Assembly: GCF_024713975.1 (NCBI RefSeq)
Contig: NC_091108.1
Coordinates: 6,935,001-6,999,000, forward strand
Length of the DNA stretch: 64,000 nt
DNA from: Paralichthys olivaceus
Taxonomy: Eukaryota > Chordata > Actinopteri > Pleuronectiformes > Paralichthyidae
Direction of reading: 5' to 3'
Shown: piece after piece, positions 1 through 64,000 of the stretch
Numbering within the stretch: the first letter of the stretch is position 1
How the letters are laid out: each line of letters opens with the position of its first letter
Translations under genes and position numbers: made by a program
Notes under the pieces: generated by a model
What the model was told of the DNA's origin: nothing
What the model saw: the letters and a program-made list of their open reading frames with translations, nothing else
The model's database searches: none

Positions 1-1900
1 TAACAGGAACTCATAATTTTAGGAGACGTGACAGGAACTTATAACATACAGTAAGTCGTAAGAGTCCAGATGTTCCGGTTTAAAAAGGTCAAAAAAACAC
101 CAGCAGCTTCATACAGGCTTTGGGTCACAACCAGTTCAGAACTATAACGTGCTACCTTAACAGAAAGACGATCTCCCAACTCACTCAGTTATTTTCCCAC
201 TTCACTTAGGTATTTTTCCATTAGCCCCCTAATTGAGAAATATTCTTATAATAGCCTATAAGTCACAGCAGACTAAATGTGTATCAACAATAATGACTAT
301 AAATAAGTAAACATACATATGCAGGAATTTGTTAAAAGAGTTTTTGGATAAAACCGAACTGGCATTGATCAGATTGGAATCAGGAGCTGCACAAAGCAAG
401 TATCAATCTGTGGGACACACTGGGCAGCTTCTCTGCTTCTCCTCTGTTCTCTCCTCTCCCTCACACACCATAGATGGATAAGAAACAGACAAGAATTTAG
501 TATTTTTAACCCACTAGGTCCTTTTAACAGCACAATAACAATTCAATATGATTTGCGCACATTATCTGCCAACACTTAGGTCTGTTTTATCTACAACAGA
601 TGTTGTCCTCCTTTAAACATCAAGTTACAGTTTCATACCAAACATCATTAATAGAAATGTTAGTTTATTTCACCCTAATAACATCTTAAATCTTTCAATA
701 GTATATTATTACCCACAGGCTGTGTTTCCTAGTACTCTCTTGTTTTTCCTATCTTACCTATTAAGTTTGTCTTTACCCATGCTTATGCACAGAAAACATC
801 CTTACTGATTTCTCCACTTCTCTTCACAATTATAAACGTCCTTCTTGTGGCTCATGTTTAACCAAGCTTCACGTCCCCCTTAAGAGTCTCATTAGGTTAT
901 TAAATATTTGAAACATTCCAGAGGAAGGCTCATACATTCAACCAGGTCTTAAGTGCTTTTTTAAATAAGGCTCATGATTTTTCAGTTAAAGACAAAATGT
1001 CTTTCCTTATGAATTACTAAATCTCTTATTCTCAACCACAACCTACATGTGCCTATTCAATATAAGATCCATCACAGTAACATAAACCACTTAGATCAAC
1101 CCATCTCAGCTGATCTCACACACACACACAGAACTTGACATCATTCCAAAAACACAGACAGCATCCTGTCTATCCTAAATTCTTAAATCGACTCATTCAT
1201 ACTTTTCTTATAGCATGCTTTTCTGGCCGCTCCTTTCTGTCTTTTTTCTTCCAAATGTATGTTACCTCATGAGGTGTAGATATTCAATGAGAGGCTGATT
1301 CAAACATTGTTCGTCAACTATTGTTCAAATGAAAACTTACAATTGAATTTTCCTTCTACACCCCCAGTTCCAAGAACTGACCCGAAATTCACCATGTGAT
1401 TTTCCAGGATTTTAGGCCCATTTAAAACCACCTCCCAGAGGCCTTTTGTTCAAATCTGTGGCTTCTTTCTCTTCAACTCTTATTCTCTCTTTTTCTTTAT
1501 TCCTATTTCTCTTACATTCTTTACTCTTATGTTTTCATTTCTCTTTATTTTCCTATATTGTCTCTTTACTTTTTTCTCTTATCTTCTATTTTCTTTATCT
1601 TTTGTTGTTTCTCTTTACTTATATATTCTCTTTTACCGTGTCTCTTTTTTACATCTTTCCAATTTCCCCTGGGCCCAGGGCTGCTACTTTTCTCCATTTG
1701 TCCTTTTAACCTAATCCGACTATTTCTCAAAGCCAACTTTCACACAGGGACTAATATACACATGTCTTACCGTTAAGAAGGTGAGGGCCCAATCTTCATT
1801 AATCTTGCATGGTGTTATTTAGCTCACCTTATCGTTACTAATCACGCTATTCTACACTTTTTACTTCAACTTCTTATTTTCTTCACTACTTTTCCACTTC
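1..1900. other. AT-rich non-coding stretch with pyrimidine-rich tract
   Basis: No supported gene. From about 1440 to 1660 and again 1860-1935 the plus strand is very rich in T and C, which produces phenylalanine/leucine-rich open frames that I regard as composition artefacts. If the LTR-like fragment at 2.2-2.4 kb is real, this stretch would be its leader and internal region, read on the minus strand as purine-rich sequence, but no gag- or pol-like frame is visible. Confidence 0.5.
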
Positions 1901-2106
1901 TGTTTTTCTTCCTTTCTATCTTCTCTATTGTATCCCCCCCCTTTTGCGTCGTTTACAACGCAATAAAATCTAATTCAGAACGGAGTTTCGTGGTAACATC
2001 AACACATCATGGCATGCTCACACAGATGAGTCTTTTAACGGTGCGACCAAACAGCAAACACACAACAGCATCAACGAACGTACCAGCGCCCAATCATGTG
2101 AGAAAT

Positions 2107-2400
2107 GCTCACCGTATCAGCCGGCTTGGTGCGGGAGTAGGTGCGCTGAAGTTGTCGGCAACACGTCCTAAGATCATGACACCAATTCTTGTTGTTTATT
2201 AGGTGGCGATGATGTGAAGATGATGAAGGAATCTCCGCTGACACTGTCTTACTTGTATAAAAGGTTTATTACAAGAAGTTCAGCATCAATTCAAGCACTG
2301 CAGTCTGCCTGGAGAGAGATTCAGAGCTGATGTGAATCTCTTCTCCCCAACAGCTCCAACTCCTCGTTTATATAGGAGGGTTGTTGTTGTAAAACCTAAT
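2107..2400 (-). mobile_element. Putative antisense LTR fragment (TATA, polyA signal, primer-site-like end)
   Basis: Read on the minus strand, a TATA-like box (2374-2368) is followed about 100 bases later by AATAAA (2270-2265). A CA-type end lies near 2190, a TGG-starting primer-binding-like segment at 2184-2167, and a splice-donor-like GGTGAGC near 2107. This order matches the U3-R-U5, primer site and leader of an LTR retroelement. No coding region and no second LTR are seen in the window, so this may be a decayed or partial copy. The outer LTR edge (possibly beyond 2.6 kb) was not determined. The call rests on motif order only. Confidence 0.33.
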
Positions 2401-5015
2401 GAAACACATATGGGCCTAATGCCCACACTCACTTATCTCAGAAAATCAAAAGCATATGGACCTCCGGATTCTCAGTACCCATCAATCAACCTACCGCTCT
2501 AGACACCACAAAAATCTTTCAGGACACCTTTGACATTGTTTGATCTCATTGTCTCATGATGTTTAATTTCCTCTGTGGGAAATGCTGCTGGAAATCCTGG
2601 TGTTAAGAGGCTGAGACTGAAACAAGTAGATTTCCTTTGGTCAAAGTTGATGTTAATGTTTCCTGGATTCTTAAAAAAAGTGGTAAATGGAAAAGCTTAA
2701 TAAATCTTTCACTCTATTTGCTCAATAAGGGATAAAATGTCCCTGTGTGGCCTCATCTTAGGAAGCAGGAGTCATAGTCATAATATTTAATGTGTCTTGT
2801 TCTGATAGTAACCCTGAACCCTCTTTACAAAACCTACTGTATATGTGATCTTTAAAACAATCAAAACCAGCTCATCTCACTGCTTCATACTGCCTTAAGT
2901 TCAGTCTGAAAAGATCTCATTACGTTTATCTTCTCATCTTTAAGACACCATGGCTACGCTGCAATGGAAAGTTGACATATCTTTGCACTTGAATATTCAC
3001 TTCACTGACATTTCCTTTCTTGGACTGTTTCACTCCATTAGTGCTCTCAGTCAGAAAACATTGGAGGCTTTCACGTTCTTGTTCAAGTCTACTGACATTT
3101 GCTCCTGGCTAACATCCACTTGGAAACAGCAGGTGTCAGGAGGCATTGTCTGCCGGATCAGCATGTGCACTGCTTTGTCTGGGGGCATTGCGACAGGCTA
3201 CAGGCAAAGTAGGCCGCCGCCGAAGATGACTGATTACAACCCAGCCCGCTCGCATGTTTAGAGTTTTGATAGAATCTCCTTAAATTCTATGATCAGCTAC
3301 GTGGAGGAGACCGCGATGACAAAATGGTCGGAGCAGCCCTGACGACGCCCCATGCCACAAGCTTTTTGTCAAAAGCTTCGTAATCTTATGCTGTGTTCAC
3401 ACCAAACGCAAAGCAAATTTTCACATCGCTTTACTTGTGTGAGCAGTGCAAGTTAACACAAACCACAATTATTTGCCCATTGGATGACAAATGCTGCGTT
3501 GTACCTGGAAACGCAGAAGAAGCCAAAGCAAAGAAGCCGTGTCTGGACTGGTGCCGTTTTCAGCGCTAGTTTGATGACCTGCTAGCTTGGGTTGGCCCCA
3601 GAAATTCATTTTATTCTCAATGCTGATTGGCTTTTGCAAGATTGCATCATGCACATTTTGTATGGAATATTTGTGTGGAAATCCTGCATCTCTGCATCTA
3701 TCCATTTGAAATATGTGTCTTTTTGTATTTTTGCATTTTTGAGGTTTTGTTAAAGGTCAGAATGTCTAAATGTGTGCGTATGATGTGCCTTGGATGACAG
3801 TCGGGTTTGCACTTAACATGCAGGGAGGGTTGACTTTGGTTCGATGTCGGACCCTCCATGACCCTTTTGCCTGGGGCCCCTACAGTCCCTTGAAATTATA
3901 TAATCAATGTGTCATTAGCAAACAAAGTTGTGTTGAGGTTTTTTTGTCTTCACTATGAACTGAGCAAATAGAAATGTGCACAGTTCAAACTGTTGTGTTT
4001 GAGTTGATCTGCAATTCAAATCATAATGAGCCAGGATTTCCATCAAGCTAAAGGAGGAAAGAACATTATTCCTTAATGATCCTGACCTAACCTCCCTTAA
4101 TGATCCTGTTACAATGAAAATCCTATTAAGGTCGTACAGCGCAAACAATTTATTTAATTTATTTATCATGTCCGTATGTCTTAAGAGGGTGGGGAAGCCA
4201 GAGGTTTCCATATTTTGAAAATGTACCTCCTGTCCTATAAACAAACTAACAAATTAATTAAAATGATAGGCAAAGAATAAATAAACACAAAAGGTATTTT
4301 ACCTCAAGACATCTGTTTTAAAAAGATGTTAACTCTAAATGTAAAATACTTCTCATGACTCTATTATTGTTAGAAATGTCTCTCTTGGTGTCATCAGCAC
4401 TATATTTCTGGGAACAGCAGCCTAAGTGGTCGTCAAATTGTGGCGTTTGAAACCTGCAGACAAGATTTCAAATAATTTCTTGTGCCAGAAATTTCCCAGA
4501 GCACACATAGGCGACTGTTTCCTCTCGCCAACAAACATACATGAAAAATTCATGCTGATCTCCTTTATCAGAGAGACTGCATCAGTGCTGCAGATTTTAC
4601 AGAACATATAATTATACTTTGTCGAGGAGAGAAAAAAAAAGGGCTTATAAATTGTTCACTTTAATCTAACCACCAGATTGGTTGAAGAGTTTGGAACTAT
4701 AGGTTATTTCCTGTGTTTCCATGTCAACTCGCTCTCAGCAAGACAAACCTTGACTGCTGGAGAAATGTTGAAATACTTCAGAGCAGGATACGTTGACCAC
4801 CTTCCCGACGTCAGCTCTCAGCCAACAGCCGATCTCGTCCCACTCTGTTTTACACCCTACGGTCACAGGCAGAGGGAGCAGCGTGTCAATTCAATTTCTC
4901 AATATAATATCACAAAATGAATTAAAAAATACTCCTGAAACCTCCCAGCATCTATGGAGAACAAAGTAGAAACATTTCAGCAGCCTTTCAAACCACAGAT
5001 CCTACAGAACATACG
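2401..5015. other. Non-coding stretch, nothing recognised
   Basis: The sequence is AT-rich. The longest plus-strand open frame here (2950-3261) has no recognisable domain, no splice context and an ordinary chance length. I see no RNA gene or regulatory block that I can support. Confidence 0.45.
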
Positions 5016-5475
5016 GGCAGTGGTGAGAAGTACATTTACTTTGTTACTGTACTTTTCATGTATCTATTCTCAACTGAAGTAGATTTATTCTCATGTATTT
5101 TTCACTTTTACTCCACGAATATCTTTACTTTACTCTCCACAACATTGTTACGATGCATTGTGTTGCATGTTCACACTGTGTCCTCCACCAAGGAGACCTT
5201 GTTTTCTTAAGTGTGCTTTCGACTGTCACTGCCTCGGTGGAGGTATGAGCTCTACTGGGAGCCATCCTACTTTTAAAAGTCACCGACAACAAGAAAAGAA
5301 CTGGTCCACTGATCCAAACAGAGTGGAGGGAAATGACTAAAAGTACTTTTAATACTTTAATTATATTAGGAAAAATGTTTTACCTTTCCTTGTGCACATT
5401 ATGTTTATTTATTTGTACTTTCACTCGAGTAAAATGTTTGAGTTCTTCTTCCACCACCACACACAGGCGACCTGG
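5016..5475 (+). repeat. Dispersed teleost repeat, split by a second repeat fragment
   Basis: The block at about 5020-5150 and again about 5330-5450 has the repeated TACTTTTA/ACTTTACT phrasing of a very common fish repeat. Between the halves (about 5180-5280) sits a piece resembling the end of another common fish repeat, recognisable by GGAGGTATGAGCTCTACTGG. This looks like a nested insertion. The family assignment is from recall of phrasing and not from a search. Confidence 0.45.
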
Positions 5476-5479
5476 ATAC

Positions 5480-8400
5480 CTTCCTTTTCTAATGTAGCCA
5501 ATAGAGGATATATTTTTATCAATCCCGACATAATAAATCTTTTCAAGTGCATGAAACCAGCTGACAGGTTTTATCCAGAGTCCAGCAGCACTGCCCTCGC
5601 CTTGTCATGTAAATGGATTACAGTAAAAGCTTTTTTGCTTAATGTCCCGCACACCAGATATTTCCATCTTCTGTCCCACATTTTCAGATTCTGTAATTTG
5701 CATTTCAGCGTTGTTCCTTTGTGTCTCGGACGTGGTCTCAGGAGATAAGGTGACAGGTTGGATGTTCGCAGAAGAATGAACGGAGTGGCTCACATCTGAT
5801 ACTCATTAATCACAGGGATGAACATGTCAGTGAGTGTGGGGCTGCAAATATTGTATCTGAAACCATCTTCATCCATGCTGCACAGATGTCAAGAGCAGTG
5901 ATGAAGTGAATTTTTAAAAAAAGTAAGGCATTAATCTCTTCATTTATCCTCAAGGCTGAAGTGAGACCAAAATAAATGTCAGAATATGATCTTGAGAAAT
6001 GTCTTCTTCTGGAAAAAATAAATAAATAAAATGTTGAAACTCCTCAGGCACTATACATTTCCAGGAATGTAAAAATGTTTCAAAAGGCCACGAGAGATGT
6101 CTGAGTAAAAACATCAGCACAGTCTGTCTCCAGCTGAAATCAGGATTCCTGCTCTGAACTCAGCAGGATGTCGTTTATTCCATCACATTTATTCCTGCAT
6201 TATTCTCAATCACTGTGTGGGAAAAGAAGATGTTGATGCATAAACAGAAGGTTGGGTTTGTCCAATTTCAACTACTCCGCTGCATTAACACATTACTTTT
6301 CTTCTTTGTTTTTAAATGTTGGTGCCTTTTCACAGTGGCCACCTTTTGTCCACCATACAGTCATTTACCAGGGGTCTTCATGCCAAAATGGCTCAAGCTG
6401 AGAAAAAGCCAGTTTGTACACACTCTACATTAATATTTGCATTTGGCTCTTTGACTGTCTGTTTACCATTCAAATACGCTCTACATCTCAGGCTTACTGT
6501 GTCACACCCGCCTCCCCTCGATGTTTTTCCCTTTCAGATCTCCACTGCTCTCTCACGAATCCAACTGATTAAAAACCTGATTACATTTTCTCTACATTCT
6601 AAATGTTTGATGTGAGCATTAAGCTCCTGACCTGCATCTGCATGATTTTATGCTGCCACGTGATCGGTTGTTGAATTGCATGAAAAGCAGGTGTATATAT
6701 GTGTCCCTGATAATGTGCTTAATGAGCATACATGTAAAACACGTGTAAATATACAAAGTCTGTAGTTAATTTGAATAATTCATAGTTCTTCTTTAAATAA
6801 AAAATTATAATGATGTTGACATTGCTTTACCTAATGACGATGAGTTTGGTTGATGATTCCTGGATCTTCTCCAGTTATTATTCCGTTACTTGATGTAAAT
6901 TGTGTTGTGTAAGCTTGCATGGTTGGCTTTTATTATATTATTTATATACATGTCATTATGTTTAATGTAAAGTTGAACATTATGTTTTTGGACTCATCCC
7001 TTCATCTCTTGGTTTTGACCTCAGTAGCTCTTTCACCAGTACTTGTTTTGCCCAAAACCAACCAAGGAAGAACAACATGTTTCCTTCTGCACAAACCAAT
7101 AACCTGAGAAATTGCATTTCTGTATCATACAGGTAAAAATAAATGATTTGTTTTGGGGAACTAAAGCAGTGTGAAATTAAAGTATAAAATATTTACAGAC
7201 ATATATTTGTCGAACCTCAATACATTTTAGTAAAGACAAATCTGGAGTAGCTGACTGTCAGACATGTTATAGCAGTAAAATCCCATTTAATAACATAAAT
7301 AGTGGATGCATTATATTCAGACAAATCACTTCCAGGACAACACTCATTGGTTGAATTACACTTAAGACGTTTCTACAACTATTAAAAGTTTAAGTGTCTG
7401 CGGTGAAAAAGGATGTTTCGTGTCATTTTGATGATCCTTGTGAGTGCATGTCCACAAAAAACTGCCTGATTATATAAAACACATCTTCTCTCTGTGGGCT
7501 TCAATCCACGTTAAGGCAAAATTATTCACACCCCAAAAAACAATGCTTTCAAACCGCCCGTGGTCAAGTGCATCTCCGTGTTAGGGGAAGAAATTCATTC
7601 AAGACGATTAAAACTGGCATGTGAAGTGCTGCGTTCAAATTAAAGGGTCTGGTTATAAACTTTCAGTTAACTGTGTTGTCTGTTAGGGATTAGCTGAAAG
7701 AGAGGGACATTTACAGTATCTTCATAAAAGGGCTAAATGGCTGTGCTAAAATAATTGGCATCAGGGATTAAGGGATGTTGTGCTAATTCCACTGTGGTTA
7801 ATGCCGAGCAGATGTTGGTCTCTCTAAACTTTTAAATTTTGTGAGAAGCATTTTAGCATACTGTGTGGGAGGTTTCGAGATGCGGCTCTAATCTTAATTT
7901 AATCAAATCCTAACAGAAAAAAACAAAGGCAGCTTCCAAACAGTATTTCAGATTTCACAGCAGAGACAGTGGAACGTTTATGGGCACTTTGCTGGGGATG
8001 AACAAACAAAACCAATTGCACAGACCCTGCTGCATTAATGACATGACGAACAGGAGAGCTGATGGTCGACCTGATTTAATTACTGAACTTCAGCTGCGTC
8101 TCTATAAATTTTATCTGGCAGGCTGTTAGGATGCATTAAGTCATGGGGGAGTAAAGGGCAACAAAGAAAGACATGAATTCATCAAAGTTGTAGCATCGTT
8201 TGAAACAGGACCCACATAAAAAACAGAACATGTTGGTGTTTGGCAGTTTAACCTTATTTTTGAATGGTTTATTTAATTTGTTTCTTGACATGAGAAATAT
8301 TAAAAGTTTTGAGAGAGGTTTTGTATTTTTGAACAGTGTTGACTTTGTGGTCTGTCTGGTTGTTGCTCCTCCACTTCAGCATCTACAGGTTTGGATGTTA

Positions 8401-9610
8401 AGACGTTAAATGAAGACATTCATGGTTCCCAGAAGATACTCAACTATTCCTGTGATTTGTGGTTTTGAGAGAAATATAACCATGAATGGATGAAGTTTCA
8501 GTGACATTCATGTTCCCCCACAGGAGCATTTCTAAATGTTGATCCCTTCAAGGGTATAAAAGTTTTTGCTTTTGCCACATATGCTGAAATACACTATCTG
8601 GTATCTATCTCCATTACATTACCCGACTGCTAACTTGTACCATATGTCAATATTCATGCCCATGTTGAGGTATACAGTTGTGTGTTAAAGTAAATAGGAT
8701 TTATTGTTTTGTTTTTTGCCTTGTCGAATTTGGGTATTGAGAATCGTGGGAATTTCATAGTATCGCTATCGACTACAAATTTTTGGTATTGTTGTTTGTT
8801 GGATTGATCTTGTAGATTAGATTGCTTCCACATAAACAGCTTATGGTCTGTTCAGTGGTGGAACAATATTCCCATTAGGGAGTTCTCACTTCCAGATGTT
8901 TTAATTCAGATCTCCAGATTTATTGGAGTCTTCAACTGAGGGTGACGTGACAACCTTGATGTCCTGGTTATGAAAAGAGTTTGAGATTAGAGGCATCAAA
9001 GTACGAGGCACCATTATATGATCAGTGTTAAACGTTTGTCCTCTTTCATCCATATAACAAAAGTGACAATGAATGCATGAATTATGGAAACGTTCACGGC
9101 TTCACAGGGAACCGCATCTTTGTATTTGTGTTAATCATGTGGGGAAAAACCATAATGTTGTATTCCCTGGTGCTTCTGCCACTGTTTGCAACTGACAGTA
9201 ATGGCAGGAGGTTGATGATTAATTTCAAACATTTCTTTTCATTCCAAAGTTTTTCGCCCCCCCCTCAACAGGACTCTATTCTCAGGCTTTTATTAAAAGG
9301 CAGCTCTTGAGGAAGCTGAACACACAGCCGCTTAAATGTCACCTCATTTTGGATTAACAGGGACGTTTGAAATGACTCTGGAGTGCTTCCAGAGCTCTGG
9401 TGAGGAAGGAAGTGGATGATCATTTATTAAGCGACATTCGTTCATTTTTCTAAATGGGTTCTTACGTTTTAATGGGATTACATTTTTTTATGTCTACCGT
9501 TCATTATAATGAGGGTTTTTTTCAGTGCCCGGAATTTTTTTTATTTTTTGGCTTAATACAGTTGGTCTATTGAATAGGAATTACAGTTTCTCTATGCGTC
9601 GATAAAGGTA
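5480..9610. other. Long non-coding stretch, nothing recognised
   Basis: There are only short chance open frames, scattered homopolymer runs and AT-rich sequence. No exon with both acceptor and donor plus protein-like content was found on either strand. It may be intron of the minus-strand receptor whose first exons lie at 13-14 kb, if that gene continues leftward. Confidence 0.4.
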
Positions 9611-9624
9611 CAGTAACAGTTACT

Positions 9625-10060
9625 GGTTTTAATTTTTAAAAAATTTAACACATACAAACCTACAATGGCAGTCAATACAGCACATTCCACCACCAAGGCC
9701 CAACAGTCCCCTTAAATTCAATCAAGTTGCACCAAACTGCACACATTCATAGATACCAGTCCTCTACATATATCTGATTTTTTTTAAAAATTCAAGATTG
9801 ATGATTTTTTTGCTGGGAAAAGGTGAAAATGTTGAGAAACACCTTATCTCGCAATGTAAAAGAAAGTGAAAAGAAAATTCGTGAATCCAAACTAAACATG
9901 AATGGGATCCTCCCTGACCCATACCACATCCTTCCACCAAGTTTAGTGGAAATGTGTAACGTTCTTTTTGCATAATCTTGCTCACAAACAAACCAACCAA
10001 CCAAGGGACCGGAATGAAAACATTCCCTTCTTGGCAGATGTAACCGGAATACAACATCTT
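9625..10060 (-). repeat. Dispersed repeat A, minus orientation
   Basis: On the minus strand this block contains the phrase 'aacttggtggaaggatgtg' followed by 'tatgggtcagggaggatcc'. The same phrasing occurs, with divergence, at 11.04, 15.39, 34.59, 50.6 and 53.94 kb. It is an old interspersed family with no visible coding capacity. The copies differ by many substitutions and indels, so they are not recent. Confidence 0.55.
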
Positions 10061-10739
10061 CTTGGTCCCGTTACCATCAGGAGTCAATCACGGCTCATTG
10101 TTATCAATTCACAAAGGAGACGTTTTCTCTTCTCTGCAGGATTCTCCAACTCTGCGTGATTACATGCTGCCTGCAGGTTGGCATTACGCTGATGGAAGCA
10201 CATACACACCCAGTTCAGCAGTGAAATTCATCAGCAGGCGTGTGTCCGTGCAATAAGCAGTGAATGACCGCTTCGCACCAAAGTGTCACTCCAGCGTTCA
10301 AAGTCATCACGGATGATTAAGATCAAATCAGTGTGGAAATGTTAAAGTTCATCACTCTCGCGGAGGGGAGTCGGAAGAGTGATGTTAATTCTGAAGCGGT
10401 TTCTGATGAAGTGGCGAGCGGATTCACAGGTGCAGTACGGTGTGGAGACACGCGGTGCGGCCCCTCTGGGAGACGCCAAGTTCATTAGAATATAATGAGG
10501 TCAATGAGTCCGATCGGAAGGACAGGCAGGTGAGGCCTCACCAGGAGATAGAACAGGTGTCAGTGTGTGTATAAGATCGGTGTGATGAAGATAACATGGT
10601 GTTCCATCACTGCGTCCGTGTACACAGGCAGTAAGATAAAAAAACTCTTTTATTGTCCCACTCATGGAAATGAACCACCGCCACAACAAACCAGCAGTGG
10701 TGGCTGAGGTACTTGAGCCAAAACCCAATATAAGAATAC

Positions 10740-11020
10740 TCAGTTACTTAGTTAAGGTCCAGTATAGTACTGGCCACCAAATCTAGTATCCAAAGTAAAA
10801 GTATTCAGTCTGTCAGTGTTGTATTATTATTACTGGATGATTTGTTTTTTGAAAGCTGTACTTTCATGTTGTAGCTGTTCAATCAGGAGCTAATTTGAAT
10901 GTTTCAACCTAAACCAGTGCAACATCTTTTATACACTGATCATGTTAGAAATGTTGTATCAAAGGAACTGTAAGTGTGGCTTTGAAGTAAATGGACTTAA
11001 GTAAAATGTATTTACTGGTT
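10740..11020 (+). repeat. Dispersed repeat related to the 5.0-5.5 kb family
   Basis: Phrases such as 'agtaaaagtattcagtctg' and 'gtaaaatgtatttactgg' match the style of the common fish repeat seen at 5.0-5.5 kb. The copy is degenerate and non-coding, and its borders are approximate. Confidence 0.4.
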
Positions 11021-11039
11021 TCTTTAATTTCAAGTAAGA

Positions 11040-11350
11040 TTAGGTAAAAACTACTGGATGGATTATCATGAAACTAAGTGGACAGATGCAGTTTAGGTCC
11101 GGAAAGAACTTGTCAAAAGTTGGTGCAGATCTGAATCAGGGGGAGGATCCAGGATATTTTTTCACTTTCATTGACGTAAGGAATTTTTCATTGATTTCTC
11201 AGAGAATAATTTGTGGATCTTTGTGACAAAATCAGGCAAGTTCAGAGGACAGGTATTTATGAGCAGTTAGTTGCAGATCAAAATGAAAATCCAGATCTAG
11301 TGAATTGTATGTGTTTTAAGGGGTCTGGCGGGCCCTGATGGAGGAATGTG
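11040..11350 (+). repeat. Dispersed repeat A, plus orientation
   Basis: This copy includes 'ggtgcagatctgaatcaggg' and 'aaaatccagatctagtgaat', shared with the copies at 15.39 and 34.59 kb, and ends near a 'ggaatgtgctctac' phrase. It is non-coding and diverged. Confidence 0.55.
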
Positions 11351-13143
11351 CTCTACATTCTATTCTTCTTCTGAAACGAGTACTGGGGAATATGAAATAG
11401 AAAAACTCAAGAAAAACAAGATAATTATTTCAAACAGTATTTGGTACCGATATAAATCTAACTCCTTTCCACCTCTGCAACAAGGGATTTCTTTTCTGTT
11501 GAAATATATATCTATATATAGCAGAGTCTGGATCATTGTGTGTAAACAACACCATTTCAAACAGGAGTATTTTTAGACTTAAAACAGAAATCTCCTCTGA
11601 AAAAATGTATTTAAATTATTGTTTTGGAGCTGAAATTATGTGTCAGTAAATCAATACCTCAGCGGACAGAAAGATAATCTGTAACTTCTTTGATAATCCA
11701 ATAATCTTTTCAGACCTTTTTCAAGTATAAATGTTTAATACTCACTGGCTCCAGCTGCTCTGTGGAGATTATTTGCTGCTGTGCTTTGTCATTTTGGAAA
11801 ATAAACAGTCTTTTGTGGGATTTAGGACGGTTGGCTCAAGAAAACAGAAGAAATCACCCTCGGGATCGGGGGAATTTTTATGGTCATGGCATAGTATACA
11901 AATCAACTGACTGATTAAATGAGAAAATAATTGGCAGAACAGTATACAATGCCAGTGTGAAGTGTTCCCTACACCACAGAGTAGATATACTCCATTACAA
12001 GTGATCGTCATGTATTCAAAATTATATTCAAATAAAAGTAGTATTAGTGAATGTTACATATTATTGTTTACTAGTCATCATTTTACTGTTGAAACTGCGT
12101 AAGATGGATCTTTTACTGCTGTATTCACAGTCTTATGGTTCAATATGGCTTTTCCCAAACTTCCAATGGATCAGAAGATAAAGCTGAAGTGTCGTGAGAT
12201 AACTTGAGAGAGAGGAAAGAAAACAGAAGTTCCAACAAAATCTTATTCGACTATTTCTCTGATATCTGAAAAATTCTCCTTCTTTGGGCCTCAAACTGTT
12301 GAAACAGTTTGAAAGGTTCACAGTCGTAAGATGATCTGAGAGGTTCCCACTAACATTTGTTGGTTGAGCTGACAATTAAGAAGCTGTTTTCAGACATGCA
12401 CTGAACTCCTGACGTCTCCCTGAAATTATCCAGAGGGGCTGTATGTGACAACATTAATGTCGGAGTCAGTTCCTCCAGATATTTTCCTGAACTTTTCACC
12501 TGTCATAATGAGCCCATGTGAGAATGCAGCCAGAAAAACACATATGTGCTTTAAATGGCAAAGTCTGAAGAGTTCATGTCGGACAACAGCTTGAGAGATA
12601 TGACAAGGTTCAGGCTCTGGTCACTTGTTTGAGATAAAAAAGGCACATCGATTGGAAATCACAGTTGTTTTTTTATTTTAACAGTGGTTTGTGTTGTTTT
12701 AACTTATCATATATTTTATCTGATAACTAAACCCTCAAACACTCTGGTTAAGTATTTCAAAATTGGAAATAGAGTTCCAACATCCTATACAATGTTTCAG
12801 AATTAAAACTTTAAAACAAACATTAGTTTAATTAAATTCTCTAACAAAAGTGATTTAAGCATGATTGTATTTCGTCAAAGGGAGTTCTCAACATTGTGAC
12901 TGCATTTTAACAGCTGTCGGCCTCTCACATGAAGTCACGTGGGGTTCTGGCACATGCATCTGTGGCTCATCAAATTAACAAAGTTTAACATGAGGTCTTC
13001 TCATGCAAACATCATTCCACAAAGAAGAAAACACCACAAACCACGAGGTTAAAGGTCTGAGCCGAAACTTTACGATACATCATCTGCCTCCATGGAGGAA
13101 TTTATCATGAAAACCCTCTGTGGGTATTAAAACTCTATTGCAG

Positions 13144-13168
13144 ACACACACACACACACACACACACA
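13144..13168. repeat. (CA)n microsatellite
   Basis: An uninterrupted CA dinucleotide run lies immediately downstream (minus strand) of receptor exon 2. It accounts for the cysteine/valine-repeat open frame seen there. Confidence 0.9.
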
Positions 13169-13193
13169 GCAGCAGCATCACACATAAACCCAC

Positions 13194-13345
13194 CGCTGTG
13201 GTCGCTCTGGTTTTGCGCCTCGCTCCTCCTCATCTGGCTGCAAATTTCCCGAGCCCGCAGGTGCTGCTGGATGATGGCGCAGTCCGGGTGGATCGCTTCA
13301 GCCTGAAAAAACACGACACACACCAAAGTTATCTACAATAAAGCA

Positions 13346-13402
<57 letters not shown>

Positions 13403-13975
13403 CCGACGCTCCTCTGCTCCCTCTCTCCAGGGAGTACTGATGCCTGAGTGGGTGCAGCAGTGATGGAAGATTTAAACAGGAATGAGTCTAATAAACAAAC
13501 ATCACGAACAGATACGCATCATTCTCCACAGATTGTATCCTCAGGTCTCAAATTAAAAAAGTCTCAGAAGACGCCTGAAAATGTCGAAAGTCGAAAAACA
13601 AAACAGTCTTTGAATTCCTCCACAAATATTCAAGTTGATTTCTCGTGCCAGAAAATACCAACGATGGCTCTTGCAAATCCGTATCAAAATGTGGATGGTG
13701 CAGGTCAACCTCCACGCTAATAGAACTGCAATACAAATGTCATGAAGCGGTTTCTAATTTCGATTTCTACTCATTTGATCTCCAACTTTTGCTGCACTTT
13801 GAGCTGCTTTTCCATGGATGACAGTGGAATGACGCACGGAGTCAGACGTGCCACTCACCATGGGCCTGTGCCACAGCTGCAGACAGAAGATGAGGAGTAC
13901 GAGTTTCTCCTGTCGTCCCGGCAGCCTCCTCTCACTGTGCATTGCTCCTCTTATCTTGTCGTTAAAATCCCTCAT
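13194..13975 (-). CDS. Class B (secretin-family) GPCR, first two coding exons only
   Basis: Exon 1 (13975-13859, or from the internal ATG at 13942) encodes a basic start, then a hydrophobic run (LVLLIFCLQLW) that fits a signal peptide, and ends at an ATG|GTGAGT donor. Exon 2 (13302-13194) follows a TTTTTTCAG acceptor, joins in phase 0 and ends in phase 1 at GCG|GTGGGT. It encodes IHPDC, then twelve residues, then a second cysteine. The HPxC-x12-C pattern is what I recall for the N-terminal ectodomain exon of GHRHR and VIPR2, whose product binds a peptide hormone at the cell surface. The next exon, expected to carry a WDN motif, was not found down to position 1, so the gene is either broken or has a very long intron 2. 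GHRHR- versus VIPR2-like cannot be decided. Confidence 0.55.
13346..13400. repeat. (CA)n microsatellite
   Basis: A CA run of about 55 bases lies in intron 1 of the class B receptor model. Confidence 0.95.
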
Positions 13976-14184
13976 CGGCCGCTGAGTGATCGGATCCTGG
14001 TGCTTCTGTTCCTCCTGCGCGTCTCTCCGAGACTCGCTCCTTGTTTATGAACCTCCTCGGTTTGAAAATACACTCGGTCAGCCGAAAATAGACGAGTCCC
14101 TATTCCCCACACTGCGAGCTGTAAACTTGCATGACTGGATGATGATGATGATGATGATGGCTGCTGGTTGCTGTCGAGCATCTG

Positions 14185-14186
<2 letters not shown>

Positions 14187-14260
<74 letters not shown>

Positions 14261-14276
14261 TCTCTCTCTCTCTCTT
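14187..14276. repeat. (TC)n microsatellite
   Basis: A nearly perfect TC run of about 90 bases lies just upstream (minus strand) of the receptor's first exon, with a short ATG trinucleotide run at about 14138-14158 beside it. It generates arginine/glutamate and serine/leucine repeat frames that are not genes. Confidence 0.95.
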
Positions 14277-14289
14277 AAGGCAGATCAAA

Positions 14290-15380
14290 AATCAGGTGAA
14301 TGAACATCATCCCTCCTTTCTCAGTGATGGAGATAAAACAACATAGTCAGTGCCCTAGTTTCCCAATTTCAAGTCACTAAAGCGAATGTCTGCTTATAAC
14401 AAAAACCTGTGTTTGTGTTCATCAGTCTAGGATGGATTAGAAAACCTGAATTCAGACAGAGTAGTTGTAGTAAAAATAAAAGTAATATATTTATATAATA
14501 CCTATATGAACACATCATGAAGAATGAGCCATATATGTGAATTCATCAGTTCCTAGAGCCCTAAACTAAAATTAGATACCAACTCAATTGACTGAAGATT
14601 TCTTGGTAAATGTGAAGTTTATATTGCCGGCAACTTAAATTACAATAAATAACACATCACAATGTTCATTATATTTCATTAATACTCTGTAGTGAATCTG
14701 TAGTAAATATGAGAAAGCCAAATAAATGTAATGAAGTAATAATAATTGCTCCTAGAGTGTAGCTTAAAATGTAAAAACACACAGGTGAGGTACCGGTACT
14801 ACAAAATTGTACTTGAATATATTAACTTAGTAAGTTTCCATCATTGCCATTATCTGTTTCCCCAGAGTCACTGCTGTGGTTTGATTGATTGGAAATTGAT
14901 TAACAGATTCGTCAATCAACAGAAAAAGACTCGCCATCTAATTCCTTCATAAATTGTAGCACATTTGATTGATCAAGCATCAAAAATGAGTGTGGTTGCT
15001 GCGATTATATTGTATTTTACATTATCTCACAGTGAATTAAAAAGGATGTAAGTACGACTGTAAAACTGCAGAAACAGATGAAAAAGCTTTCCTCCTTTTT
15101 CATCATGATTAAAATAGCGGCTGGATGAGAAAAAAAAAACTTGAAAACCTTCAGAGGCTTTAAATGTTTGTGGCCCAGAACGAATTGATGTTTTTTCATC
15201 TAATTCTCCCACACAGGCATTCTGGGTAAAAAGCAGTCGGAGGACACAATAGCCTGGAGGGTTGTGACTTGAAGGACAGCTGACTCCATGTTCTGCAGAA
15301 TGTATATGACTGAAACAAACCATTGTATTATCTTCGACAAGGAAATTATTTCCATGTTGCTCCACTGGTTTGTGGTTTGT
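14290..15380. other. AT-rich non-coding stretch
   Basis: Nothing supported. It is upstream of the receptor exons and could include its 5' flank. Confidence 0.4.
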
Positions 15381-15385
15381 AATTA

Positions 15386-15690
15386 CCTTCAACAAGGAGG
15401 TTGTGTTTTCACCCCCGTCCGTTTGTTTGTTTTTGAGCAGATTACCACGAGACTTGGTGAAAGGATGTGTTATAGTTCAGGGAAGAATAGTTTAAATGTT
15501 GGTGCAGCTCTAGATCAGGGAGCTTATCCAGGAACTTTTCTTTAACATTGCGACATACAGCGTTTTAAACATTTTCCATTTATAGATCTCGATGAAAAAA
15601 ATCACACGTTTGTGTGGATGATGTGCGTGTGTGCAAATTGCTATAGGGGATTTAAATCTGATTTCATAACTGTAGGGCCGTGGTGGAGAT
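15386..15690 (+). repeat. Dispersed repeat A, plus orientation
   Basis: Shows 'attaccacgagacttggtg', 'aaggatgtgttatagttcag' and 'ggtgcagctctagatcaggg', the family phrasing also present at 11.04 and 34.59 kb. Confidence 0.6.
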
Positions 15691-15699
15691 GTGCAGTCT

Positions 15700-18600
15700 A
15701 AAAATGTGGTCGCATGGGACTGTTTCTAAGTGTGATTGTGGAATAGAACATTTTAAAAAAGGAAAACAGTTCCTACATTTTACGTAAGGTGCAAACAGCA
15801 GTGGATTGTGATTGTGCTGGTCATTCACTGGGGATGTGAGTCTGTGTCCCTGTGGATCAAAAATAATTAAAAACAAAACTTACCGTAAAAGGTGGCATGT
15901 TATCTGCCCGCTGTCTGCACTTCCTTATTTGGTTACCACACATAATAAAACACTGTTACTCTTTTACAAACACCGGTTAACAAAATGTTTGCAGGATACG
16001 ATGAATGCCTGCTGGCTGATGTCCTATTGTATTGTATTATTATACTGTTCTTATTCTATTTGATCATATATTATGCTTTGATATTTTTCTAACACTGGTT
16101 TCAGTTTTGTGCAGCAGTGTGGGTCATGTATCTGCTGTAAGGAGGCTGAAGACAGTGTCTGATCCCCACAGCAGTGAATGTTCAAATTCAAATTCAAACC
16201 TTTGTGAGCATCTTTTGAATATGATGTGTTTAAAATGTCAATATGACAGCTGAGGCTGGGAATAACACGGAACAGATGAAGCTAGTGGTTGATACATCAG
16301 CTGTAGATACAAGTTATTTTCATTGTCAGTTGGTTATTTTCCTGATTAATTGTGAATACAATACCAGAAATATATAGCAAAACAAAAGTTTTGTGTGCCC
16401 CGCGTGACATCCTCAAATTTCCGGGTTGGTCCTAATAAAAGGCAAATAGCTGGCTGTAATATGCCTGAGGATGCTAATGTTTACCAGCTCACGTGACTGG
16501 TTTATGATTGTTTCATATGATGAAAGACAAACAAAAAGGGGAGAGAAAGACAAGATCACGAGCTGAAGAGTCTGTTCTATTTGTTGATCATTTTCATTTA
16601 TGATTTCCTCTTAATGCTCAAAGTGTTTCCCTTGTAGTGGCCGTTGCCTCTCAGCTGAATTCAGCTCAGCTTTATTTACCATTTGATACTTTACATAACA
16701 CAGTACATTCAAAGTGTTTACCAGAAAGAAGAAATGGTTCAATTTGGCTTTAAACTTCTCTATTCCAAACTTTCATTTCGAGTGGAAAGTGAAATGGCTT
16801 TTAAATCTTAGAGTCACCATAATATTTTAGTTTTTAATAAACTCCTCTCCGTACTCGACTTGGATGTTTGAGCTTCGCTGTGTACATTTACATGATTTAT
16901 AACTACTTGAAAGTAAATTAACATTTTTTTTGTTTTATGTGTCGTGGAAATTTGAAACCTCCTCTGTACATACAATGGTCTTTTACGTGTGTCCTCTTAT
17001 TAAGACCAAATTGAAGTTATGACTGCAAACAAGTTCAATATAGTTATGTTTTTACCTATGTTGCAGTTAACTGTGTTTTTAAGATAAAAGCTGTGTATCT
17101 TCTGTCACATTCAGACACTTCACCCTCATAGATTTGAGGGTCGACACAAACCTTGATGGCCTGACGCCCGCAGCACTGTGCTCTAACAACTATTAACATA
17201 ATCAGATAAAATGAAGTAAAGGGAACTGAAAGCCAACTCCTGCATGTTTAAAGTACTTCTGGCCATTTGCATGCCTCCGTGGATAAAAATTACACTCAAG
17301 GACATGACAGAAAATTGTAGGATCGACAGAGAGAGGCGACCACATGTAACAAGGGTGGCCTGGTTAAATCCTGGGATGTTGCAGCTCGTGATCTGTCCTT
17401 AAATCCTGAAGGCTGTCAGCATGACCAGACAAAACCCTGAGCAGTGAAAAATATTCCACTGACCTCAGAGTACATGGCACATTTTATTAAATGCCCAGAC
17501 AGTGACACCAACCAGCACTTTAAAGCTGAGGTAAGTTGTTGATTTATTGATCAGCAGACAATTGTTTGTGAAAAGTAACCTAAAAATCACCGGCATTCAT
17601 TTCTCATGAGAAAACCTTTTCCAGTTTTTCCATAAAGATTTTATTTTTTTATTTTTTTTACCCAAAATAAGAAGCAATCTGAATAATTTAACGATTATTA
17701 CAAAGACTAACACTGAGACATATTGATAAAGAGAAAACAATTCTTGGTTGCTGCCTTAAAATTATTCTATGAGAAAAAAGAATATCCTTGTTCAGGCTTT
17801 CTCTATTAATATAACTTGACAGAAAATTTTAAAGCAATTTGATAAAACAAATTACTTCAATATGGAGTAAACAGCCTAGGTCTTATAACTAGATTTTGAG
17901 TTCCTCTAAAAGGACCACAGGATGTAGGACTCAAATAAAGTGGTTCACATATGTGATTAATCAAATTATGTCAAAACCAAATGATGTGGAGTAAACATTT
18001 GAGGCCTCTGGAGTTCTGAAATCCACATGGATTATCACTAATGCTGAGACACTAACCAAGGCTCAAGTGTTAACAATTAACTTCTCATGTCAGTGGAGTG
18101 TAATATGTGCCTCTCCTCACTTAACTGACCCATAAAATGCCTTGTGTATAATTTCTCGGGGCCAAATTATGTTTACACCCTGGTTCAAACCTGTTAGCGA
18201 CACTAGAATGTAAACGTTATTTGGTTTGACAGCTCAACCTAGCATGTGAGGCTCCGGAAAGTGAGCGCTCCATCCTGCGTCAGTGGAGCAGATAATTTTA
18301 TAGCCAAAAAGCTTCAAGGTTTTTTTTCCACCCGTTCTTAAAAGTGCACAGACTGAACTGTGATGTGAATTCTTCTAATAAGACTCATTCACTACTGATG
18401 TTGAGAGAAAGCATTTTAGACCCGATAATGTTGAGGTAAGATGCACAAAGGGACAGCCCAGATGAATTATATATACATATATATATAAAAGTGTGATACT
18501 GTCATTAAAACCTCTAAAGCAACATACACTAGTTACAGCACATAACCCAGATGACTCATATCACTTTGCTAGAAAACAGTGCAAACATTAAGAGATGCCG

Positions 18601-18750
18601 TCAGAAGTGATGTGAGTGGTAAGATATGAAATGGCGGGATGCCAGAGAAGAAAAGTTGAAAATGTTTGGTTGAGAGTTCACTGATGTTGATGGATAGTCC
18701 TATGTGATGAGCTCATGGGTTCAAAAAACCTCTTGTGATCGTCTCTCCAC
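15700..18750. other. Non-coding stretch with no recognised feature
   Basis: Only short open frames and AT-rich sequence occur here. There is a short alternating AT run at about 18470-18487. No exon-like block with paired splice sites was found. Confidence 0.4.
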
Positions 18751-18751
18751 T

Positions 18752-19003
18752 TCACAGATGATAAAACTTCTCCTTGTTGCAGCAGGTCGGCAAAGATCTC
18801 AAGTCTGAAAGCTTACATGCATATGTCAGATTTCTCACACTTCTGAGGAACTCATCTATCTGTGATTCAAAAGAAAGAGCATCCATGCTGCTTAGTTTTG
18901 CTAGTTTGAAATGTTTCCTTTGACGTAAATTATTGTTATCACTTGATTCCTCTGGGTCATCTGTCACTGATAAATGATAGTCATTCTTATTGAACTGAAA
19001 TGC
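18752..19003 (-). CDS. Candidate terminal exon of an unknown gene
   Basis: On the minus strand, a pyrimidine-rich CTCGCCTCAG acceptor is followed by an open frame in phase 0 to a stop at 18754-18752, giving 83 residues. The content is mixed and protein-like (NKNDYHLSVTDDPEESSDN, then a basic/hydrophobic part with FESQIDEFLRSVRNL), without a domain I recognise. No partner exon was found toward 20.3 kb, where a promoter-like block lies. It may be a genuine last exon or a chance frame. Confidence 0.25.
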   Translation of the reverse strand, partial: AFQFNKNDYHLSVTDDPEESSDNNNLRQRKHFKLAKLSSMDALSFESQIDEFLRSVRNLTYACKLSDLRSLPTCCNKEKFYHL

Positions 19004-19009
19004 CTGAGG

Positions 19010-20300
19010 CGAGAGATTAAAATAATTTAGATTCAATATCTAAACCCTCATGGTCTAACGGTGGACAAACTCGATTATAACTGATTATTTATTTATGAAC
19101 TTTTAGACGTCTGACTTTTGGAGAAATGTGTTGTAATCTTATTACTCTTATTAGTCCAATATAATGAAAATTTTTGTACATTTATTATTCAAAAAGAGTG
19201 AAAAGCCTTTACCTGAAGAAATTAAACTGTAAAGATACAACCAAAAGAAAATACAACAAAATCCATAGAAGGATATTATTATTATTTTTATTATAATCAT
19301 TATTTTTATTAAATAATAATAATATATCTATGTCACACTGAAAACTAGCTAAAACTATGTAGAAATATAAAATATATCAAAGCAACATCAATCGATAGTC
19401 TGTCCTCTTGTCTATACTCAATATTATGGATAATACATAGGAGACTTAAAGGCTGTAGTTCCTATACAGGATTAATGTTCTGTTTAAATTGACTAGTCTG
19501 CCCTCTGCAGGAAAAGGGAAATAAAAGTGTTTATTTGGCAACACAACAAAACTAACCTGAACTAAACTTAAGTTTAATCACAAACATTTACGGTCTGTCC
19601 ATTAAGTATAAATATTCTGCAGTTTTTCACATAAGAAAGTTGTTAGTATAATAGTGTGATTGGCAAACCATTACCCTATCCTTTGAATTCATTAATTTAT
19701 GATTTTTATCAAATAAATAAACTTGCTTCCCCAGTGGGAAACTGAAAATCAAACATTTAAAAAAAACACATTATGAACTAACAAAAATGATCTCATCTCT
19801 TTCTCCACAGGTAAGCAGTCGCTGTGAATCTCTCTAAATATTCCCCTTTTTCAATTTTCATCGTTAAAGTTTGATAAAGAAAAAGGAGAGAGGGACAGGA
19901 ACAGTTGTGTAACATTCATGTTTCAGATCTGACAGACTAGTTGTTATAATGAAAAGAAGAAGAGTGATAATTATGGATGTAATGATGTCATTGATGATAG
20001 CAGCAACAGTTCATATAATAATGATATTAAAATAATAATAGCAATCCTGCAGGTCTGGAGCAACTCTGGAACTACTACAGATGAGTTACACTTCATGCAC
20101 TGACCTTTCATCAAGGTTTTATTTTAAGAGATGCAGTGACAGTGGTCATTTCATGAGAAAGACAAAATCAACATTAAATTAAATTATATTGAATTAAACA
20201 TATAAGGCCCACAGCCTGTCAGGACATCAGGGGATGTATTTATTTATTTATTTATTTTTACTTCAGGGTAAATCCTATTTACAGCTGCCCGTCAACTGCC
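19010..20300. other. AT-rich non-coding stretch
   Basis: Contains TTATTATTATT-like low-complexity sequence at about 19275-19325 and many short A/T runs. No gene is supported. Confidence 0.4.
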
Positions 20301-20312
20301 GCTCCCCATGGG

Positions 20313-20329
20313 ATCATGGGAAATGTAGT
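20313..20329 (-). promoter_or_regulatory. ZNF143/SBS-type promoter motif
   Basis: The minus strand reads ACTACATTTCCCATGAT, very close to the ACTACAATTCCCA promoter motif bound by ZNF143-type factors. It is about 240 bases upstream of the presumed eef1d start and could serve that promoter or a divergent minus-strand transcript. Confidence 0.5.
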
Positions 20330-20499
20330 CTATGTTAAAGTGGATCATACCAATCTTTAAATCCAACGTAAATAGCAGTAAAAACGCAGATGAACTCTTT
20401 ACTCTATTAATCTATAGTCTGTCACTTATTTCCCAGTGTGTTTCATATCATTTTATTATTAACGTCGGTTAAATTAAAGTGTAAATTCTTGATAAATCA

Positions 20500-20650
20500 G
20501 TCGAACAGCCAAAGTCCGCCCCCCCTCTTCCGTCACAGCTGAATACACGCGGCCCGGTACCGCGAGCTCTCTTCTACCGTCGGATTACAGGCGAGGCAGC
20601 ACGCGACGGCCCCGAAACTCCGAGCCACGAAACGTCGAATAAAACCCAGA
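20500..20650 (+). promoter_or_regulatory. eef1d: eef1d core promoter with TOP-type start and non-coding exon 1
   Basis: A locally GC- and CpG-rich block in AT-rich surroundings contains a pyrimidine run starting with C (CTCTCTTCTA, from 20567). This is the terminal-oligopyrimidine signature of translation-factor mRNAs, which couples their translation to growth signalling. About 80 bases later, CCCAGA|GTAAGT (20650/20651) is a strong donor, so 20567-20650 fits a non-coding first exon of eef1d, spliced to the acceptor at 24834/24835 or to the upstream acceptor at 23112/23113. The start site is inferred. Confidence 0.6.
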
Positions 20651-20791
20651 GTAAGTCCCGACAAGTTTCATTTCCTCCAGCGGACACTTTACTGGAGCTG
20701 CAGCTGTTTGTAAGAACCAGGAAATGTAGCGAGTGTGTGAGTTTGTGAGCGCCACGTGGTCAAAGTGAACTACGAGCTGGAGGCGGCTGTC

Positions 20792-20815
20792 AAAAAAAAA
20801 AAAAAAAAAAAAAAA
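20792..20815. repeat. Poly(A) tract
   Basis: A run of 24 A in eef1d intron 1. No adjoining retroposon body was recognised. Confidence 0.9.
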
Positions 20816-21091
20816 GTTGCTTTGTAACTTGTGGAGTTGTCTCGATGCTGGAGTTTCACACTCGATGCCATTACACAACATTAAGAGACGTGAGACATGT
20901 TTGATTAAAGAATAGAACAATGTTGTTTATGTGCAGCTGCTTGTCGACGTTTCTCAGATTCAGTCTGGGACTTTGAGAGGAACTCTTCTCAGACACTTTG
21001 TCATCGTGTTGAATGTTAGATTATTAATATAATTATTCAGGGGACAGACAGACAGACAGACAGACAGGACTGGAACTGCTCCCACACTAAC

Positions 21092-21491
21092 TTAAAGGTC
21101 CAGTGTGGGAGATTCAGGTGAGAGGGATCTATTGGCAGAAATGTAATGTAGAATAATCCTCATGATGTTTTCACTAGTTCATTTCATCTAAATTGTATGA
21201 ATTGTAGTTTTCTTTACCCCAGAAATGGCCCTTTATATTTAAATACTTTATATTCAAATTATATTTTATACTTTATATTTACATGGATGGGACCCTCTCT
21301 ACGGAGGCCGCCATGTTTTTTACATTAGTCCAGACTGGACAAACTAAACACCTTTTGAGTTTTTATGACAATTAAAGTCTACCACAGGTTCTTTTTCATG
21401 TTTGGAAGGAGAGGGTGAGGTGAGGGGTGTTCAGCTGCAACATGACACCTCAACACTAGATATCACAAAATTCTACACACTGTACCTTTAA
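21092..21491 (+). mobile_element. TTAA-flanked miniature inverted-repeat element, copy 1
   Basis: The element spans 21096-21487 and is flanked on both sides by TTAA. It starts AGGTCCAGTGTG and ends CACACTGTACCT, which are inverted repeats with one mismatch. The body carries phrases such as 'gagagggatctattggcaga' and 'gccctttatatttaaatac' shared with two other copies. TTAA target duplication plus short inverted ends and no coding capacity is the signature of a piggyBac-type MITE. It lies in eef1d intron 1. Confidence 0.75.
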
Positions 21492-21778
21492 GTCAGCTTA
21501 ATGATAACTTAATAGACGGTCAGTGTGGCTAATTGCTACTAGTTCGACGGGTTAACATTTATATTAATGTGGAAAAAGGAGCTTCACTGATCTCTCACAG
21601 GTCATGACAGAGCCCAGGGTGTCTGTCTTAAAGAGGCTTCGACTGGTTTGTTGCGTTACTCGACTTTGTCATATTGTTTATTTATCATCATCCTCAGTCT
21701 TCCCCTGGTCGATGGCTCGTGTGCAACATGCTTCCAAACGGCACCTTTTACTAAAACTGGTCGCTCGGGCGCTTCAGC

Positions 21779-21802
21779 GGCAGCAGCAGCAGCAGCAGCA
21801 GC
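21779..21802. repeat. (CAG)n trinucleotide run
   Basis: About eight CAG/GCA units in eef1d intron 1. It is not part of a supported exon. Confidence 0.85.
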
Positions 21803-21857
21803 ACTGTCCGTGTTGAGTTAGTTTAATGTCGGTGACACCAGCTCAGTGTCGTGAACG

Positions 21858-22212
21858 TTAAAGGTTCAGTGTGTAAGATTCAGGTGAGAGGGATCTATTG
21901 ACAGATTTAATAAAAACTAACCCTAGGGATGTTTCCACTAGTGTCTTCCATCTAAATTGTACAAATTGTTGTTTTCTTTACCAGAAAATGGCCCCTTTAT
22001 ATTTATATACTTTACATTGGGTGCGGGTCCTCTCCACGGGGTGTCATGTTTTTTACAGTGGCCCAGACTGGACAAACTAAACACGTTTATGACAACTGAA
22101 GGCTGTCACAGGTTCATCATGTTTCGAGGGGAGGGTGATAGTGAGGGCTGCTCAGCTGCAAGATGCAACTCCACCACTAGATGTCGCTACATTCTTCACA
22201 CTGAACTTTTAA
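21858..22212 (+). mobile_element. TTAA-flanked miniature inverted-repeat element, copy 2
   Basis: The element spans 21862-22208 with TTAA on both sides. It starts AGGTTCAGTGTG and ends CACACTGAACTT (inverted repeat with one mismatch). Same orientation and body as copy 1, 370 bases away, also in eef1d intron 1. Confidence 0.75.
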
Positions 22213-23112
22213 CTAGCGTTCATGTGTTCAGCTGCTAGTGAGGGGAGGGGCTGTGTGAAGTTTTGTGCCAACTGGAGGAGGCGAAGGTGGCACTGATGGT
22301 ATCGATACTGTTGCAAATGAGTATCTATTTTAGTATGAGGTTTTTTTGACAACCCTAGTAACTTGAAGCAACAAGACGGATATTAAACATGAAATGCACA
22401 CTTCTTACGGTGAACATTTGAATTAATTATTCAATTTATTAAGCTGTTGTAAATTACTGCGTTCATTTTATCTTCAGCACTTGTTGCTTCCCCATAACGG
22501 ATTATAAACTGTTTGTGTTATCTATCTTTCCTCTTTTCGGTATCAGCTTCCCATTCCAGTAACCAAAGTCGAGTATTAATGTCGAGGCTGCTCCTCACAG
22601 CGTACTTTGGTGAGGTTGAAACTTTTTACATTCCCAGTTTATTGACCAGGTGCATCCAGCTAAAGCTATTGTGGTCTGATACAACAGCTCTGCATTAATT
22701 AATCCTGGTCTTCAGACCACTTCAGGTACATGTTGATGAGTTTTCGAGGGTGCAATTTGTGCAATCTTTTAATTGCATTGAGGGGTTATTATATACAATT
22801 TACAAAAGTTTTTTGTTGGTTTTGCTTAAACAATTGGGGCTGGAACCAACATTGTCTTTCCATTGATTCATCTGCTTTCAATTAATCTCCATATGTTCTC
22901 AATTAACCAAGGAGTCATTTTTATTAAAAAGAATAAAATATGACAGTTACTGTTACTCAATCACTTTTGGAATTGACAAACGTTTGGCATTTTTGCTACG
23001 AAAAACAGGACTTCAGAAATTGATTATCTTAATGGTTTGCTGTGAATCTTCTAGTGACAATCAATAAACTAATTGCTCAATTAACTAATGTCAATTGAAA
23101 CTAACCTTTCAG

Positions 23113-23504
23113 ATCAGATAACCCTTTAATAGAGAAATGGATCAGTCTTCGCCTAACAGTCAGCAGGGCAGGCAGGCAGAAAAAAATTGGCACAACCACA
23201 GTGCCCATGAGCAAGCCGAGGGCAACTACTATCGCCGACTGGCCTCCAATAACAACGGACCGCTGTCGTCCTCTCCTCGGAGCCCAAGCACCAAAGGCCA
23301 CTTGACCTTCCACTCTAGATACACCAGCAATCAGCAGCAGGACCCTGTCACCATCGTGAAGGCCTCTGGAACCCCTCACCGTCAGTCAAGTAGAGGCCGC
23401 AACCGCACCTCCTCCGAGAACGAGCAGGGCGGCAAAGGAAGCAGGGGGCCATACCAGCGGAAGAGGGTCCACTCTGAGACGCAAAGCCGGCCCAAATGGG
23501 ACAA
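23113..23504 (+). CDS. eef1d: Alternative upstream exon of eef1d (long eEF1B-delta isoform)
   Basis: After a CTAACCTTTCAG acceptor, an ATG at 23137 opens a frame of 122 codons to a GACAA|GTATGA donor at 23504. Joining it to the acceptor at 24835 keeps the frame through the 7 bases before the usual eef1d ATG, reading D-N-T-K and then the normal methionine, for about 386 residues in total. The exon is hydrophilic and rich in S, R, Q and N. It contains EKNWHNHSAHEQAEGNYYRR, whose W-x(8)-QAE-x(2)-Y spacing repeats the W-F-D-K...EAE-x(2)-F motif of the normal N-terminus. Known vertebrate long isoforms carry such repeats in one upstream exon joined the same way, and act in the nucleus in heat-shock gene induction. 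The reading frame past 23504 is intron. Confidence 0.72.
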
Positions 23505-24841
23505 GTATGACTCCTCTCGCACAAGGAATGGGAGAGACTTGCTGTGTGTTTTCAGTTCATTTAACTATGATGATGGTTTTCGGTTGCTGTCTGTCTGCAT
23601 TTTTGTTTGGCCTTTTTGTTTTGCTAACTTATGTATCGTGTGTTCAAGGGTTTTCAGTTTTTTCCAAAATTTCTCTCACTACACAGGCCTGGGTAACAGT
23701 TTGAACAAATTTGACGTGCCACAGAATTTGGTTGGATGTATTCAAACTATTTCAGACGGTCTGATGCACTTCTAGATTGTATATTTAAAATTTGAATGGA
23801 TCTTAGTGTATAATACTTTTGATAGGCAGGTTTATTTAAACTATAGTTTCTTGTTGACTGACGTAACGGTTTCCTGGCTTGGCCAAAAATATAGCATCTT
23901 CATTCTTTACTATTCATGACTTTATAGGAGATCCATCCATCCATTGACAAAGCAGTGTTGCAGAGGGCTTCAACAAATAATTGAATCTCTCTTCTCACTG
24001 CATTTCAATGCAACAACTTCCAGCTGCCGTATTCTCTATATTTCTGCTGTTTTATTTCAAATCATTGCAAAGGGAGAAGAAACTTTTCCCTCTCCAGAGT
24101 TTTTAAATCCTGTGCAGTCATTTAATAATAAGCCTTTAAAAAATCCAAGGGTAATTCAGTCATGTGTGTTGTTTCAAGACTCAGAAATCAGCTCCAGGAA
24201 GCTCAGATTAAGTAAAATATACTTGAACTTTAAATGCTAACCATGTATCAATGTTACATGAGAATCAATGTACAAATTATAGTGATATTCATGCATGTGT
24301 AGTAAACTGCGTCTGTGTTTTGATAAGTAGGTTTCTGCTATGACTAAGGGGGTTGTTGATTTGGCTGTGAGCAATGTTTTGTTCTATAATCCAGACTCTG
24401 CAGAGCAGGCAACTCTGTTTCACTGGCTGAGGAATGTGTAGACGCCCGTCTGTCGCTGTAATCCCACCAGTTCAATTAGAACTGGGGGTGAAACAAAGAT
24501 GTTATTATAACCTTTTATTTTTTTATCTGTTATTTTACAGAATGTGATCCCTCAGTTTTTCTCATGTCAGCTTGTGTTAGAAGAAAATGTCTGTCTCATG
24601 GTTTGATTTGTCTCACCCTGTTCCACCTTCATGTCATCTGTGAATCTGCACGTTGTGACATGTAACAAGCGAGTGTCTCGTTAATGTGTTTTCTGTTGCT
24701 CATTTCCTGTGTCTGATCGAGCCGTCTGTCACGCTTTAACACCCGGTCACGACGCCTGGATAAACTGTCCGAAATACTAATGAATGTTTTACGCTGTCGG
24801 GATTTATCCTGAATATCTCACTGTATCTCCTCAGTACCAAG

Positions 24842-27800
24842 ATGAGTGGACTCCAGTGCCTCGCCTCAGAGAACATCTGGTTCGACAAACAACGCTACGA
24901 TGAGGCGGAGAAACGCTTCTACGAGGGAGTCAACGGGCCCTCCACACATCAACAGGTACAGAAAACACTTTTATTTCCAGCCACACAACAAAAGACTTTT
25001 ATTATCAGGGCTGTATGTTCATTTTTTGGCACTTCACACTGGTGCTACAGAGGTTGATGGGTTTTGTTGAGCACAGGACACAAAGTTGTTCCACAAGTAA
25101 ACATTTGTTACTCTGAAAACAGTCGCACAATTAAACTTAAACAGATCTGTGACAAGCAACAGGCTCCCTAATACCAAACCTCAACAAGTCAGGGTTTCCG
25201 ATAAACGTTGCCAGGACATTACAATTGTTATAGAAAACACAGCTTCGTTTTCTTTCATTACCATATTTTATCGTCTCTGTCTGAGTTAGCTAGCTCGGTC
25301 GACGTGCTGAGGTAGAAGGGATGGTTCAGTTGGAATTGTGGGATTTGTTTTTTAATGTATGGACTCTACGCAGGCTTGTTTTACTCGCACAACAGAACAC
25401 GGCTTACAAGTAGAACAGCAATGTGAATGTAAACACTCGCACACACAGAACTTTGAAGTATATGTCTCACTGTGCAGCCCTGTGTATATACTCGTACTAC
25501 ATTAGTGTCTTTTTTTTAGACGCCTTTTATTGTCAATCCTGCACCTGTGGCACTTTCTCTCTTCCTGTCGTCCTCCTTCACAGCTCCCTGTCAGTCTGTT
25601 GGTTTTAAGCAATAGTTACATCATCGTCTGTCATGGCGCTCGGCAGCTCGGAGCAGCCGCGTGCATGCCAGTTAAGCCACTCGATTTAGAAGTGACTCGT
25701 CGTACAGAGAAGGGTCAGGTGGTTTGGCAGCTGTCTCTGCCTATCAGGCTGTCCAAGGCTGCAGCTCTCACTACACAGGCCTGGGTAACAATAGAGATTA
25801 TAGTGTGATCGCTTCTAGTTCTTAAGGGGTAATTTCACCTACTTAGGAAAAAGGGATATCTCATGTGTTTGTTAGTCTTGAGAAACGTGCCTCGGAAACA
25901 TCTTTTTAAAGTTGATTCAAAAAGTTCATAAATATTTTTTGAAAAAACGCGTTCACATCAGTTTCTATCATGTCACTACTGATGGCTCTGATGATCCGTG
26001 TAGCAGCCGACTTTCCTCTTCACCCAAAGACTGTTTTTCTTCTTGTCTTTTGTGCGTTTCCTCCCTTACCTTAAACGCTGTATGTCACCGGGTGCAGGTG
26101 AAAACGGCCCCACAATCTGCCAAAGGGCGCCAGCAGAAACGGCAGCACAGAAATGTAAGTGGTGCTCATTCAGATTTGCTGTGGTCAGACCTGAGAACGC
26201 TGCAAGCCTGAAACGGACTCTTTGGGTGTGTTGACTGCATCTGCCTGTTTTCATCGCACTAAGATGTCTCACCCTGTACCAGCATCTCACACCCTGCATC
26301 TTTTGTAGCCACACAAACACTAACTGGTTTTATGTTGCTCAATTTCATGTTTATTTTGGAGGATATTGTGATGATTATCAAATATAATTAAGATGCTAAT
26401 TTATTGTTGTAACACTAATCTTTGTTGACATTTCATATAACTTAAAAGTGGGAAATAAACTTGTTTGCACTATTGCCGAGGGTTGCATCAAAAGATCAAC
26501 CCTAGTCATATCGGTCCGTGCTTAGCTCAGCACAAAGACTGGAAACCTCTAACCTGTAACTGGGAAAAAGAACATCCACCCACTTAAACCTGTGAAGATG
26601 TCACTGCTTAACAAGTTAGATCTCGCTGCTTTTAATTCATACAGAAAAGCAGATTTATTTTGGTTGCTTCCCCCCAGCTCATGTTTGATTTTAACCTTGC
26701 ACGACTTTGTTTAAACATAATAATTGATTTTTGTGGCTTGTTGCTTCACATCAGACTTGGATTGGATCTCAGCCTGGATAATGATGCACCTGGTTTGCTA
26801 CATTTCAATTTCCACCCTAAACTGCAACATGACACCAGGATAATTGATCTGTGTTAATCTTTCCACAGTCATCCTCACATGCAGGAGCAGACCAGGAGCT
26901 GGTTTCACGCATGAAGAGCCTGGAGCTGGAGAACCAGACGCTGCACAAAGGTGTGTGTTTGACTGCTTTTTCACATGTTATGGTTTAATTAATAGTATTA
27001 ACAGAATTGACGTTTGTTGTGTTTTTGCTTCTGCAGTGGTGGAGCAGATGAGAGCAGCCATGCTGAAGCTGGAGTCCAGAGTAGCTTTGCTGGAAAAGAC
27101 GCCTGCACCAGCAGCTGTCCCATGTACTAAGGTAGATAAACAAATTAGAATTTATTATAGTATTGTATATTAAGTCATGTCAACTACATGAATAAAACAT
27201 GCACTCAGCGAGCAGTCTAGTGCAGTGATCCCTCAAAATGAAGTTTCTAAAATTGAAACGTTTTCAGACGGTGCTGGAAAAGAAAAAAGTTAAAAACGGA
27301 CCTTCCCCTCTAAACGGTTTAAATGTACGACTGCTTTGTATTTTCCAGGCTGCACCAGTCCAGGCTGCTCCAGCCAAGGTGGAAAATAGTGATGATGATG
27401 ACGACGACGATGACATCGACTTGTTCGGCAGTGATGAAGATGATGAGGAGGCCGAACGGCTCAAGCAGGAGCGCCTGGATGCCTATGCAGCCAAGAAGGC
27501 CAAGAAACCAGTCCTCATTGCCAAGTCATCGATCCTGTTGGACGTCAAACCTGTGAGTATCACAGGGTTCCTGCAGTTCCTTAAAGTCCTTAATTAAGAA
27601 AAAGGAAATTAAGGTCTTAAATTGGCTGCAAAGTATTAAATTTGCAGGCAATACATTTAAGGCTGATGGGAAAATTGTCACGTACAGTGTCCTACCATCC
27701 AAATCGTTTTTAATTGCAAAACACCAACGTGTGTTGATTTCTTCTGCGCTGAATGTTAAGTATTCATGTGTTTCTTAACACAATCGAACAACTTGCAAAT

Positions 27801-29086
27801 TATCAACATAAAAGTTATTTAATAGAAAACTGGTTTTATCTTCAAGTCATTGAAGCTTTATCATGTAAACCCCCTGAACTAGAGAACCCTTGCTGTGATC
27901 AGTGATGCTACTTAAGTTCATTAGCCGCTGCTACAGAGCACAAGTCCCCTGTTTATTCAAACTGTATTAAAATTGAATGAATAATTTATCCAAATCACAC
28001 TGAACATCCGTGGGCCCTGAGCAGTACACATGTCAAGTAAGAAGTTAGAATTACTACATTTATTACATAAACACTGCATTCCAAATACAAGAGATTTCTG
28101 GAATTAGTAGCTGAAAACCTGATTTACAATCTTACATTAGAGGAAAGACACAAAGTTTGGAATGAAAAAACAATTTCTAATCCATAAATCTGATTTAAAA
28201 TGGATTATAAAACCCAGTGTAATAAAACTTGAACAGCATGTGGTGGAAATAAGGTAAATGTATCATCATCTGATTGCAAAAGCTGTAACTCAAATTTGCT
28301 GTAACTTGCGCCGAATTGTCTTGAACTTAAAATCAAACTTAATGTTGATGTCCTTCCTCCTCCCTTTCCCCTCAGTGGGACGATGAGACAGACATGGCGA
28401 AGCTGGAGGAGTGCGTGCGCACGGTGCAGATGGACGGGCTCCTGTGGGGACAATCAAAACTGGTGCCAGTGGGCTACGGCATCAAGAAGCTGCAGATCAA
28501 CTGTGTGGTTGAGGACGACAAGGTCGGCACCGACATCCTCGAGGAGGAGATCACCAAGTTTGAGGACTTTGTAAGTAACCGTCAACTTTTATTTGTGTGT
28601 CTCCATTATTGCAGCTTACATGTTAAAGGGTTGGTTCACTTTAATCCACCTGATGTCTAACATGCAGGCTGAGAAATATTACTCATCCTTAAAGTATCAG
28701 TAGATAGAACGGACAGCGGTGAAAATGGTAATCTTTCACTCTTCAGTCTTTGACCTGGAATCTGTTGTGCATGAGTGACCTTTGTGCACCGCAGTCACCA
28801 CCTTCAATTAAAATAATTTGTTGAGAAATGCTGCACAGTCTTGTCTAAATCTCTACTAGAAAAGAAGGAATCCTATTTCAAAAGATCTTTCATTTTTGTC
28901 TTAAACGTTGAGGGGAAAAAATACACCTAAAGAATTTTAGTGTATATCACTGAATGCTTTATTTGATTTTAGATTAAACCTGGATAAACACATCACAATA
29001 TAATACACACTTTGACCCATTTGTTTTTCTTGTTTTTCCTTCTGCAGGTCCAGAGTGTAGATGTAGCTGCCTTCAACAAGATCTAA
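24842..29086 (+). CDS. eef1d: Elongation factor 1-delta (eEF1B guanine-nucleotide exchange subunit)
   Basis: Seven coding exons: 24842-24955, 26098-26154, 26869-26950, 27037-27131, 27349-27552, 28376-28570 and 29048-29086; all phases agree and give 261 residues. The product exchanges GDP for GTP on eEF1A during elongation, within the cytoplasmic eEF1B complex. Residues 1-38 hold the [18 protein letters not shown] motif; about 65-108 form a leucine-zipper-like coiled coil; about 127-150 are acidic with the IDLFGSDED signature; 160-261 are the EF-1 exchange domain ([20 protein letters not shown] to the C-terminal FNKI). Exon 2 (19 residues, basic, RQQKRQHRN) replaces the region where the human protein, as I recall it, has a DIARAREN-type segment. 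An ATTAAA polyadenylation signal is at 29148. The identification is very secure. Confidence 0.96.
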
Positions 29087-29147
29087 GCTCCACCTGCTCT
29101 TCATTTGCTCCACCAAAGTGTTGCTGCTGCTCATCGCTGATACTGTA

Positions 29148-29190
29148 ATTAAAGCTGTGAGCATGAACATCTGTCTGTTTGGTTTTTATT
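29148..29190. terminator. Facing polyadenylation signals of eef1d and the finTRIM gene
   Basis: ATTAAA at 29148-29153 (plus) serves eef1d. AATAAA at 29190-29185 (minus) lies only about 25 bases after the TRIM stop codon. The two cleavage sites should fall within the same few dozen bases, so the mature 3' ends nearly touch or overlap. Confidence 0.65.
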
Positions 29191-29214
29191 CTCTGTCATT
29201 TCAACTGTTAAAGT

Positions 29215-32200
29215 TTAAGGAGAACACAGCTTCAACACTGAACCTAATCCCACCCAAAATCCTGGGTACACCGGCTGAGTGAATGTAGTTTTCACTTTGT
29301 GAAGTAACACCATCGTTTCAGACACATTGTAGAAAGACAAAGTCCCAGCTCGGAGGTCCAGATACACTCCGATCCTGCTGCCGCAGAGAGCCCCGATGGT
29401 CGCGCTCTCCTTATTGTGCTGAAATGAACAGACGGAGTTGGAGCAGTCCAGACTCCAGGATTTGGAGTTGTGCCCCAGCTTGCTGTCGCTCCCTCCTCCA
29501 CTTCTACTCATGTTCTTGTAGCAGACGCCGATGGAAACCCCTCCCTTCCCAACCCACTCCACCTCCCAGTAGCAGCGTCCGGCCATACCGGCTCTGCACA
29601 GCACCTGGGCCCAGTTGGTGAAGCGGTCCGGGTGGTCGGGGTAAGGCTGCGGCTCCAAACGTGTGGTCACCACTCTCCGACCATCAGAGAAGTTTAGATA
29701 AGGATTGGCTGTGTTTGGATCCAGGGTTAAATCATTGTAATCTGGACAGAGGAGAAAAGAAGAATACATTTAGTCCTGGGTAAATTTATATTCAAAAGTT
29801 TAATGTATGTGTCAACAATATGTTCAATAATTTCAGAAGCAAATCAATAATTGCACTCACATTGTAGGAAATCATCTCTCGTCTTCGGTTCTGAGTTGAA
29901 CTGAACTGAATTTTTTGCTGTTGGAGATCAGAGTTATACATGGAATTACTGAATAACTTATTTGACCATAAAAAGTAAAAGGCATGTACCTTTAGTCTTC
30001 TCAGAGGTGCTTTGATTGCTGGTTTCCTTCAGTGAAATCACTAAATGCAAAGAAAAAAATTAATTAATTTGATCATTTCTGAAAACAATTCTGATTTTAT
30101 GTTTGTTGAGAAAAAGACGTACCTTTCTCAGAGATTTTTTGGAATTCTTTTTCGAGTGTTTCAGCCAGACTGTCCTTCAGATCAGCCAGGGCTCCTTTCG
30201 TGGTTTTGTACATTAAATATTGAAGTGCATCAGTTCTGGGCATCTCCACCGTCTTTGTAGGGAAATGAAAAGACTTGGAGCTCTGCAGTCACAACAAATT
30301 ATTATCGAAATTATTGTTTGTTATTATCGTTTATCACGCTACTGCACAGACAATGTCTATTTCACTACTGCAGTCATACACTCTAGCCTTAAGAGTTGTG
30401 TGTTCTTGAAAGTTCAAATTTTATCTTAGATTCTTAAATTTATTGATAAAATTTTCTCTGTATTATCTGAATGCAAAATTTAAAAAAAAGATTTTCTCTG
30501 ATTTAGTTTGTTTCTTCTCAAAATACCAACTTTTTTTAAACATTGACTTTATTCTCGATACACAAAGTAAATAAAGTAATAATAATTCTTAAAGATGCTG
30601 TTACAATAATCAAAGTTTCAGGAAATAAACTTGGACAAGCCTCTGCTTTAGTTCTACCTGAAGGAAGTGGACGTGATCCTCAGAGCGACAGAGCTTCTCC
30701 AGCTCGGCGTCAGTCCTCCTCAGCTCCACTATCTCCCTCTGCAACTTCTCCAGCAGCTCCTCAGCCTGACTGACAGCAGCTCTCTCCTGGACACGGATCA
30801 GCTCCTTCACCTCGCTGCCTTGTTTCTCTATGGAGCGGATCAGCCTGGAGAAAATCCTCTCGCTCTCATCCACTGCTGCCTCTGTGGAGTGCTGCGGAGG
30901 ATCAACTGATTAATCTGTTTGGTCTCCAGGAGTCACACAGACCACACTCTGTAAATTCTACAGTTTGTCCACACAGTTAAATCTACACACTCACCTTAAT
31001 GTATCCGATTATATATCGAAGTTCTTTCTCCGTGTCCTTCAATTTCTGCACAGACTTCGAACAGGTTTCTTGGAGTTTTTTCTAAGAGAATACAGAAGAT
31101 AAATATCAATCAGTGCTGCTCGCTCAAATATACTTTTCACGCTTCACCTTCAAGATGGACTCTTGATTTTACAACCACAGCTTTGGATCGTAGCAGGGCT
31201 CATTTCACTGTGTTTAATGTTTGAAATGCTGAAGCTTTAGATTGTCCATAGATTAATAAATTAAAGGTCTGTTGAGTCGGCTGTTACCTATCAACAGATT
31301 ATGAATAAATTGATCAATCTATCTTTTTAATCCAGCAAAATTTAGGTTTAGCCAGGTTTTATTTAGAGATTCATTTCCAGCTAATTAGTGGAGGTGACTC
31401 AAAAAATACTGCGGAGGTGAAGGAGGGAAGAGACACGAGTTATAGAATATACTTACCGTACAAACACCAGTGTGGTTGTGCAGTGCAATCTCTGTCTACA
31501 TACATTCTTTCCCCGATTCATATATATATATATATTCATGTCACTGTGACCTTTGACCATTTAAATCTAAGCAGTTCATTCATTAATCCAAGTAAATGTC
31601 AGTGACGAATTTGAAAGCGTTTGCTTGAAGTGATATAACATCACAAAGTGAAACGTGTTTCAGAGGTGACAGGGACCCATTGACCTTCGACCCCCACGCA
31701 CCAAACTCCAATCAATACATCTGAGTCTGAGTGAATGCTCCCTGAATCCAATTATGATCAATATACTGACTTTGACATGTCATCATCAGAGGAATGACTA
31801 GAATAAAGTGAATACTCATCGTAGTTGTAGTATAAATATAACTGACTGTGTTTAGAAATATATTTTACAGAGTGTTCATACACACCTGTTGTGCTGATCT
31901 CTCCTCTGCCACTGAGACTGTGTCGTGGCCCTTGTGTCTCTCCTTCAGGCACTGAGTGCACACACTGTGTTGGTCAGTGCGACAGTACAGCCTCAGTGAT
32001 TTGTCGTGCTGCGGACACATCTTCTCTCTCAGCTGATCTGAAGCTGGGAGCAGTTTATGAGTCTTTCCATGAAAGCGCTCTTCGTGGACTCTCAAGTGAG
32101 CCACACAGTACGACTGCATACAAACCAGGCAGGATTTCACAGCTTTGCTCTTTCTCCCAGTACAAACGCTGCATTTCACTTCATCCGGTTTGACCAAGGT

Positions 32201-32470
32201 TTGGGCTGAAGCTTTCAGTCCGCTGCGCTGAAACTGTTCCACCACTTCACCCAGAACCGTGTTTCTACTCAGCAGAGGTCTGGGATTAAACACCTGCCGG
32301 CACTGAGGGCAGCTGTACTGGCCTTTCTGCTTGGTCCTGTTCCAATAATCCTCGATACAGTCCAGACAATAGCTGTGTCCACAGGGGATCGTCACCGGGT
32401 CTCTCAAAACCTCCAGGCACACTGAACAACAAAACTGGTCCTGTTCTATAGAAATAGTTGCTGCTGCCAT
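29215..32470 (-). CDS. finTRIM-type E3 ubiquitin ligase (RING, B-box, coiled coil, B30.2/SPRY)
   Basis: Exons: 32470-31886, 31081-30995, 30891-30658, 30282-30123, 30040-29990, 29905-29861 and 29741-29215; they sum to 1689 bases in one frame, 562 residues. RING zinc ligands run C15, C18, C30, H32, C35, C38, C54, C57. A first B-box (about 101-140) and a second (about 150-186, CPQHD...CRTD...HKGHD) follow. Coiled coil covers about 196-302, and a C-terminal B30.2 domain starts near 388 (LDPNTANPYLNFSDGRRVV; CYWEVEW). The 234-base exon is the size I recall for finTRIM genes. These fish proteins act as E3 ligases and are often virus- or interferon-induced. The B30.2 domain should decide target binding. 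The specific ftr number cannot be assigned. Confidence 0.92.
31535..31740 (+). repeat. Dispersed repeat C fragment
   Basis: Phrases 'tcactgtgacctttgacca' and 'ccattgaccttcgaccccc' match a common fish repeat, also present at 52.7-52.95 kb. It lies in intron 1 of the finTRIM gene. Confidence 0.4.
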
Positions 32471-33071
32471 TTCTTCTACACTCCAACAGAAACGGGAAGG
32501 GACAAAGATGGGCGTAGTTGTCAGGTGAGGTGATCACAGCCTCTCAGGTTTCACCTGCTGAAAGCCTGAAGCCTCCAATCACAGCCTGCACTAGGAAATA
32601 GGTCGTCCCAGAAAAAGCAAACAGAGCAAAGAACAACCTGGTGCTGAGTTCACATACGTAGGCAAATTCATTCATGCATCATCTCAAATTTGACACAAAA
32701 CATTAAGCATAAACGAGCTGAGGTGTTTTTGTGCACAGTAAACCTGTTCTTCTGCTTCTACCTGATAAACACACAATACTGCGAATACAATGAAATATAA
32801 AAACCAGCCCATTTTTCAAATGAACACAACCTTGTTTAAACAAGTGTGTTTGGTTTTTTAATGTCAGCACATCATACATTATATATATTATATTATTACA
32901 CATGTCTGTAAAGCAGAATGTTTAGTGTTAGCAGAGTTTCAGTAAAACAACATGACAAAAAAGTTTATAAAATCAGAAATGAATAAAAACTAATACTGAA
33001 CTAAATTTCAAGGCAGTTTTCTAGCAAATGCTGAAATAAGACAAAGTGAATTCAGTCCTGTTTTTCGATAC

Positions 33072-33318
33072 CTAAAGGTTCAGCGAGGAAGATTTGTGTG
33101 AGAGGGATTTATTAGCAGAATTTGAACATAAAATAGTGAAGTTTTCACTAGTGTATGATCAACTAAAATGTACGAATTGTTGTTTTCTTTAGCTGAGAAT
33201 GGGCCCTTTATATTTAAATACTTTATATTTACATCGGGAGGGTGAGGTAAGGGGTGTTCAGCTGCAACATGCAACTTCACCACTAGATGTCACTAAATTC
33301 CACACACTGAACCTTTAA
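33072..33318 (+). mobile_element. TTAA-type miniature inverted-repeat element, copy 3 (shortened)
   Basis: The element spans 33076-33314. The right flank is TTAA and the left flank CTAA, one base off. It starts AGGTTCAGCGAGG and ends CACACACTGAACCT. It matches copies 1 and 2 but lacks about 110-150 bases of their middle. It lies between the two TRIM genes. Confidence 0.7.
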
Positions 33319-33501
33319 TACAACAAGGTAGATGTCTGTGCGGTTTTCAGCAGCACTTCCTTCCTCTTCGCTTTCCCACCTGCACTTAAAGCAGGTTGAA
33401 GGTACAGCTGACTGGTGAAAACTAAAAGACTTAACGAGGGGAAAGGGAGAAGAGATCAGTCAAGTCCAGCGGCGTTCAGGCCGCGAAATACTGATAGAAG
33501 T

Positions 33502-36500
33502 CTATTTCCTCCTGGGGTGAGCGCGTCGCTGAAGGTGCCTCTGTCTGGATCCCGAGGAGAATTTGGCACCTGAGCAGAGACACGAGTAATTATTAGTCAA
33601 CAGCAGCATTAGGCAACAAATATGTTCCTGTACTGGACAATAAAGATGGCTGCTACAAACATTTTGACCTAATATGTCATGTTAGAAGCTGATGTTCCAA
33701 TTTAAGTACTTATACCATTAATACCAATGAAATTTAAGGAATAATGTCATAATACTGTGACTTTTCTTATTGGAAATTTACAACTCTTTCTCGTAAAATT
33801 ACAACTTCATTCTATAAAATTTCTGACTTTATTTTTTTAATTGATAATGTTTTTTCATGTAATATTACAACTTCATTCATGTAAATTTAAGTTTTTTTTG
33901 TAAACGTACGACTGTTTTCTCACAATATAATGACTTAATATCTGTAAATGTAAACTTTTGGGGTAGTTTTACAACTCTGTCCTGTAAATTTACAGCTTTT
34001 TGTAAATCTATGACTTTATTCTTGCAATTTTTCCCTGCATACTTCAGACTTCTCTTCTCTTAATATTATGACTTTCTTCTCAAAATCGTTTTGTTTTTCA
34101 CAGAAAAGATTTCACATAAACCAACTCCTTTTTCCTCTTTCTATATTTGTAACATAATTTGCATCATGTACTAAAAAAGCTCTTTTCACAGAAACACACA
34201 CGATTTCTGATAATGTCTCTATTTACCAAATGGTGAGAGAGCAAACGTGGGCACAGCTCCCTGGGTGAGGAAGGGGTTGAGAGGACTCACGGGACTTTGG
34301 TCCAGCCCAGGCGGAGAGATCGCTGCAAACACAAAAAGAACAAAGACGGTTAGTGCGAAGCCTCAGCTGTCCACGGTGTCAGGTTGCAGCAGGAACACGA
34401 CTCTCATCTCTTTTACCAGTGCAGATTCAGCAAATTCCACTATAAACAACCAAGCTGAATAAGGTGTTTGTACGGCAAGATGTGATATGGTTAGAGGTGG
34501 ATACACAAGCAAACAGTTTCTACAGGATTACATTTTTTAGAACATTTATAGACAATTGATATTACTTATTTATTTTATAACCACAATTACCTCTGAAGGA
34601 CGTTATGTATATGTCTGTATTTGTCTTTATGTCTGTCACTTACTAGGATTATGCAAAACCTACAGAACAGATTACCACCAAACTTTGTGGAAGGATGTTG
34701 TTTAGTTCAGAGAAGAACACATTAAATCTTTGGATTCCAGATCAGGGAGTGAATCAAGGAATGTTTTTCAATTTCTTTTACATTTCTCAGACTAAACCAG
34801 GCCCATTTATGGGACAGATATTCACGAGTGTGTGTAATTTGGTGCAGATCCAAATAAAAAATCGATCTAGCGAATTTGGATGTGGTTTCATAAGTAGACT
34901 GTTTGTGGAGGTTTCTTAATAATATCAATAGTTTATCACATATAACCTATAGCCCTTTTCTTATTTTGCACACACACAAAACAACACCCTGTTATACGCA
35001 GTTGACAATGTCTGTTTGGGGTATACACAACTTTCCTCTGATGCTTTTCATTTGCTTTTTATGATGTTTTTATGTATTCCCTTGTTGATTTGTGTATTTG
35101 AAAAGTCCTTCTAAGGACTTGTTAAGTGAATTTGCTTGGACTATAAATGTTTGACTGGGTGGCATTTCTGCAGGGACACTCGCCCCTATAATAATAAATC
35201 TTAGATAAATAAATACATTTTATATGTGGGCTTAAATCTGAAATTTGCCTAAAAAGGTTTTACAATGTGTATAACATACAACGCCTTTTCATGCAAAAGG
35301 ATATATGTGTCAGTAAAAGTCAAATAAACCCTTTAAAGGGTTCTTTAAAGATGCTTTTACATTGTACATTGAATTCATTCCTGACAGCCAAAAGTCTTGC
35401 TAAAAGACTTATTAGTAAGATGAGCATGAACTCCTTTATAGACTCACCTGCTGTTGCTTCCATAAATAAGTTTGATGCAGTGTCACCAGCATCTGTCGAG
35501 TCTGTCTGTGCAGCAGGATTTGAAGAACCTACAATCACCACTTCTCTGACTACAAATCACAGAAACACAAGTCACATGAAGAGAGATGATGAAAGAAACA
35601 ATTTGTTCCAGATAAAAACACAGATCTGACACAAGCCTTTTGCATCTACCTCTCTCGTAGATGCTGATAAATCCTCCCTGGCAAACCTCCTGCAACAGTC
35701 CTTTAAAATCTGACACAGCTGTCATCACTGTGCTGAAGGTGAGATTGGGGTCAATGGTGACTGGAGGCAAAGCTGACAGCTCAGGTGGAGCGTGGAAGGA
35801 CTGACAGCTCTGCAATCACAAACACACAGAGCAGGAGGGAAATTAAGTCTGACGTGTGTGTTTAAGTCACAGAGTTTCTGTCCTGAAGATCTGAAGGAGA
35901 GAATAAATCTGAGTGGAGTTACTTGGAGGAAGTGGATGTGGTCGTCGGTGTGGGAAAGTTTGTCCAGTTCGGCCTCGCTCTTCTTCAGCTCGGCGATCTC
36001 CTTCTGGATCTTGTCCAGCAGCTGCTCAGCCTGACTGACGGCCGTCTTCTCCTGGGCTTTGATCAGCTCCCTCACTTCAAAGCGTTTCAGCTCGATCGAC
36101 CGAATCAGCTCGGTGAAGAGGGCGTCGCTTTCTTCAGCTGTGGCCCGAGCAGAGCGCTGGCAGAAAGCAGATGTAGATTCTCACATGATTTACTTGCCAC
36201 AAAAGAGTGGTGCTGCTTCCCAATAGAAATATATGAATAAATTGTACACTGTTTACACCAATAAAGATCTATCTATTTAGTGAACTGCTGCATTTATATA
36301 TCTGACAGAACTGAGAGTTAGCTCTTACCGAGACAGAGAAAATGGCCTGTCTCAGCTCCTGGACCTCCTTCTCTCTGAGCTGAATTCTCAGCTGTGAGCT
36401 CTGCTTCATGTCGCCGAGCTGCCTCTGAGGAAAAATGTTGTGAAAAAATTGAATTAAAGCCACGTAAACTTTTACAGAAATTACAGAATGTTCGTCTTCA

Positions 36501-38064
36501 GAACTATGCATTTGCTTTCGCAGCCAGGGGTCAAGGGGAACCGGTGAGAGAAAAATGTTTGTCGGCACCACAGTATGCTGTAGTAAAAAAAAATAACAGG
36601 ACCAGGTCTGAATCAAAAAAACAATTGAAGTTAATAATAATATGGTCCTCAGAGAAAGTTTGAACCATTAAGGCCCCTTGTGGAAACAGAGGAGGCTAAT
36701 TTAACTGTTTTTTGAGAGACCTCAAAACTGAAATTCCTGTGTTTTGTTTAATCCAGACCACATCAGAGCAGCTGTACTAACACGTACTAACACGTACTAA
36801 CATGTGCTAGATCAACAGGGGCTCTCTAAAGACTGTGTTTATGAAAATAGAACAAATGGTGAGTTCATAGCTTTTTATTTATCTAGAGTCTTGACCATAT
36901 TAGACCAGGCCAAGATTGAGGATTAGTACATTTAAGACGTGCCAAACCTGGACTCAAATAATGTTGGTGCTCTAGTGGCCCAGAGGCACAGACCATAAAC
37001 CACAACATCCTTTCTCTGTGTTTGGCTAAGGACGTTTGTTTGAGGTATTATCACACCAAGCAGTTTTTAACCCATTCAAGTCATCCTCTGTCGATCAATC
37101 AATGATCAATGATGTTTTACATCAAGTCTGACGTTATTTACTTTATCAGTGGTCAAACAGTCCTTTGGGGACATTTCCCTGATAAATTAAAGAACTGATC
37201 AAAGAGGCCAGATAAGTGCTGGAGGAGGATTATCTACAATCGTCAATAGTTAGTAAATGATGTATCAAAGTTAATAAAAGTTTATAACCTCTTAAGAAAC
37301 TGGCACTATAAGTTTTTGTCCTTAAGTTTGTGAATAAGAGTTAAAGTGAAGGGTCTTTAATGTTATTTATAACTTTTAGTATTTTGATCAGAGCATCAAT
37401 CTAAACACTTGATCATTCAACATGTGTTCTGTGTCTCATCAGCTCTGACTCGATCGCTGATCATCACCTGTCTGTCCTGAGCCTCTGTCTCAGCCAGCAC
37501 CGTGTCGTGTCCCTTGTGCTCGTCCGTCAGACACAGGTAGCAGATGCACTGTTTGTCGGTGCGGCAGAACACCTCCAGCAGCTTGTCGTGCCGGGGACAG
37601 ATGGTCTCCTGCAGCTTCTTGGAGGCCCACACCAGCCGGTGCTTCTTGAAGGCGGCGGACTCGTAGTGGGGCCGGACGTGGACGTCGCAGTAGGAGGCCA
37701 GACACACCAGACACGACCGGACAGCCCGGTTCTTCCTGCCGGTGCACACGTCACACTCCACGTCGTCGCCCTCAGCGAAGCTCTGGCTCTCGGGCGTCGC
37801 GGCCTCCTGGAGTCCGGTCTTCCGGAACTTCTCCACCACGTCGGCTAGCATCGTGTTCCGGGCCAGAGGCGGCCTCGGGTTGAAGTTGTGACGGCACTGC
37901 GGACACATGAAGACCCCCAGGTAGTCGTCCTGGTCCCAGTAGTCCTGGATGCACCTGGAGCAGTAGCTGTGTCCGCAGGGGATCGTCACCGGGTCCTTCA
38001 GCACGTCCAGACATATGGAGCAGTTAAACTGGTCCCGGTCCAGCACCACCCCGGCCTGGGCCAT
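33502..38064 (-). CDS. TRIM-family E3 ligase lacking a B30.2 domain (finTRIM-like)
   Basis: Exons: 38064-37468, 36424-36329 (96 bases), 36156-35923 (234 bases), 35809-35650 (160 bases), 35549-35448, 34322-34227 and 33569-33502; 1353 bases in one frame, 450 residues. RING ligands start at C15/C18 (CSICLDVLKDPVTIPCGHSY) and two B-boxes follow (about 105-190). Coiled coil covers about 200-310 and the tail is proline/serine-rich (SPLNPFLTQGAVPTFALSP). The exon sizes match the neighbouring finTRIM gene, so the two are paralogues, but the C-terminus ends in a short basic tail where SPRY would be. Exon 1 is much more GC-rich than its surroundings. All three frames of the last exon are open for some distance; the phase used here follows the splice sites. 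It should be a ubiquitin ligase with a different targeting mode. Confidence 0.85.
34590..34915 (+). repeat. Dispersed repeat A, plus orientation
   Basis: Contains 'attaccaccaaactttgtgg', 'ggaaggatgttgtttagttc' and 'atttggtgcagatccaaata'. It is in an intron of the SPRY-less TRIM gene. Confidence 0.6.
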
Positions 38065-39975
38065 CGAGCAGTACCGACAGTAAACACGTGGAGGGAGAGA
38101 AACCGGAGAAAACAAAAGAGAAACCGCAGAAGACAGAGGAGGACGCGAGAAGACCTCCGGACAGAGGCTGACGCTTTGTTTACAGGAAGTCCAGAACTGA
38201 AGGGGCGTTACCGGAAGCGGAAATAGGGGGGCTTTAAAAGTTAAATTCACTTGTGTTTTGTTAAATTCAGTAGAAAGACACAGTTTACAGCTGCCAGACG
38301 AATACACAACAGTAAGAAGTAATTTAGTGAAGTACAAGTATCAAGTTGCATTACATGGAGCAGTTAAGTGAAACGACTGGATACAGTAGCTGAGGTTTTT
38401 CTTTTTTAAATAACACATGATTTCAAAAATAATATAAACTAAATCTTTAAATAGATATTTTATTATTATCAATCATTATAATAATAAATCAATGTCGTAT
38501 GTTTTCCTAAGCTCACGAGGAAGACACATGGTAACTATGAAAAATAACTTAAATAATGTTTTAATTTAATAATATAATATTATTACACAGTAAACCAGAA
38601 ATGATCAATACAGCTGATGGAGTAAAAAGTAATGTAGTGAATTATAAAGTAGCATAAAGTGAAAAAAATATAAAGACTGAAACAGTACCTGAGGACAATA
38701 CTACATAACAGTTTCTTTCCAGCAGTGTGTATGTGGTGTTTTATGACAGCACCAAACCAATAATGAATGTCTACAAGACAAACTTAAATTTATTTAACAT
38801 TAAATGAGAAACCACATGTACATACACTGAACCACCAAATTGCAAACATATTTTACATTCAAAATCCTGAATTACAAAGGTAATGGCCATAGCTGTCTAT
38901 TTACTGTATTTATTGATTATTGAGTTACTTAAAGTTAAAGATGACATCCTCAAATGTCTTGTTTTATCTGACCAACTGTAAAAAAACATTTGCATGAATA
39001 TTTAACAGGTTAAAGTTGGATATCTTCATATTTGAGAGACTGAAAAAACAGAATATAAATGTTCAATAGGACCAAAAATCAACACTACATCAGTAGCTCA
39101 GGTGAATGCTAAACTTATAATAAAGCAAACTCACACAGTAAAACAGTTTCCAATGCATTTTTTATTAAAAATGCTATTAAATAATTGACAAACACAATAA
39201 ATGTATTCTGGTACAGTGTATCCATTTCAGTAAATTATAAATAATGATGAATGGAAAACAAAAAGGACAACACACATGTTCAAACTTAAAGGAATTAAAT
39301 ATGAGTATTGTGCATTAGCAACATAAATAAAAGCTTAGACAGTGCATCTTTAAAAATGAATTCAGTTTCCTCTTCAAACAGAACAATACATTACTTTGGT
39401 CAAAAACTAAAGCTTGGATGAATTCAAGGGAAAGGTTCCAGATTTCAAAAAGGCTGCCTCAATAAAAACCAAGCATCATCCAAACATTCAGTGTTAATTG
39501 TGCGTCGCAGGTTTGGAAATGTTGGCAGCAACCTCATACAATATCAACATTTGTTTATCACGCATGTCAATCTGGATCAACCACGTTCTCCTGAAATCAA
39601 ACAGAACTCAAAATCAAGAATCCCGCCCTTTAAATGCATGGATTACAAATTTGGTCAAGGAACAAAAGTGAACTGAATAAATGATCCCTCAAACAAAACA
39701 AAAATAAAACAAGATTCCCTCTCACGTTTTCCTCAGAAGTACAGTTGGGTCATTCCGTGTCAAATCATCAAACTTTTTGGAGTTAGAAATGAGATGCAAC
39801 TTCAGAAAAGTAATAATGTCTCTGCAACAGCTTAAAATCCATCTTTCTGGAGGTCTTGATTTCATTATATGTTTTTGTATAATTCAACTTTAATTGTTAT
39901 AATCACTCATAATGCTGCTAGTCTTTATATTGTAGACATGAGAACCAAACCTGTGAACTATATTAAAGGAGATAT
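38065..39975. other. TRIM gene 5' flank, then AT-rich non-coding DNA
   Basis: Immediately upstream of the TRIM start (38085-38135) purine-rich GAAACC/GAGAAAC phrases occur, loosely like interferon-response elements but without a clean match. From 38.4 to 39.97 kb there is only AT-rich sequence; minus-strand polyadenylation of the THEM6-like gene may lie near 39.16 kb. Confidence 0.35.
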
Positions 39976-40150
39976 GACTTAAAGGGATAGTTCACCCAAA
40001 AATTCACTCTTTCTACTCACCAGTATGCTGATGGAGGGCTGGATGAAGTGAGTGTCATCAAAGGGTCCGTAACCCCCGACATTCAATTTCGACTCGAAAC
40101 GACAATTACACCATGTTTTAAGCCTAAATGTACATTGTGAAGTGAACACC
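39976..40150 (+). repeat. Dispersed fish repeat (AAAGGGATAGTTCACCC family)
   Basis: It begins TTAAAGGGATAGTTCACCC and continues with 'tactcaccagtatgctgatg', phrasing I recall from a repeat very common in percomorph and other teleost genomes. Non-coding. The start overlaps a TTAA. Confidence 0.6.
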
Positions 40151-40899
40151 ACAGTTTCTTAATTTAATTACACTAAAATTTGGATTTCCATACGTTTCTG
40201 TGATCGGCCCAAAGGGTTGATGATTTGACACGGAAAGAGCCAGTTTGTTTACTCACTTGTGTTATCTTGTGCAAGGTGCTGATGCTGATGGGAAGATTAA
40301 AACTAGTTCCTGTTACATGATGTCTATTCAAGCATTTCATTACGCATACTGTATGTTTTTCCTAAAAAGTTATAATTTTCTGAAATCATAACTGCAGACT
40401 ACAACCAATGGAGAGGAACAGGCACAAAAAATATCTTCTGGTTGTTTGAAACATGCATCTATGTCAGTGAAGATTAACTTTTGCTCTACATGCTTTATCT
40501 GACGTTAGAGGAGTTTGCTAAATGAGAATGAAGATTTCTAAAGCCAGTCTACTCACGGTCCACTACTCAATAAGCTGCAAGGATAAAGCTGTTGTTTCTC
40601 TTTTGTAAGAGAGAAACATCAATTATGATCCCAGTGCATACGTGCATTTTAAAACATGTAAAACCTACAGTTCAAGTTTTCATTTTCAGCAGTTTTATGT
40701 TCAGTTCACTTCCTACAAAAATACACAGCAGGTAGGATTGACCCAGAACACATCAGTGGAATCTTATAAGTCAAGTAAAACTGTCTATGATGTTTAACTG
40801 TTTGTGTGCATGTGTGTATGGATGTATACTGTATATGTGCGTGCAATGCAAATGATATGTGTCTACACTCATGATGCATGATGGTGTCATGGTGTGGCT

Positions 40900-41681
40900 T
40901 CACTTGTTCTTCTCCTCCAGTCCGCTCTCTGCTCTCAGGGCCTGGCTGCTGGCTGTAATGAAGCTGATCCAGTGTTTGAGGTCCTCTGGAAACTCGGGAC
41001 ACTCGATCTGCACACACACACACACACAAACAAACACACCCAAACAAACACAAACAAAACTTTTATGAAGCCCTACTCTCCATTTTGAAAACTTCTGTAA
41101 AAGACCAACAAAACTATTTAATAAAGAAAAAGATTGTTAGTTGCAGGACTACAGCTTTACTGATAAATACCATTACTCACCTTCCTTTTGCATACAAATT
41201 CTATAATGCTCTCTGGGCTGCAGCGCACCACATTCTGCCTGCAGAGCATGATTGCAGATACAAAGCCATCTTTCTTGGACACAAAGCGCTGCTCCAAGTA
41301 AAAGGCCTTCTCGTCCCATCCCACTACTTTGGTCCGAATCTCAAAAGCCTCACGGAAGGCCAATGAGCGCCGGTATCGGATGGTGGAAGCCCCTACCACC
41401 ATTTTGGCCCCCATCCTGCATGAGGCCATGAACAGCCCGTTTCGCATGTAATGGTGAAAGCGAGCAAAGTCACACTCCCTCAGGTATCGAGAGTTGTTCA
41501 TGTGGCCCATGTAGTCCAAGTCATGGGGAAGGACCATGCCATCGATGCTTTGCTCTGCTAGAATGTCCCATATTCTGGGCTGGAACCACGACTGGACAAA
41601 GACCTGGACCCCGCGCAGGAAGTACCATACATCCAGAGTACAGAAGAGCAGGAGGAGGGCTCCCAACACCAGCAGCAACAT
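40900..41681 (-). CDS. them6: THEM6-like hotdog-fold protein, copy A
   Basis: Two coding exons (41681-41181 and 41007-40900) give 202 residues, about the length of human THEM6. Residues 1-22 form a hydrophobic N-terminal segment ([20 protein letters not shown]), suggesting a signal anchor or secretion. The hotdog thioesterase-like fold follows, with the family motif [20 protein letters not shown] near residue 54, then [20 protein letters not shown], and the C-terminal HWISF...[12 protein letters not shown] signature. THEM6 is usually listed as an inactive or uncharacterised thioesterase-superfamily member, reported in the endoplasmic reticulum. A non-coding 5' exon ends at a donor at 42885/42884, and the acceptor AG lies 4 bases before the ATG. 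Confidence 0.93.
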
Positions 41682-42884
41682 CTCTCTGAAACAATAGAGA
41701 TATACACTATAAACTGCACTTAGGTCAAAATATACACTTTGAGTAGGTGCATTCAACAAATCAAGGAAAAGTTCCTCCAGTTAAACTTATCATTGCTCAT
41801 AGAGCGATAGAAGAATAGTTAAAAGAGGATTAAAGGTTGTGAATCACATTAGGATTTAAAAAATTCTAAATCTGATAATATTACATTAACGTTGTCATTT
41901 TTTATACTGGTTATATGTGTGTTGACACAGAGTCAACAGCACAAGGAAGTGATGGAACGAAAGGACAGAGCAGCTCTGAAGTGCAATTAGAGCGATAATT
42001 AAACAAAGTAAAGAGAGCTTAACACAACAAAGACAAGTACAATACTATAGAACGACCTACACTGGAGGATGCAAGTTCACGATCATACTGAACATATGAA
42101 AGCCAGTAAGAAAAAGTAGGTTTGCTGAACTGCACTAAACACAGAGGCATGTATGTGGAGGAAACGTTCCCCACTGCCTTTACTTAACTCATTCACAGAT
42201 TTTGATATTATCTTGCACTGTAGTGGAATTTTGAATCAACCGTTTAACTTTTTCTGGACATGTTGTGCATCTTTCTAGTCCTTTTCTGTCTCTTCATGTT
42301 CTGTAGCCTCTCTTTAGTCATTTGCATCCTTCTGTAGTTATTAAGCATGTGTGTGTCTCTCTGTGGTTGTATTACAACCTACATCTTTATGTGTCACTAC
42401 AACTGAGGCCTATCTATCAGTAATCCATCCATTATGTTAATTCCATGTTTATCTTACGCAGATCACGTTACATCCCCTTGTCGTTATCCTAAACAAACTT
42501 TACTTTGCCTTATCATAGTAACTCCTCACTCAGAGCAGTGTTTCTAAATTCACGACTAAAATATTAAATACAATTATCAATGATAATGTAAATAAGAGTA
42601 AAAACACGAGGTTTCACTCCAAAACATAATCTTATGGGTAAAAACCCGGAAGCATCCGACTTGCATGATAACTCACTTCAACCTTGAGGACTGTGGAGCT
42701 AACGCTGCTCCAGTCAACCTGCTGTCACAGACAAATCTGCTAGCTTAGCCGCTAGCTGCGGGCGGACTGTGGCCTCGGTGAAACGCAGACCACGTCCGGG
42801 TTCAGCTCTTGTTCTACCGATGTGTGCTTTCAGGCTGTGAACGCGGAGACTCGGACGCGTGTCTCTGAGGTGGCAGAAACCTAC

Positions 42885-43005
42885 CGTGCGCCCCGGACTC
42901 ACAGCGACCATGAGATGCGACGCTGCTGCAACTTGAAGAAACCGGTGGAATGAATCTACGCGACTTCCGGGTGCTCGGTGACGACACGAAATCTCATTGG
43001 TTGCC
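42885..43005 (-). promoter_or_regulatory. them6: Promoter and non-coding first exon of THEM6-like copy A
   Basis: A CpG-containing block holds, on the minus strand, a CCAAT box (about 43001-42997) and a CCGGAAGT ETS site (42970-42963), followed by a CACG|GTAGGT donor at 42885. The arrangement fits a TATA-less housekeeping promoter. The exact start is inferred. Confidence 0.5.
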
Positions 43006-43214
43006 GTGTCGGCATGGTTACGAAGTCATCATCATTATCGTCATTATAACTATTATTATTGTGGTTTGGTATTTTTTTATTTGCTGGTTTTTATGATCCT
43101 GGTATATTTATGTATTCAATATGAATATATATTAATACTCGCTACATTCTAAAGATTTGTTTTTATTTTATTTTATTTCCTGCATTTGTCAGCCACTGGG
43201 TGGCACTGTATGCA

Positions 43215-43345
43215 AACAGATAGATAGAAGGCTAGATAGATAAATGAATAGATAGAAGACAGAAGGATAGATGGATAGATAGACAAAGACAGATAGAAGG
43301 ATAGATTGATAAATTAATAGGTAGATAGATATAGAGAGGCGGACA
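43215..43345. repeat. Imperfect (GATA)n repeat
   Basis: GATA/GACA/GAAG tetranucleotide units with interruptions, between the two THEM6-like genes. Confidence 0.85.
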
Positions 43346-43349
43346 GAGA

Positions 43350-44198
43350 GAAGGGTTTTATTGTCTGTCCAAAAGTGACAGACCTTCTCCTTTAGACAGT
43401 GCTCAACAAAACACATAATCTGTATATTTTTTATTTAATAAGAATCAGCTGGATTGATTGGCCATGATTGATTTTTTTCTGTTTTGGATTTGATTATTTT
43501 CAATGAATGAATGAACCTTAGTTTGGACAATGGATTTGCTTTGACTGAATGCATCACATCCCCATGATGCATCAGTGACAGCTTGAGTTTGGACAAATAG
43601 CAACTGCGATAGCGACACAAAGGCACAATAAAAGTTACGTTTTAAACATACAGTACGTGCACAGCTCAGTGTTCAGTATTCATCCTGCCAGCAGCTGATG
43701 GTGTCAGCCTTTTCTCATACCAGGTATATTCAACTGCCAATGTAATATTAAAGCTCACTTTTCATTTACTTTTAAGCTACTGATAATGTGAATCCTTTTA
43801 TTTTTCTGGTTTAAAAGATAAGTTACTGTACACCTGGTTTCTACGTTGCATATTCCATTAGAGTGACACTAACTGATTTGACATCTGTTTCATTTTATTG
43901 TTACTCTACATCTATAATGGTTGTATTGCCTGTGTATTAACTGTGTATTGTACAGTGAGGTCATAAACGTGCGTCAATAGGATTTCAAAATTCATTTGTT
44001 TTAATGCTTATATGGTACATGAAAACATATAATCATGTTACTTCTCTATTGAGGTATGTCGTTTTTTTAGTGTTGGCATCTATGTAAAGCTCTATATCAA
44101 GAGTAAAGTAGGCACAAGCATGTGACAGTCGAGCAGCGAACAGCCGCAAATATTTCTCTCAGAAGACTTTGAATCTTGATCGCTGCCTGTTCACAGCT
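43350..44198. other. Intergenic DNA between the THEM6-like genes
   Basis: AT-rich; no supported exon. It includes the 3' flank of copy B. Confidence 0.4.
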
Positions 44199-44902
44199 TT
44201 ATTTGTTCTTCTCCTCTAGTCCGCTCTCTGCCCTGAGGGCCTGGCTGCTGGCTGAGATGAAGTTGACCCAGTGTTGAAGGTCCTCTGGAAACTCAGGGCA
44301 CTCCACCTGCAAAGAGCAAATGACCTTCAGTGAGCAAAGGATTTATTAAAACCTTAACAGTGTTTAATTTGTATTTGTATTGAGGCCTGCTCTCCTACCT
44401 TTCTTTTGCAAAGATGCTGCATGATCTTGTCCGGGCTGCAGCGGATCACACTCTGCTTGCAGTACATGACGGCACACACCAGGCCGTCTTTTGTTGAAAC
44501 AAATCGCTGCTCCAGGAAAAAGGCTTTGTCATCCCAAGTCACGATCCGACTCCGCAGCTCGTAGCCCTCACCTATACACAGAGCTCTTCGGTAACGAATG
44601 GTGGTGGCCCCCACCACCATCGAAGCTCTGAGGGCTCGCACGGCCTTGAACACGCCGTTGCGTGTGTAGAGAGAGAAGCGGGCGAAATCGCACTCGCGGA
44701 GGTAACGAGCATTGTTCATGTGGCACATGTCGATGTCATGGGGAGTGACCCGGCCTGTCAGGACCTGCTCTGCTGTGACGTCCCAGACCGGAGGCTGGAA
44801 CCAGGCCCGGGCCACCGTTGCCGCCACTCGTAGGAAGTACCACACATCCAGGCTGCAGAAGAGAGCCAGCAAGGCGCCGAGCACCCACAGCAGCCACCAC
44901 AT
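44199..44902 (-). CDS. them6: THEM6-like hotdog-fold protein, copy B
   Basis: Two coding exons (44902-44399 and 44306-44199) give 203 residues with the same exon junction as copy A, so this is a tandem duplicate. The N-terminal hydrophobic segment is [20 protein letters not shown]. The family motif reads [19 protein letters not shown], one residue shorter before HMNN than copy A and than the human form as I recall it. The end matches copy A ([10 protein letters not shown]...[13 protein letters not shown]). It is more GC-rich at third positions than copy A. An acceptor lies 4 bases before the ATG; a non-coding 5' exon likely ends at 46553. Confidence 0.93.
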
Positions 44903-44959
44903 CTCTCTAGAAAGGACATAAACAAGCAGAGGGAGCAATGGGGTCACTGTGATGTGTGA

Positions 44960-46540
44960 GACCAACATCTTTTATGTGTAACTCTCATGATATTCCATCC
45001 TATTGATGAGTGTTGCTGCAGCCTCAGCTCACTTAAAGCTGTCATAAACAAACCAGTGTGAAGTGGAACACCTTCCTTCAATATGGAGGACATGGGCACT
45101 GACAGACATATTGGTGTCAGTGTTTATGCCTTTATGTGCTGATATGAAAACTTATTTTGAAGAATAAATAATGCAGAAATATTCATATTACATTTAAAAA
45201 AATTCTAATTCAAGTTTTTTGTATTTGTATTTGTGTTTTCAAGGGTTTGATAATGACATATTAAGAGTTATTGCCAATTTATAAAAAAGATACATCATAT
45301 ATTAAAGATATGTTGGTAGATATTTATGCATTGGAAATGTATTACATTGTTGGCATTGCCAACCAAAAATCCATATTGGTCTGGTACTATTTACTCCTTT
45401 GAGTGACGTTTGTGAAAAACCTACGCCCTGCTTTTTTTTTTCCTTTAAAGGAAATTAATATTTGAGTTTTGTGTTTTTTAGTTGAAACCAATGGGCCTGA
45501 GGCTTTTTTGTCAACAGTCACAATAAAATATTAAGGATAAAATCTGCTTCATCATCAGAAGTTAAGCTTAGGCAAATATATGACATTAACCAAAGCCAGT
45601 AAATGTCAATATATTTGTAAAGCATTTTTAAAAAGATAAAATTATAATGCTCTTGATATTATCTTATATTAATGTCAGTGTGGACAGCTGCATGGTTTTG
45701 GTTAATTTGCTCCGTGTTTTCTTAACTGGCAGCTGGAAGAAAATATATCTGGGGAGCAGGTTCCCTAGTTGGAAAAAAATAATATCATCAATCAAAAAGA
45801 AATTACCACCTCAAACTCCTTCTCCTCTTTCAAATCTCTCTTATATACTCATTATATAGCTTTTATTTCTCTCTAACTCTCTTATAGAAACTTCTTTTTA
45901 TCTGTTTCTGTGCTCTATTGCTGTGTGATCTTCACTTTGCCTTTAAATGGTTTCTTATTTTGGATTTTCAAATTGTAAATAACCTTGTAACTGTCTTTTG
46001 AACGGTGCTATACAAAAATGTGTTGTTAATATTATTAAACTCACATATATCAGCTTTAATTCAACTTATGAGACAGTGGTAGCAGTTTGTAGTCCAAAAC
46101 CAGTGATACATTTGTATGCAGGTGTATTTTAGTTTTGTGTATTGTGTAAGTCAGTATTTCTGCCAAAAGTAAGAAGTAGTGTTGAAGCACTTTAAGCTGC
46201 AGTGTGAATCCTGTGTGTTCATGTGGAGCTGATTCTTTCAAACATGAAGTGAAACTACAAACAAATCAATGACTCTTCAGGATCAGTGCTGTAAACACAT
46301 GTGAAGGTGTAAACAGGTTCTACAGGAAAATCAGGAACTGGTGAAAACTCTGTGAAAACTGGTTGAACCTCTGAACAAAGCTTCAGAGTTAAACAACAAC
46401 TCAAATGTCTTAAACCAGAAGCGAAGCCTGAGCTCATGTCAGGTCGGAAGTGAAGTTACCTGCTGAGGCAGCAGTTTTATCTCAGACTTTACGCAACTGA
46501 CGTAAACAAACGGCAATAATACGAGTAAATGATTGAATCC
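44960..46540. other. 5' intron of THEM6-like copy B
   Basis: AT-rich intron sequence; nothing else recognised. Confidence 0.4.
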
Positions 46541-46552
46541 ACGAACACTCAC

Positions 46553-46700
46553 CTGCGGATTCCTGATGCTTCTACTCAAACCTGCGGAGCCACACACACA
46601 CACAGACACACACACAGACACACTCAGCTACACACACTCAGACACACACCTGAACACACTCCGCCACACGCGCTCCATAACAGAGGAAATCTTCTTCCGG
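46553..46700 (-). promoter_or_regulatory. them6: Probable non-coding first exon and promoter of THEM6-like copy B
   Basis: A GCAG|GTGAGT donor at 46553, an interrupted CA microsatellite (about 46590-46650) just upstream, and a CCGGAA ETS-like site near 46697-46702 are seen. A CCAAT box on the minus strand lies near 46966-46970. Confidence 0.4.
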
Positions 46701-47936
46701 AAACGGTTTTCAAAATAAATACATAATTACATTATATTTATTTAGAACTGGGGTTTTCGACGTTCAATCAACATTAGAAACGTACAGAATTTGAATAGCA
46801 GGATTCTGTTTGAATTCATCTTCATGCCAACATTAATCATTTGGGATCAAGAGTGAGTGTACTGAGTTTTATTTTTTTAAGTTTAAAATGTAAGGACATT
46901 TATTTTGAAGCCGACTGAGGCGCGTCTTGTTATCAGGACGTGACGTAGAACAGAATCCTTGGCTCTGATTGGTTGCCCACTTCCCCATAATTATCTACCA
47001 CTGAAGTTAATATTGTAATCTATTAAACATATTAATGAGAGGTTTGTTTCTGGAAACAGTTTATTGCGTAAATAAAAATGAGTTTTATAAGTAAAGGTTT
47101 ATTTGTCCTGGCTTAAAAGTATAATTATAAAAAGTATTGTAAACCACAAGTGGGCCTTCCTATAAATATTCACGAGTAAGCCTCTTATCAACTAAAATAT
47201 TGAAATTGTAATATTAAAACTAGGTTTTGATAGTCAAATAGTAAAAGTATTTTAGTTCATAGTTCAGGTGTGAGTTGATGCTAGTTGATGCTAGGAGCGT
47301 GTTAATGTATTTAGATTACTTTAGACCGTATATAAAAGTTCAATGAAAATATTGGTTATTGTAAAAGAGAAGAAAGGCTGTGTCCTTCTAAAATGGTTTA
47401 TTGTTGTGGAATCTCCATCAAGACAAACTTAACACACTTTTATTCCCCACTCTAAAAGGTAACTCACACATTTAGCAATGTCACAGAGTACAATGACAAT
47501 AAAGTCTACTGAATTTGAATATGAATTGAATATAGGAACAAAGAAAAAACTGGAAAACAATCACCAGACAGCAAAGGAAGGAAAATTACTACGATTGTCC
47601 ATACAGTTCTCATCTTAGGGCAAAATTACTATAACTGCAAAAACTGAAGATTCACTTTTATCCGCACTAAGAAACACTTATAAGCTACATTACATTTATT
47701 AATCTGGTGTATACACGTTTCTAGAACTGCATCTATTTAACTTTGTCAATTCAAACTATGGAAAACATTTATAAGGAATGAAACACAAACAGACAGGCTT
47801 TCTATCGAGTAATTTTAAGGGGATTTTCAGAGATTATCTTATGCAAACATACTAAAGCTTCTTCATCATCAAATCAATAAGGTCTCATGTACATTAAACA
47901 CAGGTCGAACCACTGTGATAATGATGATCAACAGAG

Positions 47937-50900
47937 TCACTGAATTTGACGAGATCGATGATCCATCACCATTTTCTTCATGTTCCAGTCGGCTGCTAGG
48001 TGGTTAAGATCAAGGTTGTGTCCTGGGCCAGCTGTCGGGTCATACTGGTGTCTGCAAGAGTGTATACAATGAACTGTGAAATTACAGTACATGGCAACGT
48101 GGCAGATGAGATCGATAGCTGAGATTTATTGTGGGAGATGGAAGTTATGTAGTTTTATGTTTAAAAACGCAAAAAGCAATGGTGTTGTTAAAGCAGTAGC
48201 AGCAGTAGCTAACATTTCATTCGAATATCACTCAGTAGAGGGCATTCCTCCGCCAAGGCAGATCAATTCTACACAAGTCTAGTTTGTATGAAGAATGGAG
48301 CAGCACATGTTCCGGCTCAGACACAGTCACAAGAGCAAAATCTCTGGAGCGGAGTACACGACACCTCGTTTTCTTCCTGATATATTTGTATTATTTTGTT
48401 TTGCATCTATTGCGTGTTTGAAACAGCCCACTTGCACGCTGTAAATTCTATGAGCAATATCCTGCTGTATTTCACATGGGCTCACTCAGACATTCTCCAG
48501 AGGTTTTACCAGGGGGCTGGCATGGAAAACAAACACATCCAAACCAATAAACACACATTTAACAACATTGGTGCAGGTAACTATTTCCATCAGTAGTAAA
48601 TGAACTCACTGTTTGAGGTGTCCCTCGATGGCTTTGCGTTCATACACGGTGCCGTACACCGTTTTCACTGGATCAACAAACATCTTTTTGGTGAGTGGAC
48701 AGATTAGATGTTGGGGTATAAACTGCTGCACATGATCCACCAATTCCTTTAAAATAAAATAAAGAGACAAGACACATTCAAGAGACGGACACCACATATG
48801 TTGATTTTATATAAAAAGTTTGAATCCACCACAACTTTAAATATGTTAGTTCACTCACCTTCTCCATTTCATCCAGTGACTTTCCTGCAGTTTGCTCAGT
48901 GTGTTTATTCGCTTCCAGCATGTACTTCTCACGGTTTGTCAGGAACTCCTCAGCCAAAATGCTTCAAAAAGAAGTTCAATATCACATCAGATACTTCAAA
49001 TCTCTGAGTTAAGTTTATTAATATGCATAACTCACCTGTCCAGTGGGTCATCAGGCTCAGGGATGATGAGCAGTCCATACACAGCATCAAAGATGTCTCT
49101 CATGGTAATGTGAGCATTGTAGCTGCGGTCAAAAATGCTGTGGCAGATGCGGCCCACACTGTTGATGTTGCAGTGGTACACCTGTAATCCTGTTAAGGAA
49201 ATCTTGCAAGCAAAACGTGTACAGTATATACAAGACGAAGAAATATTTAGGATAATAAGTTAAAAATAACACAGTTGACTCTTGATATAACTGGAAACCA
49301 TGTTGGGATTACACTAGCCATGACGCCAGTAACATGCTGATGATCTGTCTTCTAGGTACTCCAGAGTCATCACTATAACTTATCACAGATCACAGATACT
49401 TAGTTGTTACAACATTATTTCATGACTTGACGCAGAAACACTAATCTTCTTTGGCTTTCATTTTGATATTAACCACACACCAGTGGAGTTTACTAAAGTA
49501 ACTGTATCTGTCACAGTTGTGACTTTGAGCAGCTGCTTTGGCAGCCTGTCATAACTTTTTAGTTGTTTTTAGTTGTGTTTTGGCAGGATACTTGTGTGAC
49601 AAAGCGAACAAGTGGAGGCTTCACTGGGTATTCAGGACCAAACTGGCAGTATAGCTCAAACACTCCTTTCTCATAGGGCGTGTCGGGAGGGCCCTGCATG
49701 AGAATCCTCCAGAATGCTGAAGAGATTAAAAATAAAAATATAGAAAAAGACTGCATTTTACTTTGGAATCACAGGCGGTCCCTTCATGACTTTATCAACT
49801 GAACATTATCCTGTTCAGCAGCATTAGACAGCGCCACCTACTGAAGTCTGACTCTGATGTGAAGACTCTGAAGAAGGGATGAGGGTCACAGTGCAGGCTC
49901 TTCAGCTCCTCCAGGAGACGTCTGTCCTTTTCCATGAAGCGTCCATCCTTCGCCTCCAGAAGCTTCTTTTTCAGAGCACTATTTTGATGAGATAATGCTT
50001 CAATCTAACACTCTTATCTTAAAAGGTCTTCCATCATTGTTAATGTTAACATTTCACAAGGGTCAGATGACCCTGTTGGGCTGTGGGGTGTGAAATACTT
50101 TGGTTTACCGTATGTCTGCAAACAATCAACAAAAACTATATGTGTTTGCGTAAGTTTGATACTTAATCATTTGATTTCACTTAAAAATATAAATGTTAAT
50201 TTAATCTCACCTCTCTGTCCCGCTCACTTTGTTGCTTAACTGGGTTGGCAAGGATGTATCTGGATACCTATCATATCCGTTAGTTGCAAAGATACCTGTT
50301 AAATCACGCTATAAAGGGGAATAACAGGTATAAAATCAAAGATTACACGATGAAACATTTTATGGTTGATTTGATTTAATTTAGAGTATTTTCATAATGC
50401 CACTGACCTCACTGATAGATGATGCGTCAAGTTTTTTCTTGGGTTTCCTCTGCTCCAAAGACAGGACTGTTTCGATCTCAAAGAGCTTCAAACCCTCTTT
50501 GATTGTCTGTGGATTGAAACAGCAGCCACCTGGAAGCAAAATGCATGTGTGGTATAAAGATGACGTAAATATCTGAGTGTTAAAGTTAGGGAAAGCAGCG
50601 GTTTAGAAAATGTGACTTTTGGATATTGTTACCTTCACTGAGGAGTTGATGACCGTCTGTCAAAAACTATTATCCATGAAATTTTGTGGATGGGTGGAGC
50701 ATGAACCCTTTAAATTTGGGAGTGGATCCAGACAAATGGGTGGATTCACTCACATGTCCAAATCACACTAAATTCATCAGTGGAAGCTCACTGATGAATT
50801 TAGTGTGATATCAGGCCCTCAAGAATACACATGCCAAGCATGAAGCTGATAGTATGAACGATTCTGGAGATATGTGAGCCACAGGCAGACAGATCTTTGG

Positions 50901-53900
50901 AATTTATAGATAGATCCGCTTACTACACTCAAGTATGAAAGCATACCTGTTGCATTGCTGATTCCATGCAGCATATTGTTCTTTACATTTCCAAGAAGGA
51001 TTGAATCCACAATGATGTTTGAGTTTAACAGCCTGGCTGTAACTGCAACTGGCTCTATTGAGGATCTGTGGGAAGGTGAAAACGTTTAGATTAGGACCTC
51101 ATCTGCCCCCAAATGACAAACAACACTTTGTAGTTGACAGAGTATGAAAGACAATACAACTAACAGATGAAAAACAGCTTTACTTAATGTTATTCTGTAA
51201 AATACGTGTGTATTAGAATGGTTGATCCTAACCCCCTAACCATTTAGAGAATTGATTGAGATAGATGATAAACACTGAGGGATTACAGAATCAACCATCG
51301 CATTTACAAATTAGCATGAGTCAATGTCTGCTCAACTAAAGGTATGCTAAGCATTTCATATTTATTTTTGTAGTTATATGTAAAGGTGGTAGTGTAGCAC
51401 ATAGAATGGAAATTTACCCAGAATCATTTCCATCAGTGAGGCACATGATGCGAAGTCGACAATCTGGAAACGTCTTTTTGACCTTTTCCAACTCACACGA
51501 CCCACGTCGTAGGGCATCATACAGCAGAGTGCATCCATTCGGTTGAAGGATACGGATGTACTCCTACAAATGAAAAGAAAAATCTTAATCTTTGAACATT
51601 TGTTACTAGGTGGATAACAACATTAAAAATTAGATGCAACTGTTCTCAGAAAGAACCCTCCTTGGCTCAGTTTGATTCTTTACCTTGAACTTTTCCAGAT
51701 TTTCAGTAAATGTGTGATGAGTTTTCACCATTGAGTCAAACGTCACCAGACCAATGACATGATGGAAATCATAAGCCATGCTTCTTGATGCAAAGTTGTC
51801 AAAGAGCTCCTTCACAGCATTAATTTTCCTTATCCCTGCATTTACATAGCACTCTTCTTCCATGGATGAGCTTGTATCTATCAGGACCTGATGAAAATAA
51901 AAAACATTTAGAAAAATATTTAGCTGTTTCAGATCTAGATACTTCAGCATGCATGTACATTGTTTATATACTCAGTGGTGTAGGGAACTAATACCAACAG
52001 ACCAGAAAGGATGATCACATGCAACTACAACTGTTGCACACCACAACGTCTACCAACAGATTTGCTCACTTGTAAAAATGTTTTCTGGTCTTGTGGGTGC
52101 TCCGTTTCACACAACATGAAAAATTACATCAAAATGCTGACCATCGAGGTGAGAAGTGCTGATTCTTATATTTATTTATTTTTTTTACACTCAAGTTTTA
52201 CAAAATAAATGATGTACTCAAAATAGCAAGGATGACTATGGGAGTTTGCAAAATGAGACACAGCTAAAACTAAAATATCAAATATAAAAGAACCTTTACA
52301 GATTCACATATTTTTTATTGTTTCAAGTGAATTTGGACTTTTCTCTGTACATGCTTTAAAGTGTGTTTTCTAAATGTAGGAGTGTCATCTAATTTAAGAC
52401 TTAGCAAGGCAATGATATACCAGTATGGCTTCCTTTGGAGTCCTAGTTGTGACAAATGATCCATCTTCTCTATAGTCACCAGTCCTGTGAAAAAAGTTAA
52501 ATTATGTTTATTATCTCTTATTTTTCTGTTTAGTTTGTCATTTTCATAAAAGAGAGAAAGAAATACTAATACTTTGGATGAGAGTTGATTTAAATATAAT
52601 AAATGAAGTGGTGTGAAAGATTGTTGAAACTGCACTCTATAAGTGAAATGGAAATTCATGTTGTATTACCTTAAAGGACTAGAATTACCACACTGCGGTT
52701 GTATGCCTGCAGTTTCTGTGTATATATTTGTACGTACTTTTTATATAAAGGTCACAGTAACCTTTACCTTTGACCACTGAAACATAATCACTTTATGTTT
52801 GAGACCAAGTGACAACTGATCAAAGTTGAAGAAATTCCCTCAAAGCATTCTTGAGATATTGAATTTTTTGTATGGACGGACAGACGGCCCACCTGAAAAC
52901 ATAATGCCTTCGGCCACTGGCTATCGCCGGTACGGAGGCATAAGAACAGGCATAAAAATCCCAAAATTGACTTTGTTTTATATTGTATGCATACTGATTT
53001 AATTATGGTTGTTTTTATACACGCTGTAGGGTTCAGGTGCTCACTTGGCCGCCAGTACATTCACATCCACTTCAGTGCTCGTGCCATCCAGACAGTTGTG
53101 CACCCTGATCATATCTGTCGATCCTTTGCTTTTATACAGATAAACACCAAGGTTATCTGCAAAGAGACAAATTCACCAAGAAGCAATCACGAACATGAAA
53201 CCATAAAGACAAAAATGCTTTCTGAAACATGCTAAAGGGATGGTGATACAGACTGATTTAATCGAGTACCTTCACTCAGCAGAACAAGGCAGGCGTCATT
53301 CTCTCCAAGCTTCTTCAGATGTAGAGGTGGGGTCACGTTGAGATGAGGGAAAGATTTCAATCTTTCAACCATTTTTCCAAAAGTCTGTTCATGGACCTGA
53401 AAGCTGTCATGTGATTGCTTATTGTAGACATTTAAGGATGAAGTAACCATATGTCTTTACCAAAACATTTGTTAAATGTATTTTAAAAACAAAGCACTGC
53501 AATACTTAGCTAAAGCTTTTAAGTTGGTATTTATATTTCTTTATAAAAATTCAACAGTATAATTTAATGCGAAGGAAAGAGTTGATGGTACATACTTCTG
53601 ACCAGTTATCTTGTCATGATTGATCCAGAGAGGATAGGTCTTAATGAATGGAGGCAAGCTGAGCAAGATTTTCTCAATGTCAGTGGCTCTCTGTAATGAA
53701 GTCTCTCCCAAAATCTTTTCTGTGCAGTTTGGAATTTTCACCCCATCTAAAAAGAAGACAGAATATGAAACTGTGCAAAGTCCATGCCAAACTATTCCAG
53801 AGGCAGCTGTGATCACAGCTCACAACCTCATATCCAGACATCTGTGATTCATTTTCTTATTTATGTACAAACTTACTGCAGTTAGAAAAGTTTGGTGGTA

Positions 53901-56900
53901 TTATTATTATAATATTACCTTTCACTGATTTCAATGTTTTCACCCTGGTCTGTTTGATGGCAGAACGAATACACATAAACTACTGAGCCGATTTCCACAA
54001 GACTTAATGAAAAGATGTGGCATGGGCCAAGAAAGAACCATTAAATGATGGCACTTGACTGTTTTCCATTTTTTATTTTCACCAGTTCCCCAGGGAATGA
54101 TTACATCTTTAATATATTGATGGAAAACAAAAAGGGGGACTGATATCAATTAGTGTGTACAATTTTGTGTGGCTTGATTTGTTTGTTCTAGTTTTACCTT
54201 TGATATTCTGGAGAACGTTTGCTCGTTCAAAGGCACCAGGCACTCCAGGCACTCTCACCGGTTCACAGAAACGTCCGTTGTCTTGAGATGTGAGAGTGAT
54301 TGGTGCGTAGTTCTCAAAGTCTGATTTCTGTTTCTATTCAAATAGGACAAAACATTAGGGATTACCTGGGAATCAGATTTAAGACACATTGATAAATATA
54401 TTCAAGTACAGAAACAACCAAAAGCTCACATTTATCTCAACCTCCACGATTGTGTTTGCAGATATTGATTTCTACACAAAATGTATAAAGTTGAATTTGA
54501 AATTACAGAAGCCCAGTTAACTCGAACCCTAAAATCATCATACCTTTGCTCTGGAGATGAGATGTGCCCAGCAGCACAATGAATTCTCAAAGACATCGAT
54601 GTCCTTGATGACTTTCTCCCCTCGTTCTGAGCCAAGTTGGGGCAAAAGCTCTCTGAAGAGAATGTACAAGCCTTCAACTACTGAAATCTGCAAGTATGTG
54701 TGAGGAAATTAGGATTACATAAAAAAATAATGGGTAGTTATTGACTTTAGAGGTACAAAACCAAGTAGAGTTTAGCTAAAACTATACCACCTCATATTGT
54801 TTACCTTTTGATTCCATGTCATTGTTTCATTCCTGCTGAGCAACTGATGCAAACTTTGGGCAAGAGGGTTACATCCAGTCAGTTTTCGTATGTAGCCAAC
54901 CAATTTATTTTGTATTTCTGAATGATGCTTCTTCTAAAAGAAAAAAAACAAACAGATGCACTTAAAAACATGGTAAAGAACACTGAAGGAGGAACCTAAA
55001 CAATTAACCATCTTAATTGTTAGATAAGCTAACCTTTCAGATTAGTTTAAATTCATTTCAGGCAAGGGCACCGTGACAGATCTAGAGCAACTCCCTGAGC
55101 TGATTATCAGCTGTTTTTATGGACTATTCAGGGGCAGCCAATAGCCTAGTTGTAGAAGGAGGGGTGTGTGTCAAATGCCGATTATCAACATCCATCCTGA
55201 GTGATCCGATTCGCAAGCAGTTAGTGGTAAGTACAGGTCTGAACACACACGTCCTGAATGAGTCCCAAGATCTGGTCACTTAGACCACATTTGGAGGTTG
55301 TCTGGTGGCTGGTCTGGTGGCTGGTCTGGTGGCTGACATACAGACACATCTGTATCCACAAAATCATTTGCTCTTCGTGAACACAGATGACGTACTTGTG
55401 AGTTCTTACGTAATGCTGTCGACTTGTGATCAGATCTCTCAGGATGGATGTTTATACCAATACTAAAGTAAAGAGGGTCATGAGATATATAACAATATAA
55501 GATCAACACTGCTTACAACAATGTAAAGCGAGGACAGGAACACACTCATTCCTTTCTGGGTTTGTTGGACTGAAGGCACAACATCATCAATGAAGAAAGA
55601 CTCTTGGGATGGACTGTTATCATCATCTGTGTATAAAGAGAAGGCAACTGTTGACCTCTCAGAGATTCCATAGCTTTCCAGTGTGTTACATCCGTGGCGT
55701 TGACCTCTGCAAGTAAAATAAGCACACCAGAGAACAGAGGCAGTGCGTGAGTGCCAAGGACTACAAGAAAAGAAAAGGACACTTCAGTGGTTACGGAGAT
55801 CATTCTGTATTACTTGTAATGAAGGACATGTGCTGGAATTCCACTTGCATTTGCCAACTTGAGTTTAAGAATGGTTATGGTGTCGTTTTTTAAGTTCACC
55901 ATCACGTCGAAGTCTCCCTAAACAAGACAACAAAACATTTTAAAAATACAGATTCATCTTCATTCAATTTATAAAGTCTGAGTTAAAAAAGAACGGCAAC
56001 GCTGCCATTTTTTAACCCTCATGAGAGACATCAACATCCTGAACCCTGAGTTCAAGTGAATTTTAAATTTATTTTTTCTTAACAATTAAGTTTTTGATAT
56101 TTGCTTGGTTTGTCACCTAGGACATTTGCTTTTCTCAGGCACCAGTCTATTTAGTAGCAGCAGTTATAACCTTAAACTAAGCTACAGTTAGACTTTGAGT
56201 TGTCTAGTGCTTCGATTTCTTTAAGGATATCAGTTAATATTACTTGTATCACAACCAAGACACACCTTGAGCATGATGTGGCATCGGATAACATCCTCTC
56301 CTGGTGTATCCACACACTCGGCTTTGAGCGTTTGAGGAGCATATGTAAGGTTTTCCTCTGGTGTAAAAATGGCATAGATTACATCTCCATTTTGAATGTA
56401 TCTCTCTTTCAGAGACCCTGTAAGAAGAGACAATAAAAATATAAGATGTTCTTGCACTGAAGCACATTTAAAAAAAACATTAGCAGAGCTATCAGTTTAC
56501 TTTTAAAGAGTTATATTCGCTATCATGATGAGTTTTCTTGTGGTCTGCACTGTGGTTCTACTCTTTTGATCCCAAATGACATAAAAAGACATCAGCTGTA
56601 TGATCACTGTATGCAGCTTCCACACTGTATGTGTGTGAACAGAACATAATAAAAAGTTTTCAAATTGCTCAAATAAAAGAAACTGTAAACGCTCTGCTCA
56701 CATGTGTTGAAGAAAGGATCGTCTGTCAAGGGCATCCCGTCAATTGTGTAGAGACAGACTCCTGTAGAGCGTCCCACGTTTTCAAGGAGACAGATCCTCA
56801 ACATCAGATCTTTAACAGTGTTTTGAGTTGGATCCAGATCTGAAGAAAAAAACAGACAAATAAACCAGACTCCTCATTTGTGCTTCTTTTATGTAGCCTA

Positions 56901-58861
56901 TTCAGGGCTAGGGTTGGAAATAGCTCTCAGCTCAGAATCACAAAACACTTGTAAGTAAGCTGCGCCTATACTGTAAATAAGTAAATGGAATTACAGAAAT
57001 GAATGTTAAAATGTTAAAAATGCATTACAAGGTTTGTTTCTCTTACCTGTAATACGTTTTGGTTGAGGACATTTAGGGTACTTGTACTGCAGGAAGAATG
57101 CCTTCCTTGATTTTTTCACAGTTGCCAGAGTTTGAACTTCGCACTTTGTAGCTTGGGGTCTTTGAATGGAGTTTTTCAATGCCACAAAACGATTCTTTTC
57201 CACACGACTTAAACCTGTAAAAAAAAAGAGAGAGAGAAAATGCCCCCCCCCCCGTCTCTCAAAAAGTCTTACAAGTGAATTTATCTTACACAGCTGTCTA
57301 TCTCCTTTTTACATTTCCAACTGTGTTTTCTTTCCTTGTTTTAGCCGTATACATGTCAGCTACATAAGTCTATTGCTGCAGCCAACCAACCATTATTGTG
57401 AGCATGAGGTTTGCCCAAAGTGCAGTGGTAATTATTATTAATATCATATTGCCCAGCACAGGAAGATACAGGGGGTTTATATAGCGTCAATAAAATAATT
57501 TAGCTCTAAATGATTGTGTTTACTTATTTCTGCACAGCCCCCGAAATATATACCTTCTATTGTGTACATATATCACAACGACATAATTCAGTGTAGTTGT
57601 AGAATTGCCAGTAAATTACAAATTAGGACAAAAAATAAAATTTTAGCTGAGGTTATTTTCCATTGACTGGTGACAACATAGTTTTAACTGTTTTTCAGTG
57701 CTTGTATGATGAAGTCAGATGAGTACTTAAGTGTTCCAGGAGGCTCCAGTTCACTTTTCAGGTTAGGTAGGTTTGCATATTTTCAATCGTCTGGCAACTT
57801 GAATTTTCTAACAAAGCATTATATGAAACTGAAAACTTTTCAGCACTCTTACCTAAGTTATGGAGATCTTCATCCGTCACACTATCCAGGAAATCTCTCT
57901 CATCTTTTACACCATGCTGAAGAAACTGAATGTGATATGACTCAAGCCTGTACTCCTTAAGTAGGTTGAATATTTTACCCACCTAAACAAAGACATTAGG
58001 AGAATTGATTTAATGGATGATGGGGCAAATCCACAATTTTCTTTGTGATAATTCCTACTCTATCAGAACTAGTTATTCAGCTACCAAGTGACAAATTAAA
58101 TGTGCTTGAATAAGATAATAAAAAAAGGATTTTGACTCTATAAGCATAACTTTAGATCACCCTTTTAAAAGAACATCGTATTTTTTTTCCTAATCATTTA
58201 AAGAGACACGATCTGATCACAACAGCTGTGATCACTTAATTTCTGTTGACTCATTCTCTTTGAGGGCAGGGTTATAAGAAAACGAAACCTATCAGAGTGA
58301 AACCTAAAAGAAATGTGTCAATTCTGAATTTTAAGAAACGTTCAAACACACCTCTTGTTTTCTTTTCTCATCTGCCTCCAACACAGCCTCTTTCTCAGCT
58401 GATGGGCACATCTTCTCTCTCAGCTGATCTGAAGCTGGGAGCAGTTTATGAGTCTTTCCATGAAAGCGCTCTTCGTGGACTCTCAAGTGAGCCACACAGT
58501 AAGACTGCATACAAACCAGGCAGGATTTCACAGCTTTGCTCTTTCTCCCCGTACAAACGCTGCATTTCACTTCATCCGGTTTGACCAAGGTTTGGGCTGA
58601 AGCTTTCAGTCCGCTGCGCTGAAACTGTTCCACCACTTCACCCAGAACCGTGTTTCTACTCAGCAGAGGTCTGGGATTAAACACCTGCCGGCACTGAGGG
58701 CAGCTGTACTGGCCTTTCTGCTTGCTCGTGTTCCAATAATCCTCGATACAGTCCAGACAATAGCTGTGTCCACAGGGGATCGTCACCGGGTCTCTCAAAA
58801 CCTCCAGGCACACTGAACAACAAAACTGGTTGTGTTCAACAGAAATCATTGCTGCTGCCAT
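47937..58861 (-). CDS. RING/B-box1 - SAM - two Ubl - vWA - E2 (UBC) - U-box fusion protein
   Basis: Twenty-six exons: 58861-58352, 57982-57853, 57214-57047, 56839-56702, 56417-56266, 55917-55814, 55706-55517, 54933-54805, 54687-54544, 54471-54430, 54333-54198, 53746-53596, 53403-53270, 53156-53045, 52484-52421, 51887-51684, 51563-51418, 51065-50947, 50529-50408, 50308-50211, 49978-49842, 49716-49592, 49181-49036, 48961-48859, 48746-48610, 48051-47937. They sum to 3756 bases in one frame, 1251 residues. Seen: RING ligands C15...C57; B-box1 about 101-140; SAM 171-230; a weak ubiquitin-like fold about 258-345 and a clear one about 367-430 (TITILKLKLANASGIPAHVL); vWA from about 765 with metal-site DTSSSM at 772 and later TDGND; UBC about 1000-1135 with GRIC (C1098); U-box about 1175-1245 (HLICPLTKKMFVDPV). 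Such modules make an E2 and two E3 types in one chain. Exon 1 derives from the adjacent finTRIM gene; exons 2-26 could also be a separate gene. Function unknown. Confidence 0.82.
50625..50900 (-). repeat. Repeat A-like fragment containing a perfect hairpin
   Basis: Diverged repeat phrases ('attttgtggatgggtgg', 'tggatccagacaaatgg') surround a perfect 21-base inverted repeat: arms 50762-50782 and 50789-50809 with a 6-base loop. It is in an intron of the fusion gene. Confidence 0.55.
52685..52950 (+). repeat. Dispersed repeat C
   Basis: Contains 'gtaacctttacctttgacca' and 'ggacggacagacggcccacc', then 'gccggtacggaggcataag'. This is the phrasing of a common fish repeat. It is intronic. Confidence 0.55.
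53936..54170 (+). repeat. Dispersed repeat A, plus orientation
   Basis: Shows 'gagccgatttccacaagac', 'aaaagatgtggcatgggcc' and 'accattaaatgatggc', related to the copies at 11, 15 and 34 kb. It is in an intron of the fusion gene. Confidence 0.55.
55305..55335. repeat. Short tandem repeat, 11-base unit
   Basis: About three copies of TCTGGTGGCTGG-like units in intron 7 of the fusion gene. Confidence 0.6.
58278..58289 (+). promoter_or_regulatory. Interferon-response-like element in intron 1 of the fusion gene
   Basis: GAAAACGAAACC fits the GAAANNGAAA core bound by interferon regulatory factors. A second GTGAAACC lies 9 bases further on. It is about 63 bases after the exon 1 donor, outside the block copied from the finTRIM gene. 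A match of this size can arise by chance. Confidence 0.35.
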
Positions 58862-59000
58862 TTCCTCCACACTCCAACAGAAACTGGTAGGGATGAAGTT
58901 GGGCTAGATTTCAGGGGAAATTGATCTCAGCCTCTCAGGTTTCATCTGCTGCACGCTGACACCACCAATCCCGGCCTGCACACAAGGAAATGGGCCGTCC
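58862..59000 (-). promoter_or_regulatory. 5' flank shared with the finTRIM gene
   Basis: The upstream flank (for example CCTGAGAGGCTG on the minus strand) aligns with that of the finTRIM gene (32471-32610), at lower identity than the exon itself. So the duplication carried the promoter-proximal part along with exon 1. Confidence 0.55.
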
Positions 59001-59925
59001 CAGATATTGCTTAAAAAATTCCCTCAATGACTAAGTGAGCACTGTGTCCTGAGTAATTCTTCCATCTGTGACTGCACACAGTACTAAATAACATTGGTAA
59101 ACCAAGACATTACCTTTATCTAAACACTAAGTTCAGAAAGATCTGTCTGTCTGCATGTGGCTCACACACCTGCAGGATCATTCACAGGAGGTTAGTGCAG
59201 CGTTAAATTTGGATACATTTGAATAAACAGGCAGCGGCTGGGACTGTTGTTGAACTTTGTGCATCAGCGATGATGTGGCTTCAGGGTTGTCTACAGAGTC
59301 AGCCCATTCCAAACAGGTATGTTTAGAAAGGGCAATACACACGTATAATAAATCATAATGTCTGGTATTTAACAGCATGACTATACACACAAAAAAAATT
59401 TCAGATACAGAAGAGACGGTGCAGAAACAGAGAGAGAGAGCCATATACAGCTTTTTCTCCAAGAGAGAGTAATAATTAACTTTTGTATGACCTCAGCTCA
59501 ATATATTAAAACTAACTATAATCCACTGGAGAGGAGAGTGGATTTATAAGATTAATTATTGGTGTATTGATATAGATTAGTGGTTTAGGACTGGACAAGC
59601 ACTGTTGCTTCCCTCTACTCCTTTTAAGACATAATTAGTTCATTTATATTTCTCATCGAAAGTCTGTTTATTATTCATTTTTGTTTCGTTCTTTCTACAT
59701 TCATATTTAATGATAAACAAATCAAATCTATAATTAATCACTAACCACACACATCCCTGTGCTAACAGTAACATGCTACCACAGTGGAATTAGCATCCAA
59801 ACGATTTTCCAAACTTATTTAAGTATCTTTTAAAAGCTTTTTAAGGAAAAAGAGCTTCCATAATTGTTTTCACAGATGAGCACACTGACCTTGGGACTTC
59901 TCCCTGCAGACATTTAATGTCAACG
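59001..59925. other. Non-coding DNA upstream of the fusion gene
   Basis: AT-rich; no exon supported. Confidence 0.4.
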
Positions 59926-59929
59926 CTAC

Positions 59930-60320
59930 AGACTAGCACGGTTTAACATAGCTAGCTTTGCTAACTGTGTCGGCTAGCTTAGCTCAAACTAGCCTGAGAC
60001 ACTTAGACCCATGATTAAAACTAAGACAAGATGGCGGCAAAGTAAATTCACTGACTAATCGGGAAAGTCACTTTGAGATCAGTCAGGAGACTTTGGAACA
60101 AAGATGGCGACAGTGGACGTGACAGGACTTACATCAACATCTGCACAACTGCTGTTCAAAACAGAATCACGGTTTCAATGTGAACTTGTTCTCGCTGTCA
60201 TCCACCAAACACAGGGAGCTGTGTAATGGCGTCGCTGAGGAGAATCTCCCTCGTGACAGATTTCAGTTCAGTTAACACTTCCTGGATCCTCTTCACACCA
60301 AACACCATTGTTGTTATTGT
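59930..60320. promoter_or_regulatory. Promoter-like block with YY1-type sites and two overlapping small ORFs
   Basis: AAGATGGCGGC at 60028-60038 and AAGATGGCGAC at 60101-60111 match the YY1 site found just after many start sites. On the plus strand, the ATG inside the second site (60104) opens a 40-codon frame. On the minus strand an ATG at 60310 opens a 38-codon frame ending at 60194, and a strong GTTGAT|GTAAGT donor follows at 60133. The minus-strand part could be an alternative 5' exon of the fusion gene (its pre-fusion promoter). Neither small frame is recognised. Confidence 0.35.
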
Positions 60321-60369
60321 GACGATGTACAAAAGATGTATGTAATAATAAATACAATGTAAAAAATAA

Positions 60370-61185
60370 AATAAGGCTATATATATATATATATAAACAA
60401 ACTCATACATACCCAAAATAAAATATTAACTAATTTGCATTGTTATTTTTAGCAAAAAGGCAGGAAGATAAATTCTCATATTTGGAATATTTAATTTATT
60501 TCTATATTTTTTAATTATTAATCTAACTGACCTGTTTTTGTTATTTGATTGATATGTATAAAGATTGATTTTGTGTTGTAACAATGGACTGTATTGTCTG
60601 CTCATGGCTCTATTCACCCCACATTTGACTTCTATTTGATAAAACATGCTCCGTCAGTGACTTCAGACAGACAGTGAAACCTGAATAAACAATGTTGAAG
60701 CAAGACTCCATAAAGGTTTTAATTGAGTTGATCAACATTTTATTTTTTATTGGACCACACTTCACACATGTATAACCCCAGTGACAGTTATTATCTATGT
60801 CTACACTTTCAGTATAATTGCCTCTGATGAAGCATTGACAACCGGCCGTGTGTACAAACGACATTTGGACATGTAGGAAAAGAACACCTTGTTAGTTACA
60901 CCTGTGGTTTTCCTACCGTCATGTTCAAATATTTCTTGTGAAACAGTATTTTTGGACTTTTCCCTTTTTCAAATACTTGGACACAACAATTACAAGAAAT
61001 GAAATGACTGCTCTTTGCCCAAAACACAAGTTTCCAATTCATGTCTGATAGAAAAACTCTAAAAACCAGGTACAACGGAGAAAATATTGAATTTCTTTTT
61101 CTCCACTTACACCAAGTATGCAACTCAACATCAACACATCATGTTTCACAACACCAAACACTTTCTATTTGGTCTGGGCCTGACT
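60370..61185 (-). other. Probable 3' UTR of the right-edge gene and AT-rich flank
   Basis: Minus-strand AATAAA signals occur about 450 bases after the stop codon (TTTATT near 60740 and 60748 on the plus strand). There is a short alternating AT run at about 60379-60394. No exon is seen. Confidence 0.4.
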
Positions 61186-63057
61186 TCATGTTGACACTCT
61201 TGAAGGAGGAACTGGCTGGTAAAAGCTGTTGATAACCCCCGGCTCTGTCTGTGTCTCCTGGACACTCGCTGGTTGACTTGTGGCACCTCTGAGTGGTATT
61301 TTGGGGAAAGTAAAGACTTTTCCCTCTAACTGTACGGACGCCGGCTGAATGGCTGCTCTGATCTTTCTTTGTTCACAATTGCTTCCTGAATGACTGGAGG
61401 AGTGAGCTGTCAAACAGTGGTTACTAAGGCATTGCTGGTAGGTGATTGCCTTCTCAAGATTACTATCGATTCGACTGTTGCTCTGTCTGTCACTGTTTCT
61501 TGCAAGACAGCTCCCAGTTTCAGACATGACTGAAGAATGAAAACTCCCAGAAGTCCTCTTCCTTCTCTCTTCATCATCTGCTTGCACTACCCCACCTCCA
61601 CAGGTACTTTTCCTTGGCCCGTTTTGTGTCTCTGTTTTCCCCAATGTTGACCCAGCATAGTCAGTCCTACTGTTGCAGTAACTGCCTGCATCACTTACAG
61701 GGCTGAGTGCTGGAATGTGTGAGGGGGTAACACTGATGTTTCTGGGGCTGCTTTTCCTCTCCCTCTGTGGTAAATCATCTTCTCTGCTCAGGCTGCCATG
61801 GGATGAAAGTTTGGCTTCATGGACAGGTGAGTCGCTCTCAGCTTTTATTTGGAAACTAGGACTAGAAGTCGGGGGCCTGCAGTGGACACCAGCACTGTGT
61901 TGCCATAGAGATTGGTGGTGATCGCTCTTAATCGTCTGCCTGGAAGTAGTGAGTTTGGGGCAGATAGGTGGCCTGCTTGACATATTAGATGCTAATGTGT
62001 GTCCATGAGTCCTGGATGCAGAAGTCTTAGCGGGAGGAGGTCCGGCTGGTGGCCTGGGCTGGCACAGAGGAGGAGGTGGATGTGGTCTTGGGACCGATGC
62101 AGAGTAAAAAGCTTGTAGAGTCTCATCAGAGGCCTTTCGTTCTGTTGACCGTCTGGAGGAGAGGAATCAGAATGCAAATTAGACTTAATTTGTTTGGGCT
62201 GATGAACCCGGCCTTTTCCAGACTTTCATTCTAATTTAGTTTTAGATGACAGTCCATTGTGTGGTTGGCCTGCATGGCTTCCCCTCTTTTTAATTTCATT
62301 TGAATTAATTATGAGATTGTATTACTTTTTTTTTTTTAACTGCTTTTTCTCTATTCTATACGATTATATGAATAATGTTATCGTCCTCTAAGAAGATCTG
62401 CACTTTGAAAATCAGCTAGAAACCATTTTAAGATGCCTTTTCATGGACTTGTTTGATTGTATCTCCTGGACAATATTTTATTTATCATATTTATGTAAAA
62501 TATTAGACCGTCTCCTTGTGGCTTTGGTCAAAGACTATGTAACCATGTTAAGAGAGGTGCTTAACAACAAAACTTACAAACCTGAACCTGGTTTTCATTT
62601 CCTTCACAGGGAGAGAGGGCGAGGCCGGGGATGAAGTGGCAAATGAAGAGGGGTAAAGCTCCAAGTCCATTTGTATTTCACCTCTTAACTCTCTCAACTC
62701 TGCACACACACAAACACAACAAATCTGAAAAAGCATGAAAATATTGAAACCATCTACTTCCATCCAAGTCTGGGGATTGATTACACTCTTGCTGTTTTAA
62801 CTAGGCTGCTGCCTCATGTCCTTAAATTACCTTTTATTGCATTTGACCCAATGAAGCTTCTGCAGATTTGAAACTGTGTTTTACCAGCTATGGCAGGAGG
62901 GTGGGTAAATCTATCAGCATTCATTTTTCATTTGTAAATGTACTGTCTACTGTGCCACCAGATGGCAGCAAACACCACAATGTCATTATCTGGACTCACC
63001 TGAGAGTGAAGGTTCTGATTTACCACTTTTACTCCTGCACTTTTGTTTAATATTTTT
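61186..63057 (-). CDS. C-terminal exons of an unrecognised proline/serine-rich protein (partial)
   Basis: Three exons join in frame: 63057-63000 (58 bases), 62699-62582 (118) and 62152-61186 (967, with the stop), giving 380 residues. The 5' part lies beyond the window or was not recognised. The sequence starts basic (KNIKQKCRSKSGKSEPSLS), passes through ELRELRGEIQMDLELYPSS and a proline stretch (PRPHPPPPLCQPRPPAGPPP), then is low-complexity and rich in S, R, Q and T, with a hydrophobic-basic patch KVFTFPKIPLRG near the end. It looks like the disordered tail of a larger scaffold or signalling protein. No catalytic domain is visible and no family is assigned. Confidence 0.65.
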
Positions 63058-63195
63058 CTGCAACACACAGGGACAGAGAAAGAGTTTGTGTTAACGAGGA
63101 GTGTACAGTGTAAATGTTTTAAACATGTTCATGAAAAAACACTTGGAAATAGCGAATACGGACAAATGATAAAAATAACTTTGGGAGAAAGAGGA

Positions 63196-63317
63196 AAGGA
63201 ATGTGTGTGTGTGTGTGTGTGACCACTAAACGATTGAGCAGCAGTGTTCCATCATAATTTGGCCTCAAAAATCTACATCCAGAGCAACAAAAAACATAGC
63301 ACTCTCTCTCTTTTTTG

Positions 63318-63352
<35 letters not shown>
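63196..63352. repeat. Two (GT)n microsatellites
   Basis: GT runs at about 63201-63221 and 63321-63352, in the presumed intron of the right-edge gene. Confidence 0.9.
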
Positions 63353-63356
<4 letters not shown>

Positions 63357-63530
63357 CCATCGCTTGCAAAACCAAAAATTTGATTGAAAAGACAGTCTCG
63401 TATTTGTGTTGATTATGAATGACTAGCAGCCTCCGCTTCTCATTTTACACTTGCACAAATGCTAATAGAAAGTCTTTATGGCAACCGCAGACTATATAAT
63501 ACATTTCACAAAGAAACACACACAAGCATG

Positions 63531-63572
63531 TGCACACACACACACACACACACACATACACACACACACACC
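63531..63572. repeat. (CA)n microsatellite
   Basis: CA run with one TA interruption; a shorter CA run follows at 63740-63756. Confidence 0.9.
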
Positions 63573-64000
63573 CAAACATACCCGCAGGCCTGTAGACTGA
63601 CAGATAAAATATATATTTTTGGTCTATTTTCCCAGTGGGATTCAAACCCAAATCTCCTGGTGCTGTCTTTCAGAGCAGCAGATGAAGAATGTGCGGTCTC
63701 TCTGACAGCAAAGTGACTGAAATCCCAAACAGCTGTAAAACACACACACACACACATACACAAAATGAAAATAGGCTTTGTGGTCCATGTGGGGGTTTGA
63801 CTTGCTGATATTTTAGGAAAGCTTGCATGTTCCTGTCATTACTCTCTTACATGAGCTTCTAAAACTAGAATCCGCCCATGATACAGTGTACACACAAAAC
63901 ATCCCCCTTCAGCTCATGCAAAACCAGAAACAGAAGAACATGGATTGCCACTCCTGCTACAAAATCCAGCTGACACCAGCTGCTGGTGGTGGAGGCCATC
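63573..64000. other. Right-edge sequence, nothing firm
   Basis: A tRNA B-box-like phrase (GGTTTGAATCCCACTGG on the minus strand near 63637-63653) might mark a SINE fragment, but no A-box or tail was found. No exon is supported. Confidence 0.3.

Follow-up and report, generated by a model that had tools for sequence, protein, structure and literature searches.

The minus strand of the window (the whole 64,000-nt stretch of Paralichthys olivaceus DNA analysed here, to which all coordinates refer) carries, from 58861 to 47937, an independently built exon model in which 25 exons, separated by 24 GT-AG introns, share one frame. The model comprises 3714 nt and 1237 aa, contains no internal stops, and has the same start and stop as the first-pass annotation, which had counted 26 exons, 3756 bases and 1251 residues. 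The single open frame was therefore rebuilt, whereas the 26th exon is obtained only through a 42-nt cassette (54471-54430), whose inclusion yields 3756 nt and 1251 aa and renumbers the catalytic cysteine as Cys1098. This cassette is the sole one with both splice sites scoring above 7 (8.0 and 7.6) among the 15 in-frame 42-nt cassettes listed; it is probably the exon proposed before, and is treated here as a predicted optional exon. The features of the locus and its neighbourhood are as follows.

58862 to 59004, minus strand: 5' flank of exon 1, putative promoter or 5' UTR, sharing homology with the corresponding flank of the adjacent TRIM (78.0%, 110 of 141 aligned sites)
58352 to 58861, minus strand: exon 1, RING and B-box-1-like zinc site, TRIM-derived, phase-0 donor (Pfam RING families; donor score 8.5)
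58405 to 58829, minus strand: putative gene-conversion tract common to exon 1 and the TRIM exon (98.8% identity, 420 of 425)
57853 to 57982, minus strand: exon 2, first part of SAM, entered at a phase-0 acceptor and lacking an in-frame ATG (SAM_TNK 3.3e-4 and SAM_1 7.3e-3, both below cut-off)
57047 to 57214, minus strand: exon 3, remainder of SAM and beginning of the first ubiquitin-like (Ubl) segment (exon model, Pfam)
56266 to 56839, minus strand: exons 4-5, first Ubl-like segment and beginning of the second (exon model; first Ubl by pattern only)
55517 to 55917, minus strand: exons 6-7, second Ubl domain (sub-threshold Pfam match to ubiquitin at 5.3e-4; polyubiquitin chain 5vix 3.7e-4)
52421 to 54933, minus strand: exons 8-14, middle region of no recognised fold (no Pfam family), with the optional cassette 54471-54430
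50211 to 51887, minus strand: exons 15-19, vWA domain with metal-site motif (VWA_2 8.7e-10, VWA 3.5e-7)
48859 to 49978, minus strand: exons 20-23, E2 (UBC) domain with catalytic Cys1084 (UQ_con 1.3e-33; PDB ubiquitin E2s, best 1.4e-27)
47937 to 48746, minus strand: exons 24-25, U-box and stop codon (U-box 4.6e-15; LubX 6.1e-7, CHIP 0.01)
31994 to 32470, minus strand: first exon (RING, B-boxes) of the neighbouring TRIM, source or conversion partner of exon 1 (sequence comparison)
29215 to 29769: PRY-SPRY, presumed part of the neighbouring TRIM gene (Pfam, blastn)

Four domains of the 1237-aa translation score above the Pfam cut-off: RING (residues 15-57, 7.5e-13), VWA_2 (753-867, 8.7e-10), UQ_con (1004-1139, 1.3e-33) and U-box (1164-1229, 4.6e-15). 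These scores rule out that RING, VWA, UBC and U-box come from unrelated open frames joined by chance, and agree with the earlier claim that a single open frame combines two modules of E3 type with an E2 retaining its cysteine. The E2 segment matches ubiquitin E2s in the PDB and retains the cysteine (Cys1084 in this model), the Asn of HxN and the PDDPL segment. Its HxN reads HCN, as in two of the eight other E2-like loci where this segment aligned, the remaining six having HPN. The surrounding YHCNINS motif is shared with what we take to be UBE2E-type E2s, whereas the WSPAL loop and other residues differ here. The C-terminal U-box, also claimed before, starts 24 residues past the E2 domain in the same frame, and its segment matches the U-box E3 structures of LubX and CHIP. 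A UBC domain with a catalytic cysteine and an E3 module, the two marks of an E2/E3 hybrid, are thus found in one polypeptide, provided that introns 23 and 24 are spliced (donor/acceptor scores 10.4/9.8 and 5.2/8.7). The metal-site vWA domain was likewise recovered, and DTSSS at 758, GCTLLYDAL at 832 and LTDGND at 864, which we read as its metal-site motif, appear to make up a complete site; the vWA segment has no match among PDB sequences at E up to 1.

The SAM and two Ubl domains that had also been proposed stay below the Pfam cut-off or find no match. The SAM segment gives a sub-threshold match (SAM_TNK 21.1 against a cut-off of 25 bits; SAM_1 17.1 against 23), its best PDB row being the SAM protein Caskin-2 at E 0.24. 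The second Ubl also falls short (20.1 against 25.4 bits), and the first Ubl-like segment has no Pfam or PDB match. The middle 319 residues match no Pfam family and return two PDB rows at chance level (E 0.22-0.24); a longer query including this region returned one NCBIfam row, far under the cut-off and likewise at chance level. The observation of one multi-domain chain is therefore partly confirmed and appears largely to hold, the splices of introns 1 and 19 being predicted from sequence.

The RING stood up to the Pfam search, but the first-pass annotation had overlooked that its exon derives from a TRIM gene. By Pfam and by genome comparison the N-terminal RING of exon 1 is of the TRIM type, and its protein shows 93% identity to that of the TRIM exon at 31994-32470 over 159 residues; the gene of that TRIM lies at 32.5 kb, ~26 kb from exon 1. 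At the DNA level the similarity is uneven: a 425-nt core is 98.8% identical between a 5' flank at 78% and a tail at 55%, whereas a simple recent duplicate would be expected to show even similarity. Protein-level selection as the cause of the near-identical core is argued against by the fourfold sites, 53 of 55 of which are identical. The longest identical run, of 174, was matched by none of 10000 shuffles. Among 30 TRIM-type loci compared, the flank and first coding bases match only two, the exon's own and that of the TRIM at 32.5 kb (81%). Exon 1 has lost B-box 2 through an in-frame 75-nt deletion and keeps the B-box 1 zinc residues, at a Pfam score of 15.8 against a cut-off of 27, the neighbouring TRIM itself reaching just 19.7. 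Exon 1 is thus a putative old local duplicate of the TRIM first exon whose core was later gene-converted. Since the RING exon carries B-box 1 and the TRIM 5' flank, apparently duplicated from the 32.5-kb TRIM, its origin is, by sequence comparison, separate from that of the SAM-to-U-box body. No TRIM coiled coil or B30.2 was found by Pfam in the 1237-aa chain. Interferon-response-like motifs (GAAANNGAAA, either strand) were found neither upstream of exon 1 (58862-61000) nor upstream of the TRIM (32471-34600).

Taken together, we consider it reasonably probable that this locus codes for a single large E2/E3 hybrid that includes the TRIM-derived RING exon. An unlikely but credible alternative is that the SAM-Ubl-Ubl-vWA-E2-U-box body is real and begins at a short first exon of its own, the RING exon being a stray or separately transcribed upstream TRIM fragment. 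TRIM-type exons are abundant in this genome (at least 151 matches, with 150 of 233 candidates scored), exon 1 adjoins TRIM genes, and its phase would be compatible with that of exon 2 by accident in one case in three. Exon 1 is open over its 510 nt and passes from phase 0 to phase 0 into exon 2, through an intron whose donor (8.5) and acceptor (8.6) fall mid-range among the leave-one-out scores of this gene's sites; three other AG sites within intron 1 score slightly above this acceptor (8.8, 9.0 and 9.0). Exon 2 has no start codon, and once SAM has begun no Met occurs until residue 282 (exon 4). Within 57983-63000, eight phase-0 stretches run from an ATG to a donor scoring at least 7, a filter that hides first exons with weaker donors, of which more are possible. 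Four of the eight end at the donor of exon 1, which is the longest first-exon candidate within 5 kb passing this filter; the alternatives at 61042-60902, 59913-59890, 60922-60902 and 59181-59170 reach at most 141 nt (141, 24, 21 and 12 nt). Against a stray fragment, exon 1 has kept its start, frame and donor, also in the tail beyond the converted tract where identity to the TRIM drops to 55%, and no other TRIM exon copies to which it could splice were found nearby: when 47-64 kb was compared by blastn with the rest of the window (E 1e-5, at which diverged exons would escape), only RING exons were matched, and no copies of the neighbouring TRIMs' downstream exons were seen.

The chain might also be broken at its other predicted junction, such that two genes were merged in the model: a SAM-Ubl-vWA gene ending through an exon at 50115, which runs for 33 more residues until a stop codon, and an independent E2-U-box gene starting at Met999. 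The exon 20 acceptor (49978, -2.9) is the weakest of the 24 and its donor (-0.3) the weakest of the gene, while the strong alternative acceptor at 50115 (9.4) runs into a stop and matches in phase the donor at 50228 (9.0); additionally, Met999 lies about where free-standing E2 proteins start. However, weak acceptors also occur at introns 11 and 21 (-1.8 and 1.4), the latter inside the E2 fold, where splicing is required. Exons 19 and 20 are only 232 nt apart, the sole AATAAA/ATTAAA in 50210-49900 sits at 50205, ahead of the stop, and Met999 has a T at -3, which we assume to be a poor Kozak context. VWA and U-box also occur in one chain elsewhere, as described in part of PMC3087547, and two merged genes seem improbable. 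A further reading, which we regard as rather unlikely, accepts the single chain and gives the E2 a scaffolding or ubiquitin-binding role, with the RING and U-box using separate E2s. The E2 has YNAHI instead of the WSPAL of the best PDB match, and ordinary RING/U-box engagement may therefore be weakened. We take this position to be the loop that usually meets RING and U-box domains, and a Val to occupy the site of the usual E3-contact Phe. Yet the catalytic Cys, the Asn of HxN and PDDPL are kept, and the loop and Phe changes alone say little, because both positions vary among the E2-like loci of the genome (WSPAL in 4 and WKAEL in 1 of the 5 aligned; Phe in 6, Met in 3, Ala in 1 and Leu in 1 of 11). 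Such changes might equally suit the attached U-box.

The SAM-to-U-box body is single copy in the genome at the sensitivity used. As to a second copy, the E2-U-box query gave 11 matches outside the locus at 29-53% identity, the best-scoring two at 36%, and a scan of viral contigs with the same query returned no relatives. The earlier remark that no protein of this domain order is known to have been described agrees with the titles and abstract openings listed from the open-licence literature, among which no RING/E2/U-box or VWA/E2/U-box chain was found described, the portions of PMC4327156, PMC3503706, PMC2657112 and PMC11354881 consulted included; orthologues may well have been predicted under different names.

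The product is most likely a self-contained E2/E3 hybrid, each of whose biochemical steps we infer. Ubiquitin would be loaded onto Cys1084 of the built-in E2, and the U-box, kept beside this E2, would promote transfer of the ubiquitin to a substrate or to the chain itself. The client could be chosen or positioned by the vWA, Ubl and middle regions, and copies could be linked into assemblies through their SAM domains. The first-pass annotation had proposed that such a chain could conjugate without a separate E2, assemble through SAM and be gated by its vWA. The RING/B-box at the N-terminus, taken over together with its 5' flank from the neighbouring TRIM, would be a second E3 module recruiting a separate E2. 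In TRIM proteins, the coiled coil normally pairs the RINGs; SAM would replace it in this role. A more speculative proposal, which we hold only tentatively and think doubtful as a whole, is a self-sufficient conjugator with two E3 modules, in which the E2 loop co-evolved with its own U-box, the TRIM RING and promoter were acquired by exon capture, and gene conversion with the donor TRIM keeps renewing the RING; an E2/E3 hybrid would thereby be linked to innate immune regulation of the TRIM type. If transcribed as modelled, the locus would supply a natural chain uniting E2 and E3, on which one could study how an E2 operates when a ligase module is permanently attached to it, and why one protein should carry two such modules. 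It would further exemplify TRIM exon capture in which the ligase module became linked to a conjugating enzyme instead of a new binding domain; the donor still lies adjacent and apparently continues to exchange sequence with its copy.

E2/E3 hybrids are already known; the arrangement of RING, E2 and U-box on one chain did not turn up in the literature consulted. UBE2O and BIRC6 are termed E2/E3 hybrid enzymes in the text consulted (PMC13061254), and share with the present chain a UBC domain and E3 function in a single polypeptide; here, in contrast, RING and U-box lie at opposite ends with vWA, SAM-like and Ubl-like segments between them. No BIR domain, which would indicate the BIRC6 family proper, is present among 20 Pfam rows up to E 1. 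VWA and U-box share one chain in choanoflagellate Mb_UBOXa and its protozoan relatives (PMC3087547), as they do here if intron 19 is spliced; the description, by which alone they were compared, calls that kind absent from animals and, in the part consulted, names no E2, SAM or RING. Among animal proteins, the same source describes WDSUB1 (WD40-SAM-U-box), resembling this chain in SAM with U-box, and UIP5/UBOX5 (U-box plus RING), resembling it in RING with U-box; E2 or vWA is described for neither in the sections used (PMC3087547). Fish TRIMs with exchanged C-terminal exons offer a parallel for exon 1: zebrafish ftr52 (RBCC-RanBD-CypA) joins finTRIM exons to RanBD-CypA exons in a cloned transcript with a premature stop, and ftr06 carries a chromodomain, according to the portion of PMC3137616 consulted. 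As in those genes, TRIM N-terminal sequence is predicted to be attached to unrelated downstream exons, whereas here only RING and B-box 1 are retained, coiled coil and B30.2 were not found, and the partner is a predicted ubiquitin-conjugating gene.

The minus-strand gene at 58861-47937 was rebuilt from splice signals independently of the exons of the first-pass annotation, giving 25 exons joined by 24 GT-AG introns and a coding sequence of 3714 nt with the stop (1237 aa, no internal stops). The single start-to-stop frame claimed earlier is recovered, but its 26 exons and 1251 residues would be reached with one further exon:

54471-54430 (-), intron 9: candidate 42-nt in-frame cassette exon, acceptor 8.0, donor 7.6

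Inclusion of this cassette would give exactly 3756 nt and 1251 aa, with the catalytic cysteine at position 1098, and it alone has both sites above 7 among the 15 in-frame 42-nt cassettes listed across the introns. Two small repeats lie in other introns: three perfect units of a 12-base tandem repeat in intron 7 (55300-55335), and in intron 17 (50762-50809) about 50 bases that are 92% identical to their own reverse complement, by look a small hairpin element.

The domain order first proposed, RING-SAM-Ubl-Ubl-vWA-E2-U-box, is upheld in part. In the 1237-aa chain, UQ_con (1.3e-33), U-box (4.6e-15), RING (7.5e-13) and VWA_2 (8.7e-10) all exceed the curated Pfam cut-offs, whereas SAM (SAM_TNK, 3.3e-4) and the second Ubl (Pfam ubiquitin, 5.3e-4), taken as isolated segments, fall below them, and neither the first Ubl segment nor the 319-residue middle matches a Pfam family. 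Searches against PDB sequences matched the second Ubl to a polyubiquitin chain (3.7e-4) and the SAM-Ubl stretch to a SAM protein (E 0.24); they returned chance-level rows only for the middle region and no match for the vWA segment or the first Ubl.

The E2 segment aligns to ubiquitin E2s (best PDB match 4x57, 1.4e-27) and retains the cysteine, the Asn of HxN and PDDPL. Its HCN form is common to two of the eight other E2-like loci in the genome with this segment aligned, both of which resemble UBE2E. In E2s, residues of the WSPAL loop and the Phe before KPP usually contact RING and U-box domains. Here the loop reads YNAHI (WSPAL in 4 and WKAEL in 1 of 5 other aligned loci), and the Phe is replaced by Val (among 11 loci: Phe 6, Met 3, Ala 1, Leu 1). 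Several readings fit these changes: general E3 binding may have been lost, the E2 may have adapted to the U-box on its own chain, it may serve as a scaffold, or the sequence may simply have diverged. Starting 24 residues past the E2 stretch, the U-box resembles those of LubX (6.1e-7) and CHIP (0.01).

The 588-Mb assembly (25 contigs), which carries the window on its contig C16, was searched for further copies of the body, i.e., the SAM-to-U-box part. All 18 matches to the 813-aa SAM-to-vWA query are exon pieces of its own locus, as are 6 of the 17 matches to the E2-U-box query; the other 11 show 29 to 53% identity, the two best-scoring of them 36%. The body is therefore single copy at the sensitivity used.

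Judged by its sequence, exon 1 (58352-58861, minus strand) derives from the first exon of a TRIM gene. Self-match aside, the top genomic match among those listed is the TRIM exon at 31994-32470, 26 kb away (93% over 159 residues). DNA identity between the two is zoned:

Exon 1 compared with the neighbouring TRIM exon (DNA)
5' flank: 78.0% identical (110/141)
First 32 coding bases: 81.2% (26/32)
Core, 58405-58829 (-): 98.8% (420/425)
Tail: 54.7% (29/53)

The differences are clustered (44 in 601 sites; the longest identical run, 174, was matched by 0 of 10000 shuffles), and 53 of 55 fourfold sites of the core are identical. Because of this zoning, clustering and fourfold identity, the TRIM flank and exon are read as an old local duplication whose core was later gene-converted. 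Among 30 loci compared, flank and tail match only in exon 1's own locus and the neighbouring TRIM. Relative to the TRIM exon, 75 nt, a multiple of three, are deleted over B-box 2, and the end of the exon 1 tail is a donor aligned to the presumed donor of the TRIM exon.

The stretch at 29215-38340 (-) carries tandem TRIM-type exons, the RING exon 31994-32470 and the PRY-SPRY exon 29215-29769 presumably belonging to one gene; a second RING exon there has its closest DNA match to exon 1 at 37961-38033. Segments 30655-30852 and 35920-36117, 73% alike, are coiled-coil exons by look. Additionally, two tandem genes lie at 41157-41780 and 44354-44971 (-) and share 68% DNA identity across 526 bases; the former is thioesterase-like (4HBT_2), and both are presumably THEM6-like.

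Exon 2 (57853-57982, minus strand) has a phase-0 acceptor followed directly by the SAM domain and contains no start, the next Met being residue 282; some upstream exon is therefore required. With a donor filter of 7 or more, which passes over first exons with weaker donors, 57983-63000 holds eight phase-0 ATG-to-donor stretches, four using the donor of exon 1 and the others measuring 141, 24, 21 and 12 nt. The exon 1 donor (8.5) and exon 2 acceptor (8.6) lie around the middle of the gene's own splice scores, which are leave-one-out values built from its own sites, although intron 1 contains three further AG sites with slightly higher scores, 8.8 to 9.0. A comparison of 47-64 kb with the rest of the window (blastn, E 1e-5) found only RING-exon matches and no copies of the neighbours' downstream TRIM exons. 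There is thus a good case, short of proof, that exon 1 belongs to the same gene as the body. Upstream of it, 61186-62166 (-) holds a 326-residue stop-to-stop open frame with no Pfam family, perhaps an exon of another gene.

At the vWA-to-E2 junction, the locus could instead comprise two genes, a vWA protein and a free-standing E2 starting at Met999. The lowest acceptor (-2.9) and donor (-0.3) scores of the gene both belong to exon 20, the first of the E2 exons. A possible alternative terminal exon for the vWA part (50115-50014, minus strand) has a strong acceptor; spliced from another donor, at 50228, it would add 33 residues and then a stop. However, exons 19 and 20 are only 232 nt apart, which leaves little room for a split, no AATAAA or ATTAAA follows the stop of that exon within 50210-49900, and weak acceptors also occur at introns 11 and 21. 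For the single gene, we infer both the exon 1-to-exon 2 and the exon 19-to-exon 20 junctions, and likewise we infer any biochemical mechanism for its E2/E3 modules.

Boudinot 2011 reports that exons of fish TRIM genes have been combined with foreign domains, and describes a cloned ftr52 transcript that is properly spliced yet carries a premature stop (PMC3137616). According to Marin 2010, which also covers WDSUB1 and UIP5, Monosiga and protozoans have a protein with VWA and U-box that animals lack (PMC3087547), and UBE2O and BIRC6 appear as E2/E3 hybrids in PMC13061254. No passage considered from these three sources describes the present domain combination. Single copy at the sensitivity used and bearing vWA, E2 and U-box modules, the gene is a variant of the E2/E3 hybrids, one that most likely carries a captured TRIM RING exon.
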